A DNA stretch of 64,000 nucleotides from assembly GCA_902522385.1 (NCBI GenBank), contig CABYVK010000003.1, positions 1 to 64,000 on the forward strand, given 5' to 3'. The stretch comes from an uncultured Pelagibacteraceae bacterium. Its GTDB lineage: Bacteria; Pseudomonadota; Alphaproteobacteria; Pelagibacterales; Pelagibacteraceae. Below the pieces are notes generated by a model, which was not told the DNA's origin, did not search any database, and worked only from the letters and a program-made list of their open reading frames with translations. Positions 1 to 64,000 of the stretch are shown here, piece after piece. The position numbers and the translations under genes were made by a program. Positions within the stretch are counted from its first letter, which is position 1. Every line of letters starts with the position of its first letter.

Positions 1-213
1 TCTAGCTTAATTAAATTTGCTAATATTGTGGGGGCAAAAAATTCCTTAAACTTTCTTAAATCTAATTTTAGTAAGGCATTAGATTTATTGAAACCTAAAG
101 ACCCTAATGATTTAATTGGGAAAGTTAAATCGCACACTGATAACTTCCACATTTATACATTCGGCGGCTTGAAGGAAACTAACAAGTGGTTGAAGGAGAA
201 TAGTTATGTCTAA
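1..213 (+). CDS. Methylenetetrahydrofolate reductase-like protein, C-terminal fragment (truncated by window start)
   Basis: Reading frame is open from base 1 (SSLIKFANIVGAKNSLNFLKSN...IYTFGGLKETNKWLKE); the C-terminus resembles MetF family ends. Overlaps the start of the next ORF. Confidence 0.5.
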   Translation, partial: SSLIKFANIVGAKNSLNFLKSNFSKALDLLKPKDPNDLIGKVKSHTDNFHIYTFGGLKETNKWLKENSYV

Positions 214-1564
214 AGAATTTGACTATACTAAAGTACAACATGTTACTTCTGTTGATCAATCTGATAGAGAAGTACCATACAATTTAAGACAAAGTGGGCC
301 AACTAAAGTTGAATTATTAATTTCAACAAGGGTAAGAAAGTCACCTTATTGGCATTTATCAATGCAGGCAGGTTGTTGGAGAGCAACTGTATACAATCGT
401 ATTTATCACCCAAGAGGTTATGTAAAACCTGAAGATGGTGGAGCAATGGTTGAATATGATGCAATCGTTAACCATGTAACAATGTGGAACGTGGCTGTTG
501 AAAGACAAATAAGAGTTAAAGGTCCTGATGCAGAAAAATTTACTGACTACGTTATAACTAGAGATGCAACAAAAATTTCTCCCATGAGAGCTAGGTATGT
601 AATCTTATGTAATGCTTATGGAGGAGTTTTAAATGATCCTATTCTTTTAAGAATTTCAAAAGATGAATTTTGGTTTTCATTGTCAGACTCTGATATTGGA
701 ATGTATTTACAAGGTGTAAATGCAGATGGAAAATTTAATTGTACAATTGAAGAAATAGATGCATGTCCAGTACAAATTCAAGGTCCTAAATCAAAAGCTT
801 TAATGCAAGACCTTTGTGGTGACCAAGTTGATTTTGATAATATGCCTTTCTATGGATTAGCAGAAGCAACGGTTGGTGGAAGAAGTTGTGTAATTTCTCA
901 ATCTGGTTTTTCAGGAGAAGCTGGTTATGAGATATATTTAAGAAATGCAACTTTATATGCTGAAGATATGTGGAACGCAGTATTAGATGCAGGAAAAAAA
1001 CATAAATTGATGGTGATTGCACCTGCACACCATAGAAGAATACAAGCAGGTATTCTTTCTTGGGGGCAAGACATGGATCAACAACATAATCCGTTTCAAT
1101 GTAATTTAGGTTATCAAGTTTCATTATCTGGTAAAGGTGAATGGAATAAAAAAGCTGACTATGTTGGTAAGGCTGCTTTGGAGAAAATGGGAGCAGATAT
1201 AAAAGCTGGAAAAAAACCATATAAACTTCAATTAGTTGGAATGGAGTTAGGTGGTAAACCTATTGACGATTATGCACCTGACTTTTGGTTGGTATCACCA
1301 GAAAATGGTGGAGATCCAGTTGGATTTATTACTTCACCATGGTGGCATCCTGAGAAGAAAACCAATATTGCTATGGGATACGTTCCGTTTGATGGAACTT
1401 TAAACCCTAATGGATTTCCAAAAAATAAAGTTGGAACTAAGTTTAAAGTTCATCTTCCAGAAAAATACTCAGACACTCCAGGAAAACCTGTAGATGCTGT
1501 AGTTGTGGATATTCCATTCAAAGAGTCTTTCAACGCAAATACAAGAGAAGTTGTAAAAGGCTAA
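206..1564 (+). CDS. GcvT/DmdA-like tetrahydrofolate-dependent methyltransferase (demethylase) family protein
   Basis: 452 aa; GcvT-fold motifs (VERQIRVKGPDAEKFTDYVITRD, IQGPKSKALM, SGFSGEAGYEIYL, IQAGILSWGQDM); longer than typical DmdA. Confidence 0.75.
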   Translation: MSKEFDYTKVQHVTSVDQSDREVPYNLRQSGPTKVELLISTRVRKSPYWHLSMQAGCWRATVYNRIYHPRGYVKPEDGGAMVEYDAIVNHVTMWNVAVERQIRVKGPDAEKFTDYVITRDATKISPMRARYVILCNAYGGVLNDPILLRISKDEFWFSLSDSDIGMYLQGVNADGKFNCTIEEIDACPVQIQGPKSKALMQDLCGDQVDFDNMPFYGLAEATVGGRSCVISQSGFSGEAGYEIYLRNATLYAEDMWNAVLDAGKKHKLMVIAPAHHRRIQAGILSWGQDMDQQHNPFQCNLGYQVSLSGKGEWNKKADYVGKAALEKMGADIKAGKKPYKLQLVGMELGGKPIDDYAPDFWLVSPENGGDPVGFITSPWWHPEKKTNIAMGYVPFDGTLNPNGFPKNKVGTKFKVHLPEKYSDTPGKPVDAVVVDIPFKESFNANTREVVKG

Positions 1565-1575
1565 AATTTACTAGG

Positions 1576-1597
1576 GGGGAGCTAATTTCAGCTCCCC
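1576..1597 (+). terminator. Rho-independent-type hairpin downstream of the DmdA-like gene
   Basis: GGGGAGCT-AATTTC-AGCTCCCC followed by TTT; 8-bp perfect stem. Confidence 0.7.
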
Positions 1598-1609
1598 TTT
1601 AAAATTTTA

Positions 1610-1720
1610 ATGACCAAAAGTTTTCTAATAGCAGTTTGCATTATCATTGCTATTGCTTTAATAATATTTCCATTAATTGTTTCTTATAAGGCTCAAAAAA
1701 ATAAAAATAAAAAAAATTAA
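1610..1720 (+). CDS. 36-aa single-TM micro-protein (unannotated in the ORF track)
   Basis: ATG ACC AAA AGT...AAT TAA encodes MTKSFLIAVCIIIAIALIIFPLIVSYKAQKNKNKKN; TAATG overlap with the next CDS. Confidence 0.5.
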   Translation: MTKSFLIAVCIIIAIALIIFPLIVSYKAQKNKNKKN

Positions 1721-2265
1721 TGTTTGCTGAATTTTTAAATATAATTTTTAAGTCAATAAAATTAGACAAAACTCTTTATTCGGATAATAAAAATTTTGGA
1801 GAAGCATCAATATACTTTGCTGGTATTATAATGATCCTAGATGGTATCGCTGGAGCAGTAGCAGCTAATACCATTATTAAAACAGCTATTGCAATGTCTG
1901 GTCTAACTGCAATAGTTACTTGGCTAATATGGGCGATTTTTATCTTTGTAATTGGAGTTAAATTATTTCCTGATAAACAAACCAAAGTTTCGTTCAAAAA
2001 AGTTTTAACAGCTGTTGGATTTGCACATGCCCCTGGTTTATTAAGATTTTTTGCGGTCACACCAGATTTAATGATACCAATAATTTTTCTTACCCAATTT
2101 TGGATTTTTGCAGGTTTAATAATTTCAACTAAACAAATATTGAGTTTAAAATCTAATTTTAAATCTTTTGGGATTGTACTTTTATCTTTTTTAATAATTG
2201 CATTTTTATCTATCTCATTTGTGATGAGTAGAATGAATATGCTTCCAGTTAGTCAAATTAGTTAA
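1720..2265 (+). CDS. YIP1-like integral membrane protein
   Basis: 181 aa, multiple hydrophobic segments, FVIGVKLFPDKQTKVSFKKVLTAVGFAHAPGLL resembles Yip1 domain proteins. Confidence 0.6.
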   Translation: MFAEFLNIIFKSIKLDKTLYSDNKNFGEASIYFAGIIMILDGIAGAVAANTIIKTAIAMSGLTAIVTWLIWAIFIFVIGVKLFPDKQTKVSFKKVLTAVGFAHAPGLLRFFAVTPDLMIPIIFLTQFWIFAGLIISTKQILSLKSNFKSFGIVLLSFLIIAFLSISFVMSRMNMLPVSQIS

Positions 2266-2429
2266 AGCGGAAAAATAGTCTTAGATACTCTACAAGATTT
2301 ACATAATTTAAACCCAGTAAGAATTAAATTTTGAGTGACACTTTCGTCTTCATCTTTGCATTCATCGCAAATATTATTTAATTCTTCAGTATCTGTATCA
2401 ATATATTTTTCATCAATTTTATCAGTCAT
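2262..2429 (-). CDS. 55-aa putative zinc-ribbon-like mini-protein with two CxxC motifs
   Basis: Read from the minus strand: MTDKIDEKYIDTDTEELNNICDECKDEDESVTQNLILTGFKLCKSCRVSKTIFPL; below the 60-aa cutoff of the ORF track; start overlaps end of the upstream CDS by 8 nt. Confidence 0.6.
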   Translation of the reverse strand: MTDKIDEKYIDTDTEELNNICDECKDEDESVTQNLILTGFKLCKSCRVSKTIFPL

Positions 2430-3033
2430 TATCAGTCAAACCAGCACCTGCCGCACCTTCTTTTAAACTGTCGCTTTCTTCGACAAAAGTTTCTTCAGAT
2501 AACTTGTATAAATTATTCCATTCATCGTCTGTAAAGTTGTCTTCATTTTCAAGTAGATTTACCTCAATTGTATTTGCTATCTTTGGAAATTCTTGATCAA
2601 TAAAATTTGAACTAATATTTACATTTAAATTTAGTAAAATTTTTTTTTCATCCATTTTTACATAAATTTTTTTTCCAATAATTTCTGATGAACGACTTAT
2701 AAAGGAAATAAAAATTATTGGATAAGCAACATTTTTGAATTCAATTTTTTTTAAATTTTCTAAAATATTTATTTGATCTAAAAAACTAACACCTAAAGTA
2801 ATTGGACAGTAAGGATTTTTTGATGAAGAGTTATTTTCACTAATTAAATTTAAATTTTCAAATTTACTTTTGTTTTTTTCATTAAAATATTCATTAAGGT
2901 ACTTAATACCCGGTAAACTAAATAGCTCTAACAACCTTATACTTTTTCCTGTTTCCTCAGAAACTCCCCAAGAATATCCTGCTGCCTTTGAAGCTCTTTT
3001 AACAGTAGTTTCAATTTCACTCAGTGATTTCAT
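2422..3033 (-). CDS. DUF3726-like protein
   Basis: N-terminus SLSEIETTVKRASKAAGYSWGVSEETGKSIRLLELF matches my memory of DUF3726 proteins. Confidence 0.6.
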   Translation of the reverse strand: MKSLSEIETTVKRASKAAGYSWGVSEETGKSIRLLELFSLPGIKYLNEYFNEKNKSKFENLNLISENNSSSKNPYCPITLGVSFLDQINILENLKKIEFKNVAYPIIFISFISRSSEIIGKKIYVKMDEKKILLNLNVNISSNFIDQEFPKIANTIEVNLLENEDNFTDDEWNNLYKLSEETFVEESDSLKEGAAGAGLTDND

Positions 3034-3035
3034 TA

Positions 3036-4697
3036 TTAAATATTGGTTTTATATACCCACTGCTCGTCATAACTTTTTAACTCATTTGGAAGTGGAGCAC
3101 CTTGGAACATACAAATTCTTAACCATTTGTCAGATCGTGGATCAAATTTTAATGCCCCAAAAAAAGATAATTTTAGTCTTAGCATATCAATTGGCATTAA
3201 ATCTTTACCAATTGTATTATCTTGTATTTCTGAATAAGGAAATTTTTCTACAATGAACGCTCTTCTTACAACATGTCTTAACTCAGAATTCGATGTTAAA
3301 AACTCAGCAATAGTTAAACTATTTTTTGAAACTAATAATTTGTCATAAAGTTTTTTTATATCTCTTGCTATTGCTAGAGGTTGTTCTAATTCTGATCCAT
3401 GTTCTTCAAAACGATCCGCCAATCTAGGTTCTTCTTTATTTTTTGAAATAAACCAAAAGTTTTTATTATTTTCTTTTTCTTCAAAATTAATATCTAGAAT
3501 ATTAGGATACTTTGCTTTAATGATATTACGCAATTCTTCAACTTTTCTATGAGTTGGAATATTAAAATATTTTTCTTCGTCTGAACTCATTTCTTTTACC
3601 AAAGGATTTATAATATCGTTATAAGGTTCCATCATTATTGAGACTATGTATTCAATACATTCCTCGCAAGTATTATCCTCTAACCATTGATAGATTTTGT
3701 TAAAAGGATATTTGCTCTTAAAATTAAAATCTTTATCTATAAAATATAAGAATTTTTCAACATCCTTTAATAATGAAGAAATTTTTTTTTGCTGATATTC
3801 GCTATCAGTGTTCCAGCTTGTAATATTTTTTAATGATTTTTTTACACAATCTATAAACAAATCGCTATCTTGACTTTCTACATCTTTGATTTCTCTAATT
3901 TTCTTAAGTGCTTTTTCTCTACTTAAAATCCAATTATTTAATAGAGTTGGGTGATTGACTATAAATGGAGCCATACCCAAGCCTGTGGAATTACCTATTC
4001 CCAAGTTTTTACAAATATTATCATCTAGCTTAACAGCTATTTTTGGATTTTTATGATAAGCAACATGATTAACTTGATCAAAAGTAAATTGTCTTACCAA
4101 ATAAACCAGCATCATTTCTAATCTGAATGGACCATTAATTTCTTTACGATTTTTTATTCTAAATCGATCTGCAAGACCAAATTTGCCTGAGCCATATACT
4201 GCTGTAGTCCTATATAAATATCCAACTTTTGATAATAATTTTAAATCTGGCTGCTTACCTTTGCTCAAACTTTCAACTACATGATTATAAATTCTTACTG
4301 ATTTATTTGCTCTCGATAAAGTTAATTCTTTATAAGAAAGTCTGCCAACTTCTTGTTTTGGAACTTCATTTTTTAATCTTTCAATATCTTTTTTTGTAGG
4401 AACCCCATCATGTAATGTAAAAGCTGCATCCCATTTTGTGGCAATAACTCTATCCGATCTTTCTTCATCTTTGATTTCGTTTGCAAAACAAATTAAGGAA
4501 TAAACTCTTTTATTTTTTTTAAATGAATAAACAGCTTCTCCAAAACCATTTTCATTTAAATCAAATAAATCTCTTTTATATTCCCACTCCTTAAATTCAT
4601 TGAGAAAACTTCTTAAAAAAGATAATTTTGACTGATGAAAAGATCCTAGCCTCGATAATTTCATTATCTTATTTGGGTCTCTTAATTCAACTTTCAT
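3036..4697 (-). CDS. Conserved hypothetical protein, 553 aa
   Basis: Long intact ORF, 2-nt junctions to both neighbours; no family recognised. Confidence 0.8.
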   Translation of the reverse strand: MKVELRDPNKIMKLSRLGSFHQSKLSFLRSFLNEFKEWEYKRDLFDLNENGFGEAVYSFKKNKRVYSLICFANEIKDEERSDRVIATKWDAAFTLHDGVPTKKDIERLKNEVPKQEVGRLSYKELTLSRANKSVRIYNHVVESLSKGKQPDLKLLSKVGYLYRTTAVYGSGKFGLADRFRIKNRKEINGPFRLEMMLVYLVRQFTFDQVNHVAYHKNPKIAVKLDDNICKNLGIGNSTGLGMAPFIVNHPTLLNNWILSREKALKKIREIKDVESQDSDLFIDCVKKSLKNITSWNTDSEYQQKKISSLLKDVEKFLYFIDKDFNFKSKYPFNKIYQWLEDNTCEECIEYIVSIMMEPYNDIINPLVKEMSSDEEKYFNIPTHRKVEELRNIIKAKYPNILDINFEEKENNKNFWFISKNKEEPRLADRFEEHGSELEQPLAIARDIKKLYDKLLVSKNSLTIAEFLTSNSELRHVVRRAFIVEKFPYSEIQDNTIGKDLMPIDMLRLKLSFFGALKFDPRSDKWLRICMFQGAPLPNELKSYDEQWVYKTNI

Positions 4698-4699
4698 AA

Positions 4700-5686
4700 T
4701 TAAATTGATTTATAAAAATTGTACCAGTTATTTCCAAGTATTCCATGTGTCTCGGTATCTGAAAAACCTGTTTTTTTCAGACCTTTTTCAATATTTGAGA
4801 AGCCTCTTGCGTCAAGAAACCAATCTGGTTGTTTTGGAAAGCCTGGTTTATTTTTTGAACCCTCACCAAAATTTTTACTTTTAGACCAAGAGCCATTTCT
4901 CATCCACTCTACAATAGTGTCTGGATGATCTAAGCAAAGATCTGATCCTATTCCTATTTTTGTTATATCCATTATTTCAGCAGTTTTTGCTACCATTTCA
5001 CAAAAACTATCTAGAGTACAATTTGTATTATCTTTTAAATGATGAGGGTATAATGACAAACCCAACATGCCACCACTATCACTTAAAATTTTCAATAAAT
5101 CTGAAGATTTGTTTCTTTTAGCCGGATGCCAAAAAGAAGGATTTGCATGAGTTATTGCAATTGGTTTTTCACTTAAGTCAATTGCATCTAGAGTGCTTTT
5201 TTCTGCAGAATGTGACATGTCAATGACAAGGCCAACTCTATTCATTTCTCTTATAACCTCACGTCCAAAATTTGTAACTCCACTATCTACTTTTTCATAA
5301 CAGCCTGTTGCTAGTAAAGATTGGTTATTATAAGTAAGTTGCATAAATCTACATCCTAATTGATGAACCTTTTCAACAAGCTTTATGTCATCTTCAATTG
5401 GAGAACAATTTTGAAAACCAAAGAATATTGCAGTTTTATTTTCTTTATTAGCTTTTTCAATATCTTGAAAATTATTACCAGGAAAAATTAAATCAGAATT
5501 TTCATGAAATAACTTTTCCCATTTCTTTATTTCAAGTTTTAATTCATCAAAATCTTCATGGTAAACAATGGTAACATGGACAGCATCCAAGCCAGCAGAT
5601 CTATTAATCTCGAAGATTTTTCTAGACCAATTACAATATTGAAGATTATCGATTTTATAATTCATAGTATCCTTAACTCTAATCAA
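4700..5686 (-). CDS. M19 (renal dipeptidase)-like amidohydrolase, non-canonical
   Basis: FGFQNCSPIEDD, LVIDMSHSAEKS, AITHANPSFWHPAKRN and GIGSDLCLDHPD follow the M19 layout; HxD motif and bridging Glu not present. The start is probably at an internal ATG (MNYKIDNLQ). Confidence 0.75.
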   Translation of the reverse strand: MIRVKDTMNYKIDNLQYCNWSRKIFEINRSAGLDAVHVTIVYHEDFDELKLEIKKWEKLFHENSDLIFPGNNFQDIEKANKENKTAIFFGFQNCSPIEDDIKLVEKVHQLGCRFMQLTYNNQSLLATGCYEKVDSGVTNFGREVIREMNRVGLVIDMSHSAEKSTLDAIDLSEKPIAITHANPSFWHPAKRNKSSDLLKILSDSGGMLGLSLYPHHLKDNTNCTLDSFCEMVAKTAEIMDITKIGIGSDLCLDHPDTIVEWMRNGSWSKSKNFGEGSKNKPGFPKQPDWFLDARGFSNIEKGLKKTGFSDTETHGILGNNWYNFYKSI

Positions 5687-5759
5687 TATGTATTTTAAAT
5701 ACTATTAATTTTATTGAAATTTTAAGTTTATTTTGAAATAAACTAATTGATCAAATTTC

Positions 5760-6251
5760 ATGAAAAAAAATAGTAAATTAAAAGTTTCAATTATAATGGG
5801 AAGTCAATCTGACTATAGGGTGATGAAACTAGCTGAAATAACCCTAAAAAAAATTGGAGTTTTATTTGAAACAAAAATCATATCTGCTCACAGAACACCA
5901 CAAAGAATGTATGACTATGCTGCAAAAGTTGAGCAAAACAATATAGGAGTAATTATTGCAGGTGCTGGAGGATCTGCTCATCTTCCAGGTATGATATCAG
6001 CACTAACACACCTACCTGTGCTTGGCGTTCCTGTTGAAAGTAAAAAACTTAAAGGTTTAGATAGTTTGTTATCAATTGTACAAATGCCTAAAGGAATACC
6101 TGTTGGAACCCTTGCTATAGGAGAAGATGGTGCCATTAATGCAGCTTTACTGGCTTCAGCGATAATTTCTATTAGTAATCCAAATGTTCGAAAAAAACTT
6201 AAAAATTTTAAAACTTCTCAAACTAAATCTGTAAAGAAAACTCCAAAATAA
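5760..6251 (+). CDS. purE: N5-carboxyaminoimidazole ribonucleotide mutase
   Basis: [17 protein letters not shown]...[14 protein letters not shown]...[11 protein letters not shown] is diagnostic. Confidence 0.97.
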
Positions 6252-6252
6252 A

Positions 6253-7299
6253 ATGTCTGAAATTACTCTTGGTATCATTGGGGGTGGTCAACTTGGAAGT
6301 ATGCTTGCAATAGCAGCAAAAAAATTAAATGTTAAAACTATTATTTTTTGTGATGATATGGATGCTCCAGCACAAAATTTTTGTAATCAATTTATAAATG
6401 GAAGTTATGATAATAAAGAAAAAATATCAGAATTTATAAATCAAGTTGATTTAGTCACTTATGAATTTGAAAATATTCCATTTGAAACATTAAATGAAAT
6501 AAATAAATTTAAACCTGTTTTGCCAAAGCCATCGGTTAACAGATTAATTCAACATCGATTGGCAGAAAAAGATTTTGTTAATAAATTAAATATTAGAACA
6601 ACCAGATATGTTTCAGTTGAAAAAAAATCTGACATAGATGCTTTGGAAGATTTTTTACCAGGAATATTAAAAACAACAACACTTGGTTATGATGGTAAAG
6701 GTCAATATCCAATTAAATCAAGTGAAGATCTTAATTCATTGAACATTGATTTTTCAAAAGGATATATTCTTGAAAAACTTGTTAAATTAAAAAAAGAGAT
6801 TTCAATTATAATTACAAGGTTTAGTAATAATAAATATGAAATTTATGAGCCAATAGAAAACTCTCATGAAGATCAAATTTTAAAATACTCAAAAATACCT
6901 GCTGAAATAAATGAAAAGATTTTTAATCAATCAAAAGATTGGGCAATGCTAATTGCTGAAGAGCTTAAATACATAGGAACTTTATGTGTAGAATTTTTTA
7001 TTGATAGAAATGATAATCTTTATGTTAATGAGATTGCACCGAGAGTACATAACTCAGGACATCTAACAATAAATGCATTTAATGTTAGTCAATTTGAAAA
7101 TCATGTAAGAGCTGTTTGTGGTTTAGAACAAATTCCTTTAAAAAAAATATCTAATGCTAAAATGATGAATTTGCTTGGTGATCAAATTACTCCTTACAGA
7201 AACATGCAAAAGTTTAATGATAACGAATTTTTCTTTGATTATTTAAAAAAAGATATAAAAGAAAAAAGAAAAATGGGTCATATCACAACTTTATTATAA
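6253..7299 (+). CDS. purK: 5-(carboxyamino)imidazole ribonucleotide synthase
   Basis: ATP-grasp protein, GIIGGGQLGSMLA...NEIAPRVHNSGHLT; directly after purE. Confidence 0.96.
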   Translation: MSEITLGIIGGGQLGSMLAIAAKKLNVKTIIFCDDMDAPAQNFCNQFINGSYDNKEKISEFINQVDLVTYEFENIPFETLNEINKFKPVLPKPSVNRLIQHRLAEKDFVNKLNIRTTRYVSVEKKSDIDALEDFLPGILKTTTLGYDGKGQYPIKSSEDLNSLNIDFSKGYILEKLVKLKKEISIIITRFSNNKYEIYEPIENSHEDQILKYSKIPAEINEKIFNQSKDWAMLIAEELKYIGTLCVEFFIDRNDNLYVNEIAPRVHNSGHLTINAFNVSQFENHVRAVCGLEQIPLKKISNAKMMNLLGDQITPYRNMQKFNDNEFFFDYLKKDIKEKRKMGHITTLL

Positions 7300-7767
7300 A
7301 TGTTAAAATCAATAGAAGGTAATTTTGACAATCCAGAAGTTAATGAGCTTTTAACAAAACATTTTGTCGAACTTAGAGCTGCATCTCCGGCGGGAAGTGC
7401 TCACGTCTTAGATATTCCTGGTTTAAAAGTACCATCAATTAAATTTTGGAGTTTATGGGATGATGAAAAACTGATCGGTTGTGGTGCTTTAAAATTTTTA
7501 GATAAAGAACATGGGGAATTTAAATCTATAAGAATTCATGATAGTTTTAGAAATCAAGGCCAAGGAATTTATGTAATCAATCATTTAATAAACGAAGCAA
7601 AAAAACTTAAAATAAAAAGATTAAGTATTGAAACAGGCGCAGGTGATTTTTTTCTTCCAGCAAGAAAGCTTTTCATAAAAACTGGTTTCACCATGTGCGA
7701 GCCTTTTGCGCACTACAAAGAGGACATCAATTCTGTTTATTTAACTATGCTAATTAAACATACTTAA
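7300..7767 (+). CDS. GNAT family N-acetyltransferase
   Basis: GCGALKFLDKEHGEFKSIRIHDSFRNQGQGIYVINHLINEAKK...LSIETG. Confidence 0.85.
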   Translation: MLKSIEGNFDNPEVNELLTKHFVELRAASPAGSAHVLDIPGLKVPSIKFWSLWDDEKLIGCGALKFLDKEHGEFKSIRIHDSFRNQGQGIYVINHLINEAKKLKIKRLSIETGAGDFFLPARKLFIKTGFTMCEPFAHYKEDINSVYLTMLIKHT

Positions 7768-7884
7768 AAAATTACTTTTAATTGATGATCTATTTTGTTG
7801 ACAAAACCCAATAAAATCTAAACAAACCCGTTATTACTTAATTATAAGTAATATTTAAATATAACAAAAAGTAAGAAGATAAAT

Positions 7885-8091
7885 ATGAGTCTACAAGGTA
7901 AAGTAAAATGGTTCAATCCAACCAAAGGTTTTGGTTTTATTGAAAGAGAAGATAAAGAAAAAGATGTGTTTGTACATGTTTCAGCAGTAAGAGATGCTGG
8001 TATGAACGGTTTAGATGAGGGTCAAGCTTTGACTTTCGATGTTGAAGATGGTCCTAAAGGTCCTTCAGCAGTTAACTTAAAAACTGCATAA
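7885..8091 (+). CDS. cspA: Cold shock protein
   Basis: 68 aa; [31 protein letters not shown]. Confidence 0.97.
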
Positions 8092-8104
8092 TTTCAAACT
8101 TCCT

Positions 8105-8154
8105 ATTGGCTGAAAAATTTAATTTAAATATAAAAAATTTATTATTCAGCCAAT
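8105..8154 (+). other. Perfect 10-bp inverted repeat with inner 6-bp stem downstream of cspA
   Basis: ATTGGCTGAA (8105-8114) / TTCAGCCAAT (8145-8154), inner AAATTT (8115-8120)/AAATTT (8135-8140). Confidence 0.6.
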
Positions 8155-8224
8155 GCCTAATTTAATAACAACCTTTAAACACAATTATTAATTATATAAT
8201 TAAAGTAAGAAACTAATTCAAAAT

Positions 8225-8971
8225 ATGATTGGAATTTTAGGTGGAATGGGAACTCAAGCTGGTCTTGATTTTTGTAATAAACTTGCGATTCTAAATAGAG
8301 GAAAAATTGATCAAGAATATCCGTTATTTTTACTCTATAACAAATCAAATATTCCTGGCAGACCCGAATCTATTGGTGCTCAAACTAAAAATCTATCAAA
8401 CAAATCTACGAATAAAATAAGTAGAGAAAAATATAAGAAAGTTTTAAAAAGTTTATTCAAAGGTTGTAAGCTATTAGAAAAAAATAAATGTAAATTTATA
8501 GTTATACCTTGCAATACAGCGCATTACTGGTTTGATGATTTACAAAAAAAAACTAATATTCCAATAATTAATATGCCAAAAGAAGTTTTCAAATTTACAA
8601 AAAAAAAATGTAAGAAAAACTCTAAAGTTGGTCTGTTAGCAACTGAGGGTACTCTTAAAACTGGAGTTTATAAAAAATTTTTTGATAAAGATTATGAATT
8701 AATAGAGCCATCTCAAAAAATACAAAAATTGTCAGTCAATAAAGCTATTAAATTAGTAAAAATGGGAAATGTAAAGGCTGCTGCAAAAACAATTAAACCT
8801 GCGATTGATTCTTTAATTAAAATGAAATGTAAAAAAATTATTTTAGGTTGTACAGAGCTTCCAATTGCAATTTTTGCGTTTAAATCATTTAAAAATATAA
8901 AATCCTCAAAAGTCTTTTTAGATCCTAACTTAATTTTAGCTCATTCAGCTATGGTTAAGTATAAAAATTAA
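8225..8971 (+). CDS. Aspartate/glutamate racemase family protein
   Basis: MIGILGGMGTQAGLDF, IPCNTAHYW, LGCTELPIAI. Confidence 0.9.
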   Translation: MIGILGGMGTQAGLDFCNKLAILNRGKIDQEYPLFLLYNKSNIPGRPESIGAQTKNLSNKSTNKISREKYKKVLKSLFKGCKLLEKNKCKFIVIPCNTAHYWFDDLQKKTNIPIINMPKEVFKFTKKKCKKNSKVGLLATEGTLKTGVYKKFFDKDYELIEPSQKIQKLSVNKAIKLVKMGNVKAAAKTIKPAIDSLIKMKCKKIILGCTELPIAIFAFKSFKNIKSSKVFLDPNLILAHSAMVKYKN

Positions 8972-8974
8972 TCT

Positions 8975-9415
8975 ATGTTTAATAAGACTGAAAAGCCATA
9001 TGTGTTAAGAGCTGCTGAATTTGTTTATTCAAATATAATCGAAATTAAAAAAAAAAACCCTGAAATAAACAATATTCAAGCATTTGAGATTTTCATGACA
9101 ACTAGAGAATATGATATTTTAAGTTCTGGTGAATTTCACAATAATTGGTTTTTAGAACTTAAGAATAATAACTTCATTGACTCCGTTACCAAAAAAAAAA
9201 TTAATGATGAAACTTTAAGACTGTTAGAACTTCAAAAAGACTCCATGATAAAATTTTTAATGAAAATACCTAAGCTTTATTATACCAAAAGTCACTTTCC
9301 TTTGGAAATTTCACAGCGAGCTTTTGATCATTTATGGAGAGTTTGTGAGAGCTATGAGATGTGGTGTAAAGAAACTAAACAAGAAAACTTAATATATCTA
9401 AATATTATTGAGTAA
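8975..9415 (+). CDS. Conserved hypothetical protein
   Basis: 146-aa ORF 3 nt after the racemase gene. Confidence 0.6.
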   Translation: MFNKTEKPYVLRAAEFVYSNIIEIKKKNPEINNIQAFEIFMTTREYDILSSGEFHNNWFLELKNNNFIDSVTKKKINDETLRLLELQKDSMIKFLMKIPKLYYTKSHFPLEISQRAFDHLWRVCESYEMWCKETKQENLIYLNIIE

Positions 9416-9812
9416 GAATATTTAAATTAAGTTTTGATCTAGTGACATTAATTCTTTTTTTAATTAATTTTTGTAAATTTTGTTTGTCTAGTTTTTTTCT
9501 TGTCATCTTAATTCTTTTTTCAACTAATTGTCTTAGATCCTCATCAATCGAAACTATTTGATTTTTTTTATTTTTTTCTTCTTTGTAAAAAGTTTTGTCT
9601 ATTTCGTCTTTAATTAAAGTTAAAGAATTTTTTCCAGTTTCTCTTTCTATACGTTGATTAATAATGAATTGTGCTCCCGCTTTATATAGATTACCTGAAG
9701 TAAGTGCTGTAACACCTGGAACAATAATTGAAAAAATGGGAACAAATCCCGTTAAAAAGAAAAATGATAGAATAATTGTAAATATTTTTAGTAATCTTAA
9801 CATAATACTCAA
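9405..9812 (-). CDS. Hypothetical membrane-anchored protein
   Basis: N-terminal hydrophobic segment; convergent with the preceding gene, 11-nt overlap. Confidence 0.5.
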   Translation of the reverse strand: MSIMLRLLKIFTIILSFFFLTGFVPIFSIIVPGVTALTSGNLYKAGAQFIINQRIERETGKNSLTLIKDEIDKTFYKEEKNKKNQIVSIDEDLRQLVEKRIKMTRKKLDKQNLQKLIKKRINVTRSKLNLNILTQ

Positions 9813-9909
9813 AACTTATGTGATTTGATATTTTATTGCTACATCAAATTTGCTCATTATAGGTATTGATTTCTTTGATTTTATTTAATTTATTTGCTTA
9901 TTAAACATT

Positions 9910-10758
9910 ATGATAAGAATATTTCCTTTCATATTTATACTTCTATGGTCGTCCGCTTTCATAACTACAAAACCTATTATAGATAACAGTGACCCATTTG
10001 CTGCTCTTGCTTTCAGATTTGCTTTAGTTGCTTTTGGTTTTTTTTTATTTGCTATTTATTCAAAACAAAAAATTTTAATTAGTAAAAAAAACTTTTTTGA
10101 GTCATTTCTAAGTGGTGTTTTATTTCACGGTTTTTATCTTGGTGGTGTTTTTTACTCAATTTCAATAGGTATGCCTACTGCAATAGCAGCTTTAATTGTA
10201 ACCTTGCAACCAGTTCTGACAAATGCATTAAGTGGTCCAATCCTAAATGAAAAAGTAACAATTAAACAATGGAATGGAGTTTTATTAGGATTTGCGGGCG
10301 CAGCATTAGTATTGGGTTTTGATGTTGGCTCTAAAATACCGATAGCTGGTTTAATAGCAACGATAATTGCGTTATTGGCAATTACATTTTCAACTTTATG
10401 GCAAAAAAAATTGAGTAATAATTTGCCCTTGTCTGTAAGCAATATGAATCAAGCTCTTGGTGGCTGTTTATTCCACTTGATGATTATAATTTTATTTGTT
10501 GATCCATATATTAATTTCACACAAACTTTTGTTATTTCAATGAGTCATCAAATATTTTTAGTCTCGTTTGGTGCATTTACAATATTAATGTTTTTAATCA
10601 AAAATAATTCAGCAAGTAAAACTGTTTCTATATTTTTTTTAATTCCAGCAACATCTGCTTTTATGGCGTGGTTTTTTTTAAATGAGAGTTTAACTAGATT
10701 AGATATAATTGGATTTCTAATTACCTCTATAGGTGTTTATATTGCAACAAGAGATTGA
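9910..10758 (+). CDS. EamA/DMT-family transporter
   Basis: 282 aa, ~10 TM pattern, LLWSSAFITTKPII, FLNESLTRLDIIGFLITSIGVYIA. Confidence 0.88.
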   Translation: MIRIFPFIFILLWSSAFITTKPIIDNSDPFAALAFRFALVAFGFFLFAIYSKQKILISKKNFFESFLSGVLFHGFYLGGVFYSISIGMPTAIAALIVTLQPVLTNALSGPILNEKVTIKQWNGVLLGFAGAALVLGFDVGSKIPIAGLIATIIALLAITFSTLWQKKLSNNLPLSVSNMNQALGGCLFHLMIIILFVDPYINFTQTFVISMSHQIFLVSFGAFTILMFLIKNNSASKTVSIFFLIPATSAFMAWFFLNESLTRLDIIGFLITSIGVYIATRD

Positions 10759-10768
10759 AAATTTAAAA

Positions 10769-11356
10769 TTATTTAGACTCAAAGCCAAACTCTAGAGATG
10801 CATCTGTGATAGAATGATATAAAGATTCTCCAAAACTTCTTAGCGCAAATAACCTTACTTTATTTGGATTTTTACCTAACCTATCTACAGTGAAAGCTAT
10901 TCCATTATAAGTTGAGTTAATTGAATTATTTTTATCTAGTGTATTAAAATTAAAAGGACATCCTTTTTTCAAAACTTCTATCGTATCATTTCCCTCGATT
11001 TCAATAATAGCTCTTGAATGAGATAAATCTGTTACAGCAAAGTCTGTATCTTTAAATTTATCTACTACATTTTTTATTAAATCTTTTTTTGTTGAAACTA
11101 AAAGCCAGTTTTTTGGTCCATTCCACATAATCCTTGTAGTTTCATTAAACACTACTGTCAGAGGTTCATTTTTAAAATTTAAACCATCAATATCAATACC
11201 GTCAAATGAAACTGAAGAATTTTTATACTGAACTATTTGAACAATTAATAAATTTTTGATTTCAGATATTTTTAGTAAATCATTTTCATTTTTACCTTCA
11301 TAATCTCCAAAGTAACCTTTTGTATGAACATTTAATAAAGCTGAAATCAATGTCAT
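10769..11356 (-). CDS. soxG: Sarcosine oxidase gamma subunit-like (alternatively N-methylglutamate dehydrogenase subunit)
   Basis: Position at the end of a B-D-A-G operon; [29 protein letters not shown]. Confidence 0.85.
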
Positions 11357-14349
11357 GATCTAACTCTTTCACCTTTTGGGTCTACGTAATGTGATGAAAC
11401 TATCTCAACTGGAATTACTTTATTTTTAAGTGGCGACATCGCAAAAAGCTTTTGACCTATCATTTTTTTTCCATCTTTTAAAATTGCTAGGGAAAAAGGA
11501 TTGTCATATTCAACACTCCAACAAGATGCAGAGATATGACCTAATTTTGGATTTGGTAATGGTGCTTTATCATCTTTTACTAAGTGAGAGCCCTCTGGTA
11601 TACTTGTTTGTTTATCTAACGGAACTACTCCTACTATTCTTTGTCTATCTTGAGCGGTAAAAGCAGATCGTTGTAATGATCTTTTTCCAATAAAATCTTT
11701 CTTTTTACTAACAAGACCTTCTAAGGCGTTATCAAATGGAATTGTTCTGCCATCAAGTTCTGATCCAGCAACATGTCCCATTTCAATTCTAAGAGTTGAT
11801 AATGCTTCAGTTCCATATGGTTGGATGTTAAATTCCTCGCCAACTTCCATGATTTTTTCCCACATAAAGTTTCCATAATCAGATTCAACATTTACTTCAT
11901 ATGCAAGCTCCCCTGAAAATGAAATTCTAAATATTCTTGCTTTTACTCCAAATAAATATCCTTCCATAAAGCCCATGAAAGGCAAACCTTCATTTGATAC
12001 ATCAGAATTTGGAAATAATTTTTGAAGTAAATCTCTAGATTTAGGTCCAGCGATAGCTGCTCCAGCCCATTGTTCAGTAGTTGAAACTACATTCACATTT
12101 AATTCTGGCCAAACTAATTGCAAATAATATTCTAAATGCGAAAGAACATTTGCTGCTTGAGCTGTAGTTGTAGTCATATGATAGTGATTTTCTGAAATTC
12201 TTGTAGTTGTTCCGTCATCCATAACAATTCCATCTTCTCTTAACATTACACCATATCTAGCTTTACCAACTGGTAGCTTTAACCATGCATTTGTATAGAC
12301 TCTATTTAATAATTCTGCTGCATCAGGACCTTTGACATCAATTTTTCCTAAAGTTGTTACATCACAAACCCCAACATTTGTTCTAACGTTTTTAGCTTCT
12401 CTTTTAGATGCCTCAAATAAATTTTCATTTCCCTTTTTATAATATCTAGGTCTTAACCAAATACCTGCATCAACAAAAACTGCATTATTTTTTTCATGCC
12501 ATTCATGCATTGGTGATTTTCTAGTTGGTTTTGAATGTTTTCCAACTTCCCTTCCAACAATTGCTCCAATTGAGACAGGCGTATAAGGTGGTCTAAAAGT
12601 TGTATGACCAACAGCTGGAACCACTTTATTTTCAATGTCAGAAACTAGCTGAAGACCATTTAAATTACTTGTTTTACCTTGGTCTGTTGCCATACCTAGA
12701 GTGGTATATCTTTTTACGTGTTCAATTGATCGATAACCTTCTCTTAAAGCTATTTCTACATCAGATACAGCTACATCGTTTTGAAAATCTAAAAATCTTT
12801 TATAATTTTTACCTTTTGGCAGTGGAACACACCAAAACTTATCGTGTTGAGAAGATTTTTTTTCAACAACATTTGGAATAACTACCTCATTATCTTTTTT
12901 TGTAATTTTTTTTGATAACTCACTTGCCGCTTTAAATGAAGTTTTTAATGTTTCATCAAGTGAAAATACTCCATTGGCTGCACCTAAAGTAATTTCATTT
13001 TGTTTTGATTGCCCTGGAACAAAAGCATCAATCTCTTCTTTAAACTTTGTTTTATTTCCTGATTGAGATGCTAAATGAATGGTTGGTGTCCAAAAACCAG
13101 AAACACAAATACAATCACATTTTAAATTTTCTATCTTACCAAGTTGTTTTTTGTCCCTTGAAATACTTGCAATATCTGCAGATTTTACTTTTTTATATCC
13201 TTGTGCTGCAACCACAACATAAGAATTTTTAATGTTAATTCCTAAATTTTTTGCTTCATCAATTATTTCTGACTCGGGATTTTTTCTTGTATCTAAAATA
13301 ATCGGATCTACTCCATGTTTCTTAAATTCAATTGCTGTTTCGTATCCACTATCATTATTTGTAAACACTAGTGGTTTTCTTCCAACTAAAACACCATATA
13401 CTTTTAAATATTCTTTAGCAGCTGAAGAAAGCATTACTCCTGGTGTATCATTATTTCCAAAGACTATTGGTCTTTCAATTGATCCTGAAGAAATTAAAAC
13501 TTCTTTTGCACGAATGTACCATAGTCTTTTATTAGGATGGTATTTTTTAGTTGATGGTAAATGATCACTAACTTTTTCTGACATCACAAGCATGTTGTGA
13601 TCATAGTATCCAAAAATTTGAGATCTATTTTTTACAACAACATTTGGCATTGTTTTAAGTTCTGCAATTATTCCCTCAGCCCAATCTTTTCCTGATTGAT
13701 TTCCAATATTGACATCACTAGTTAGTAAAGATCCACCAAATCTTGGTTTATCTTCAGCTAAAAATACTTTAGCTCCATTTTTTGCTGCAGCATACGCACC
13801 TGCTAATCCCGAAGGTCCTGAACCTGCAATTAATAAATCACAATATTCGTATTTATGTTCATACCTTTCTTTGTCATGTTTAGTTGAAGCTACACCTAAA
13901 CCAGCTGCTTTTCTTATGAAAGGCTCATAAATTCGATACCAAAAACTTTTTGGCCACATAAAAGTTTTGTAATAAAAACCTGCTGGTAAAAAAATTCTCA
14001 AAAAATTATTTATTGCACCAATATCAAAATTAACACTTGGCCAACAATTCACACTTTTTGCTTCTAAACCTTCAAATAGTTCCTGCTCTGTTGCTTTAAT
14101 GTTAGGTTCTGTTTCACCATTTCTATAAAGTTGAACAACTGCATAAGGTTCATCTACACCTGCCCCAAAGAAACCTCTAGGTCTGTGATATTTAAAACTT
14201 CTTCCTACTAAATGAACTCCATTTGCCAATAAAGCTGAGGCTAATGTGTCACCCTCATAACCTAAGTAAGTTTTACCATTAAATTTAAAGGAAAATTTTT
14301 TATCTCTATTTATTAATCCCCCATTTTCAATTCTAAAAGCTTGGGTCAT
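11353..14349 (-). CDS. soxA: Sarcosine oxidase alpha subunit-like (2Fe-2S/NAD/GcvT fusion)
   Basis: 998 aa; [48 protein letters not shown]-terminal GcvT domain. Confidence 0.93.
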
Positions 14350-14618
14350 TAAGCAACTTCCTCATCAGCTTTAAAAGTTCTAAAAATTTCATGAGTTGCA
14401 GTATCTCTTTCAACCTTTATCCATTGTCTACATCCAGAAATATGTTGCCATAGCTCTAAATGCTTTCCTCTTAAACTTTTTCTATTGTAAACAAAATTAT
14501 CCCATTCTTGATCAGAAATTTCTTTATTAAGTTCTGGTCTTTTAACGCTTGCATCACCACCGTATGAAAATTCATTCTGAGATCTCATTCCACAGTGCGG
14601 GCAATTTATGTAAAGCAT
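14349..14618 (-). CDS. soxD: Sarcosine oxidase delta subunit-like
   Basis: 89 aa, INCPHCGMRSQNEFSYGGDA, WQHISGCRQWIKVERDTATHEI. Confidence 0.93.
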   Translation of the reverse strand: MLYINCPHCGMRSQNEFSYGGDASVKRPELNKEISDQEWDNFVYNRKSLRGKHLELWQHISGCRQWIKVERDTATHEIFRTFKADEEVA

Positions 14619-15875
14619 TTATGATATCCAGGTTTTTGTTCCAAGTCCCTTTTCATCAATAAGGTGGCCAGTACTAAATCTATTTAAACTGTAACCAGCG
14701 TTTAATTCATGAACTCTATCTTGCGCAATAGTATGAGCAAATGTCCAACCCGATGCAGGTGTAGCTTTAAATCCTCCATAGCACCATCCACAATTTAAAT
14801 ACAAACCTTCAATATGAGTTTTATCAATAATTGGTGAACCGTCCATTGACATATCCATAATACCACCCCAAGTTCTAAGCATTTTTAATTTACTTAAAAA
14901 TGGCATCATCGCTATTCCTTCAGTTAAAACGTGTTGTAATGTTGGTAAGTTTCCTCTTTGAGCATAACTATTATAACCATCAAGATCTCCACCCATTACC
15001 ATCTCACCTTTGTCAGATTGACTTACATAAAAGTGTCCTGCACCAAACGTAACTACATTATCTAAAACTGGTTTAACTGGCTCAGAGACACATGCTTGAA
15101 GTAAATGAGTTTCAATTGGTAATGTCATATTTAATTTTTCTGCCAAAATATTTGTGCTACCAGCAACACATAAACCAACTTTTTTTGCTTTAATATTTCC
15201 TCTTGAAGTTCTAATGCCATTTATTTTTCCTGCTGAAACATCAAATCCAATTACTTCACAATTCTGAATAATATCTACCCCCATGGAGTCTGCCTGACGT
15301 GCATAACCCCATGCGACAGCATCATGTCTTGCTGTACCTGCACTTGGTTGCATCAAACCACCAAAAATTGGAAATCTTACGTTTTCAGAAAAATCAGCCA
15401 TTGGAATAATTTCTTTAACTTGCTCTCTATTTAAAAGAACAGCATCTATTCCATTTAATCTCATAGAATTTCCTCTTCTCGCGTATGCATTCATTTGTGC
15501 ATCAGAATGCGCAAGATTAATTATTCCTCTTGGAGAAAACATTACATTGTAGTTTAGATCCTGACTCATCTTTCTCCATAAATCCATTCCAAACTCACTG
15601 AACAAACCATTTTCGTCATGCATGTAATTGGATCTAATAATTGTAGTGTTCCGTCCTACATTTCCTCCACCAATCCATCCTTTCTCAATAATTGCAACTT
15701 TTGTAATGTTATGTTCTTTAGCAAGATAATACGCTGTAGCTAATCCATGGCCTCCACCACCAATAATTACAACATCGTATTCTTCCTTAGGTGTTGGATC
15801 TTTCCATGCTAAATCCCAATTCTCATGGTTTGAAAAAGCGTTTTTAACAAGGTTAAATATAGAATATTTTTGCAT
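14619..15875 (-). CDS. soxB: Sarcosine oxidase beta subunit-like (FAD)
   Basis: 418 aa; YDVVIIGGGGHGLATAYYLAKEHNITKVAIIEKGWIGGGNVGRNTTIIRSNY. Confidence 0.94.
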   Translation of the reverse strand: MQKYSIFNLVKNAFSNHENWDLAWKDPTPKEEYDVVIIGGGGHGLATAYYLAKEHNITKVAIIEKGWIGGGNVGRNTTIIRSNYMHDENGLFSEFGMDLWRKMSQDLNYNVMFSPRGIINLAHSDAQMNAYARRGNSMRLNGIDAVLLNREQVKEIIPMADFSENVRFPIFGGLMQPSAGTARHDAVAWGYARQADSMGVDIIQNCEVIGFDVSAGKINGIRTSRGNIKAKKVGLCVAGSTNILAEKLNMTLPIETHLLQACVSEPVKPVLDNVVTFGAGHFYVSQSDKGEMVMGGDLDGYNSYAQRGNLPTLQHVLTEGIAMMPFLSKLKMLRTWGGIMDMSMDGSPIIDKTHIEGLYLNCGWCYGGFKATPASGWTFAHTIAQDRVHELNAGYSLNRFSTGHLIDEKGLGTKTWIS

Positions 15876-16004
15876 TTAATAATTTTATAACAATCAATTT
15901 AAATAGTGCTTATTTTTTTTATATATATTTTTTAGAAGTTTCCAAATATCTCAAAAAAGGATAAGAAGTCACAGATAAAAAACTTTAATTTATTTGGATT
16001 ATTT

Positions 16005-17687
16005 ATGGCCGAAGTAAAATCTGACATTCAAATAGCTCGAGAAGCTAAGATGCAACCTATAAAAGATATTCTTTCTAAGGTTGGAGTACCAGATGAAAAC
16101 TTTGCTTTTAGTCCAATGGGTAGACACATAGCCAAAATAAATTTGGAATATTTAAACACTCTTAAAAAAGAGAATGGCAAATTAATTTTAGTAACTGCAA
16201 TTACTCCCACTCCAGCTGGAGAAGGTAAAACTACAACTTCTGTTGGTTTAAATGACGGTTTAAATAAAATTGGAAAAAAATCTATTGTTTGTTTAAGGGA
16301 ACCAAGTCTTGGTCCATCATTCGGAATGAAGGGTGGAGCTGCTGGTGGTGGTTATGCCCAAGTAGTACCTATGGAACAAATCAATCTTCATTTTACAGGT
16401 GACTTTCATGCTATTACATCTGCACATAATTTATTATCTGCATTAATTGATAATCATATTTATTGGGGTAACAAACTTAACATTGATGTTAGAAGAGTTG
16501 TTTGGAGAAGAGTAATGGATATGAATGATAGATCTTTAAGATCTATTATTGTTGATCTTGGTGGAGTAGCCAATGGTTACCCTAGACAAGATAGTTTTGA
16601 TATTACAGTTGCTTCTGAGCTAATGGCTATTTTTTGTTTAGCAACAGACCTTAAAGATTTAGAAAATAGAATTGGTAATATCACAATTGGTTATACAAGA
16701 GATAAGCAATCAATTTATGCAAAAGATTTAAATGCACAAGGTCCAATGACCGTTTTACTAAAAGAAGCGATAAGACCCAATGTAACTCAAACTCTAGAAA
16801 ACAATCCTGCAATAATTCATGGTGGTCCTTTTGCGAATATTGCTCACGGATGTAATTCAGTTATTGCAACTAAAGCTGGACTTAAATTAGCTGACTACGT
16901 TGTAACAGAGGCGGGATTCGGAGCTGATTTAGGAGCAGAAAAATTTCTTGATATTAAATGTAGAAAATCTGATCTCAAACCAGATTGCGTTGTTATTGTA
17001 GCAACAATCAGAGCACTAAAAATGCATGGAGGAGTTGCTAAAGAAGATTTAAAAAAAGAAAATGTATCAGCACTTAAAGAGGGAATGGTAAATTTACGTA
17101 GACATATAAATAATATTAGAAAATTTGGGTTACCTGTTACTGTTGCAGTTAATCATTTTATTACTGATACAGAAGATGAAATGAAAACCTTGTTAGATTT
17201 TTGTGAAACACAAGGAGTAAAAGCTTCTAAATGCACTCATTGGTCAAATGGAAGTGAAGGAACTATTGAACTGGCTAAAAATGTTACAGAAATTTGTGAA
17301 GATAAAAAAGATACATTTAAATTTTTATATGAGGATGACCTTCCGTTATTCAAAAAAATAGAAAAAATTGCGCAAGAAATTTATAGCGCCTCTGAGGTGG
17401 TAGCAGATACAAAAGTTAGACAACAATTAAAAGATTTTGAGGAAAAAGGTTATGGCAAGTTACCTATTTGTATTGCAAAAACTCAATATAGTTTTTCAAC
17501 AGATCCAAATCTAAAAGGTGCACCCACAGGTCATGTTTTGCCTGTAAGAGAGGTAAGACTTTCTTCTGGTGCTGAGTTTATAGTTGTTGTATGTGGAGAA
17601 ATTATGACAATGCCAGGGCTTCCAAGAGTTCCTGCGGCCGACTCTATTAAATTAAATGACAAAGGTGAAATAGAAGGTTTATTCTAA
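16005..17687 (+). CDS. fhs: Formate--tetrahydrofolate ligase
   Basis: [46 protein letters not shown]. Confidence 0.97.
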
Positions 17688-18467
17688 ATTTAAGTAGTCT
17701 AACCAGTTCTCTAATTCTCTCATTCTAGAAACTTTATCTAATTTATTATTCTCAATTTCTATATGTTTAATGTGATTATCTATTTCTTTCTCATCTTTAA
17801 AAGCACCTTTTTCTAAAAGTCTCTTTTTTCTGAAAATAATCAAATTGATCATTTTGCTATAAGTAATTTCAGGGTGGTATTGAAGTCCCCAAATATTACA
17901 GTTACCAACTTTAAAATTTATTCCTTGCACATTATTTATTGAGTTTGATGCTAATAAAGTTGAATTTTCTGGCATTGTTACTACTTCATCAAAATTAAAT
18001 GCTGGAGTATTAAATTTTTGATCTTTATTTTTATAGAGTGGATGATTTAAGCCAATTTCATTAATTTCTATATTTAAGGCAATCCCTCTATGAGATCCTT
18101 TTGTCGCTTTTCTTACCTCCCCTCCTGCTGCAGTCACAGCTACTTGCATGCCCCAACAAATTGCTAGAATTTTTTTTATTTTTTTCTGACACTCTTTCAT
18201 GAAATCAATTTGTCTTTTTATTTCTGGAGTATTGTTATAAATGTTCAAGCTACTTCCTCCCCAAATAAGACCATCGTAGCTTTCAAGTGCATCAATATTT
18301 TTATCGATATTTTCATCTGAAGAAGGATTAACTACGTGGGCTTCTAATTTATCTGTAAAAAACGCTAAACTATCTTTAAGGCTTTCTGTATGTGTTTGAA
18401 TACCAGCTGCAGAAAAACTTTGATTTTCTTCTCTTAAGTTTCCTTCTACTATCAATATTTTTTTCAT
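17679..18467 (-). CDS. Class I glutamine amidotransferase-like protein
   Basis: [17 protein letters not shown] and LQYHPE motifs. Confidence 0.85.
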
Positions 18468-19624
18468 TAAAATAATTCTCCAGAAATACTTTTTATATAC
18501 ATTTCTTTTAGATCATCTTGACTTAATTTTTTGGGATTTCCTCCTGTAGATGGATCTTTAAATGCCATTAAGGAAAGTTCATCTAAATCAATATTATTAC
18601 AATCCATTACATCTGACAATTTGTGTGGAATATTTAAATTATTTCTTAATTCTAAAATCCAATTTAAAAAACTATCAAATTTTTTATTTAAATTAAGATA
18701 ATCACAAATCGATATTATTTTATTTTCGATTGAAGTTTTATTAAATGTTAAAACATAAGGCATAAATATTGCATTAGATAAACCATGGTGAACATTAAAT
18801 TTACCGTTTACTGGGTGGCTCAATGAGTGGATTGCACCCAGTCCTTTCTGAAATGCAGTCGAGCCCATTGAAGCTGCTGAAAGCAAATCCATTCTAGCCT
18901 TAACATCTTTTCCATTTTTAAAGGCTTTAATTAATGAATTTTTAATTAATTTCATTCCTTCTATTGCCATACCATCAGCCATTGGATGATATCCTGGTGC
19001 ACAAAACGCTTCTAAATTATGTGCAAGTGCGTCCATTCCTGTTGCTGCTGTTAATCTTGGAGATAAATCTAATGTAAGTAAAGGATCTAAAATAACAATC
19101 GAAGGTAACATTTTTGGGTGAAAAATAATTTTTTTTGCACCTGTTTCTTTATTTATAATTGCAGATGCTCTACCTGTTTCAGATCCTGTTCCAGCAGTAG
19201 TTGGAACTGCAATAATTTTTGAAATTTTAGAACTGTCAGCTCTTGTCCAGTAATCACCAATATCTTCGAAATCCCATAACGGTCGAGATTGATTGCACAT
19301 AAATGCTATAGCTTTTCCAACATCTAAACCACTTCCGCCTCCTAAAGCTATTACACCATCACAGTCCGAGGTATTATAAACTTTAACACCTTCATCTACA
19401 TTTTCTCCAATTGGATTTCCCGTAAAATTAGAATAAATTGCTAAATTTTTAAAACTTTTTTTTAGTCTTAATATTATATTTTTTATTAAATCTAAGTTAA
19501 TTAAATCTTTGTCTGTTACGAATAATGGATTTGAAATATTTAACTCTTTACAGGCTAAGGATAAATCTTCAATTCTTTTTTCTCCTATCCACATAGTGGT
19601 TGGATAGTTCCAATTAATACCCAT
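18467..19624 (-). CDS. Iron-containing alcohol dehydrogenase
   Basis: GVIALGGGSGLDVGKAIA, VPTTAGTGSETGRASAI, GLGAIHSLSHPVNGKFNVHHGLSNAI. Confidence 0.93.
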   Translation of the reverse strand: MGINWNYPTTMWIGEKRIEDLSLACKELNISNPLFVTDKDLINLDLIKNIILRLKKSFKNLAIYSNFTGNPIGENVDEGVKVYNTSDCDGVIALGGGSGLDVGKAIAFMCNQSRPLWDFEDIGDYWTRADSSKISKIIAVPTTAGTGSETGRASAIINKETGAKKIIFHPKMLPSIVILDPLLTLDLSPRLTAATGMDALAHNLEAFCAPGYHPMADGMAIEGMKLIKNSLIKAFKNGKDVKARMDLLSAASMGSTAFQKGLGAIHSLSHPVNGKFNVHHGLSNAIFMPYVLTFNKTSIENKIISICDYLNLNKKFDSFLNWILELRNNLNIPHKLSDVMDCNNIDLDELSLMAFKDPSTGGNPKKLSQDDLKEMYIKSISGELF

Positions 19625-19701
19625 AACAAAATATAATTTTATTTTTTTAAAAATTATTAGTAAGATATATATATAAATTTATTAATGATAGGAAAAATTC
19701 T

Positions 19702-21033
19702 ATGTTAAAAGTAGCAATCATTGGTGCTGGTCCATGTGGACTTTCAATTTTAAGAGCATTTGAGCATTTAGAAAATAAAGGAGAAAAAATTCCTGAATTA
19801 GTTTGCTTTGAAAAACAAGAAAGTTGGGGTGGTTTGTGGAACTACAACTGGAGAACTGGTTCAGATCAATATGGAGATCCTGTTCCTAACAGCATGTACA
19901 GATACTTATGGTCTAATGGACCTAAAGAGTGTTTAGAATTTGCTGATTATTCTTTTGATGAACATTTTGGTAAACCAATTCCCTCTTTCCCTCCAAGAGA
20001 AGTGCTGCAAGATTATATTTTAGGAAGAGTGAGCAAAGGTAATATAAAAAGTAAGATTAAATTTAATACAAGAGTTACAAATATTATTGATAAAAATCAT
20101 AAGTTTGAAATTAGCTACCAAGATAAAGTTAATAATAAAATTTTAAATGATACTTTCGATTATGTGGTAGTCTCTACAGGTCATTTTTCTGTACCTTTTA
20201 TTCCTGAGTACGAAGGAATGAATTCTTTTCCAGGAAGAATAATGCACTCACATGATTTTAGAGATGCTGAAGAATTCAGGGGAAAAGATGTAATTGTTTT
20301 AGGTAGTAGTTATTCTGCTGAAGATGTGGCTCTACAATGTAATAAGTATGGTGCTAAAAGTGTAACAATCGGTTACAGGCATAACCCTATGGGTTTCAAA
20401 TGGCCAAAAGGCATGAAAGAAGTTCATTATTTAGATAGGTTAGATGGAAAAAAAGCCGTATTTAAAGATGGAACAGAACAAAATGCTGATGTGGTTATTT
20501 TATGTACAGGATATCTGCATCATTTCCCATTTTTAGATGAAAGTTTAAAATTAAAAACACATAATAGATTATATCCACCAAAACTTTACAAAGGTGTTGT
20601 GTGGCAAGATAATCATAAACTTTTATACTTAGGTATGCAGGACCAGTTTCATACATTTAACATGTTTGACTGTCAGGGATGGTATGCAAGAGATGTGATC
20701 ATGGGAAAAATCAAAATGCCAACTGATGAAGAAATAGATAAAGACATTAATAAATGGGTTTCAATGGAAGAAAAATTGGAAAATCCTGATCAAATGATTG
20801 ATTTTCAAACAGAATATACCAAAGAGCTTCATGATATGTCCGATTATCCTAAAATTGATTTTGAATTAATTAGAAAACATTTCAAAGAATGGGAACATCA
20901 TAAAGTAGAAGATATTCTTACTTATAGAAACAAATCATTCTCATCTCCAGTAACTGGATCAGTTGCACCTGTGCACCATACTCCATGGGAAAAAGCGATG
21001 GATGACTCTATGAAAACTTTTTTAAATAAATAG
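19702..21033 (+). CDS. tmm: Trimethylamine monooxygenase (flavin-containing)
   Basis: 443 aa; GAGPCGLSILRAFE, CFEKQESWGGLWNYNWRTG, MYRYLWSNGPKECLEFADYSFDEHFG, C-terminal APVHHTPWEKAMDDSM closely match remembered bacterial Tmm sequences. Confidence 0.92.
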   Translation: MLKVAIIGAGPCGLSILRAFEHLENKGEKIPELVCFEKQESWGGLWNYNWRTGSDQYGDPVPNSMYRYLWSNGPKECLEFADYSFDEHFGKPIPSFPPREVLQDYILGRVSKGNIKSKIKFNTRVTNIIDKNHKFEISYQDKVNNKILNDTFDYVVVSTGHFSVPFIPEYEGMNSFPGRIMHSHDFRDAEEFRGKDVIVLGSSYSAEDVALQCNKYGAKSVTIGYRHNPMGFKWPKGMKEVHYLDRLDGKKAVFKDGTEQNADVVILCTGYLHHFPFLDESLKLKTHNRLYPPKLYKGVVWQDNHKLLYLGMQDQFHTFNMFDCQGWYARDVIMGKIKMPTDEEIDKDINKWVSMEEKLENPDQMIDFQTEYTKELHDMSDYPKIDFELIRKHFKEWEHHKVEDILTYRNKSFSSPVTGSVAPVHHTPWEKAMDDSMKTFLNK

Positions 21034-21037
21034 AAAA

Positions 21038-21994
21038 TTAATATTTAATTTTTAATTTTTTGTTTTTAACAATTGCCTCTAATAAAGAGATCATTAAAGG
21101 AACTTTTCGTTTATTAATTTTTTTAAATACAAAAGGAGCAATTTCTATTGCTAAATCAGCACCTTCTACTGTATCATTTTTCATAAACTTTTTCTTTGCC
21201 TGGGTAAAAGTATAGCCTTTTCCAAGATATTCTCCCATTTTACTATTTCTTCCTCCCATTGCACTTACGTATAAATCTCCTAAACCTGCCAGACCATAAA
21301 CAGTTTCCTTTTTTCCTTTAAAATAATTTGCAAGATATTTCATTTCATCAATTGATTTTCTGAACAAAGCCGATGATGTATTATGCCATTGTCCAGATCC
21401 AATTATCATTGAATAAATATTTTTTATTGCAGATAAAAACTCAACTCCATTAACGTCTCTACTAAATTCGGTTTGGTAATAATTTGTTGAAATTAATTTT
21501 CCAATTTTTTTTGCAATTTTAATATTTTTGTTTGCAACAACTGTGAAGCTTTTAACCTTTCTAGCTAATTCTTTTGCCAAACATGGGCCTTTCAAAACTG
21601 AAATATTTAAATTTTTGTTATACTTTCTTAATAAACTAGACATTGAAATTAAACTTCTACCATCTAATTTAAGGCCTTTAGTTAATACTAAAATAGGTGA
21701 TTTAAGTCTAACTTTTGATAAATTTTTTCCAACCAATTCTATTCCAATAGAACTCACAGCAATTACAATCAAGTCCCATTTGCGATTTAAAATGTCACTT
21801 GAAAATTTATTTATTTTTAATTTTTTTGGTAAATTTATATTTAATGATGGGTGATTTTTTTTTTTTGAGTTTAATTTTTTTAATAATTTAAAATTATATG
21901 GCTCTGTTAATGTAACCGAGTGACCATTATCTAACAATGGTATCGAGAAAGCAGCTCCCATAGCTCCAGCACCAATAATTAATATTTTTTTCAT
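21038..21994 (-). CDS. gpsA: NAD(P)-dependent glycerol-3-phosphate dehydrogenase
   Basis: ILIIGAGAMGAAFSIPLLDNGHSVTL, LKGPCLAKEL, GLAGLGDLYVSAMGGRNSKMGEYLGKG. Confidence 0.9.
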   Translation of the reverse strand: MKKILIIGAGAMGAAFSIPLLDNGHSVTLTEPYNFKLLKKLNSKKKNHPSLNINLPKKLKINKFSSDILNRKWDLIVIAVSSIGIELVGKNLSKVRLKSPILVLTKGLKLDGRSLISMSSLLRKYNKNLNISVLKGPCLAKELARKVKSFTVVANKNIKIAKKIGKLISTNYYQTEFSRDVNGVEFLSAIKNIYSMIIGSGQWHNTSSALFRKSIDEMKYLANYFKGKKETVYGLAGLGDLYVSAMGGRNSKMGEYLGKGYTFTQAKKKFMKNDTVEGADLAIEIAPFVFKKINKRKVPLMISLLEAIVKNKKLKIKY

Positions 21995-22001
21995 TTTATC
22001 T

Positions 22002-23480
22002 TTATGCTAAGGTTTTTTTAATTGCTTGCTTCCAACCATGCAATATATGATTTCTTAGTTTTTTATTAATTTTCGGCTTAAAAGCTGTTTCTTTTTTCCA
22101 TATATTTTTAATTTGATTTAATGATTTGAATTCTCCTACTTGATAACCTGCAAACAAAGCTGCTCCTAAAGCAGTGGTTTCTAAGACTTTAGGTCGAATT
22201 ACTTTTAAATTAATTACATCTGCCAAAAATTGTGAGAACCAATTATTAGCTACCATACCCCCATCAATTTTAACTATTCTAGGCTTTAAACCATCTTTAT
22301 TCATTGAATAAAATAAGTCATAACTTTGATAAGCAACAGACTCGACGGTTGCTCTCACTAAAGTTTTCCAATCACTATCTCTTGTAAGTCCTGTTATTAA
22401 ACCTCTGGCGTCAGGTCTCCAATAAGGTGCGCCTATTCCACTAAAAGCTGGGACAACATAAACTTCATTATTGCTTTTTGTTGATTTAGCTATTTTTTCA
22501 GTTTCATAAGCATTGTTTATTAATTTAATTTTATCCCTTAACCATTGTACGCCTGCTCCTGCTATGAAAATAGATCCTTCAAGAGCATACGTAGTCTTAT
22601 TATTCAATCGATAACAAATTGTAGTTAATAACTTATTTTTTGAATTTATTTTTTTTGATCCAGTGTTCATTATTACAAAAGCACCAGTACCATAAGTACT
22701 TTTTATAGATCCTTTTTCAAAACAAGCTTGTCCTACAGCTGCTGCTTGTTGATCTCCTAAAACAGCTGAAATGGGTATTTCTTTTCCTGTAACTCTCTTA
22801 TCTGTTTTTCCAAAATTATCTGCAGAATTTTTTACCTCAGGCAAGATGCTCCTTGGAATTTTTAATTTCTTTAAAATTTCATTATCCCATTTATTGTTAT
22901 TGATATTAAACAACATGGTTCTACTTGCGTTGGTAGCTTCGGTTAAATGCTGCTTACCTTTAGTTAATTTCCAGATCAAGAAGGTATCTACCGTACCAAA
23001 CAATAAAGTATTAGTTTTTAGTAATTTTTTTGAAACTTTAACATTATCTAAAATCCATTTTATTTTAGTGGCAGAAAAATAAGGATCTATAAATAACCCT
23101 GTTTTTTTTCTAAAAGTATTTTCATAATTTTTATTCTTTAGAGATTTACAATATTCCTGGGTTCTTCTATCTTGCCAAACGATCGCATTATAAATAGGTT
23201 TTCCAGTTTTTTTATTCCACAAAATTGTAGTTTCCCTTTGATTTGTAATTCCAATAGTAAGTATATTACCTTTTAAACTTTTAGCTTTTTTAATTACTTG
23301 CTTTAATGCTTTAAGTGTTGTCGACCAAATTTCATTTGGATTATGTTCTACCCATCCATTTCTAGGAAAGTATTGTTTAAATTCATATTGAGAAATAAAT
23401 TTAATGTTCCCTTTAGTGTCAAACAAAACAACTCTTGATGAGGTCGTTCCTTGATCAATGGAGACAATAAATTTTTTCAA
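22002..23480 (-). CDS. glpK: Glycerol kinase
   Basis: FIVSIDQGTTSSRVVLFD, GWVEHNPNEIW, GDQQAAAVGQACFEKGSIKSTYGTGAFVIMNTG. Confidence 0.97.
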   Translation of the reverse strand: MKKFIVSIDQGTTSSRVVLFDTKGNIKFISQYEFKQYFPRNGWVEHNPNEIWSTTLKALKQVIKKAKSLKGNILTIGITNQRETTILWNKKTGKPIYNAIVWQDRRTQEYCKSLKNKNYENTFRKKTGLFIDPYFSATKIKWILDNVKVSKKLLKTNTLLFGTVDTFLIWKLTKGKQHLTEATNASRTMLFNINNNKWDNEILKKLKIPRSILPEVKNSADNFGKTDKRVTGKEIPISAVLGDQQAAAVGQACFEKGSIKSTYGTGAFVIMNTGSKKINSKNKLLTTICYRLNNKTTYALEGSIFIAGAGVQWLRDKIKLINNAYETEKIAKSTKSNNEVYVVPAFSGIGAPYWRPDARGLITGLTRDSDWKTLVRATVESVAYQSYDLFYSMNKDGLKPRIVKIDGGMVANNWFSQFLADVINLKVIRPKVLETTALGAALFAGYQVGEFKSLNQIKNIWKKETAFKPKINKKLRNHILHGWKQAIKKTLA

Positions 23481-23484
23481 AATA

Positions 23485-25638
23485 CTAATCTATGCCAAGA
23501 TGTTTTTTTCTTTTTCCAACCCAAGTTCTAATCAAATTATCAAAAATCAATCCTATAAACGCCACACAGATACCAAGAGTTAAACCAATTCCTGCTCCAT
23601 TTTTATCTGAAAGTGCTTTTAAAATGTATTGACCAAGATCTTCTGTTCCAATGAAAGCTCCAATTATCACCATAAATAAAGCAAAAACTATTGTTTGATT
23701 TAAACCAAGCATCATATGTGGAAATGCTAATGGAAACTCAATTTTTGTTAATCTTTGAAATTTATTTACACCAGACATTGTTGCAGCTTCATGTAAGCCA
23801 ACAGGAACACTTCTAAGTCCCTCTATTGTATATCTAGTTGCAGGAATTGTTGCATAGACAATTACAGCAATTAAAACAGATGTATCTGTTATTCCAAAAA
23901 GCATCATTACAGGAATTAAATATACAAATGATGGGAATGTTTGAAATATATCGCAAACACCTAGCATAAATGCTGCAGATTTTTTGTTTTGAAAACATAA
24001 TGTTCCAACTGTAAATCCTATTAAACAAGAAATAACTACACCAAAAGTTGCCATGTATAACGTTACTAGTGCTCTATCCCACCATGGACTTAATGCTATA
24101 AATAAAGTCAAAGCAGCTACAACTAATGCTGATCGAAATCCTCCAATTAAATATCCTGCACCAACTGCTAGTACCAATGTAGCCACTGCAGGCATTCTTA
24201 AATATAAAGCTCTCATCGGCTGAAGCACATCTTGAATTAACCATGTGTTAAATGCTTTAATATAAACGAAGAAAGTATCAAAAATCCAATCAACTCCTTT
24301 ATTCCAAAAATCTGCTGTTGATATTCCTTTATTATGAGGAATTTCAAACAAGTAATTAAAACTACCTTTGAAAATAAAAGTCCCAACATATGCAAGAATT
24401 ATTCCAATTACGAATGAAGCTGAAAAAAATATTACGTTTTTATTTCTTTGGAAAAATGTCAGATTTCCAAAATAATCTGTTTGTTTATTTGCCCATGCCA
24501 AAGACATTTTATCAAGTAAAATTGCAATTAAACTAATGCATAAACCAGCCTCTAGTGCCAACCCTATATTGAGTTGATTAAGTGCTAACAACAAATTAAA
24601 TCCTAATCCTTTCGCGCCAATGAACGCAGATATAACTGCCATTGAAAAACAAACCATAATAACTTGGTTAACTCCAATTAAAATATCTCTTCTTGCTGTT
24701 GGAATTAGTACCTTGAACATTAATTGCCAGTTGGTACAACCACTCATTCTTCCAGCTTCAATAACTTCTGGAGGTATGGCTCTTAAACCTAATATTGTTA
24801 ATAATATCATTGGTGGAACCGCAACAACCATAGTAATAATTACGGCAGCGTGATCACCTACTCCAAATAAAACAAGTGCAGGAACTAATACAGCGTATTG
24901 TGGCATAGTCTGCATTACTAGAAGAATTGGGTACAATGCTTTTTCAACACGTTTACTTTTGTAAGCTGCAATACCAAGGCCTAAACCAAAAATAAATGAA
25001 AGTGGAGCTGCAACAAGTATAAAAGAAAGTGTTTGCATTGATGGTTTCCATTGACCAAATATAGAAATATAGATCATTGTTAAACCTGCAAACAAAGCCA
25101 ATCCTTTTCCACTTAATTTATAAGATAGTATAGCTGCTCCAGCTGCAACAATGGTCCAAGGTAAACCTGGCAACTCTAACCATGGATAAGCATCAATAAA
25201 ATCCCAACTTGTAAATGCAACAATAGTTTCTAAACCTCCAAGTAAAATCTCCCTAATTAATTCAATTAAAAAAGTCATAAATGAAGTTAAATTTCTACTT
25301 ATCTCTAATAATAATGGTCGAGTTTTAAATTCTTGAGTATCTTCGTTCCAAAACTCCATTGGCATCCATTCATTCATTAAGAAAAATAAAGAGTCATTTA
25401 TCCAAATAGGCAGCCATCCTAGAAGTGGAGGCAATCTCCAAAATACATCAAAGGCATAATACCTAACCTCTTTACCTAGAAAAAAATAAACACTTTGGTT
25501 TGGATCTTTAACAAATTCGGCCTGGCCTCTTATAAATTTATAAGTTTCAGGAACATCAATTGCAAAACATAAAGCAAAAAATACAATTAATAAAAATAAC
25601 CACTGAAATAATTTTGGATATTTTTTTAAATACTCCAT
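23485..25638 (-). CDS. tmoW: Quaternary amine/TMAO-type ABC transporter permease with two duplicated permease domains
   Basis: 717 aa; two related modules (QTMPQYAVLVPALVLFGVGD...LRAIPPEVIEAGRMSG and QTFPSFVYLIPVMMLFGITD...LRSVPVGLHEAATMSG); symbol inferred from the tmm/tdm context. Confidence 0.7.
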   Translation of the reverse strand: MEYLKKYPKLFQWLFLLIVFFALCFAIDVPETYKFIRGQAEFVKDPNQSVYFFLGKEVRYYAFDVFWRLPPLLGWLPIWINDSLFFLMNEWMPMEFWNEDTQEFKTRPLLLEISRNLTSFMTFLIELIREILLGGLETIVAFTSWDFIDAYPWLELPGLPWTIVAAGAAILSYKLSGKGLALFAGLTMIYISIFGQWKPSMQTLSFILVAAPLSFIFGLGLGIAAYKSKRVEKALYPILLVMQTMPQYAVLVPALVLFGVGDHAAVIITMVVAVPPMILLTILGLRAIPPEVIEAGRMSGCTNWQLMFKVLIPTARRDILIGVNQVIMVCFSMAVISAFIGAKGLGFNLLLALNQLNIGLALEAGLCISLIAILLDKMSLAWANKQTDYFGNLTFFQRNKNVIFFSASFVIGIILAYVGTFIFKGSFNYLFEIPHNKGISTADFWNKGVDWIFDTFFVYIKAFNTWLIQDVLQPMRALYLRMPAVATLVLAVGAGYLIGGFRSALVVAALTLFIALSPWWDRALVTLYMATFGVVISCLIGFTVGTLCFQNKKSAAFMLGVCDIFQTFPSFVYLIPVMMLFGITDTSVLIAVIVYATIPATRYTIEGLRSVPVGLHEAATMSGVNKFQRLTKIEFPLAFPHMMLGLNQTIVFALFMVIIGAFIGTEDLGQYILKALSDKNGAGIGLTLGICVAFIGLIFDNLIRTWVGKRKKHLGID

Positions 25639-25641
25639 ATT

Positions 25642-26673
25642 TTAACTACCGTTTTTTCTTCCTCCAAAAACTGTATCTATTATTTTTGAAGGTTTAATTG
25701 ATCCTACAATATTATTATTTGAGTCAACTACTCCTACTAATTTTTCTTGAGTAAGTATTTTCTCTGCAACATTTTCTATAATTTCATCTTTTGATACTTT
25801 TAAATCTCCTAAATTATCTTTACTTGAAGCATCCATTACATCCTCAATAATCAAAACCTTCTCTCTTGGTACTTCTTCAGTAAACTTTCTTACATATTCA
25901 GTTGCTGGATTTAGTACGATATTTGCAGGTGTATCTAATTGTTCAATTATACCATCTTTCATGATTGCTATTCGATCAGCTAACTTTAATGCCTCATCAA
26001 AATCATGAGTGATGAACATGATGGTTTTCTGTAATTTTTCCTGAAGTCTTAAAAACTCATCTTGCATTTCTTTTCTAATCAATGGATCTAATGCAGAAAA
26101 AGGTTCATCTAAAAACCATATATCAGGCTCTACTGCTAATGACCTTGCGATTCCTACCCTCTGTTGTTGTCCACCTGAAAGTTCTCTTGGAAAATAATTC
26201 TCTCTTCCATCTAGTCCAACTAGTTTTACCATTTCCATTGCTCTACTAATACTCTCTTCAGTATTAGTGCCTTTTATTTGAAGCGGAAAAGCAATATTTT
26301 CAACAACTGTTTTATGAGGTAACAAAGCAAAGCTTTGAAAAACCATTCCCATTTTATTTCTTCTAAGCTCAATAAGCTCTTTATTATTTAATTCTAATAA
26401 ATCTTGACCTTCGATAAAAATTTTTCCACCGGTAGCATCCGTTAATCTTGAAATACACCTAAGAAGTGTTGATTTACCTGAACCAGATAAACCCATTACT
26501 ACTAACATTTCTCCTTTTGCAACTTCAAAAGAAGCATTATTTACTCCAACAATGCATCCTCTTTCCTGAAAGGTTTTTGCATCTACATTGCCATTAGACT
26601 CTTCAAGCATCTTTTTGGAATTTTCTCCAAAAATTTTATAAACCGACTCGCATTTGATTACCGTCTCAGACAT
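25642..26673 (-). CDS. tmoV: Quaternary amine/TMAO-type ABC transporter ATP-binding protein (ProV-like)
   Basis: Walker A GLSGSGKST, LSGGQQQRVGIARSLAVEPDIWFLDEPFSALDP; C-terminal CBS-like tail; symbol inferred from context. Confidence 0.75.
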   Translation of the reverse strand: MSETVIKCESVYKIFGENSKKMLEESNGNVDAKTFQERGCIVGVNNASFEVAKGEMLVVMGLSGSGKSTLLRCISRLTDATGGKIFIEGQDLLELNNKELIELRRNKMGMVFQSFALLPHKTVVENIAFPLQIKGTNTEESISRAMEMVKLVGLDGRENYFPRELSGGQQQRVGIARSLAVEPDIWFLDEPFSALDPLIRKEMQDEFLRLQEKLQKTIMFITHDFDEALKLADRIAIMKDGIIEQLDTPANIVLNPATEYVRKFTEEVPREKVLIIEDVMDASSKDNLGDLKVSKDEIIENVAEKILTQEKLVGVVDSNNNIVGSIKPSKIIDTVFGGRKNGS

Positions 26674-26738
26674 AAATTGTTTTAAAGTTATATTAAATTC
26701 TATAAAATTAAAATGTTAATAATTGTTGCCTTTCCTAA

Positions 26739-27290
26739 TTAAAAATTTTTAATAAAATAAACTCTAGTATCAATTCCAGTACTTAAAAAACTTAAAGCTT
26801 CTCCACTTATAGTAATACTTTCATCAACACCTACATTGTTTCCACTAACTGTAAAACCCGCAAAACATTTGTTTTTTTCTTCATCCCATTTGACAAAAGT
26901 CTCATCAATTTTATTTCCATTAATGGTATATAGCTCATGTGCTCTAAAATTTAAGAAATTAGCACCCATTATTGCTCTTTGAGGAATTAGTTTTGTAGCT
27001 TTACACACTTGCTCATATACATCATCCGTTAATTTGTAATGATCAGTTCCATCAAATGAAACTAATATTCCAGAGGGTAGTTTAGATATTAACTCACTTA
27101 GTTTTTTTTCTTCAGCAATTCTCTCTTCCTCTAACTTCATTCTTTTTACTAAATCATCACCTTGTCCAAAAATTCCATTTAAAATACTAAAAGATAGAAT
27201 TACTAATAGAGTAATAAATATAAGACCAATAAATTGTCTCAAAGAATAGGGTAAATCTTTTATTTTATTAATATAATTTTCTTTAGACAT
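26739..27290 (-). CDS. Hypothetical single-TM protein
   Basis: 183 aa, one N-terminal TM; start overlaps end of the MORN ORF by 1 nt. Confidence 0.6.
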   Translation of the reverse strand: MSKENYINKIKDLPYSLRQFIGLIFITLLVILSFSILNGIFGQGDDLVKRMKLEEERIAEEKKLSELISKLPSGILVSFDGTDHYKLTDDVYEQVCKATKLIPQRAIMGANFLNFRAHELYTINGNKIDETFVKWDEEKNKCFAGFTVSGNNVGVDESITISGEALSFLSTGIDTRVYFIKNF

Positions 27291-27667
27291 TATTCTTTTA
27301 ACTTACCGTTCTTCCAAATACCTGTTTTTTGTTTTCCATCAGCCCAAGTAAATGTTCCTTGACCATTCATAAAACCATTAGCCCACTCCCCTTCATAAGT
27401 AGAGCCATCAGGAAATGTTAATGTTCCAATTCCGCTCCAAACACTATTTTTAAATTCTCCTTTATAAATATATCCATTTGGCCAAGTCTCTATACCTTGT
27501 CCCTCTTTTTTTGTAGAAACCCACTCCCCTTCATAAGTGGTTTTATCAGTGTAAACCCACTTACCATAACCATTATCACAATTACCCTCTTTACAACCAG
27601 TGCTTCGGGCAAATACAGAAGTACTTATTAAAAAGCTTAATAATATAAAAAGTAGAAATTTTTTCAT
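27290..27667 (-). CDS. Secreted MORN-repeat protein
   Basis: Signal peptide then repeats YEGEWVSTKKEGQGIETWPNG / YKGEFKNSVWSGIGTLTFPDG / YEGEWANGFMNGQGTFTWADG. Confidence 0.88.
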   Translation of the reverse strand: MKKFLLFILLSFLISTSVFARSTGCKEGNCDNGYGKWVYTDKTTYEGEWVSTKKEGQGIETWPNGYIYKGEFKNSVWSGIGTLTFPDGSTYEGEWANGFMNGQGTFTWADGKQKTGIWKNGKLKE

Positions 27668-27702
27668 GAATTTATTTTACACAAAATCATATAAAAAAAA
27701 AT

Positions 27703-27724
27703 CCCCCCCAACAAGTTGGGGGAG
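27703..27724 (-). terminator. Rho-independent terminator downstream of the tmoX-like gene
   Basis: Minus strand CCCCCAACTTGTTGGGGG followed by ATTTTTTTT. Confidence 0.85.
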
Positions 27725-27748
27725 ATTTTAAATTTTTAACTTTAATCC

Positions 27749-28693
27749 TTATTTAGTAAATGCTTTCCAAACTGACTCGTTATCAGCTAACCATTTTTTA
27801 GCTGCATCTTCGTGAGTCATTTTGTCAACGTCAACTAAAGCTGCCATTGCTCCAATTTGACTTGTAGAGAATGACATTTTCTTAAACGTTGCTGCTGCAT
27901 CAGGATGAGTTTTTGGGAAATCCTCATGAACTGCTTTTTTCAAGTATCCATCAGGAGAACCACATTTACCATCTCCACCATCTTCTGGTCTGCAACCAGC
28001 TGTATATGGAGGGAAGTCAATAAATGTAAAACCAGCACCATCTGTAAAGTTAGGCGTCCAGTTGAAAATAATTGTTCCTCTTCCTTCTTTTTCAGCTGCA
28101 GCTAATTCTGCCCAAAGTGCATCAGCACTTCCAGCAAATTTAACCCACCATAAATCACCTAAACCTAGTGCATCAACCCTTTGCGGAATTAAGTCACCAT
28201 GCCAAGTTTGTGGACCTTCCAACATTCTTCCTTTTCCATCTGGAGAGTCAGGTGTTGTAAAGTTTTTAGCACAATCTGGATTTTTTAAAGCAGTCCAGTC
28301 TGGTAAACCTGGGCATAATCCTTTTTCAGCAACCCAGTTTGGATATCCCATATCCTCAAGAGTTCTTGCTTCATGATCACCCCAATCTAATAAACCACCT
28401 TTATCTAAAGCAGTAGTAAAAGATTTACCAAATGCAGATTCCCATACCTCGTGAGATATAGTTACATCTCCAATTCTAATTGACTCATAAACTGCTTGTG
28501 AGTCAGCGTTAACGTATTTAACGTTATTGCCCATACTTTCAAAAATCCCACCAATAACATAAGCCATTACAATTTGACTTGACCAGTTATGAGTTGGGAT
28601 AACGATAGGCTTCTTGCTATCAGCATTAGAAATTCCCGCAAAACTTACAACAGAAATCACTAGAGCAGATAGTAATGATATTATTTTTTTCAT
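27749..28693 (-). CDS. tmoX: ABC transporter substrate-binding protein, glycine-betaine/TMAO type (OpuAC/ProX fold)
   Basis: Signal peptide; IPTHNWSSQIVMAYVIGGIFESMGNNVKYV, LGDLWWVKFAGSADALWAELAAAEKEGRGTIIFNWTPNF; symbol inferred from context. Confidence 0.75.
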   Translation of the reverse strand: MKKIISLLSALVISVVSFAGISNADSKKPIVIPTHNWSSQIVMAYVIGGIFESMGNNVKYVNADSQAVYESIRIGDVTISHEVWESAFGKSFTTALDKGGLLDWGDHEARTLEDMGYPNWVAEKGLCPGLPDWTALKNPDCAKNFTTPDSPDGKGRMLEGPQTWHGDLIPQRVDALGLGDLWWVKFAGSADALWAELAAAEKEGRGTIIFNWTPNFTDGAGFTFIDFPPYTAGCRPEDGGDGKCGSPDGYLKKAVHEDFPKTHPDAAATFKKMSFSTSQIGAMAALVDVDKMTHEDAAKKWLADNESVWKAFTK

Positions 28694-28835
28694 GTATACC
28701 CCTCTATTAATATTAATATTTAATAGTCTATGACAAAAAGAATAGTTAGGTAAAGAATAATTAGTTCTAAAAAATATATATATATTTAAACAATAAAAAT
28801 GGTGATAATAATTATAACATTAAAAAAATTTTAAA

Positions 28836-31175
28836 ATGTTAGGGACAAGTATAGATATTAAATATCCTGGTTTAAATATATTACCACCTGGAGTTGAAAG
28901 ACATGTTGTTAATGGTGGTGGTCTAACTGCTTTTCAAATTTTTCCTGATGATGAATTAGAAATTATTAATAATGAGGGTAATCAAATTTGTGAAATAATT
29001 TGTTTTAACAAAGATGGTAAATCTGATGTTGGAATTTTAAATTTAAAATCAAATAATGAAAAAAATTACATTAGAAATATTCTTAGTGGGAATGATGAAA
29101 CAATTTTAGCAACCAACTATCAATTAAAAAAAAGAAATTTAAAAATTTCTAATTCAAAATCATCAATTATATTTGATTTGGACACAGAGCCTGGTGAAAA
29201 AATTAAATTAAAATCAAAAGATAAATGTTACGCAATATTTTCAGCACCTGGCGAAGATATGGATGTTACAAAACAAAATCCACCAACTGATTTAACTATA
29301 TTTGTTAAAAGAGCTAAAATTGTTAATGATAAGGAATTAAATGTAATTCCTGATCCTGTTTTCGAACCTGTTTACGAAGAAAATATAAATAAAGAAACTT
29401 CAATATCTTATGAGGTTAAAGAAGGAGATTATATTCAGGTGATAAGTCCAACTGGCAGACAATGTTCTGACTTTGTGGCTTTCGATACAAGAAAATTAGA
29501 AAAAGGAATTGAAAAAGGATTAGACTGGCAAACCACGAGAACATTCATGGGTAATACTTTCCCAGGACCAGGTTTGTTTTCTAAATTTTATGATACAGAT
29601 CATGAGCCACTTGTTGAAGTAATAAGGGATACTGTTGGTAAACATGATACTTTTAATCTTGCATGTACTTCAAAATATTATGAAGATGCGGGGTATTTTG
29701 GTCACCCAAACTGTTCGGATAATTTAACTGAAAGTATGTCGAAATATGGTGTTCAGAAACAAAAAGGTTGGCATGCAATTAATTTATTTTTTAATACCTC
29801 AGCTGGAGGATTGAATTCTGTTATTTCTGATGAATCTTATTCAAGGCCTGGAGATTATGTAATGTTTAAGGCTTTAAAAGATTTAACAATAGGAACAACT
29901 GCGTGTCCAAGTGATATAGATCCTTGTAATTCATGGAATCCTACAAATATATTTGTTAGAACTTACGATAAAAATAAAGAATTTAATAAGTCATTTGGTT
30001 TTAGAATGAAAACAGACTCTGAAAATAAACTTACTAGAAATTCTGGCTTTTATGAAAGAACTTCAAAATTAACTAGAAACTTTGTTGATGCTAGAGGGTT
30101 TTGGCTTCCAAACGATTACACCAAACATGGTTTGGTTAATGAGTACAATGCTTGCAGAAATGATGCTGTATTAATTGACCTATCATCACTAAGAAAATTT
30201 GAAATAATTGGTCCTGACGCTGAAGAGTTAATGAACTACACTCTTACAAGAAATATAAAAAAACTTTCTGTTGGGCAGGTTGTATATTCTGCAATGTGTT
30301 ACGAAAATGGAATGATGTTCGATGATGGAACTCTTTTAAGATTAAGCGAAACAGGTTTTAGATGGATATGTGGAGATGAGTATGGTGGAGAATGGCTAAA
30401 AGAAATTGCAAAAAAAAAGAATTTTAATGCTATTGTTAAAAACTCTACTGATCAAATTAGCAATGTATCTTTGCAAGGTCCAAAAAGTAGAGAAATTTTA
30501 AAAAAAATTATCTTTACACCACCTACACAGCCTTCGATAGATGAGTTGGGCTGGTTTAGATTTACAATTTGTAGAATAGAAGAGCTTCAAGGTATTCCGT
30601 TAATTGTTTCTAGAACAGGTTATACTGGTGAGTTAGGTTATGAAGTTTGGTGTCATCCAAAACATGCTCCTGAAGTTTGGGATAAATTAATGGAAGCAGG
30701 TAAAGATGATGGATTGATACCAGCAGGGTTCGCTGCCTTAGACAAACTAAGAATTGAGGCAGGTTTAATTTTATTTGGCGCAGAGTTTGATGGAGAGCAA
30801 GATCCTTTTGAAGCTGGTATTGGTTTTGCCGTTCCACTAAAAACAAAAGAAGAGGATTTTATTGGTAAAGAGGAATTGATTAAAAGAAAAGCTAACCCAC
30901 AAAAGAAATTGGTAGGCCTAGAACTTAATGGAAAAGAAATAGCAGGCCACGGAGACTGTGTTCATATTGGAAGATCACAGGTTGGTATAGTTACCAGTGG
31001 ATGCTTGTCCTCTACTTTGAATAAAAATATTGCTCTTTGCAGAATAGATGTTCAATACTCAGAAATTGGTACTGAGGTTGAAATAGGTAAAATCGATGGT
31101 CATCAAAAAAGGATTGGTGCTAAAGTTGTTGGTTTTCCATTCTACGATCCAACCAAATCAAGAGTCAGATCTTAA
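28836..31175 (+). CDS. tdm: Trimethylamine-N-oxide demethylase (DUF1989-GcvT fusion)
   Basis: 779 aa; N-terminal DUF1989-like half (TSISYEVKEGDYIQVISPTGRQCSDFVAF, CTSKYYEDAGYFGHPNCSDN), C-terminal GcvT half (EFEIIGPDAEELM-type, RTGYTGELGYEVW); next to tmm and transporter. Confidence 0.85.
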   Translation: MLGTSIDIKYPGLNILPPGVERHVVNGGGLTAFQIFPDDELEIINNEGNQICEIICFNKDGKSDVGILNLKSNNEKNYIRNILSGNDETILATNYQLKKRNLKISNSKSSIIFDLDTEPGEKIKLKSKDKCYAIFSAPGEDMDVTKQNPPTDLTIFVKRAKIVNDKELNVIPDPVFEPVYEENINKETSISYEVKEGDYIQVISPTGRQCSDFVAFDTRKLEKGIEKGLDWQTTRTFMGNTFPGPGLFSKFYDTDHEPLVEVIRDTVGKHDTFNLACTSKYYEDAGYFGHPNCSDNLTESMSKYGVQKQKGWHAINLFFNTSAGGLNSVISDESYSRPGDYVMFKALKDLTIGTTACPSDIDPCNSWNPTNIFVRTYDKNKEFNKSFGFRMKTDSENKLTRNSGFYERTSKLTRNFVDARGFWLPNDYTKHGLVNEYNACRNDAVLIDLSSLRKFEIIGPDAEELMNYTLTRNIKKLSVGQVVYSAMCYENGMMFDDGTLLRLSETGFRWICGDEYGGEWLKEIAKKKNFNAIVKNSTDQISNVSLQGPKSREILKKIIFTPPTQPSIDELGWFRFTICRIEELQGIPLIVSRTGYTGELGYEVWCHPKHAPEVWDKLMEAGKDDGLIPAGFAALDKLRIEAGLILFGAEFDGEQDPFEAGIGFAVPLKTKEEDFIGKEELIKRKANPQKKLVGLELNGKEIAGHGDCVHIGRSQVGIVTSGCLSSTLNKNIALCRIDVQYSEIGTEVEIGKIDGHQKRIGAKVVGFPFYDPTKSRVRS

Positions 31176-31180
31176 AAAAA

Positions 31181-31531
31181 ATGCCAAAAGAAAAAAAGAC
31201 GTTATTAGATTTTTGGGAAGATCAAATGAGACAGTCGCATACAGCTAGTAACTATTTTTTTAGAAAATCTCCTTCTCACTATCATATGATGTTATTAGTA
31301 ATGTCTGCACATAAAGAAAATAAAAAACTATCTGTTGAGGAGCTTAAAACTAAATTATTTAAAACATCTAGACCTAAATCTGCATTAATTATTACTGAAG
31401 CTTGTGAAAAAGGATTCTTTCGTCTTGAAAAAACATCAACAGACCAAAGGGTAAAAAATATAATACCTAGTGATTCTTTTATTAAAGAATTTAATGAATA
31501 CCTGGATACCTTAAAAAATATAAGTTATTAG
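31181..31531 (+). CDS. Small conserved protein, possible winged-helix/MarR-like regulator
   Basis: 116 aa; LSVEELKTKLFKTSRPKSALIITEACEKGFFRLEKTSTDQRVKNIIPSDSFIKEFNEYLDTL resembles a wHTH layout; 5 nt after tdm. Confidence 0.5.
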   Translation: MPKEKKTLLDFWEDQMRQSHTASNYFFRKSPSHYHMMLLVMSAHKENKKLSVEELKTKLFKTSRPKSALIITEACEKGFFRLEKTSTDQRVKNIIPSDSFIKEFNEYLDTLKNISY

Positions 31532-31632
31532 CGACAAATTTCACAAAAATTGAAATATCTAAATTATATATATAATTTTTAGTTCTATAAAAAATTATAT
31601 TAATTACTATTTGCAAAAAATAATATTTTTAT

Positions 31633-32961
31633 ATGACGACATTACCTTCTAAAGCTAAAGTAGTTATCATTGGTGGTGGAATTCATGGACTAAGTACTGC
31701 TTGGAAACTTTCAGAAACATATAAAAATCCTGGTGACATAATTGTATTAGAAAAAAAAGATACTGCAGCTGGTGCAAGCGGAATTGCATGTGGTGTTGTA
31801 AGAAATAATTATTTTCAACCAGCAATGAGGGAGCTTATGGCTCACTCAGTTTCAGTTTGGGAGAGCGATCCTAAAGCATTTAAATACAATCCAGTTGGTT
31901 ATATGCAAATATCACCCGAGGTAATGCATGAAGATGTTGCAACTATTTATGAACAACAAAAAGCTATTGGATACGAGTCTGTCTTCATAGAGGGTGAAAA
32001 AGATTGTTCAAATTATATGAAGGGTATTTTTGATGATTGGCAGGCACAAGGTATCACTTCTGTACTTCATGAAAAAAAAGGTGGATACGCATTTAACAAA
32101 GATTCAATTAAAGCACTTGAGAGTAAATCTACATCAAATGGTGTTCAAGTGATGAAAGGTGTAAAGGTAACAGGATTTAAAAAAGGAAGTAACAGTCAAG
32201 CTGTTACAGGAGTAGAAACAGATAAAGGTACAATTGAGTGCGAACAGGTTGTTATCGGTGCAGGTCCTTGGGCAAGAGATTTTTGGAATATGTTAGAGTT
32301 ACCTAAAACAGCTAACATAAAAGGTAAAGATGGAAAAATGCATGAAACTGATATGTGGACATACTGGATGTTACAAGAAGGTGTTATTGGTGTTGAACCA
32401 GATTTTTTGAAAACAAATGATGGAAAACAACCACCTGTAGTTCATGTTGACTCTACAGCTCCATTATATTCAGACAAAACTAAAAAATTATTAACAGATA
32501 AAATTTGGGGAATTTATTATAAACCTGATATTGATGGATTAGGTGTTCAAGGTGGTACTTCACCTTACATAGTCAAAAAACATTTTGATCAAGTTAATGT
32601 TGATCCTTATGGAATTGAGTCTCCTGAGTATCAAACTACTGATGCATTCAGTGAAATGTGGTGTTCAGCTTTAGCGCATTGTCAAAAAAGATTTGAGGGT
32701 AAATCTGATTTATATAGAAAAGGACCATCGGGTGGTCTTGGATGCATGACGCCAGACTCTTTTCCAATCTTTGATAGGTTTTTTGAAAACGTTTACATGA
32801 TTGCAGATGCAAACCATGGATACAAGATGATCGGTGTTGGTGAGCTTGTTGCAAAAGAAATTCTTGGTACTGAAAGTGATTTGTTAAAACCATTTAGATT
32901 CAACCGTTACGAGAAGGGAGAACTTCACCCTACTTCGAACAGTCCGTTTCCTTGGAGCTAG
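31633..32961 (+). CDS. FAD-dependent DAO-type oxidoreductase (sarcosine/dimethylglycine oxidase beta-like)
   Basis: VVIIGGGIHGLSTAWKLSETYKNPGDIIVLEKKDTAAGASGIACGVVRNNYFQPAM. Confidence 0.85.
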   Translation: MTTLPSKAKVVIIGGGIHGLSTAWKLSETYKNPGDIIVLEKKDTAAGASGIACGVVRNNYFQPAMRELMAHSVSVWESDPKAFKYNPVGYMQISPEVMHEDVATIYEQQKAIGYESVFIEGEKDCSNYMKGIFDDWQAQGITSVLHEKKGGYAFNKDSIKALESKSTSNGVQVMKGVKVTGFKKGSNSQAVTGVETDKGTIECEQVVIGAGPWARDFWNMLELPKTANIKGKDGKMHETDMWTYWMLQEGVIGVEPDFLKTNDGKQPPVVHVDSTAPLYSDKTKKLLTDKIWGIYYKPDIDGLGVQGGTSPYIVKKHFDQVNVDPYGIESPEYQTTDAFSEMWCSALAHCQKRFEGKSDLYRKGPSGGLGCMTPDSFPIFDRFFENVYMIADANHGYKMIGVGELVAKEILGTESDLLKPFRFNRYEKGELHPTSNSPFPWS

Positions 32962-33030
32962 ACTCTAAGCCTAGACACAAATAAATTTTTCAGCTACGTT
33001 TGAATAAATTAAATTCATTAAGAGGTGAAA

Positions 33031-34500
33031 ATGACAGATCTAGAGAAACATGTTAACCAGCCAGGAAGAGCAAAATTAGTTAAAAAAGTTAGACAAAAAA
33101 TTAATGAACTTGGCATCACTTATATTTATTATCAATTCATTTCTGTAACAGGTAGAGTTGTTGGTAAAGGTATACCTGCAGATCACTGGGAAAGAACAGC
33201 AGAAAAAGGATTTCAATTAGTTTACGGTGCTACAGCAAACTTATTCTTAGATCGTCATAATAATTATATCGGATATGGACCAGAAGCTATGGAGCTTGTT
33301 GGAATACCTGATCCAGAAACTTTTGTTCAATTACCATGGGATAAAAGAGTTGGAAGAGTATTTGTAACTTGTTTTAGAAACAGAGAAGAAAGAAAAAATC
33401 CAGGCGGTCATTTAACTTCAGACTGCAGAGGAAATCTGAGAATTTTCATGGATGAATTTAAGAAAAAACATGGTCTAGAATTAAGAGTTGGTACTGAGCC
33501 TGAAATGATGTGGTTAACAAAAAATGAGGATGGAACTCCTACAGGTAAAGGTTTTTCTAAACCATTCTGTTATCACATAGATCAGTTTGAGTCATTGAGA
33601 CCAGTATTTATGAAGGTTATTGAGTACGCTAAAGCAATGGGTCTTGATATGATTCAAGGAGACCATGAAGATGCGCCAGGTCAATTAGAATTAAATTGGA
33701 CCTATGATAACGTTTTAAGGAACGCAGATAGATTATCAACCTACAGACAAATTTGCGCTCAAGTTGCAAGAGAACATAATTTAATTGCTTGCTTTATGAC
33801 AAAACCATTTATGGGTGTTTCTGCAAGTGGTTGTCATACAAACATGTCTTTATGGAAAGGTGGAAAAATTAAACTAAACAAACTTGGAAACAAAACACTT
33901 CCAGGTGTTGAAGAAGTATTTAGTTATGTTGAAGGTGGAACTAATACTTTCATGCCAGATACAAAAGATATGCAATTACCAGGTAAAATTGGTTTACAAT
34001 CAATTGCAGGTATCATGAAGCACTTGCCAGCATTAACTGCTCTTGGATCTTCAACCGTAAATTCTTACAGAAGATTATGGGATCAAGGTTTTTGGGCTCC
34101 TGTTTACGCTGACTGGGGATATCAAAATAGAACATGTGGTTTAAGAGTTTCTGCTCCGGGAAGATTTGAATATAGATCAGTAGACTCGATGCATAATCCT
34201 TATCTACTAGGTGCTGCTTTATTAAAAGCTTGCGATGAAGGTATAAGTAAGAAGATGAAACCAGCAGCTCCTGAGTCTAGAAATATTTATGAAGCTCAAA
34301 AAGCTGGTAAAGATGTTAAAAAACTTCCATTAAGTTTAGGTGAAGCTTTAGATAGATTGGCAGAGGATGAAGTCATCAAATCTGCAATGCCAGATGAAAT
34401 GTATAAAGTTTTCCATTGGTATAAAAACGATGAGTGGGAAAGATTTCTTGGTGCAACTACACAATGGGATCTGGATACTTATCTTGATTGTCTACCGTAG
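33031..34500 (+). CDS. gmaS: Gamma-glutamylmethylamide synthetase (GS-like)
   Basis: Glutamine synthetase fold (GTEPEMMW, QGDHEDAPGQLELNW, GVSASGCHTNMSLW); ATG at 33031 has AGAGG ribosome-binding site; directly upstream of mgsABC. Confidence 0.88.
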   Translation: MTDLEKHVNQPGRAKLVKKVRQKINELGITYIYYQFISVTGRVVGKGIPADHWERTAEKGFQLVYGATANLFLDRHNNYIGYGPEAMELVGIPDPETFVQLPWDKRVGRVFVTCFRNREERKNPGGHLTSDCRGNLRIFMDEFKKKHGLELRVGTEPEMMWLTKNEDGTPTGKGFSKPFCYHIDQFESLRPVFMKVIEYAKAMGLDMIQGDHEDAPGQLELNWTYDNVLRNADRLSTYRQICAQVAREHNLIACFMTKPFMGVSASGCHTNMSLWKGGKIKLNKLGNKTLPGVEEVFSYVEGGTNTFMPDTKDMQLPGKIGLQSIAGIMKHLPALTALGSSTVNSYRRLWDQGFWAPVYADWGYQNRTCGLRVSAPGRFEYRSVDSMHNPYLLGAALLKACDEGISKKMKPAAPESRNIYEAQKAGKDVKKLPLSLGEALDRLAEDEVIKSAMPDEMYKVFHWYKNDEWERFLGATTQWDLDTYLDCLP

Positions 34501-34532
34501 GTCACAGAAATAGATAGAAAGGGTATAAATAT

Positions 34533-35477
34533 ATGTGTGGAATAGCAGGTTTAATTCATAGAGGAAAATCCTCAAATGTAGGGAGCGAATTACAAGGTAT
34601 GCTTCAAGCATTAAAACATAGAGGAGAAGATTCTACAGGATACGCATTATATGGAGATACAGATGGAAAAAACTTCATTATGCGTTTTAAAGTTGGAGAA
34701 AACGTAGGAGAAGGAAGTTCATCAGTTATGGAAGATGTGTCTGTATACGATGAAAGAAAAAAAATTGTAGATCAAACTCTAGCCGAAATGGGAGCTAAAA
34801 TAGTTAAAGAAGAAAGAACTCTTCCTTACTCACTAAGATATGAGATTGATTATGATACAAAAGATTTGTTAGACTTTTCACAAAGAATTGAAAGTATTCC
34901 AGGTGTAGAAATTCTATCTATGGGAAAATCTTTAGAAGTAATTAAAGATCTTGGAAATGCTAAAATGGTCTGTGACAGATATAGTTTAGATAAAGTAGTT
35001 GGAACACATGCAATCGGTCATGCTAGAATGGCAACTGAATCAGGTGTGGATATTAAGTCTGCTCACCCTTTCTGGGGTTATCCATTTAGTGATGTATCTG
35101 TAGTTCATAATGGACAATTAACTAATTATTGGAATAACAGAAGAGTTTTGGAAAACAAGGGAATGAGATTTATGTCTGAATGTGACTCAGAATTAATTGC
35201 AGTTTATATTGCAGAAAAAATGAGACATGGAGCAACTTTAGAGGAAGGAATGAAAGAGTCATTAACTGGTCTTGATGGGGTTTTCACATACTTTGTTGCA
35301 ACTAAAGACTCATTAGGTATGGCTAAAGATACAATGGCTGCAAAACCTTTGGTTTTGTATGAATCTGATGATTTAGTAGCAATGGGATCAGAGGAAATTG
35401 CAATTAGGTCTGTGTTACCACAAGAAATTGATACATATGATCCGTTTGATGGGGAGGTGAAAGTATGGCAAATCTAA
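34533..35477 (+). CDS. mgsA: N-methylglutamate synthase subunit A (class II glutamine amidotransferase)
   Basis: MCGIAGLIHRG..., HRGEDSTGYALYG, GHARMATES. Confidence 0.88.
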   Translation: MCGIAGLIHRGKSSNVGSELQGMLQALKHRGEDSTGYALYGDTDGKNFIMRFKVGENVGEGSSSVMEDVSVYDERKKIVDQTLAEMGAKIVKEERTLPYSLRYEIDYDTKDLLDFSQRIESIPGVEILSMGKSLEVIKDLGNAKMVCDRYSLDKVVGTHAIGHARMATESGVDIKSAHPFWGYPFSDVSVVHNGQLTNYWNNRRVLENKGMRFMSECDSELIAVYIAEKMRHGATLEEGMKESLTGLDGVFTYFVATKDSLGMAKDTMAAKPLVLYESDDLVAMGSEEIAIRSVLPQEIDTYDPFDGEVKVWQI

Positions 35478-36319
35478 AAACTGTGTCGAAAAAATCAAAA
35501 GCCCAATCGATGGGTATGCACACTGAGGTATTAACAGGAAGAACTCAACAAAAATTCTTTAACCCTGATGAAGCAGAAAATTTTTACTACTTTGGTACGT
35601 ATGATGTAGATTTTAATAAAAGAACAGAGCTTGATGTTAAAGACATGACTGCACCAGAAGCTAATAAAGAAATTGATAACTTAATGAGCCAAGGGTATGG
35701 AACAATAGTTATAAAAAACCCACAAGGTAAACACAGTCTTGGAGTTGGTATTTTAAATAAACTGAATTTAATTTTTGAGGGAAGTTTAGGATACTTTGGA
35801 ATGGGTTCTTGTGATGGTCCAATAGTCAGAATTAACGGAAGAGTTGGATGGTCATGTGCAGAAAACTTAATGGCTGGTAAAGTGGTAATTGAAAAAAATG
35901 CTGGATCATGTTTTGGTGCGGCAATTAGAGGTGGAGATTTAATTTGTAAAGGCAGTGTTGGTGCCAGAACCGGAATTGACATGAAAGGTGGAACTATCAT
36001 AATTGGTGGAGATGCGGGTGCATTTACAGGTTTTATGATGCAAAGAGGAAGAATAATTATACTTGGAGACGTTGGAATTAACTTGGGTGACTCTATGTAT
36101 GATGGGACAATTTTCGTAGGTGGAGAAATTGGTTCATATGGTAGTGATGCTGTAGATTCAGAATTAACATCAAATGATCAAGATTGGCTAAAAAGAAAAT
36201 TAAAAGTAGCTGAGATTGGTGAAAATTTTGATGTAAGTAAAATGAAAAAAATTGTAGCAGGTAAAAAACTTTGGAATTATGATAATTTGGAACCTACAGA
36301 GAAGAAGGGAGCAATTTAA
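35465..36319 (+). CDS. mgsB: N-methylglutamate synthase subunit B (glutamate synthase alpha-C-like)
   Basis: Glycine-rich beta-helix repeats GAAIRGGDLICKGSVGARTGIDMKGGTIIIGGDAGAFTGFMMQRGRIIILGDVG. Confidence 0.88.
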   Translation: MANLKTVSKKSKAQSMGMHTEVLTGRTQQKFFNPDEAENFYYFGTYDVDFNKRTELDVKDMTAPEANKEIDNLMSQGYGTIVIKNPQGKHSLGVGILNKLNLIFEGSLGYFGMGSCDGPIVRINGRVGWSCAENLMAGKVVIEKNAGSCFGAAIRGGDLICKGSVGARTGIDMKGGTIIIGGDAGAFTGFMMQRGRIIILGDVGINLGDSMYDGTIFVGGEIGSYGSDAVDSELTSNDQDWLKRKLKVAEIGENFDVSKMKKIVAGKKLWNYDNLEPTEKKGAI

Positions 36320-37731
36320 TGCCTAAGAAAAAAAGTAAAAAAGTTAAAAAGAATGGAAAAGGTGTTGGTGGAAAAGCAGATGTCCATGCACACGAAGAAG
36401 GTAAAAGAAATAAAAGTTTATTAGGACATAATGCTATCTTCACTCCTGAAGTAATAGACGACATTCATATAAAAGCTCAATTAGGAAGATACAGAATGCG
36501 TGGAATGGCATTAATGAAAAAAATTCCTACTTTTGATGATTTAGTGTTCTTGCCTGGAACCCTAACTAGATTTGTAATCGAAGGTTACAGAGAAAAATGT
36601 GAAACAAAGACTGTAATAGGTCCAAGATGTGAAAATCCGATTGAGTTAGATATCCCGGTTTATATTACAGGAATGAGTTTTGGTGCGCTATCTTATGAAG
36701 CAAAAACTGCTTTAGCAAGAGGAGCAACTATGGCCGGCAGTGCTACATGTTCAGGTGAAGGTGGAATGATACCTGACGAAAGAAGATATTCTGAAAAATG
36801 GTATTACCAATGTATTCAATCAAGATATGGATTTAACCCACATCATGCCCAATTAGCAGATGGTATTGAGGTATTTATTGGACAAGGTCAAAAAGTTGGA
36901 ATGGGTGGACACTTAATGGGTCAAAAAGTTACTGATCAAGTTGCTGAGATGAGATCATTGCCATCAGGTATTGACCAAAGATCTCCGGCGAGACACCCTG
37001 ACTGGTTAGGACCAGATGATTTAGCTTTAAAAGTAGAAGAGTTAAGACAATTAACAAAAAATAAAGTGCCAATTCAATTAAAATTAGGTGCGTCTAAAGT
37101 TTATGATGATGTACGTATGGCTGCAAAATGTGATCCTGATTCAATTTACTTAGATGGGATGGAAGGTTCTACTGGAGCTGGCCCACATATTGCTGCTGCA
37201 AATACTGGTATTCCTGGTATTGCTGCAATTCGAGAAGCTAGAAGAGCGATCGATGATGTTGGTAAAACTGGAAAAGTAACATTAATTTATGCTGGTGGAG
37301 TAAGAGATGGTGCAGACATGGCTAAAGCTTTAGCTCTTGGAGCTGATGCAATCGCTATTGGTACTGGTTCAATGATTGCATTAAACTGCAACAAAGATAT
37401 CCCAGAAGCTGACTTTGAAAAAGAGATGGGAGTAAAAGCAGGTGAATGTTATCACTGCCATACAGGACGTTGCCCAGTTGGTGTTGCAACTCAAGATCCT
37501 AAATTAAGAGCAAGATTAAACCCTGATGATGCAGCATTAAGAGTTTACAATTATCTTCACTCAATGACTTTAGAGGCTCAGCTGCTAGCTAGAGCATGTG
37601 GTAAAACTAATATCCACTCTTTAGAGCCAGAAGATTTAGCTGCTTTAACATCAGAGGCATCAGCATTAGCTAAAGTTCCACTGGCTGGAACTAACTACAC
37701 TGTTGGTGTTGATAATTATCACAAAATATAG
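36319..37731 (+). CDS. mgsC: N-methylglutamate synthase subunit C (FMN glutamate synthase-like)
   Basis: GMSFGALSYEAKTALARGA, SPARHPDWLGPDDL, CHTGRCPVGVATQDP. Confidence 0.9.
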   Translation: MPKKKSKKVKKNGKGVGGKADVHAHEEGKRNKSLLGHNAIFTPEVIDDIHIKAQLGRYRMRGMALMKKIPTFDDLVFLPGTLTRFVIEGYREKCETKTVIGPRCENPIELDIPVYITGMSFGALSYEAKTALARGATMAGSATCSGEGGMIPDERRYSEKWYYQCIQSRYGFNPHHAQLADGIEVFIGQGQKVGMGGHLMGQKVTDQVAEMRSLPSGIDQRSPARHPDWLGPDDLALKVEELRQLTKNKVPIQLKLGASKVYDDVRMAAKCDPDSIYLDGMEGSTGAGPHIAAANTGIPGIAAIREARRAIDDVGKTGKVTLIYAGGVRDGADMAKALALGADAIAIGTGSMIALNCNKDIPEADFEKEMGVKAGECYHCHTGRCPVGVATQDPKLRARLNPDDAALRVYNYLHSMTLEAQLLARACGKTNIHSLEPEDLAALTSEASALAKVPLAGTNYTVGVDNYHKI

Positions 37732-37739
37732 AAATAGTT

Positions 37740-38150
37740 ATGCCAAAGAAAAAAAATAAAAAGTTATCAAAAGCTAAAGAGATCAAGGGTCAATTAGGTA
37801 AAAAAAAAGAGACGGCTAGAGAAAAAATGATTGGTCAGTCTATTGGTTACAGATATGATGTTAATCTTTTACCTGACTATTCAAAAATAACTCCATTTCT
37901 TAAGAAATATATAGAAGCAATGGGATGGGATGATTTAAATTGGTTGGAAGATGTCCATATGGGCTATGAAGAAGATAGACCTGCGGTATTCTGCAGAAAT
38001 GCAAACGGTTGGGTTACTATTCCAAGTTCAATTAAGCTTCCAAATAATCAACAAGATAGAGACATGATTGCTAGAGAACTTTTAGTTAAGTTTCAAATGT
38101 CTCCTAAACATCCCCTTGTTGATTTGAAAAAAGCATACTTAAAATTTTAG
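37740..38150 (+). CDS. Conserved small protein of unknown function in the mgs operon
   Basis: 136 aa; Lys-rich N-terminus similar to that of MgsC; no family recognised. Confidence 0.7.
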   Translation: MPKKKNKKLSKAKEIKGQLGKKKETAREKMIGQSIGYRYDVNLLPDYSKITPFLKKYIEAMGWDDLNWLEDVHMGYEEDRPAVFCRNANGWVTIPSSIKLPNNQQDRDMIARELLVKFQMSPKHPLVDLKKAYLKF

Positions 38151-38177
38151 ACTTACAATCAAGAGTTGATTATTTCT

Positions 38178-38205
38178 AAAAACCTATTGTGCATAATAGG
38201 TTTTT
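38178..38205 (+). terminator. Hairpin terminator at end of the gmaS-mgs operon
   Basis: AAAAACCTATT-GTGCAT-AATAGGTTTTT, 11-bp perfect stem. Confidence 0.75.
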
Positions 38206-38274
38206 AACAACTTTTATATTTGTATCGAATCATAAAATTTAATAGGGTTTCAAAAACTAATATGGAGAGAGAAT

Positions 38275-39675
38275 ATGACTGATCAGTTAGGCGCTCTTAC
38301 AACCATATTTACAGAATTTTACTACTGGGTAACAGTAGTGCTGATGTTTTTAATTCACGTCGGTTTCTGTATGTATGAAGTTGGAGCTTCTCGATACAAA
38401 CACCATCAACATACTCTTATGAAAAACACGATGCTGATACCGCTGGTTACAGTAACATGGTTTTTATTTGGTTGGTGGATTTACTGGGCTTTTCCAACAG
38501 GACCTGGATTAGCACCATCAATAATGAATGAAAGCGCTGCACTTGTGACAGATGAATCTGCATTCAGTGCTACGTGGTATACAGCAACAAGTGAATTAAT
38601 GGCTGTCAATTTAGGAGACCATATATCTGGTGTCTTCTGGGCTGCCTTTTTACTTTTCTCTTGGACAGCTGCTTCTATCGTTTCTGGAGCAATCATTGAA
38701 AGAATTACGACTTTTGCATTTGGTATTTTAGCAATTGCAATTGGTTCTGTGTTTTGGACAATTGATGCTGCATGGGGATGGCACTTCGATGGTTGGATGT
38801 TAAAACTTTTAGGGTATCATGATGCATACGCATCAGGGGTAATTCACGCAATTGCTGGCGGATTTGCCTTAGGTGTTCTGATGGTTTTAGGACCACGAAT
38901 TGGTAAGTTCTCATCAAGCGGTGAACCAAGAAACATTGGGCCAAGAAATCCTTGGTTAGTAACAGTAGGATTATTTTTAATTTATACTGGTTTCTGGGGA
39001 TTTTACGCAGCGTGTAACATACCTATTTTCGATCTAGGACCTGAGTATGGTATGGAAGGTATATCTTACTGGACAGCAACTAATATTTACGTAACGCCTA
39101 CTACACTTAGTGGTATTACATTTAACTTCTTGATGTCATTATCAGGAGGGTTATTAGCTGGATACTGGATTGCTAAAGGAGATCCTTTCTGGACTTATTC
39201 AAGTGGTCTAGCAGGTATTATCTGTGCTTCTGCAGGTAACGATTTATATCATCCAATACAAGCAATGATAATTGGTATGATCGGTGTTGTTATTTCGTAC
39301 AAACTACATTATTGGGTTGAGCGTAAGTTCAAAATTGATGATGCAGTAGGTGCCGTAGCTGTGCATGGTTATGCTGGATTTATAGGTCTAGTAATATGTG
39401 GTTTTGTTTTAAATGGTTATCCATCATCTGGTTACAGTGTTGGGGCTATGTGGGACGGAACAACTTATGCAACAATTAATCCATTAGGACAGTTCATCGG
39501 AGCATTAATAATGTTCGTTGTTCTTGGACTAATACCAGGCTACATCATAGCTAAAGTTCTTAACGGCATGGGCAAATTAAGAATCCCTCGTGAAGTTGAG
39601 ATAGCTGGATTAGACTATGAAATGATGGAAACTGCTAAGGAAGATGAAAAAGCAGTTGCATCTGCAACCAGGTAA
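38275..39675 (+). CDS. amt: Ammonium/methylammonium transporter, Amt family (divergent)
   Basis: 466 aa; HDAYASGVIHAIAGGFALG and IDDAVGAVAVHGYAGFIGLV match the Amt Asp/twin-His motifs. Confidence 0.9.
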   Translation: MTDQLGALTTIFTEFYYWVTVVLMFLIHVGFCMYEVGASRYKHHQHTLMKNTMLIPLVTVTWFLFGWWIYWAFPTGPGLAPSIMNESAALVTDESAFSATWYTATSELMAVNLGDHISGVFWAAFLLFSWTAASIVSGAIIERITTFAFGILAIAIGSVFWTIDAAWGWHFDGWMLKLLGYHDAYASGVIHAIAGGFALGVLMVLGPRIGKFSSSGEPRNIGPRNPWLVTVGLFLIYTGFWGFYAACNIPIFDLGPEYGMEGISYWTATNIYVTPTTLSGITFNFLMSLSGGLLAGYWIAKGDPFWTYSSGLAGIICASAGNDLYHPIQAMIIGMIGVVISYKLHYWVERKFKIDDAVGAVAVHGYAGFIGLVICGFVLNGYPSSGYSVGAMWDGTTYATINPLGQFIGALIMFVVLGLIPGYIIAKVLNGMGKLRIPREVEIAGLDYEMMETAKEDEKAVASATR

Positions 39676-39686
39676 AGGAGAAAAAT

Positions 39687-39917
39687 ATGGCTACAGTTAC
39701 AAACTGGATAGATCATCTTAATAAGCCAGCAGAAGAAGTTGTTGGTGCAATTTACCCTGGAGCTGGATCTGTTGAAGGCATACTGGTAATCATTGCATTG
39801 ATCTTATGGGTTGGTTGGCACATTCTAACAGCAAAATCAGAAAGCGATGAACTTTCAAGACTTGCTAGGAAAAAACATAGTGCTAACGATCACAAAAGCA
39901 ATATTACCGATTGGTAA
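39687..39917 (+). CDS. Small single-TM protein downstream of amt
   Basis: 76 aa; one TM (SVEGILVIIALILWVGWHIL); ribosome-binding site AAAGGAG; 11 nt after amt, then a terminator. Confidence 0.7.
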   Translation: MATVTNWIDHLNKPAEEVVGAIYPGAGSVEGILVIIALILWVGWHILTAKSESDELSRLARKKHSANDHKSNITDW

Positions 39918-39933
39918 TTTAAAATAAAAATTT

Positions 39934-39957
39934 GGGCGCTACTTGAATGTGGCGCCC
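39934..39957 (+). terminator. Rho-independent terminator after amt and small TM gene
   Basis: GGGCGCTAC-TTGAAT-GTGGCGCCC followed by TTTTTTTT. Confidence 0.93.
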
Positions 39958-39975
39958 TTTTTTTACACTAATCTT

Positions 39976-40125
39976 ATGGAAGATAATAAAGAAGAATTAA
40001 GACCCTCAAAAATGAGAGGTGTTGCTTTTCCTAAGGCTAAGTATGGCGTAATACTAGCTGTGATTGTAATTATTGTTGTTAATTTAATTTATTATAAAGA
40101 AACAATTTTATCTTTTTTTAAATAA
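39976..40125 (+). CDS. 49-aa single-TM mini-protein
   Basis: ATG at 39976: MEDNKEELRPSKMRGVAFPKAKYGVILAVIVIIVVNLIYYKETILSFFK; start upstream at 39943 would lie in the terminator. Confidence 0.5.
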   Translation: MEDNKEELRPSKMRGVAFPKAKYGVILAVIVIIVVNLIYYKETILSFFK

Positions 40126-40142
40126 TTGTGTTAACTTAGATC

Positions 40143-41468
40143 GTGTCTAAAGATTTATTTAAAATAGCTAAACAAAAAGAAATTAAATATTTTTTAATTA
40201 GTTTCGTAGATTTGTTTGGCGTATTAAGATCAAAACTAGTCCCTGCACATGCTATTAAAGAGATGCAAGTTGCAGGAGCAGGTTTTGCAGGTTTTGCTGC
40301 TTGGTTAGATATGACACCTGCTGACTCTGATATGTTTGGAATTCCTGATCCAGATAGCTTAATCCAGCTTCCTTGGAACAAAGAGGTAGGATGGTTAGCT
40401 TCTGATCTATGGATGAATGGTAAACCAGTAGATGCGTCGCCTAGGGTAATGTTAAAAAATCAAATAAAAAAACTTAAAAAACAAAATTTAACAATGAAAT
40501 CAGGTGTTGAGTGTGAATATTTTTTGATTTCACCTGATGGCGGCTCAATTGCAGATCCAAGAGATACACAATCCAAGCCTTGTTATGATCAATCAGCATT
40601 AATGAGAAGGTATGATCTAATTAAGGAAATTTGTGACTGTATGATTGAAATGGGATGGGGCCCATATCAAAATGATCATGAAGATGCTAATGGACAATTT
40701 GAAATGAATTGGGATTATTCAGATTGCTTAAAAACAGCAGATAGACATACTTTTTTTAAATTTATGGTAAAAACAATTGCTGAAAAGCACGGATTGAGAG
40801 CAACATTTATGCCTAAACCATTCGAAAATCTGACAGGTAACGGTTGTCATGCCCATGTATCTGTTTGGCAAGGTAGTAAAAATAAATTCTTAGACAATAA
40901 AGATAAACTAGGTTTAAGTAAAATGGCGTATAATTTTTTAGGTGGAGTAATTAAAAATGCTTCATCTTTATCTGCATTTTTTAACCCAACAATAAATAGC
41001 TATCGGAGAATTAACGCACCACCAACTAAGTCTGGAGCATCGTGGTCACCAAGTAGTATATCCTACACGGGTAATAATAGAACACATATGATTAGAATAC
41101 CTGATCCAGGAAGGTTTGAATTAAGATTGATGGATGGTTCTGCTAATCCTTACTTGTTACAAGCAAGCGTTTTAGCAGCAGGTCTATATGGTTTAAAAAA
41201 TAAAGTTAATCCAGGTGAACCTTTGGATTGTAATATGTATGAAGACCATGCAAAGTATCCTGACTTACCAAAACTGCCTGATAAACTTACACATTCTTTG
41301 AATTTATTACAAAATAATAAAGAAATGAATGAAGCTTTTGGAAAAGAAACAATCAATAGTTATATAAAACTCAGAAAATCTGAAATTGAGGAATTTGATA
41401 ATAAAGAAAACTTCGATAAGTCCAAACCTGTAACTCAATGGGAAAGACAAAATACTTTAGACTGTTAA
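40143..41468 (+). CDS. Glutamine synthetase family protein (type III / GlnT-like)
   Basis: 441 aa; SGVECEYFLISPDGG, NDHEDANGQFEMNWDYSD, GNGCHAHVSVW; GTG start. Confidence 0.88.
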   Translation: MSKDLFKIAKQKEIKYFLISFVDLFGVLRSKLVPAHAIKEMQVAGAGFAGFAAWLDMTPADSDMFGIPDPDSLIQLPWNKEVGWLASDLWMNGKPVDASPRVMLKNQIKKLKKQNLTMKSGVECEYFLISPDGGSIADPRDTQSKPCYDQSALMRRYDLIKEICDCMIEMGWGPYQNDHEDANGQFEMNWDYSDCLKTADRHTFFKFMVKTIAEKHGLRATFMPKPFENLTGNGCHAHVSVWQGSKNKFLDNKDKLGLSKMAYNFLGGVIKNASSLSAFFNPTINSYRRINAPPTKSGASWSPSSISYTGNNRTHMIRIPDPGRFELRLMDGSANPYLLQASVLAAGLYGLKNKVNPGEPLDCNMYEDHAKYPDLPKLPDKLTHSLNLLQNNKEMNEAFGKETINSYIKLRKSEIEEFDNKENFDKSKPVTQWERQNTLDC

Positions 41469-41469
41469 A

Positions 41470-42603
41470 GTGAAGAGTTTAAAAAGTATTAAGAACTGGA
41501 CACTTACAAAATCTTTAAAAAATAATAATTTTGGTTTTAAAAGAAATTATGTTTTAAGATTTGTCCCTTCATTACTATTAACAAACGCTTTTAAATCAAT
41601 TTCCAGTTGGAAAAATTATAAAGCAACCCCACTATTAAAGCTTGAGAAATTACAAAAAAATTTAAAACTTAATAGTGTTTTTTATAAAGATGAATCTAAA
41701 AGATTTCATTTAAAATCATTTAAAGCTTTAGGTGGAGCTTATGCTGTTGAAAAAATATCTAAAGGAAAAAAAAATATAATCATTTCCTCAGCAACCGCTG
41801 GGAACCATGGAAGATCTGTAGCATGGGGTGCTAAAAGGTTGGGTTTAAAATGTAAAATATTTGTTAGTCAATACGTTAGTGACACAAGAGTTAAAGAAAT
41901 TAAAAAATTCGGTGCCGAAGTAATAAGAGTTAAGGGTGATTATGAAAATTCACTTAACGAATGTAAAAAGTTATCAAAAAAAAATAATTGGAAAATTGTT
42001 CAAGATGTTTCAACAAAAGAATATAAATTAGTTCCTCAACTTACCATGGCAGGATATTCCATAATGATTAAAGAAATTTCTAAACAAACAAATCAATATA
42101 TAACCCATATTTTCTTACAAGCTGGTGTTGGTGGTATGGCTGCTGGTGTAGTTGCTGGTGTTGCAAAATATTTTAAAAGAATTCCAAAGATCATAATTGT
42201 TGAGCCTGATAGAGCTGATTGTGTTCTTCAAAGCATAAAACACAATAAATTAAAAAAAATTAAAATTAAAAAGGAGAGCATCATGGGTGGTATGTCATGT
42301 AATGAAATGTCATATATTCCTTGGCAAATATTGAAAAAAACGAGCAATTGTTGTGTGTCTGTAAGTGATCGAAATATTGCTAAAACTGTAGCGATGTTGA
42401 AAGACAAAAAGCTTAGTAAAAATTCAATAATTGGTGGAGAGTGCTCTGCACCTGGTATTATAAGCCTGGTAGGCGTTTGTAATAATACTAAAACTAAAAA
42501 ACTTTTAGAGCTTAACGAAAATTCTAATGTTTTGGTAATAGGATGCGAAGGTAATGCAGATGTAAAACTTTACAAACAACTGTTATCTAAAGGCAGAAAA
42601 TAA
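41470..42603 (+). CDS. PLP-dependent diaminopropionate ammonia-lyase-like enzyme
   Basis: YKDESKRFHLKSFKALGGAYAV, SSATAGNHGRSVAWGAKRLG, LQAGVGGMAAGVVAG. Confidence 0.82.
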   Translation: MKSLKSIKNWTLTKSLKNNNFGFKRNYVLRFVPSLLLTNAFKSISSWKNYKATPLLKLEKLQKNLKLNSVFYKDESKRFHLKSFKALGGAYAVEKISKGKKNIIISSATAGNHGRSVAWGAKRLGLKCKIFVSQYVSDTRVKEIKKFGAEVIRVKGDYENSLNECKKLSKKNNWKIVQDVSTKEYKLVPQLTMAGYSIMIKEISKQTNQYITHIFLQAGVGGMAAGVVAGVAKYFKRIPKIIIVEPDRADCVLQSIKHNKLKKIKIKKESIMGGMSCNEMSYIPWQILKKTSNCCVSVSDRNIAKTVAMLKDKKLSKNSIIGGECSAPGIISLVGVCNNTKTKKLLELNENSNVLVIGCEGNADVKLYKQLLSKGRK

Positions 42604-42609
42604 ATTCAC

Positions 42610-44031
42610 ATGAAAAAAAATGCAATATTTTGGATTAGAGAAGATTTTAGAATTGAACATAATCCTGCATTATCTTTTGCGAGTCAAAATCACGATAACG
42701 TTGTAGCACTGTTTATTTATAATAAAACTGATTTTGATAAAAAAAGGGAAGCACAAAAATGGTGGCTATATAAGTCTCTAGAGGAATTTAAATCAGAATT
42801 ATTTAAATATAAAATCAATCTTCAAATATTAGAGGGGGACGAGCTAGATGTATTATCAAAAATTAAAAAAAAAGATAATATTTCTGTATATTGGAATAAA
42901 ATATATGAACCAGATGTAATTGCTAAAGGAAAAAAAATAAGAGATGCTTTTCTAAAAAACGAAGTTGAGTTCAAATATTTTAAAGGAAATATTCTTAATG
43001 AGTTTCAAGAAGTAACTAAAAATGACGGTACACCTTTTAAAGTATTTAGTCCATTCTGGAGAAATGCTGAAGAGAAATATCTTAGTTTGCCCCCAAGCAA
43101 AAATTATGTTGTAAAAAAAAAAGTTAAATTAATTTCTTTTTTTAAAAACAGTATTGAACCTAAAAAAATTTTACCAAAAAAAAATTGGTATAAAAAATTT
43201 GAGAAATACTGGAAAGTTTCTGAAAATGATTCGAAAAAAGTTCTTAATAATTTAATTGAAAAAAAAATTAAAGATTATGGAACAGCTAGAGATTATCCAT
43301 CAATCGAAGGTACATCAAAATTGTCTCCATACATTAAACATGGTCAAATTCACGTAAGTACTATTTGGCAAAAATGTAATGAAATAAAATCTAAAGGAAT
43401 TGGCTATAGGAAATATATCAATGAATTAGGGTGGCGTGAATTTTCACATAGTTTAATTAATTATTTTCCCGAATTTTTAAAAGGTAATTATAGAAAAGAA
43501 TTTGATAAATTTCCTTGGGTAAAAAATGATAAATTTTTGAAGGCATGGAAATCAGGAATGACAGGCTATCCTATTGTGGATGCTGGAATGAGAGAATTAT
43601 ATGAAACTGGATGGATGCATAACAGAATTCGAATGGTTGTTGGTTCCTTTCTTGTAAAACATTTAAGAATTAATTGGACTGAAGGTGAGAAACATTTCAG
43701 AAATTGTTTATTAGATTTCAATAAAGCAAATAATGTAGCTCAATGGCAATGGGTTGCTGGTTGTGGCGCTGATGCTGCACCTTACTTTAGAATATTTAAT
43801 CCGATTTTGCAGGGAGAAAAATTTGATAAGGAAGGTTTGTATGTAAAAAAATGGGTTCCTGAATTAAGCAAAGTGCCAAAAAAATACATTCATAAACCAT
43901 GGGAAATGGAATTAAAGTATCAAGAAGCTATAAAAACAATTATTGGCAAAGATTACCCAGGCCCTATTGTTGTTCATGAAAAAGCTAGAGCTGCAGCTCT
44001 TGAAGCGTTTCAATCTTTGAAGAAAAAATAA
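42610..44031 (+). CDS. phrB: Deoxyribodipyrimidine photolyase / cryptochrome
   Basis: IFWIREDFRIEHNPAL, WREFSHSLINYFPEF, TGYPIVDAGMRELYETGWMHNRIRMVVGSFLVKHL, QWQWVAGCGADAAPYFRIFNP. Confidence 0.95.
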   Translation: MKKNAIFWIREDFRIEHNPALSFASQNHDNVVALFIYNKTDFDKKREAQKWWLYKSLEEFKSELFKYKINLQILEGDELDVLSKIKKKDNISVYWNKIYEPDVIAKGKKIRDAFLKNEVEFKYFKGNILNEFQEVTKNDGTPFKVFSPFWRNAEEKYLSLPPSKNYVVKKKVKLISFFKNSIEPKKILPKKNWYKKFEKYWKVSENDSKKVLNNLIEKKIKDYGTARDYPSIEGTSKLSPYIKHGQIHVSTIWQKCNEIKSKGIGYRKYINELGWREFSHSLINYFPEFLKGNYRKEFDKFPWVKNDKFLKAWKSGMTGYPIVDAGMRELYETGWMHNRIRMVVGSFLVKHLRINWTEGEKHFRNCLLDFNKANNVAQWQWVAGCGADAAPYFRIFNPILQGEKFDKEGLYVKKWVPELSKVPKKYIHKPWEMELKYQEAIKTIIGKDYPGPIVVHEKARAAALEAFQSLKKK

Positions 44032-44039
44032 ATTTAATT

Positions 44040-44462
44040 TTATTCTCCAATAAAATGATGAATAATAGTTCTTTTTTGAGCCTCTAATCTGTGTTCAAAT
44101 AAATATATGCCCTGCCAAGTTCCGAGCAACAATTCACTATCTTTCACACTTAGAGAAATTTGATTATTTGTTAATGTCGATTTAATATGTGCAGGCATAT
44201 CATCTTTTCCCTCCGTAGTATGAACATATAGTTTTTTGTCCATAGGAGCTAATTTATCAAAATAATTTATCAAATCTGTTTGTACATCTGGATCTGCATT
44301 TTCTTGAACAATTAATGAGGCGCTTGTGTGTTGAACACTTAAATTAAGAATACCATTTTTAAAGTTATTTTGACCAATCCAATGAATTGTATCATTAGTA
44401 AACTCATATAACTTTTGACCATTAGTCTTAATTTGAAGATTATAAAATTCTTGTTTAATCAA
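44040..44462 (-). CDS. UPF0047 / YjbQ family protein
   Basis: LNLSVQHTSASLIVQENADPDVQTDLINYFDKLAP, GTWQGIYLFEHR. Confidence 0.92.
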   Translation of the reverse strand: MIKQEFYNLQIKTNGQKLYEFTNDTIHWIGQNNFKNGILNLSVQHTSASLIVQENADPDVQTDLINYFDKLAPMDKKLYVHTTEGKDDMPAHIKSTLTNNQISLSVKDSELLLGTWQGIYLFEHRLEAQKRTIIHHFIGE

Positions 44463-45517
44463 TTATACTCCTTCGATGTAAGCTCATACAAACGACTAAT
44501 GGTTCGTTTAAATGGTTTTTCTAACAATCTTGAAGAGGTAAATTGATCTAAATTTAGATCAGCTGTAACTGCTAATGAAATATTTTTATCATAAATTACA
44601 TCTAACAAAGTGATAAAACGTTGCTGTTGATTTGAATTCACATCATTAAATTGAGGTATTTGGTCTATTACCATAAATTTACAGTTTTTAATTATTTCCA
44701 AATAATCTTCCGCTCCTAAATTTTGATCGCAAAGTTGATTAAAGTCACATCTAACAATTCCCTCATAAAAGTTTTCTATTTTAAATTCTCTTCCCTTTAC
44801 ATTAATTTTTATTGAAGATTGTTTTTTATCCTTTGTTATAGTTCTAAAAAATTTATTAATCTTAAAATTGGTTTCTTGATTAAGTGGAAAAAAATATCTT
44901 TGTTTTTGATTATCATTAGATTTTCTATAATCATCCTCAATTTTTAATTCATACTGGATGGATTGATCTTCCATTATTTTTATAAAAGGTATAAATTGTT
45001 CACGTTGAAGACCTTCTTTATAAAGTTCTGAAATTTTAGTATTTGAAGTAATAATTATTTTAATATCTTCTTTAAATATTTGTTCAAATAGTTTTCCTAA
45101 AATCATTGCATCAACAATGTTTGTTACTTGGAACTCATCGAAATAAACTAATGAAGCTTTTGATTTTAAATTTTTGACAAATTGATTGATTACATTTTCT
45201 TCATTTTTTTCTTTTTGCTCATGGACAAAATCATGAAAACCTAACATAAATTCATTAAAATGCTTTTTTAATTTTTTTTCTTCAAGATGATCATAAAAAA
45301 AGTTTAAAATCATTGTTTTACCAACCCCTACACCACCATATAAATAAAATCCTCTTTTAGATATTTGTTTAGAAAACAATTTAGAAAAGAATAATTTGTT
45401 ATTAGTATTATAGTAATCTTCTAATTTTTTAATTACAGCAATTTGATTAGGATTTGCCTCTAGATCTTGATTTTCACAATAAGATATGAATTCTTTTTCA
45501 AGATTTTTTGGCATCAA
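44459..45517 (-). CDS. zapE: AFG1/ZapE-like ATPase
   Basis: GFYLYGGVGVGKTMILNFFYDHL, LVYFDEFQVTNIVDAMILGKLFEQIF. Confidence 0.93.
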   Translation of the reverse strand: MMPKNLEKEFISYCENQDLEANPNQIAVIKKLEDYYNTNNKLFFSKLFSKQISKRGFYLYGGVGVGKTMILNFFYDHLEEKKLKKHFNEFMLGFHDFVHEQKEKNEENVINQFVKNLKSKASLVYFDEFQVTNIVDAMILGKLFEQIFKEDIKIIITSNTKISELYKEGLQREQFIPFIKIMEDQSIQYELKIEDDYRKSNDNQKQRYFFPLNQETNFKINKFFRTITKDKKQSSIKINVKGREFKIENFYEGIVRCDFNQLCDQNLGAEDYLEIIKNCKFMVIDQIPQFNDVNSNQQQRFITLLDVIYDKNISLAVTADLNLDQFTSSRLLEKPFKRTISRLYELTSKEYN

Positions 45518-45945
45518 TTTTTTTTAGTTTTAAAATCAATACCATACTCTGACCTTGGCCCTTTCCTAAGCCCAAATGGACCTGATATAAACAATGTTAA
45601 TGGTTTAGTTCCTGGTTCCAAATCTACTCTATGTAAATTATTCGCTGATCTGAAACCAATATAACCTGGTGGTCGCCAAAACTTACCTTTACTTATTGTT
45701 TCCCAATAACCCCCTCTTAAAATTATGGTCATATATGGAAATGTATGATTATGAACTCCCTCTCCATGATCATCTGCCAACATCTCATGAATTAATATAT
45801 TAAATGGAAACCATCTGGGTCTATTTCTTAATAAAACATAGTATCTGTTCATCCATGGTTTTGCCTCATGGAATTTTGGGTGTGAAGGACCTCTATCTAG
45901 TACAACTTTTTTTCTTCCGATCTTTTCTAAAAATTTTAAGATCAT
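45514..45945 (-). CDS. Cupin-fold protein
   Basis: ADDHGEGVHNHTFPYMTIILRGGYWE pattern. Confidence 0.7.
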   Translation of the reverse strand: MILKFLEKIGRKKVVLDRGPSHPKFHEAKPWMNRYYVLLRNRPRWFPFNILIHEMLADDHGEGVHNHTFPYMTIILRGGYWETISKGKFWRPPGYIGFRSANNLHRVDLEPGTKPLTLFISGPFGLRKGPRSEYGIDFKTKKN

Positions 45946-45947
45946 AA

Positions 45948-47243
45948 TTAATTATACTTATCAATTTTTCCATTTGTAATTAAATATAAATTATTTTTAA
46001 AAATTAAAGGTTTGGATACAAGGTTTCCAGAGACTTTTTCTACTTTTATAATGTCTCCCAGACTTAAATCAACAATGATAATCTTTCCATCTGAATTTGT
46101 TAAATATAAGTTTTTATTTCCTATCGAAAAACCAATTGGTTTTATTTTTGATCTTTTCTTTTTTTCATATTGGTTATATAAATCAGTTATCCTAATTATA
46201 TTTCCATTATTTTTTTCAATTACAAATAAAAAACCCTCTTTTGAAATTGTAAAAATTAAATTTTTAATAATTATTGGTAAAATATTAGAATTAATTTTAT
46301 TTATCCAGTTTATTGCTCCTGAATTTACATCAATTGAATAAAATTCATTTTTATTATTTGAAAAATAGATTGATTTTCCATCGGAAACTAATTCTGATGT
46401 TTGGAAATTATATGCCTCATAAATTATATTACTACTCTGTGTAGGTAACTGCCAAAGAAGCATGCCTGTTTCTATATTAACTGCAGTTATTTCACCTACA
46501 GAGTTATTAAATATAACTTTATCATCAACCAAAACCAAAGAAGTTTTGGTATTTGATAAAGTAAATGATCCTTCAGTTTTGACATTCCAGCATTGTGATC
46601 CATCGTTGATATAATAGCATCTTAAAGTGTTTTTATAATCAACAACAAAAAATCTGTTATTATATTTTTTAATTTCGGAATTAAATGGATATGAATTATT
46701 TTTTGACCAATTTAAATTTCCTGTATTAACATTAATTGAATAAAACTTTGAGATTGTGTCTGCAACTATTAGATTTTGATTATCTTTAATAAAATAAATT
46801 TTAGGGAATAATTTCTTTTCAGCTTTTGAATAAAAATTACTTTTCCATAAAACTTTATTATTTTCATCATATCTGATTATAGATCCTTTGTTTTCAAAAA
46901 AAATAATTCCATCATTCAAGAAGATTGGATTGTAATTTAAGTGATCAATATTCTTTAATTTTTTGAATTTAATTGTTTCAATTTTTTTAAAATCTCCATT
47001 ATAGCCTTGTGCTCCATAATTGTTTTTATCATCTTTGATTTTATTGTTAATTTTAATATTATCTAATACTATTCTGAGCTCACTATTGAATTCTTTTATT
47101 ATTTTTTTATCATCTTTAAAAACTTTTTTTAGATTTTCTTGCTTCTTCTTTTCTATCTGATCCTTAGTCCATATTTTAGAATTCTCGTTTAGTGAACAAT
47201 TAGTTAAAAAAGTTAAAATTAATAAAAATATTAATCTATTCAC
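45948..47243 (-). CDS. PQQ-like beta-propeller lipoprotein (BamB-like)
   Basis: Lipobox LTNC; repeats INVNTGNLNWSK, VNIETGMLLWQLPTQ, IDVNSGAINWINK. Confidence 0.75.
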   Translation of the reverse strand: MNRLIFLLILTFLTNCSLNENSKIWTKDQIEKKKQENLKKVFKDDKKIIKEFNSELRIVLDNIKINNKIKDDKNNYGAQGYNGDFKKIETIKFKKLKNIDHLNYNPIFLNDGIIFFENKGSIIRYDENNKVLWKSNFYSKAEKKLFPKIYFIKDNQNLIVADTISKFYSINVNTGNLNWSKNNSYPFNSEIKKYNNRFFVVDYKNTLRCYYINDGSQCWNVKTEGSFTLSNTKTSLVLVDDKVIFNNSVGEITAVNIETGMLLWQLPTQSSNIIYEAYNFQTSELVSDGKSIYFSNNKNEFYSIDVNSGAINWINKINSNILPIIIKNLIFTISKEGFLFVIEKNNGNIIRITDLYNQYEKKKRSKIKPIGFSIGNKNLYLTNSDGKIIIVDLSLGDIIKVEKVSGNLVSKPLIFKNNLYLITNGKIDKYN

Positions 47244-47880
47244 TCAAATCTCTACTTAATATTTTTTCAGCTTGAATTCTCAGTTCAGGATTTGAATTTT
47301 CTAAACCAATTATTTGATTATAAAACTCTTTAGCTTTTTGCTTTTGGTTATTAGAATAAAAATATTCTGCCATTAAATATAATGCATGAGATTTCCAAAC
47401 ACTTTTAGAATTAATCAATGGATTTAATATATTTAAAAGATCACTTTCTTGAGCATTATCTGCATTGTATAGTGCCTTCTTGTATATAATTAAGTTGTTA
47501 ATCTCACTGTCTAATGAAGTATCCTTTATCAATATATCAAACAACGAATTAATTTTAGACTGATCGCTTACAAGATTATTATCAATTATAAAATACAGTG
47601 ATAGAGGTGAATAAGTTGGATCTTTCTTGTTAATAATTTCAATCAGGCTGCTAGCTGTTTTTTCTTTTGTTTTTTCTGAATAATCAATGATTATTGAATT
47701 ATAACTATCTGAGATATCTTTTTTTTTATTTATTAAATATTTATCGTAACTAAAAACACCAACTATAATAACTATTAGAATTATTATACCCAAAATTATT
47801 TTATTTTTATTATTTACAAAAAAATTTTTAATTTTTTCATTTCTAGTATTGGTATTTATAATTGATAAATCTTCATCCAT
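47236..47880 (-). CDS. TPR-like single-TM protein (YfgM/ancillary translocon-like)
   Basis: Cytoplasmic N-terminus, one TM, helical repeats; next to the BamB-like gene as in other proteobacteria. Confidence 0.6.
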   Translation of the reverse strand: MDEDLSIINTNTRNEKIKNFFVNNKNKIILGIIILIVIIVGVFSYDKYLINKKKDISDSYNSIIIDYSEKTKEKTASSLIEIINKKDPTYSPLSLYFIIDNNLVSDQSKINSLFDILIKDTSLDSEINNLIIYKKALYNADNAQESDLLNILNPLINSKSVWKSHALYLMAEYFYSNNQKQKAKEFYNQIIGLENSNPELRIQAEKILSRDLSE

Positions 47881-47882
47881 AA

Positions 47883-50552
47883 CTAAATCATATTCCTTAA
47901 AACGTACTGAAGAATACCTCCATTTTTATAATACTCTAATTCATTTTTCGTATCAATTCTGCATAAAGTTTTAATTTTCTTTATTTCGCCTGAAGCATAT
48001 TTAATTTCGACTGTCACTTGATCTGAGGGTTTAACGCCCTTTTCTATATTTAGAATACTAATTAATTCAGAACCAATTAATTTTAAATTTTTTCTGTTTA
48101 CATCATTAATAAATTGTAATGGCAATATTCCCATTCCAATCAAATTAGATCGATGAATTCTTTCAAAACTTTCAGCAATTACTGCTTTTATTCCAAGTAA
48201 TTTTGTTCCTTTAGCTGCCCAATCCCTGGACGATCCAGTTCCATACTCTTTTCCACCAATTACAACTAAATCTGTTCCTCTTTTTTTATATTCAACAACT
48301 GCATCATAGACAGGAAGAACTTTTTCCTCTGGATATAACTTTGTAAAACCTCCCTCTGTACCAGGAGCCATTTCATTTCTAATTCTTATATTTGCAAAAG
48401 TTCCTCGCATCATAACTTCATGGTTACCTCTTCTTGAACCATATGAGTTGTAATCTCTAGGTAAAATTTGGTGTTCCATGAAATATTCACCGGTTGGACT
48501 ATCTTTTTGAATGCTGCCAGCTGGCGATATATGGTCAGTAGTAACCATATCACCTAAAATTAATAATGGTCTTGCATCCTTAATTTCTTTAAATCCTTCT
48601 GGTTTATCTGATAACGAGTCAAAAAACGGAGGTTTTTTTACATATGTTGATCCCTCATCCCAATTATAAATACTGCTTTTATCAGTCTTAATTTTTTGCC
48701 ATTGAGTTGGGCCCTCAGAAACATTTGAGTATCTTTGTATAAACATCTCAGCATTAAGTGAATCTTTTAAAGTATCTTCTATCTCTTTATTTGAGGGCCA
48801 AATATCTTTTAAAAAAACATCTTTTCCTTCTTTATCTTTTCCTAATGGATCTTTGTACATATCAACTTCCATATGCCCAGCTATTGCATATGCAACAACA
48901 AGTGGAGGTGAAGCCAAATAGTTAGCTTTTATATGTGGTGAAATTCTTCCCTCAAAATTTCTATTTCCTGACAAAACTGAAACTGCATAAATATTCTCTT
49001 TTTGGATAGCTTCTACAATATTTTCTGGAAGTGGGCCTGAATTTCCAATGCAAGTTGTACAGCCATAACCAACTAAATTAAAGCCAAGCTGATCTAAATA
49101 AGTGTTTAATCCAGCTTTTGCCAAATAGTCTGTAACCACTTGAGATCCAGGTGCTAAAGAAGTTTTTACCCAGGGTTTAACTTGCAAACCTTTTTCAATA
49201 GCTTTTTTTGCTAACAGTCCAGCCCCAATTAGCACATTTGGATTAGAAGTGTTTGTACAAGAAGTTATTGCTGCAATTAATATTGAGCCATCTTTAATTT
49301 CATAATCTGTATTTGTTACTTTTGAAATTGATTTTTGATTTTTATTTGTAGCTTCCTGCAATACTTTTTGAAACGAAACAGGTGCATCTGTTAAAAGAAC
49401 TTTATCTTGAGGTCTTTTAGGTCCTGAAATAGTTGGTACAACTGTAGACATATCTAAAGATATAATGTCAGTAAATTCTATTTCGTTGCTCGCCCATAAA
49501 CCTTGTTCCTTGGCATAATTTTCTACGATATCAACAGTTTGTTGATCTCTTCCAGAAAATTTTAAATACTTTAATGTTTCCTCATCAATTGGAAAAAAAC
49601 CACAAGTAGCACCATATTCTGGTGCCATGTTTGCAATTGTTGCTCTATCCGCAAGAGTTAAATTTTTTAAACCTTCTCCATAAAACTCAACAAATTTACC
49701 AACCACTCCTTTATCTCTTAACATTTTAACAACAGTTAATACCAAATCAGTTGCCGTAGTTCCTTCTGGCATTTTGTTTTTCATTTCAAAACCGATGACT
49801 TCTGGTATTAACATAGAAATTGGTTGACCTAACATTCCTGCTTCAGCTTCAATTCCTCCAACACCCCATCCTAAAACAGATAAACCATTAACCATTGTTG
49901 TATGACTATCTGTTCCAACTAAAGTATCTGGAAAAAGATATTTTTCACCTTTAAATTCTTCTGACCAAACAACTTTTGACAAATATTCAAGATTTACTTG
50001 GTGACAAATTCCTGTTCCTGGTGGAACTATTCTAAAATTATCAAATGCCTGTTGTCCCCATTTTAAAAAAGAATATCTTTCTCCATTTCTTTCAAATTCT
50101 ATATCGACATTTTTTTCAAAAGAATCTGCTTTTGCAGACTGGTCAACTTGTACAGAGTGATCAATTACAAGATCAACTGCAGATAATGGATTGATTGTAT
50201 TTGGATCTTTATTTTTTTCTTTGACTGCTTCTCTCATTGCAGCTAAATCTGCAACCGCAGGTATTCCTGTATAATCTTGAAGCAAAACTCTTGCTGGCCT
50301 ATATGCAATTTCAGTTTTAGATTTTTTTGTCTTTAGCCAGTTTTTAATCGCCTCTATTTGAGATTTCGTTACACTTAAGTCGTCTTCGTATCTCAATAAA
50401 TTTTCTAGTAAAATTTTAATAGATTTTGGAAGTTTATTTATTCCTTCAAGTCCATTTTTTTCTGCTTCATTTAATGAGTAATAATTATACTCTTTGTCAT
50501 TAATTGTGATTTTTTTTTTTGATTTATAAGAATTTTTATTTCCTGGGGTCAT
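47883..50552 (-). CDS. acnA: Aconitate hydratase
   Basis: 889 aa; VGTDSHTTMVNGLSVLGWGVGGIEAEA, AAITSCTNTSNPNVLIGAGLLAKKA, GGKEYGTGSSRDWAAKG. Confidence 0.98.
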   Translation of the reverse strand: MTPGNKNSYKSKKKITINDKEYNYYSLNEAEKNGLEGINKLPKSIKILLENLLRYEDDLSVTKSQIEAIKNWLKTKKSKTEIAYRPARVLLQDYTGIPAVADLAAMREAVKEKNKDPNTINPLSAVDLVIDHSVQVDQSAKADSFEKNVDIEFERNGERYSFLKWGQQAFDNFRIVPPGTGICHQVNLEYLSKVVWSEEFKGEKYLFPDTLVGTDSHTTMVNGLSVLGWGVGGIEAEAGMLGQPISMLIPEVIGFEMKNKMPEGTTATDLVLTVVKMLRDKGVVGKFVEFYGEGLKNLTLADRATIANMAPEYGATCGFFPIDEETLKYLKFSGRDQQTVDIVENYAKEQGLWASNEIEFTDIISLDMSTVVPTISGPKRPQDKVLLTDAPVSFQKVLQEATNKNQKSISKVTNTDYEIKDGSILIAAITSCTNTSNPNVLIGAGLLAKKAIEKGLQVKPWVKTSLAPGSQVVTDYLAKAGLNTYLDQLGFNLVGYGCTTCIGNSGPLPENIVEAIQKENIYAVSVLSGNRNFEGRISPHIKANYLASPPLVVAYAIAGHMEVDMYKDPLGKDKEGKDVFLKDIWPSNKEIEDTLKDSLNAEMFIQRYSNVSEGPTQWQKIKTDKSSIYNWDEGSTYVKKPPFFDSLSDKPEGFKEIKDARPLLILGDMVTTDHISPAGSIQKDSPTGEYFMEHQILPRDYNSYGSRRGNHEVMMRGTFANIRIRNEMAPGTEGGFTKLYPEEKVLPVYDAVVEYKKRGTDLVVIGGKEYGTGSSRDWAAKGTKLLGIKAVIAESFERIHRSNLIGMGILPLQFINDVNRKNLKLIGSELISILNIEKGVKPSDQVTVEIKYASGEIKKIKTLCRIDTKNELEYYKNGGILQYVLRNMI

Positions 50553-50553
50553 A

Positions 50554-51147
50554 TTATAAATAAAAAGTTATTATGCTTGTTAAAAGCAGCAGTGACATAG
50601 CATAATTAAAGTAATTAATAAATTTCTGATTTGTCGCAAATTTCCTGAAAAATTTACCTAAAAAAGTCCACAGAGTTATACTAGTTACTGAAACAATTAA
50701 AGCCATAATGATAATTTGAGTCGTATAACTTACAAAGGTTTCTCCTGGATTAATATAAGTTGAAACAAGAATAATTGATGCAATAACTCCTTTAGGATTT
50801 AAAAATTGAAAAATAAAAGTTTCATGAAACTTGATTGGATTTTTATTTTTATTTTCCTGATCAGAAGATCCTGAAAAAGAAATTTTGTATGCTAAATAAA
50901 TTAAAAATAGAGTTCCTAAATATTTTAAAACCTCTTGGATTAAAGGATAAAGCTTAAAAATATTTATCAGCCCTAGGGTTAAACATAATAATAAAAATGG
51001 AAATCCAAAAGTTACACCAAGTATATGTGGTAGTGTTCTAAGAATGCCAAAATTGAAACCAGAATAGAAAGCAACAAAATTATTTGGTCCAGGGGTAAAT
51101 GCAGCAACTATTCCAAATAAAGTTATAGAGAGAATTTCAGGATGCAT
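50554..51147 (-). CDS. LysE/RhtB family exporter
   Basis: ITLFGIVAAFTPGPNNFVAFYSGFNFGILRTLPHILGVTFGF. Confidence 0.9.
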   Translation of the reverse strand: MHPEILSITLFGIVAAFTPGPNNFVAFYSGFNFGILRTLPHILGVTFGFPFLLLCLTLGLINIFKLYPLIQEVLKYLGTLFLIYLAYKISFSGSSDQENKNKNPIKFHETFIFQFLNPKGVIASIILVSTYINPGETFVSYTTQIIIMALIVSVTSITLWTFLGKFFRKFATNQKFINYFNYAMSLLLLTSIITFYL

Positions 51148-51149
51148 TA

Positions 51150-51494
51150 CTAAGCGATCGGTAATCCATTTTCTGCTTTTTGAGAGGGATGAACAAGTGT
51201 AACCTTACCATCGGCATCAATCGCTCCTAAAACCAATACTTGAGAAACTATTCCAGCAATATTTTTTTCAGGAAAATTACAAACAGCAATAACTTGTTTT
51301 CCTTTTAAATTCTCCTCATTATAATAATGAGTAATTTGAGCTGAAGATTGTTTAATGCCAATTTCGCTTCCAAAATCAACTTTAATAACTAATGAAGGTT
51401 TCCTGGCTTTTTCATTTTTTTTTACAGAAATTACAGTACCAATTCTAATATCTACTTTATCAAAATCATTATAGGTAATTTGCTCTTTAATCAT
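51150..51494 (-). CDS. CsaA-type tRNA-binding domain protein
   Basis: YNDFDKVDIRIGTVISVKKNEKARKPSLVIKVDFGSEIGIKQSSAQIT. Confidence 0.92.
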   Translation of the reverse strand: MIKEQITYNDFDKVDIRIGTVISVKKNEKARKPSLVIKVDFGSEIGIKQSSAQITHYYNEENLKGKQVIAVCNFPEKNIAGIVSQVLVLGAIDADGKVTLVHPSQKAENGLPIA

Positions 51495-51518
51495 AATATA
51501 ATATAGTGTTTTAATTTT

Positions 51519-52697
51519 ATGAGTATAGATAACAATTTATATGAAAAATCAATCAAGATTTTAACTGACTTAATCGCATTTAAAACTATCTCAGGTCAAG
51601 ATAACAGTAATTTAATTGATTATTGTGAAAAAATTTTAAAGAGCATCGATATAGATACTTTCAAAATTTATGATGCTGATAAAAAAAGAGTTAATCTTTT
51701 TGGAACCTTAAAAGCAAAAAATCAAAGCACAAAAAAACCCATCATATTATCTGGACACACTGATGTGGTTCCAGTGTCTAAAGGTTGGAGCAGTGATCCA
51801 TTCGTAGCAACTATTAAAGATGATAAATTATATGGAAGAGGCTCATGTGATATGAAAGGTTTTATTGCATGTACACTTGCTTATGCACCTATATTCAAAG
51901 AAAGTAATTTAGATAGAGACTTACATTTCTGTTATACATTTGATGAAGAGACTGCATGTATTGGAGCTCCTTTATTAATAGAGGAACTGAAAAAAAGAGA
52001 TATCAAAAATGGGATTTGTATAATTGGTGAACCAACTAAAATGAAAATTATTGATGCCCACAAAGGTATGAATGAATACACAGTTCACTTTGGAGGACTT
52101 GCAGGACATAGTTCTAAACCACATTTAGGAGTAAATGCAGCTGAATATGCTACTAGATATGTTGGAAAACTTTTAGAGATTAGAGAAGAATTAAAAAAAA
52201 GAGTTCAAAAAGATAGTATTTTTGATCCTCCACATTCAACTTTATCAATTGGTGGAATTAACGGTGGTATTGCTCATAATGTAATTGCAGATAAATGTAG
52301 TGTTGAATGGGAAACAAGACCAGTTGTTAAAGATGATGGAGAATTTGTTACGAAAGAAATTGATAAATATGCGAATGAGGTGCTTCTGCCAGAAATGAAA
52401 AAAGTATTTCCAGATTCTTATATTAAAAAAGAAGTGATAGGTGAAGTAGTTGGTTTTAACAGATTAGATGAGTCTGAAGCATGTGAATTTGTATCAAACA
52501 TAACTGGTGATAATTCTAGAGAAGTGGTTTCTTTTGGAACAGAAGCTGGTTTATTTCAAGAACTAGGCATCAGTACTGTTGTTTGTGGACCTGGATCGAT
52601 AGAACAGGCTCACAAAATTGACGAGTTCATAGAATTAAATGAAATGAAAAAGTGCCTAAAGTTTTTAGAAGGTGTAAAAGATAAATCAGTAAATTAA
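51519..52697 (+). CDS. argE: Acetylornithine deacetylase / M20 family
   Basis: LSGHTDVVPVSKGWSSDPF, GRGSCDMKGFIA, CGPGSIEQAHKIDEFI. Confidence 0.88.
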   Translation: MSIDNNLYEKSIKILTDLIAFKTISGQDNSNLIDYCEKILKSIDIDTFKIYDADKKRVNLFGTLKAKNQSTKKPIILSGHTDVVPVSKGWSSDPFVATIKDDKLYGRGSCDMKGFIACTLAYAPIFKESNLDRDLHFCYTFDEETACIGAPLLIEELKKRDIKNGICIIGEPTKMKIIDAHKGMNEYTVHFGGLAGHSSKPHLGVNAAEYATRYVGKLLEIREELKKRVQKDSIFDPPHSTLSIGGINGGIAHNVIADKCSVEWETRPVVKDDGEFVTKEIDKYANEVLLPEMKKVFPDSYIKKEVIGEVVGFNRLDESEACEFVSNITGDNSREVVSFGTEAGLFQELGISTVVCGPGSIEQAHKIDEFIELNEMKKCLKFLEGVKDKSVN

Positions 52698-54127
52698 CTC
52701 CAGCCACCTACAGCTTTTACTTCTAAAAACTCTTCTAAACCATGTTCACCTGCTTCTCGACCTATTCCAGAATGTTTAAAACCACCGAAGGGTGCGTCAA
52801 CTGCAATACCAGCTCCATTAACATCTACCATTCCAGATCTTAATTTTCTTGCAACTCTTTGTACTTTTTCAGAGTCTTGGGTTTGGATGTAGTTCGTTAA
52901 TCCATAAGAAGTATCATTTGCAATTTTTATTGCCTCTTCTTCAGTTTCAAATGGGATAACGGATAAGACAGGTCCAAAAATTTCTGTTCTTGCAACATCC
53001 ATATTATTATTTACATCTGCAAAAACAGTTGGTTTAACAAAGTAACCTTTGTCTAATCCATCAGGTTTGCCTGTTCCTCCAGCAACTAATTTTGCACCTT
53101 CATCTATTCCTTTTTGTATTAGAGTTTGTATTTTATTATATTGAGTTTTTGAAATAACTGGACCTATATGTTCTCCTTCTTTTTTAGGATCACCAACTTT
53201 AAAGTTTTCAGTATATTTTTTTAATCTCTCAAGAGCCTCTTCATACATTGATTTTTCAACTAACATTCTTGTTGGTGCATTACAAGATTGTCCAGAATTT
53301 CTAAAACATCTAAAAGCACCTCTTTCAATAGCTTCTGGATCAGCATCTTTAAAAATTATATTTGCTCCCTTGCCACCTAATTCTAAGCTTACTCTTTTAA
53401 AATCTTTAGCAGCATTTTGTGAAATCAAAGCTCCTGCTCTTGTTGATCCAGTAAATGAAATCATATTAATATCTGGATGACTTGTAAGAGCATCACCTGT
53501 TGTTGCTCCATCACCATTGATTAAATTGAACACACCTTTTGGAAATTTTACTTCATCAATAATTTCAGCAAGTATTATTGATGAGAGTGGTGCTAATTCT
53601 GATGGCTTTAAAACCATTGTACAACCTGCAGCAATTGCTGGCATTACTTTTAAACAAACTTGGTTCATCGGCCAATTCCATGGTGTTATTAATGCACAAA
53701 CACCTTTTGGTTCATAAATTAATCTTTGGTTAGGAGCGTGATCTCCTAAAGATTTTTCAAATTCAAAATTTTTTAAATATCTGATGAATGATTTGATATG
53801 ACTTGCTCCTGTGCCTGCTTGTAATTTTGTTGCAAAATCTTTTGGAGCGCCCATTTCAAGAGTTATAGCTTCTGCAATATCTGCCCATCTTTTCTTATAA
53901 TTTTCATAAAGTTTCTCTAATAATCCGATTCTTTCTTCTTTAGAAGTGAAAGACCAAGACTCGTAGGCATTTTTTGCAGCATTAACAGCAATATCAACAT
54001 CGGTTTTGTTCCCCAAAGTAATTACTGCACAATTTTCTTCAGTAGCAGGATCAATTACTTTAATTTCCTCAGAGCTATTTGGCTTAACCCACGCTCCATT
54101 AATGTAAAAATTTTTTTTGTCTAGCAT
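52694..54127 (-). CDS. NAD-dependent aldehyde dehydrogenase
   Basis: PWNWPMNQVCLKVMPAIAAGCTMVLKPSE, VSLELGGKGANI, CFRNSGQSCNAPTRMLV. Confidence 0.94.
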   Translation of the reverse strand: MLDKKNFYINGAWVKPNSSEEIKVIDPATEENCAVITLGNKTDVDIAVNAAKNAYESWSFTSKEERIGLLEKLYENYKKRWADIAEAITLEMGAPKDFATKLQAGTGASHIKSFIRYLKNFEFEKSLGDHAPNQRLIYEPKGVCALITPWNWPMNQVCLKVMPAIAAGCTMVLKPSELAPLSSIILAEIIDEVKFPKGVFNLINGDGATTGDALTSHPDINMISFTGSTRAGALISQNAAKDFKRVSLELGGKGANIIFKDADPEAIERGAFRCFRNSGQSCNAPTRMLVEKSMYEEALERLKKYTENFKVGDPKKEGEHIGPVISKTQYNKIQTLIQKGIDEGAKLVAGGTGKPDGLDKGYFVKPTVFADVNNNMDVARTEIFGPVLSVIPFETEEEAIKIANDTSYGLTNYIQTQDSEKVQRVARKLRSGMVDVNGAGIAVDAPFGGFKHSGIGREAGEHGLEEFLEVKAVGGWS

Positions 54128-54147
54128 GTTATAACGTTATCCTTTCT

Positions 54148-55107
54148 CTATGTTTTTGCAAATAAATTAGTTAATTCATAAACAATAGTAGCCGCCGCCA
54201 AAGAAGTTACCTCTGCATGATCATATGCTGGAGAAACCTCAACAACATCAGCTGAAACTAAATTTAATCCAGACAAACCTCTTAAAACATTTACCATCTC
54301 TCTTGTAGTCATCCCTGCAATTTCTGGTGTACCAGTTCCTGGAGCAAATGCAGGATCTAAAACATCAATATCAATTGATAAGTATAGAGGATTGTCTCCC
54401 ACTCTTTTTCTAATTCTTTCTGCTATTTTATCAGTTCCTTCTGTTTGAAATTCATCACAATGAATTATTTTAAATCCGAAACTTTCATCATTTTTAATAT
54501 CATCTCTGCTGTAAAGAGGGCCTCGAATTCCAACATGCATAGAAGCATCATCTAAAAATAATCCTTCTTCTCTAGCCCTTCTAAATGGAGTTCCATGAGT
54601 ATACGGTGCACCAAAATATGTGTCCCAAGTATCTAAGTGAGCATCAAAATGAACTAAAGATACAGGGCCCTTATTTTTTTTATTGATTGCTCTTAACAAT
54701 GGTACTGCAATAGTATGATCTCCACCTAAACTTATAATTCCTCCAACCTTATTTAATAAATCTGATGCACCCACTTCTATTTGTTTAATTGCTTCATCAA
54801 TACTAAATGGATTGCATGCAATATCACCAGCATCAGCAACTTGCTGAATTTTAAATGGCTCTACATCATAACTTGGATGATAATTTGTTCTCAAATGTCT
54901 TGATGCTTGTCTTATACTTTGTGGACCAAATCTTGCACCTGGTCTATAACTCGTACCGGCATCAAAAGGAATTCCAACAATTGCAACGTCACAACTTTCA
55001 ACATCTCTTAACTCTGGCAATCTTGCAAATGTTGACGGACCAGCAAATCTTGGAACTTTAGTCCCACTTACAGGTTGGATTGGATTTTTATTTCGTTCTT
55101 TTTTCAT
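54148..55107 (-). CDS. speB: Agmatinase / guanidino-hydrolase (ureohydrolase family)
   Basis: SLGGDHTIAVPLL, VHFDAHLDTWD, LSIDIDVLDPAFAPGTGTPE; substrate not determinable from sequence. Confidence 0.85.
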   Translation of the reverse strand: MKKERNKNPIQPVSGTKVPRFAGPSTFARLPELRDVESCDVAIVGIPFDAGTSYRPGARFGPQSIRQASRHLRTNYHPSYDVEPFKIQQVADAGDIACNPFSIDEAIKQIEVGASDLLNKVGGIISLGGDHTIAVPLLRAINKKNKGPVSLVHFDAHLDTWDTYFGAPYTHGTPFRRAREEGLFLDDASMHVGIRGPLYSRDDIKNDESFGFKIIHCDEFQTEGTDKIAERIRKRVGDNPLYLSIDIDVLDPAFAPGTGTPEIAGMTTREMVNVLRGLSGLNLVSADVVEVSPAYDHAEVTSLAAATIVYELTNLFAKT

Positions 55108-55157
55108 TTTTAAACAAAATGTATCACATTCTTTTTAAATCGAATATCATCTAAATT

Positions 55158-55886
55158 ATGTTTATGAAAATTTTTAAGCTGGTTTTAATATCATTTTTTT
55201 TAATAACACCAGCAAATTCAAATTCTATTTATAATCTCATTAAAATACCAAATTTAGAAATTTATCAATTAAAAACTCACAATAAACTTAAATATTTTTA
55301 TGCAACTAAGCCCTTTAGACTTGGGGTTCAAAAAAACATTTCTTGCATTAATTCAGACAAAGAAACATATGATAAAAAATATCAAATTTTATCTAAAAAT
55401 TTAAGGCGATATTCAAAAGAATTTTTAAAAAAAATTAATCTTAAATATATTGTAATGTGTGAAAACTTATCTATTTCAGGAATTAACACAGCTGGAATTC
55501 CTGATCATGTGATGAAAACGTTAATTATAGATTTAAAATTTAATGAAAAATATTTTGAAAGAGTAATTCACCATGAATTATTTCATATTATAAATGACGG
55601 TTTTAAAGAATTATTTGATGAAAATGAATGGAAAAAGTTTAATAAGCCAAGTTTTAAATATGCTGATTGTTCTACTTGCTCAAAAAAATTAGGATTAGAT
55701 ACTTACGCTAATACTAATGGTTTTTTTACAGAATATTCAATGACAATTCCATCCGAAGACATGGCAGAGGTATATTCTCATTTAATAACTGGGAATTACA
55801 AAATTTCAGACGATGAAATTCTCAATAAAAAAATTAAGTTTATAAAAGATAAATTAAAAGAAATTGATAATACTTTTGTATTTTAG
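55158..55886 (+). CDS. Secreted protein with HExxH motif (putative zinc metallopeptidase-like)
   Basis: N-terminal signal peptide; VIHHELFHIINDGF contains HELFH; later CSTCSKK. Confidence 0.6.
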   Translation: MFMKIFKLVLISFFLITPANSNSIYNLIKIPNLEIYQLKTHNKLKYFYATKPFRLGVQKNISCINSDKETYDKKYQILSKNLRRYSKEFLKKINLKYIVMCENLSISGINTAGIPDHVMKTLIIDLKFNEKYFERVIHHELFHIINDGFKELFDENEWKKFNKPSFKYADCSTCSKKLGLDTYANTNGFFTEYSMTIPSEDMAEVYSHLITGNYKISDDEILNKKIKFIKDKLKEIDNTFVF

Positions 55887-55888
55887 AT

Positions 55889-56539
55889 ATGATAAAAAAA
55901 GTTAAAGCCTCCCTACATGAAAAATTAATATTTTTTTTTTTAATTTTACTTGGAGTTTTTGCTTTAAGTTTTGCAATTGTAGTAAAAAATAAGTGCTTGT
56001 TTGTGAAAAATTTTGATCCACAAAAAATTAATTTTGAAAAACCAAATAATATTGTTGTGCTTAATGCTGAATGTGGCAATGTCATAATTGAACTCTATCC
56101 TGAGATTTCTCCAAATGGAGTAGAAAGATTTAAAAAATTAATCAATCTAAAAGCATATGACAATGTTGCTTTTCATAGAGTGATTAAAGATAAACTAGTT
56201 CAGGCAGGTGATCTTGAGTTTGGAAAAAAAGATAAATTAGATTATGAAAAAATTGGAACTGGTAAATCAGGTCTAGGTAATATTAAATCAGAGGTTGACG
56301 CTGAGTTTAATTTTGAGAGAGGTTCAGTTGGTTTAGCGAGAACTTTAAAATATGATACTGAAGATAGTCAGTTTTTTATTATTCTTGATAATGAGCCACT
56401 ATTTGAGGGCGAGTATACTCCTTTAGGTAAAGTGATTTACGGTATCAATGTGTTAGAAAAAATTAGATACTCTCATAGATCTGAATATGTTCTTAGACCC
56501 GATTTTATATATACAGTCAGGATGTTAAGTAAAAATTAA
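55889..56539 (+). CDS. Cyclophilin-type peptidyl-prolyl cis-trans isomerase, membrane anchored
   Basis: GNVIIELYPEISPNGVERFKKLINLKAYDNVAFHRVIKDKLVQAGDL, FFIILDNEPLFEGEYTPLGKV. Confidence 0.92.
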   Translation: MIKKVKASLHEKLIFFFLILLGVFALSFAIVVKNKCLFVKNFDPQKINFEKPNNIVVLNAECGNVIIELYPEISPNGVERFKKLINLKAYDNVAFHRVIKDKLVQAGDLEFGKKDKLDYEKIGTGKSGLGNIKSEVDAEFNFERGSVGLARTLKYDTEDSQFFIILDNEPLFEGEYTPLGKVIYGINVLEKIRYSHRSEYVLRPDFIYTVRMLSKN

Positions 56540-58758
56540 TTAACTAGTGGCTTACCAGTTGCGAGTGTATGTTTGATTCTATCTTGAGTTTCCATAGTTT
56601 CAATCAGTCTCATAAAAGCATCCAATTCTAATTTGTATAAATCATCTTCTGATAATGTTTTTTCAATTGAGGTATCGCCACCACTCAATACATGAGCTAG
56701 TTCTTGTGCTACTTTTAAACCATGATCTAGTATAACTTTATCATTATATAATTTTTCTAAAATTTTATTCATTTCTGGAAGAACTGTTTTGCCTGGAAGA
56801 TTAAATTTTAATTCTGACGAAGCTTTAAAGTCTTTATTGTTATTCAAAATTTCCATTGAAACTTCTAATAAGCTATTTCTATTCATAATTTTTTTATCTT
56901 GAGGTTTTAGATATTTCATAGGTTCTGCCTCAACTGGTGATGTGGCTGTTTTACCGTAACCGATTATATCAAATACTTTAAGAGGTGCGTAATGGGGATC
57001 TTTTTTAGCTTCATCTGTATCAAGCCATCTTGCTAGCATTTCCTTACAGCCACCACCTGCTGGAATTAAGCCAACAATAGTTTCTACTAAACCAACAACT
57101 ATGTTTGTATGAGAAGCTACAAAATTACTTTGCACCATCACCTCAAATCCTCCACCAAGAGTTAAACCTGAGGGAGCTGAAATCACAGGATATTCAGAAT
57201 ATTTTAAATGCTTACATGTTTCTTGAAAATATTTAATAAATTTTTCAATAGATTTAAAATCACCTTTATTAGCAAAATCCATTGTATAAGTTAAATTTAC
57301 TCCAGCAGAAAATTGCATACTCTCATTGATGATAATTAAAGGTTTGTCGGTTGCTTTTTTAAGTGCATCCATTGAGTCATAGTCAAGTGCATTAGCTTTA
57401 GTAGTAAACTCAACAATATTATAATCTTGAAAACGATAAACTTGAGCCGAATTATTTCCATCAATGCTCATAGCTTTTTTCTTAACTTTTCCTAGGGTTT
57501 CAATATCAGTATATTTTTGTCTAGAACCGTAAAAATTTTGATCTTTACTTTTAGATAATTTTTCTAAAAACTCATTTCCTTTAATTTCATCAACTTTACT
57601 AAAAAAGTTTTCAACACCTATCTCTTCTAACATTTCAAACGGACCTTTTGCCCAGTTAAAACCCAGTCTCATTGCCTCATCTATATCATTAAATTCCTTG
57701 GTAATACCTGGTACTAAAGATGATGAATATTTTATAATCTTTGAAATAACAGACCAAGCATACTCTCCAAATTTATCATCTCTTGAGATCAAAGATTTTA
57801 AATCAACTTTATCAGTACCAATTTTAATTTTTTGACTAACAGAATACTCGCCCGTTTCTAAATTAATTGCCTCCATAATCTTAGTTTCACCAATTTTATT
57901 CATTCGGTAAAAACCACCTTTTCCTTTTCGGCCAGTGTAACCTGTTTCAATTAATTTTTTTACTAGGGGAATTTCTTTAGCAACTTCCTGGAAAGGGTCA
58001 TTTTCAGGTAGCTCTTTAATAAAACTTTTCAAAACATCAGCCATTAAATCAATTCCGATTAAATCATAAAGACCAAAAACTCCTGTTTTTGGAATACCCA
58101 TTGGTCTTCCGAATATTGCATCAGCTTCTTCAATGCTAAGTTTCATTTTAAAAGCTTCTGTCATTGCAATTTGCATTGCAAAAACACCTATTCTGTTACC
58201 TAGAAATCCTGGAGTGTCATTACAAACAATTGCGCCTTTACCTAATTCTATTTCGCAAAACTTCTTAAGTGAATTAATCTTCTCTAAATCATTATTTTCA
58301 TTTTTAACTATCTCTAATAATCCCATGTATCTAACTGGGTTAAAAAAATGAGTAATACAAAAATCTTTTTTTTCTTCTGAGGTTAATTTTTCTGATAAAA
58401 CTTTAATTGGTATTGAAGATGTATTTGATGAAACAATTGCTCCATCTTTTCTATTTTTAAATATTTTTTCATATATATTATGTTTAATATCAATTCTCTC
58501 AACAACTGCTTCAACAACCCAATCTGCATCTTTAACAACATCAAAGTTATCATTAATATTGCCAACTTTAATATTATCTATTTTAGATTTATCCAATAGT
58601 AATGGTGGTTTTGAGTTGAATATTCGATCTCTTGCCTTTTCAGAAATCTCGGTTGTTAAATCTAAAAGAGTTACTGGAATTTTTGCGTTACATAAATGTG
58701 CTGCTATTCCGCTACCCATTGTTCCTGATCCGATAACAACAACTTTTTTAATATCCAT
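56536..58758 (-). CDS. Fused 3-hydroxyacyl-CoA dehydrogenase / enoyl-CoA hydratase (HADH domain N-terminal)
   Basis: N-terminal KKVVVIGSGTMGSGIAAHLCNAKIPVTLLD and FFNPVRYMGLLEIV; C-terminal crotonase APSGLTLGGGFEVMVQSNFVAS...GLIPAGGGCKEML. Confidence 0.92.
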   Translation of the reverse strand: MDIKKVVVIGSGTMGSGIAAHLCNAKIPVTLLDLTTEISEKARDRIFNSKPPLLLDKSKIDNIKVGNINDNFDVVKDADWVVEAVVERIDIKHNIYEKIFKNRKDGAIVSSNTSSIPIKVLSEKLTSEEKKDFCITHFFNPVRYMGLLEIVKNENNDLEKINSLKKFCEIELGKGAIVCNDTPGFLGNRIGVFAMQIAMTEAFKMKLSIEEADAIFGRPMGIPKTGVFGLYDLIGIDLMADVLKSFIKELPENDPFQEVAKEIPLVKKLIETGYTGRKGKGGFYRMNKIGETKIMEAINLETGEYSVSQKIKIGTDKVDLKSLISRDDKFGEYAWSVISKIIKYSSSLVPGITKEFNDIDEAMRLGFNWAKGPFEMLEEIGVENFFSKVDEIKGNEFLEKLSKSKDQNFYGSRQKYTDIETLGKVKKKAMSIDGNNSAQVYRFQDYNIVEFTTKANALDYDSMDALKKATDKPLIIINESMQFSAGVNLTYTMDFANKGDFKSIEKFIKYFQETCKHLKYSEYPVISAPSGLTLGGGFEVMVQSNFVASHTNIVVGLVETIVGLIPAGGGCKEMLARWLDTDEAKKDPHYAPLKVFDIIGYGKTATSPVEAEPMKYLKPQDKKIMNRNSLLEVSMEILNNNKDFKASSELKFNLPGKTVLPEMNKILEKLYNDKVILDHGLKVAQELAHVLSGGDTSIEKTLSEDDLYKLELDAFMRLIETMETQDRIKHTLATGKPLVN

Positions 58759-58800
58759 AATTATAATATCCTTAATGAAAAAAATAATTAATTAAAATGA

Positions 58801-59655
58801 TTATCTATTAATCCCTCTAAGTCTCTCAGATCTTCTTCTTAATAATTCTGCAGTTACTAAAATTAAAGTAGACATAACAATTAAACATGTTGCCACAGCC
58901 ATAATAGTTGGACTTAACTGTTCTCTTAAACCAACCCACATTTGAATTGGAATAGTTGTGTTTTCTAACCCAGCTAAGAATAGCACTACTACAACTTCAT
59001 CAAATGAAGTAACAAATGCGAATAAAGCTCCAGATATTACTCCTGGCATAATTAAAGGTAATGTAATTTTCATAAATGTATTAACTGGATTACTTCCTAA
59101 GCTTGCTGCTGCTCTAGTTACACTATGATCAAAGCCTGACAATGTTGCTGTAACTGTGATTACTACAAATGGCGTACCTAAGATTATATGAGCCAGTACA
59201 ATTCCTGTATGAGTAGCTGCTAAGCCAACTTTTGCCATAAAAAAGAAAATTGCTGTACCAGATATAATTAGAGGTACAATCATTGGTGAAATTAATAACG
59301 CCATAAAAGCTGCTTTATATGGCATGTGCCTACTACTTAAACCTAGAGCCGCAACTGTTCCTAAAATTGTAGCACCGATTGTTGCAAAGAAAGCAATAAT
59401 TAAACTATTTTTAGTTGCCAAACCCCATGGATTTTTAGTTCCATAAATCATATCTTCATACCATCTTAAAGAGAAACCTTCAGGATCAAGTGCAAGCATC
59501 TTAGCTGAAAAATGGATATATTGTTCTGCGTTGAATGAAAGTGGCAAAATTACAAACAGTGGAGCTATCAAAAAGAAGAACACTAAAAAACAAAAAGTTA
59601 AATATGTGTAATGCCATATTCTATAATTTAATGGTGTATGGTTTGGTAATGCCAT
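58801..59655 (-). CDS. potC: Spermidine/putrescine-type ABC transporter permease
   Basis: BPD_transp_1; AAASLGSNPVNTFMKITLPLIMPGVISGALFAFVTSFDEVVV. Confidence 0.9.
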   Translation of the reverse strand: MALPNHTPLNYRIWHYTYLTFCFLVFFFLIAPLFVILPLSFNAEQYIHFSAKMLALDPEGFSLRWYEDMIYGTKNPWGLATKNSLIIAFFATIGATILGTVAALGLSSRHMPYKAAFMALLISPMIVPLIISGTAIFFFMAKVGLAATHTGIVLAHIILGTPFVVITVTATLSGFDHSVTRAAASLGSNPVNTFMKITLPLIMPGVISGALFAFVTSFDEVVVVLFLAGLENTTIPIQMWVGLREQLSPTIMAVATCLIVMSTLILVTAELLRRRSERLRGINR

Positions 59656-59657
59656 AA

Positions 59658-60905
59658 TTATCCTAATTTAATATTATCAATTCCAACTAATTTATTATAA
59701 ACCCAGTATATAGCCAACACTCCTACTAATAGCATTGTTCCAAGAGCAGATGCAAAAGCCCAGTCTAGTGAACTTTTCATGTGATAAGCTATATTGTTAC
59801 TAATCAAAGATCCACTTGCTCCACCCACTAAAGCTGGGGTGATATAGTAACCAATTGCTAAAATAAATACCAGTAAACTTCCTGCGCCAATTCCTGGGAT
59901 TGTTAATGGAAAATAAATTTTAAAAAATGAAACTAATGGAGTTCCACCTAATGATTTTCCAGCTCTCATTAAACTTGGAGAGATTGTTTTCATGACACTA
60001 TAAAGTGGAAGAACCATAAATGGGAGTAAAATTTGTGTCATTGCAACAAATGTACCAATTACATTATACATTAATTCTGGCCTGTTATCGTCCGCAGCCC
60101 AACCCAACCAAACAATTAAATCATTAATTGGTCCTTGCTGTTGTAGCAATACCATCCAACTTGATGTTCTAACTAACAGTGAAGTCCAAAAAGGAAGCAG
60201 AACACAAATCATCAACAAATTGCTATATTTCATTGGTAAAGTAGCCAATAAGTGTGCAATTGGATAAGCGAGAATAAAACAGAAAATTGTAACCCAAAAA
60301 GCTACATTTATTGTTCTCAGCCAAAGTGTTTTATAAATACGTCTATCTTCATCTTGTTGAATAATATTTCTTTTTTCATCAAATTTTAAATCTACCCCCT
60401 TTAAATATTTAGCATAAGACCAATTGGGAGCAGTATTTTTTAAAGCAACCAAATATTCAGATTGGCCCCATCTTTTGTGAATTTTAATAAACTGTTCTTT
60501 ATAATTACCCTCTTCAAGTTTATCTATTTTTCTTATTGTTTTTTTTATTAAGCTACTGAAACCTGATTTTTCATAATTTAATCTTGCTATGATTTTTCCA
60601 AAGGTTTTATTCTTTTTTAATAAACTCAGGTCTTCATAAAGTCCTTCATATACAGGTTCATCTGGCAAGTCTTGTCCGTCCCATTTTTCCATTGCAACAA
60701 ATGTTTTAGGTAGCATCTTGGTGATCATTCGATCATCAACACTTCTAAATAACATGTCACCAATTGGAAATATGTAAATAATTAAAATAAATAAAAATAA
60801 TGGAGCAACAAGTAAAAGTGCTTTTAATTTATTTTTACGTTCAGCCTTTTTAAGACTTTCCTCTAAGGGTATTCCGTCTGATGATAAAATTTGTTCTTTG
60901 CTCAT
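59658..60905 (-). CDS. potB: Spermidine/putrescine-type ABC transporter permease
   Basis: BPD_transp_1; RAGKSLGGTPLVSFFKIYFPLTIPGIGAGSLLVFILAIGYYITPALVGG. Confidence 0.9.
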   Translation of the reverse strand: MSKEQILSSDGIPLEESLKKAERKNKLKALLLVAPLFLFILIIYIFPIGDMLFRSVDDRMITKMLPKTFVAMEKWDGQDLPDEPVYEGLYEDLSLLKKNKTFGKIIARLNYEKSGFSSLIKKTIRKIDKLEEGNYKEQFIKIHKRWGQSEYLVALKNTAPNWSYAKYLKGVDLKFDEKRNIIQQDEDRRIYKTLWLRTINVAFWVTIFCFILAYPIAHLLATLPMKYSNLLMICVLLPFWTSLLVRTSSWMVLLQQQGPINDLIVWLGWAADDNRPELMYNVIGTFVAMTQILLPFMVLPLYSVMKTISPSLMRAGKSLGGTPLVSFFKIYFPLTIPGIGAGSLLVFILAIGYYITPALVGGASGSLISNNIAYHMKSSLDWAFASALGTMLLVGVLAIYWVYNKLVGIDNIKLG

Positions 60906-60910
60906 AAAAA

Positions 60911-60938
60911 AAAGGGCAGTTAAATCTAACTGCCCTTT
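60911..60938 (-). terminator. Rho-independent terminator between potD and potB
   Basis: AAAGGGCAGTTA-GATT-TAACTGCCCTTT on the minus strand followed by TTTTT. Confidence 0.92.
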
Positions 60939-60972
60939 AATATATTATAAAAAACTATTCTATAAAACTAAA

Positions 60973-62100
60973 TTATAGACCAGCTTTCATTGCTTCCCAT
61001 TTCTCATTAATCTCATCCTGGTTATCTGCCCAGTAGTCCGGATTCATAAGAATGTGACTTTTTAAGTTAGCTGGAGCTGTTGGCATATGTGGTACCATGT
61101 TTGTTTTACCATCTTTATACCATGGCTCTCCTGCTTCCATAACTGCAATTGAAGACTTTCTCCAAGGTGCGTAAGCAATGTATTTAGCACTTCCAGCTAG
61201 ACCTTCTGAACTTGTCATTTCTCTAAGTACTTTCATAGCATCACCATTGGAATAATTTGGACCATCTTTTACTAAAGCAAAATATTCATAGTCTAAGATT
61301 TGTGCATCCCAAACTTGAACAAGTGGAGTTCCTTCCATTTGCGCGTTAAAGAATCTGCCATTCCAACCGGTAGCCATAACTACTTCACCATTAGCTAATA
61401 GTTCTGGTGGTTGAGCACCAGCATTCCAAAATACACATCCACCATTTGGATCTGTACATAATGCTTTAATTTTATTTAAAGCTCTGTCAATACCAGCACC
61501 TTCCATTTTTCTATAAAGTAAGTCTCCACCAGCTTGTGATCCGCTAGCTTTTACTCCATCAGCAACTAATGCGATCTCTAAATTAGACATAGCACCTTTA
61601 TAGATTGCTCTTTTTCCTGGAAATTTTTTAGTATCAAAGAAGTCTTTAATTTTTGTTGGCTTCTTAGAACCAATTGTTGCATCGTTATAAGCAAAGTTCC
61701 AAGAGTACAGAATGTTTCCTACTGCACATTTAGAAGGCATGCTTGTAAAGAAGTCCTGACTTGCAGGTGTTCCATCTGGAGCAGGTGCAAAGTCTTTGTC
61801 AAAATCAAATTCATGGAAAATCCCTTCGTCACATCCAATGATTGTATCTTTTGCATATACATCCATGATGTCCCAAGTAATTTTTCCAGCTTCTTTTTGA
61901 GCTTTAATTTCTGATAATCCACCAGTGTAGTCTACCCAATTAACAGGTATACCTAACTTTTTAGCAGTTGGATCACCATAACCCAATTTTTGTGACTCTG
62001 TGTAAGCACCACCCCATGACACTACAGTTACTGCGAATGCTGAAGTTGTTACAGAAAGTACAAAAGAAAGAGCAAGTAATAATTTACTTAATTTTTTCAT
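60973..62100 (-). CDS. potD: Polyamine-type ABC transporter substrate-binding protein
   Basis: Signal peptide then VTVVSWGGAYTESQKLGYGDPTAKKLGIPVNWVDYTGGLSEIKAQKEAGKITWDIMDV. Confidence 0.9.
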   Translation of the reverse strand: MKKLSKLLLALSFVLSVTTSAFAVTVVSWGGAYTESQKLGYGDPTAKKLGIPVNWVDYTGGLSEIKAQKEAGKITWDIMDVYAKDTIIGCDEGIFHEFDFDKDFAPAPDGTPASQDFFTSMPSKCAVGNILYSWNFAYNDATIGSKKPTKIKDFFDTKKFPGKRAIYKGAMSNLEIALVADGVKASGSQAGGDLLYRKMEGAGIDRALNKIKALCTDPNGGCVFWNAGAQPPELLANGEVVMATGWNGRFFNAQMEGTPLVQVWDAQILDYEYFALVKDGPNYSNGDAMKVLREMTSSEGLAGSAKYIAYAPWRKSSIAVMEAGEPWYKDGKTNMVPHMPTAPANLKSHILMNPDYWADNQDEINEKWEAMKAGL

Positions 62101-62114
62101 TTATTCTCCTATTT

Positions 62115-62126
62115 AACGTTAACGTT
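62115..62126. promoter_or_regulatory. 12-bp perfect palindrome upstream of potD
   Basis: AACGTTAACGTT, 15-26 nt upstream of the potD start codon. Confidence 0.35.
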
Positions 62127-62225
62127 TTTTTTTTATAAAATGAAATTAAAACAAGATAGGAAAGCTTAGTCAACAGCTGATTCATGCCATTTTGGGTTGT
62201 TTATTTTGGTGTAATTTTTGATTAT

Positions 62226-63311
62226 TTATTTTGGATCTAGAGCGCGACAATCAATACTATTCCAGCCAATATTTATTTCTTTTCCTTCTTTGATATCCAT
62301 TCTATTAGAGCTGTTTGGCACTTTAAGAATAAAGTCTTTATTACCCAATAAATTTACTCTTAATCTAGTATGATCGCCATGATAAATGACTTCTTCGATT
62401 TTACCTTTATGATTATTGTCCATTGCAGCTTCAGGATCAATAATTGCTCTTTCTGGTCTTAAAGAAACAGTGGTTTTTTGTCCAATAGTTTTAGCTACAA
62501 TTGGATTTGCAATTATTTCTATGTTTGAATTTAACTTTACTTTACATTTATCCCCCGAAACATCAGTTACCTCTCCTGCAAAAGTATTATTCTCACCGAT
62601 AAACTCAGCAACAAATGAATTTACTGGTCTTTCATATAACTCGTCGGGACTTGAAAGCTGTTGAACTTTACCATCATTGAAAACAGCAATTCTATTCGAC
62701 ATTGTTAAAGCTTCAGTTTGATCATGTGTAACGTAAACAACTGTAACACCAATATTTTCATGAATATGTTTAATTTCGTATTGCATGCTTTCTCTTAAAT
62801 TTTTATCTAAAGCTCCTAAAGGCTCATCCATAAGAACTAGTTTTGGATCAAATACTAGTGATCTTGCAACAGCGACTCTTTGTTGTTGTCCCCCTGATAG
62901 CTGCATAGGCATCCTAGCTTCAAAACCTTGTAAAGAGACCATTGATAAAGCTTTATCAACTTTTTTATCAGCTTCATCTTTTGATATTTTCCTTACTCTT
63001 AAAGGAAAAGCCAAATTTTCATAAACAGTCATGTGAGGAAACAACGCATAATTTTGAAAAACCATTCCTATTCCTCTTTTATGAGGAGGTATGTCAGAAA
63101 TAACTCTATTATCTAGATATATTTGTCCATTAGTTGGTGTTTCAAAACCAGCCAACATCATCAAACATGTTGTTTTACCAGAACCAGATGGTCCAAGCAT
63201 TGTAACAAACTCTCCTTCTTCTATATCAAGATTAAGTCCTTTTACTACTAGTTGTTTGCCATCATAACTCTTGTCAACATTTTCAAATCTTACAAAGTGA
63301 TCATTACCCAT
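62226..63311 (-). CDS. potA: Polyamine-type ABC transporter ATP-binding protein
   Basis: GPSGSGKTTCLMMLAGFE, LSGGQQQRVAVARSLVFDPKLVLMDEPLGALD, TOBE-like C-terminus. Confidence 0.93.
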   Translation of the reverse strand: MGNDHFVRFENVDKSYDGKQLVVKGLNLDIEEGEFVTMLGPSGSGKTTCLMMLAGFETPTNGQIYLDNRVISDIPPHKRGIGMVFQNYALFPHMTVYENLAFPLRVRKISKDEADKKVDKALSMVSLQGFEARMPMQLSGGQQQRVAVARSLVFDPKLVLMDEPLGALDKNLRESMQYEIKHIHENIGVTVVYVTHDQTEALTMSNRIAVFNDGKVQQLSSPDELYERPVNSFVAEFIGENNTFAGEVTDVSGDKCKVKLNSNIEIIANPIVAKTIGQKTTVSLRPERAIIDPEAAMDNNHKGKIEEVIYHGDHTRLRVNLLGNKDFILKVPNSSNRMDIKEGKEINIGWNSIDCRALDPK

Positions 63312-63350
63312 ACTACTTTAAAACATTAGTTAGATTGATAATCAAGTAAT

Positions 63351-64000
63351 TTATTTGATATGTAATTCCTTACTCATATTACAAAATAATTCACTTCCAT
63401 TTTCAGTTACTCTTATAGCCTCTGAGGCCTCTACTCCCCAGTCACCAAATTGCATAACAGCAATCATATGAAAACAAACGTTTGGTTCTAATATTGTCAT
63501 ATCACCTTTATATATATTTAAAGTATGTTCTCCCCAATCTGGAGGATATCCAATTCCAATTGAATAACCTGTTCTTGATTTTTTCTCTATTCCATATTTA
63601 TCTAATATTTTCCAAAAAGCTTGAGCTACATCATCTGCTGTATTTCCAGGTTTGATCGCTCTAATACCTGAGTTTAAAGCTTCAATAGTTTTATTCATTG
63701 TATCTATTTTCAATTGGTCAGGCTTTCCTAGCAGAACTGTTCTAGCCATTGGAGCATGATATCTCTTGTAAACACCAGATAATTCAATAATTGTAGCCTC
63801 TCCTTCTACAAATTTGTCTTGCGTTGCTGTTAAATGCGATGCCGAGGTTCCTTTTCCAGTTGGGAGTAAAGTTGCAATGCTAGAATATTCTCCTCCAAAT
63901 TCCTCTGTACCATAAAATAAAGTCTTTTGAATTTCACCTACTGCATCGCATTGTCTAACTCCTGGATTAATAACTTCCATAGCAGTCTTCATTCCTTTTT
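63351..64000 (-). CDS. M24 metallopeptidase family (creatinase/Xaa-Pro/ectoine-hydrolase-like), N-terminus beyond the window
   Basis: ATLLPTGKGTSASHLTATQD, ELSGVYKRYHAPMARTV, SRTGYSIGIGYPPDWGEHTLNI; open frame continues to the window edge. Confidence 0.75.
   Translation of the reverse strand, partial: KGMKTAMEVINPGVRQCDAVGEIQKTLFYGTEEFGGEYSSIATLLPTGKGTSASHLTATQDKFVEGEATIIELSGVYKRYHAPMARTVLLGKPDQLKIDTMNKTIEALNSGIRAIKPGNTADDVAQAFWKILDKYGIEKKSRTGYSIGIGYPPDWGEHTLNIYKGDMTILEPNVCFHMIAVMQFGDWGVEASEAIRVTENGSELFCNMSKELHIK

Follow-up and report, generated by a model that had tools for sequence, protein, structure and literature searches.

What is the role of a short operon, carried by marine bacteria of the SAR11 type, whose longest protein belongs to no recognisable family? 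The question is raised by positions 2262–5686 of the window, i.e. the whole 64,000-nucleotide stretch of DNA that was analysed, which is part of a SAR11-type assembly of 1.09 Mb in 32 contigs. Four co-directional open reading frames are found there on the minus strand. They encode an M19-like protein, a 553-aa protein here termed U553, a DUF3726 protein and a mini-protein with four Cys residues. Junctions between successive genes are +2, +2 and −8 nt: the M19 stop is at 4700 and the U553 ATG at 4697, the U553 stop is at 3036 and the DUF3726 ATG at 3033 (2 nt between in each case), and the DUF3726 gene and the mini-gene overlap by 8 nt (2422–2429). A sequence-only reading had proposed a tight four-gene operon with these frames and junctions, and this proves correct. 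The one amendment concerns its outer boundary of 5686, which is a TTG, as ATG 5665 is the likelier start of the M19-like gene.

Conservation of the gene module

The loci closest to the window operon are from Pelagibacteraceae, with identities of up to 98%. The M19 gene adjoins U553 in all 80 SAR11 loci and DUF3726 follows U553 in 79, the contig ending at that point in the remaining one. The mini-gene is present in 74 of the 80. Recurrence at these frequencies argues that the four-gene arrangement is more than chance. Distribution is nevertheless patchy even within SAR11, as U553 is found in 26 of 41 near relatives; it is also found in 20 of 249 Proteobacteria genomes, the window genome included.

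The sequence-only reading had claimed a conserved M19-like/unknown/DUF3726 module, with U553 and DUF3726 as habitual neighbours, and both the order in SAR11 and co-occurrence in a wider set of genomes bear this out. DUF3726 was detected in 21 of 190 alphaproteobacterial genomes. In every one of these 21, U553 is encoded on the same strand less than 100 bp away, and in 20 DUF3726-negative alphaproteobacterial genomes it was found in none, a one-to-one link among genomes that are related and not independent. M19 is near U553 in 19 of 20 loci of other Proteobacteria, and M19 together with a DUF3726/Ldh_2-type protein flanks U553 across Alpha-, Beta- and Gammaproteobacteria.

The four proteins

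Families and motif losses, like the gene order and linkage above, are direct observations. U553 (3036–4697, minus strand) has no match in Pfam or NCBIfam, and no PDB sequence match whether searched as a single sequence or as a profile. The predicted model is of moderate quality (pLDDT 75, pTM 0.80) and has no meaningful Foldseek match. The protein thus lacks a recognisable family, as had been thought, and does not match a characterised enzyme of unrelated function. The alignment behind the model holds SAR11-type sequences only, which are 70–98% identical, and for this reason the best-conserved loops have the lowest model confidence. The missing match in the predicted fold is suggestive of a new fold, not proof of one.

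Homologs of U553 extend to Betaproteobacteria, Vibrio, Rhizobiaceae and, on a plasmid, a haloarchaeon; none was found in viral contigs. At identities as low as 23%, 49 residues stay invariant between SAR11, Sinorhizobium and a haloarchaeon. U553 is an ancient, strongly conserved, enzyme-like family that has no annotated relative. No oxygenase signature is seen in the sequence, nor one for flavin or metal, and there is no flavin reductase gene inside the operon.

The DUF3726 protein (2422–3033, minus strand; 203 aa) matches PF12525 (9.6e-22), and its model is of good quality (pLDDT 88). A Foldseek search with this model yields Ldh_2-type enzymes as all of the top 18 matches, the best with an E value of 0.017 and a probability of 0.99. 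The fold resembles that of the Ldh_2 family (DpkA, ureidoglycolate dehydrogenase, YiaK), but members of that family have about 335 residues, whereas DUF3726 has a length of about 200 aa and a deletion of the catalytic SHG (Ser-His-Gly) motif. Its C-terminal tail, GAGAGxxDND, is conserved. The Ldh_2-like model, the matches of distant homologs to PF02615 (Ldh_2) and the loss of SHG together lead us to read DUF3726 as a degenerate Ldh_2 fold, a dead paralog that may act as a partner or regulator. It is a candidate partner subunit of U553.

The M19-like protein (4700–5665, minus strand) has an amidohydrolase fold and matches PF01244 (3.1e-68). An alternative start is the TTG at 5686. However, ATG 5665 is conserved, is immediately preceded by AAGGAT and gives 321 aa, and most SAR11 orthologs have 321–322 aa, so that the ATG is the more likely start. 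The nearest PDB entry is 2i5g, with similarity over the full length (E 6.7e-58). This entry is the Pseudomonas PA5396 amidohydrolase, the likeness pointed out in the sequence-only reading, and PA5396 adjoins dgcAB in Pseudomonas. The fold and the second-site two His, Asp and Arg are shared with peptidase M19 and 2i5g, but the HxD pair is absent and the bridging Glu is replaced by Gln in the window protein; HxD and this Glu are likewise lost in nine of ten aligned relatives, the tenth being uninformative because its translation was out of frame. The standard binuclear metal site of M19 dipeptidases (HxD, bridging Glu, His, His) is therefore not present. With part of the site lost and part retained, the protein may still act as a hydrolase by way of an altered metal site.

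The mini-gene (2262–2429, minus strand) encodes 55 aa with a CxxC...CxxC arrangement that is zinc-ribbon-like. A median dN/dS of about 0.10 and 100% conservation of the four Cys residues indicate a real gene under purifying selection; the dN/dS value rules out a chance frame or annotation artefact. It is seen only in the SAR11 family and is absent from two U553-bearing genomes of the same order but another family. Annotation tracks miss this short 4-Cys gene, which is specific to SAR11.

Neighbours outside SAR11 and the homarine literature

Outside SAR11 the module is part of a larger cluster, with a divergent LysR gene followed by ALDH, M19, a BCCT or ProXWV transporter, U553, DUF3726 and Ldh_2. 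In Rhodobacterales, e.g. Ruegeria TM1040 (TM1040_RS02315-RS02345, with U553 as TM1040_RS02335) and Phaeobacter inhibens P66, the order is ALDH-M19-(BCCT)-U553-DUF3726-Ldh_2; in Aminobacter and Roseateles it is ALDH-M19-U553-DUF3726-Ldh_2-ProXWV, the Roseateles cluster also having PurU/FolD. One alphaproteobacterial genome shows ProXWV-ALDH-M19-U553-DUF3726 with a divergent Ldh_2 gene, and in another Pelagibacterales genome M19-U553-DUF3726 adjoins convergent Ldh_2/ALDH genes. The cluster ALDH comes closest to the 2,5-dioxovalerate/alpha-ketoglutarate-semialdehyde dehydrogenases. In the window operon only M19, U553, DUF3726 and the mini-gene are linked, without the full LysR/ALDH/Ldh_2 set, and elsewhere in the genome a search for dedicated ALDH and Ldh_2 genes found only weak, unlinked homologs (31–33% and 36% identical, respectively).

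Of further interest are the heterotetrameric sarcosine-oxidase/N-methylglutamate-dehydrogenase (Sox/Mgd)-type genes at 10769–15875 of the window, on the minus strand, which score over the cut-off with TIGR01372 (1317.7 bits) and TIGR01373 (667.1 bits). They comprise gamma (10769–11356), alpha (11353–14349) and beta (14619–15875) genes, and plausibly encode a downstream demethylase outside the operon. Of the 80 SAR11 loci, many of which are cut by contig ends, 61 have a SoxA-like gene no more than 10 kb away. A Sox/Mgd-type heterotetramer and an AraC-type regulator adjoin the cluster in Ruegeria, Roseateles and Phaeobacter; in plasmids, where SoxA was also searched for, annotations do not separate Mgd from sarcosine oxidase. 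Taken together, the LysR regulator, the alpha-ketoglutarate-semialdehyde-type ALDH, the BCCT/ProXWV transporters, Ldh_2 and the Sox/Mgd-type N-demethylase point to a larger N-methylated betaine whose skeleton would be converted to N-methylglutamate.

Homarine (N-methylpicolinate) is a ring-shaped, abundant phytoplankton osmolyte. Homarine work by Ferrer-Gonzalez et al. that appeared in Nat Microbiol in 2026 reportedly describes an operon, homABCDER, said to occur in Rhodobacterales and SAR11. The cluster described here, which is found in Rhodobacterales and relatives, resembles it in gene count, with LysR and five catabolic genes (ALDH-M19-U553-DUF3726-Ldh_2). Taxonomic range is reportedly alike, and the link of homarine catabolism to N-methylglutamate dehydrogenase (PMC13390433) may be shared, the nearby heterotetramers being of the Sox/Mgd type. 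In R. pomeroyi the mgdABCD operon adjoins the AraC-type gene tmaR (PMC13390433), and Mgd participates in homarine catabolism (PMC13390433, citing the 2026 Nat Microbiol paper, 11:1531, doi 10.1038/s41564-026-02313-7). The SAR11 form differs in having no linked LysR, ALDH or Ldh_2 and in its extra 4-Cys gene. The operon as a whole has probably been described already in the homarine work, and ‘undescribed’, the term used in the sequence-only reading, probably no longer applies to it. The present analysis contributes the compact form seen in SAR11 with its 4-Cys gene, a fold for DUF3726, the changes in the site of the M19-like protein, and the absence of relatives for U553.

A candidate route and its rivals

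We think it probable that the window carries, in its SAR11 form, a widespread operon for the catabolism of a ring-type betaine that is N-methylated. The likeliest substrate is homarine, to judge from transporter type, Mgd-type linkage and the taxonomic match with the homarine paper. Substrate and reactions, as we infer them, would be as follows. Homarine would be imported by the BCCT or ProXWV transporter, and U553, as the proposed ring-opening enzyme with DUF3726 as its non-catalytic Ldh_2-fold partner, would cleave the C5–C6 bond of the pyridinium ring and give an N-formyl-N-methyl C5 semialdehyde. ALDH would oxidise C5, the M19-like enzyme would hydrolyse the N-formyl group with release of formate, Ldh_2 would reduce C=N(CH3) to give N-methylglutamate, and the Mgd/Sox-type enzyme would remove the methyl group and leave glutamate. 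The Ldh_2 family includes DpkA/N-methyl-amino-acid-dehydrogenase activity, which supports the reduction step. Every conserved gene has one task in this route, and the subfamilies of ALDH and Ldh_2 are in keeping with it. In SAR11, the operon would retain only ring opening and hydrolysis (M19, U553 and DUF3726) plus the 4-Cys mini-protein, and unlinked genes would have to supply the ALDH and the reductase. Against the route stand the missing oxygenase, flavin and metal signatures of U553, the lack of a flavin reductase gene in the operon, and the low identity of the unlinked ALDH and Ldh_2 homologs in this genome.

A similar logic is known from the tgn pathway for trigonelline (N-methylnicotinate) in Acinetobacter, where oxidative opening of the N-methylpyridinium leads to an N-methylformamide, followed by ALDH and hydrolase steps. 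The opening enzyme there is a luciferase-type flavin monooxygenase pair, a family for which the four proteins of the operon gave no match. The lack of any oxygenase signature in U553 also lends weight to the main chemical rival, an O2-free opening. U553 would add water at C6 to give 2-(methylamino)muconate semialdehyde, ALDH would form the muconate, and methylamine would be released and enter N-methylglutamate via gmaS-mgsABC-type genes. Such gmaS/mgsABC-like genes are in fact present in the window at 33025–37731, as family-level matches only. In addition, a Rid-family protein is found in gammaproteobacterial clusters, and the Rid family includes 2-aminomuconate deaminases. However, hydrolytic opening leaves no obvious job for the M19-like hydrolase or the Ldh_2 reductase. 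Moreover, the alphaproteobacterial clusters that were inspected lack Rid; the one exception is a Phaeobacter copy with RidA upstream of its LysR gene. We consider this chemistry rather unlikely.

The same kind of operon could serve another N-methylated betaine, e.g. trigonelline or a proline-type betaine, as BCCT and ProXWV carriers accept many betaines. Paralogous modules of U553-like, Ldh_2-like and M19 genes with other regulators or transporters occur in Variovorax and as 40%-identical second copies in some Rhodobacterales, so that substrates clearly vary across the family. For the operon itself this seems improbable: the cluster has no Rieske demethylase, Phaeobacter having a separate Rieske/ALDH/FAD-oxidoreductase cluster beside it, and the Mgd-type linkage fits a route via N-methylglutamate. 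The sequence-only reading had looked instead to glycine-betaine/dimethylglycine metabolism or to maturation. Its catabolic role tied to N-methylated compounds agrees with the neighbours; the specific glycine-betaine/dimethylglycine link is not supported, as the neighbours fit a larger betaine. The closeness of the M19-like protein to 2i5g, the PA5396 protein encoded next to dgcAB, would favour that link, and the mini-protein and conserved DUF3726 tail could suggest a role in cofactor or protein maturation. But dimethylglycine demethylase is not among the conserved neighbours, and a LysR, ALDH, transporter and reductase of its own make up a complete catabolic route, so that either role is highly unlikely.

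Given the operon context, a single assay on a single substrate would be a direct test of what U553 does. More tentatively, and with distinctly less than an even chance, U553 and its dead Ldh_2 partner may be the first known case of a new enzyme superfamily. The fold would also be new, the reaction would be the opening of aromatic nitrogen rings bearing an N-alkyl group, and the members, in several substrate-specific branches, would occur in abundant ocean bacteria, soil proteobacteria and haloarchaea. SAR11 are among the most numerous ocean bacteria, and a homarine route in these organisms, if true, would matter for marine carbon and nitrogen flow.

Other genes in the window

A DmdA-like GcvT-family protein is encoded at window positions 206–1564 (plus strand). 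Its score of 224 bits falls short of the 410 bits required for a DMSP demethylase, and such a gene lies in the vicinity of the operon in 71 of 80 SAR11 loci. In L157, another alphaproteobacterial genome, a related gene (11315–12421) comes after the operon.

Positions 28836–37731 (plus strand) hold a gene for a TMAO-demethylase-type protein, which reaches 1089 of 1100 bits. Downstream of it come genes for an FAD oxidoreductase and then gmaS-like and mgsABC-like genes; together these constitute a predicted methylamine/N-methylglutamate route. Betaine-type ABC transporter genes (ProX-like, ATPase and permease; 23485–28693, minus strand) encode a system that may import the compound on which the operon acts.

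Related modules in other genomes

Paralogous modules are found in loci L129 (7941–11437), L037 and L126. The Variovorax module comprises a U553-like protein, a small Ldh_2-like protein and M19, with IclR and tripartite transporter parts. Some Rhodobacterales carry a second copy, 39–40% identical, and Sinorhizobium pSymB has one at 24%. A haloarchaeal plasmid (L125, 8091–10621) encodes a U553 homolog, about 30% identical, with genes for an Ldh_2-like partner and a BCCT transporter coming after it.

A Phaeobacter plasmid island (L160), apparently devoted to osmolyte catabolism, combines the operon with DMSP genes, an Mgd/Sox-type (N-methylglutamate dehydrogenase/sarcosine oxidase-type) operon and a cluster of Rieske dioxygenase, ALDH and FAD-oxidoreductase genes.
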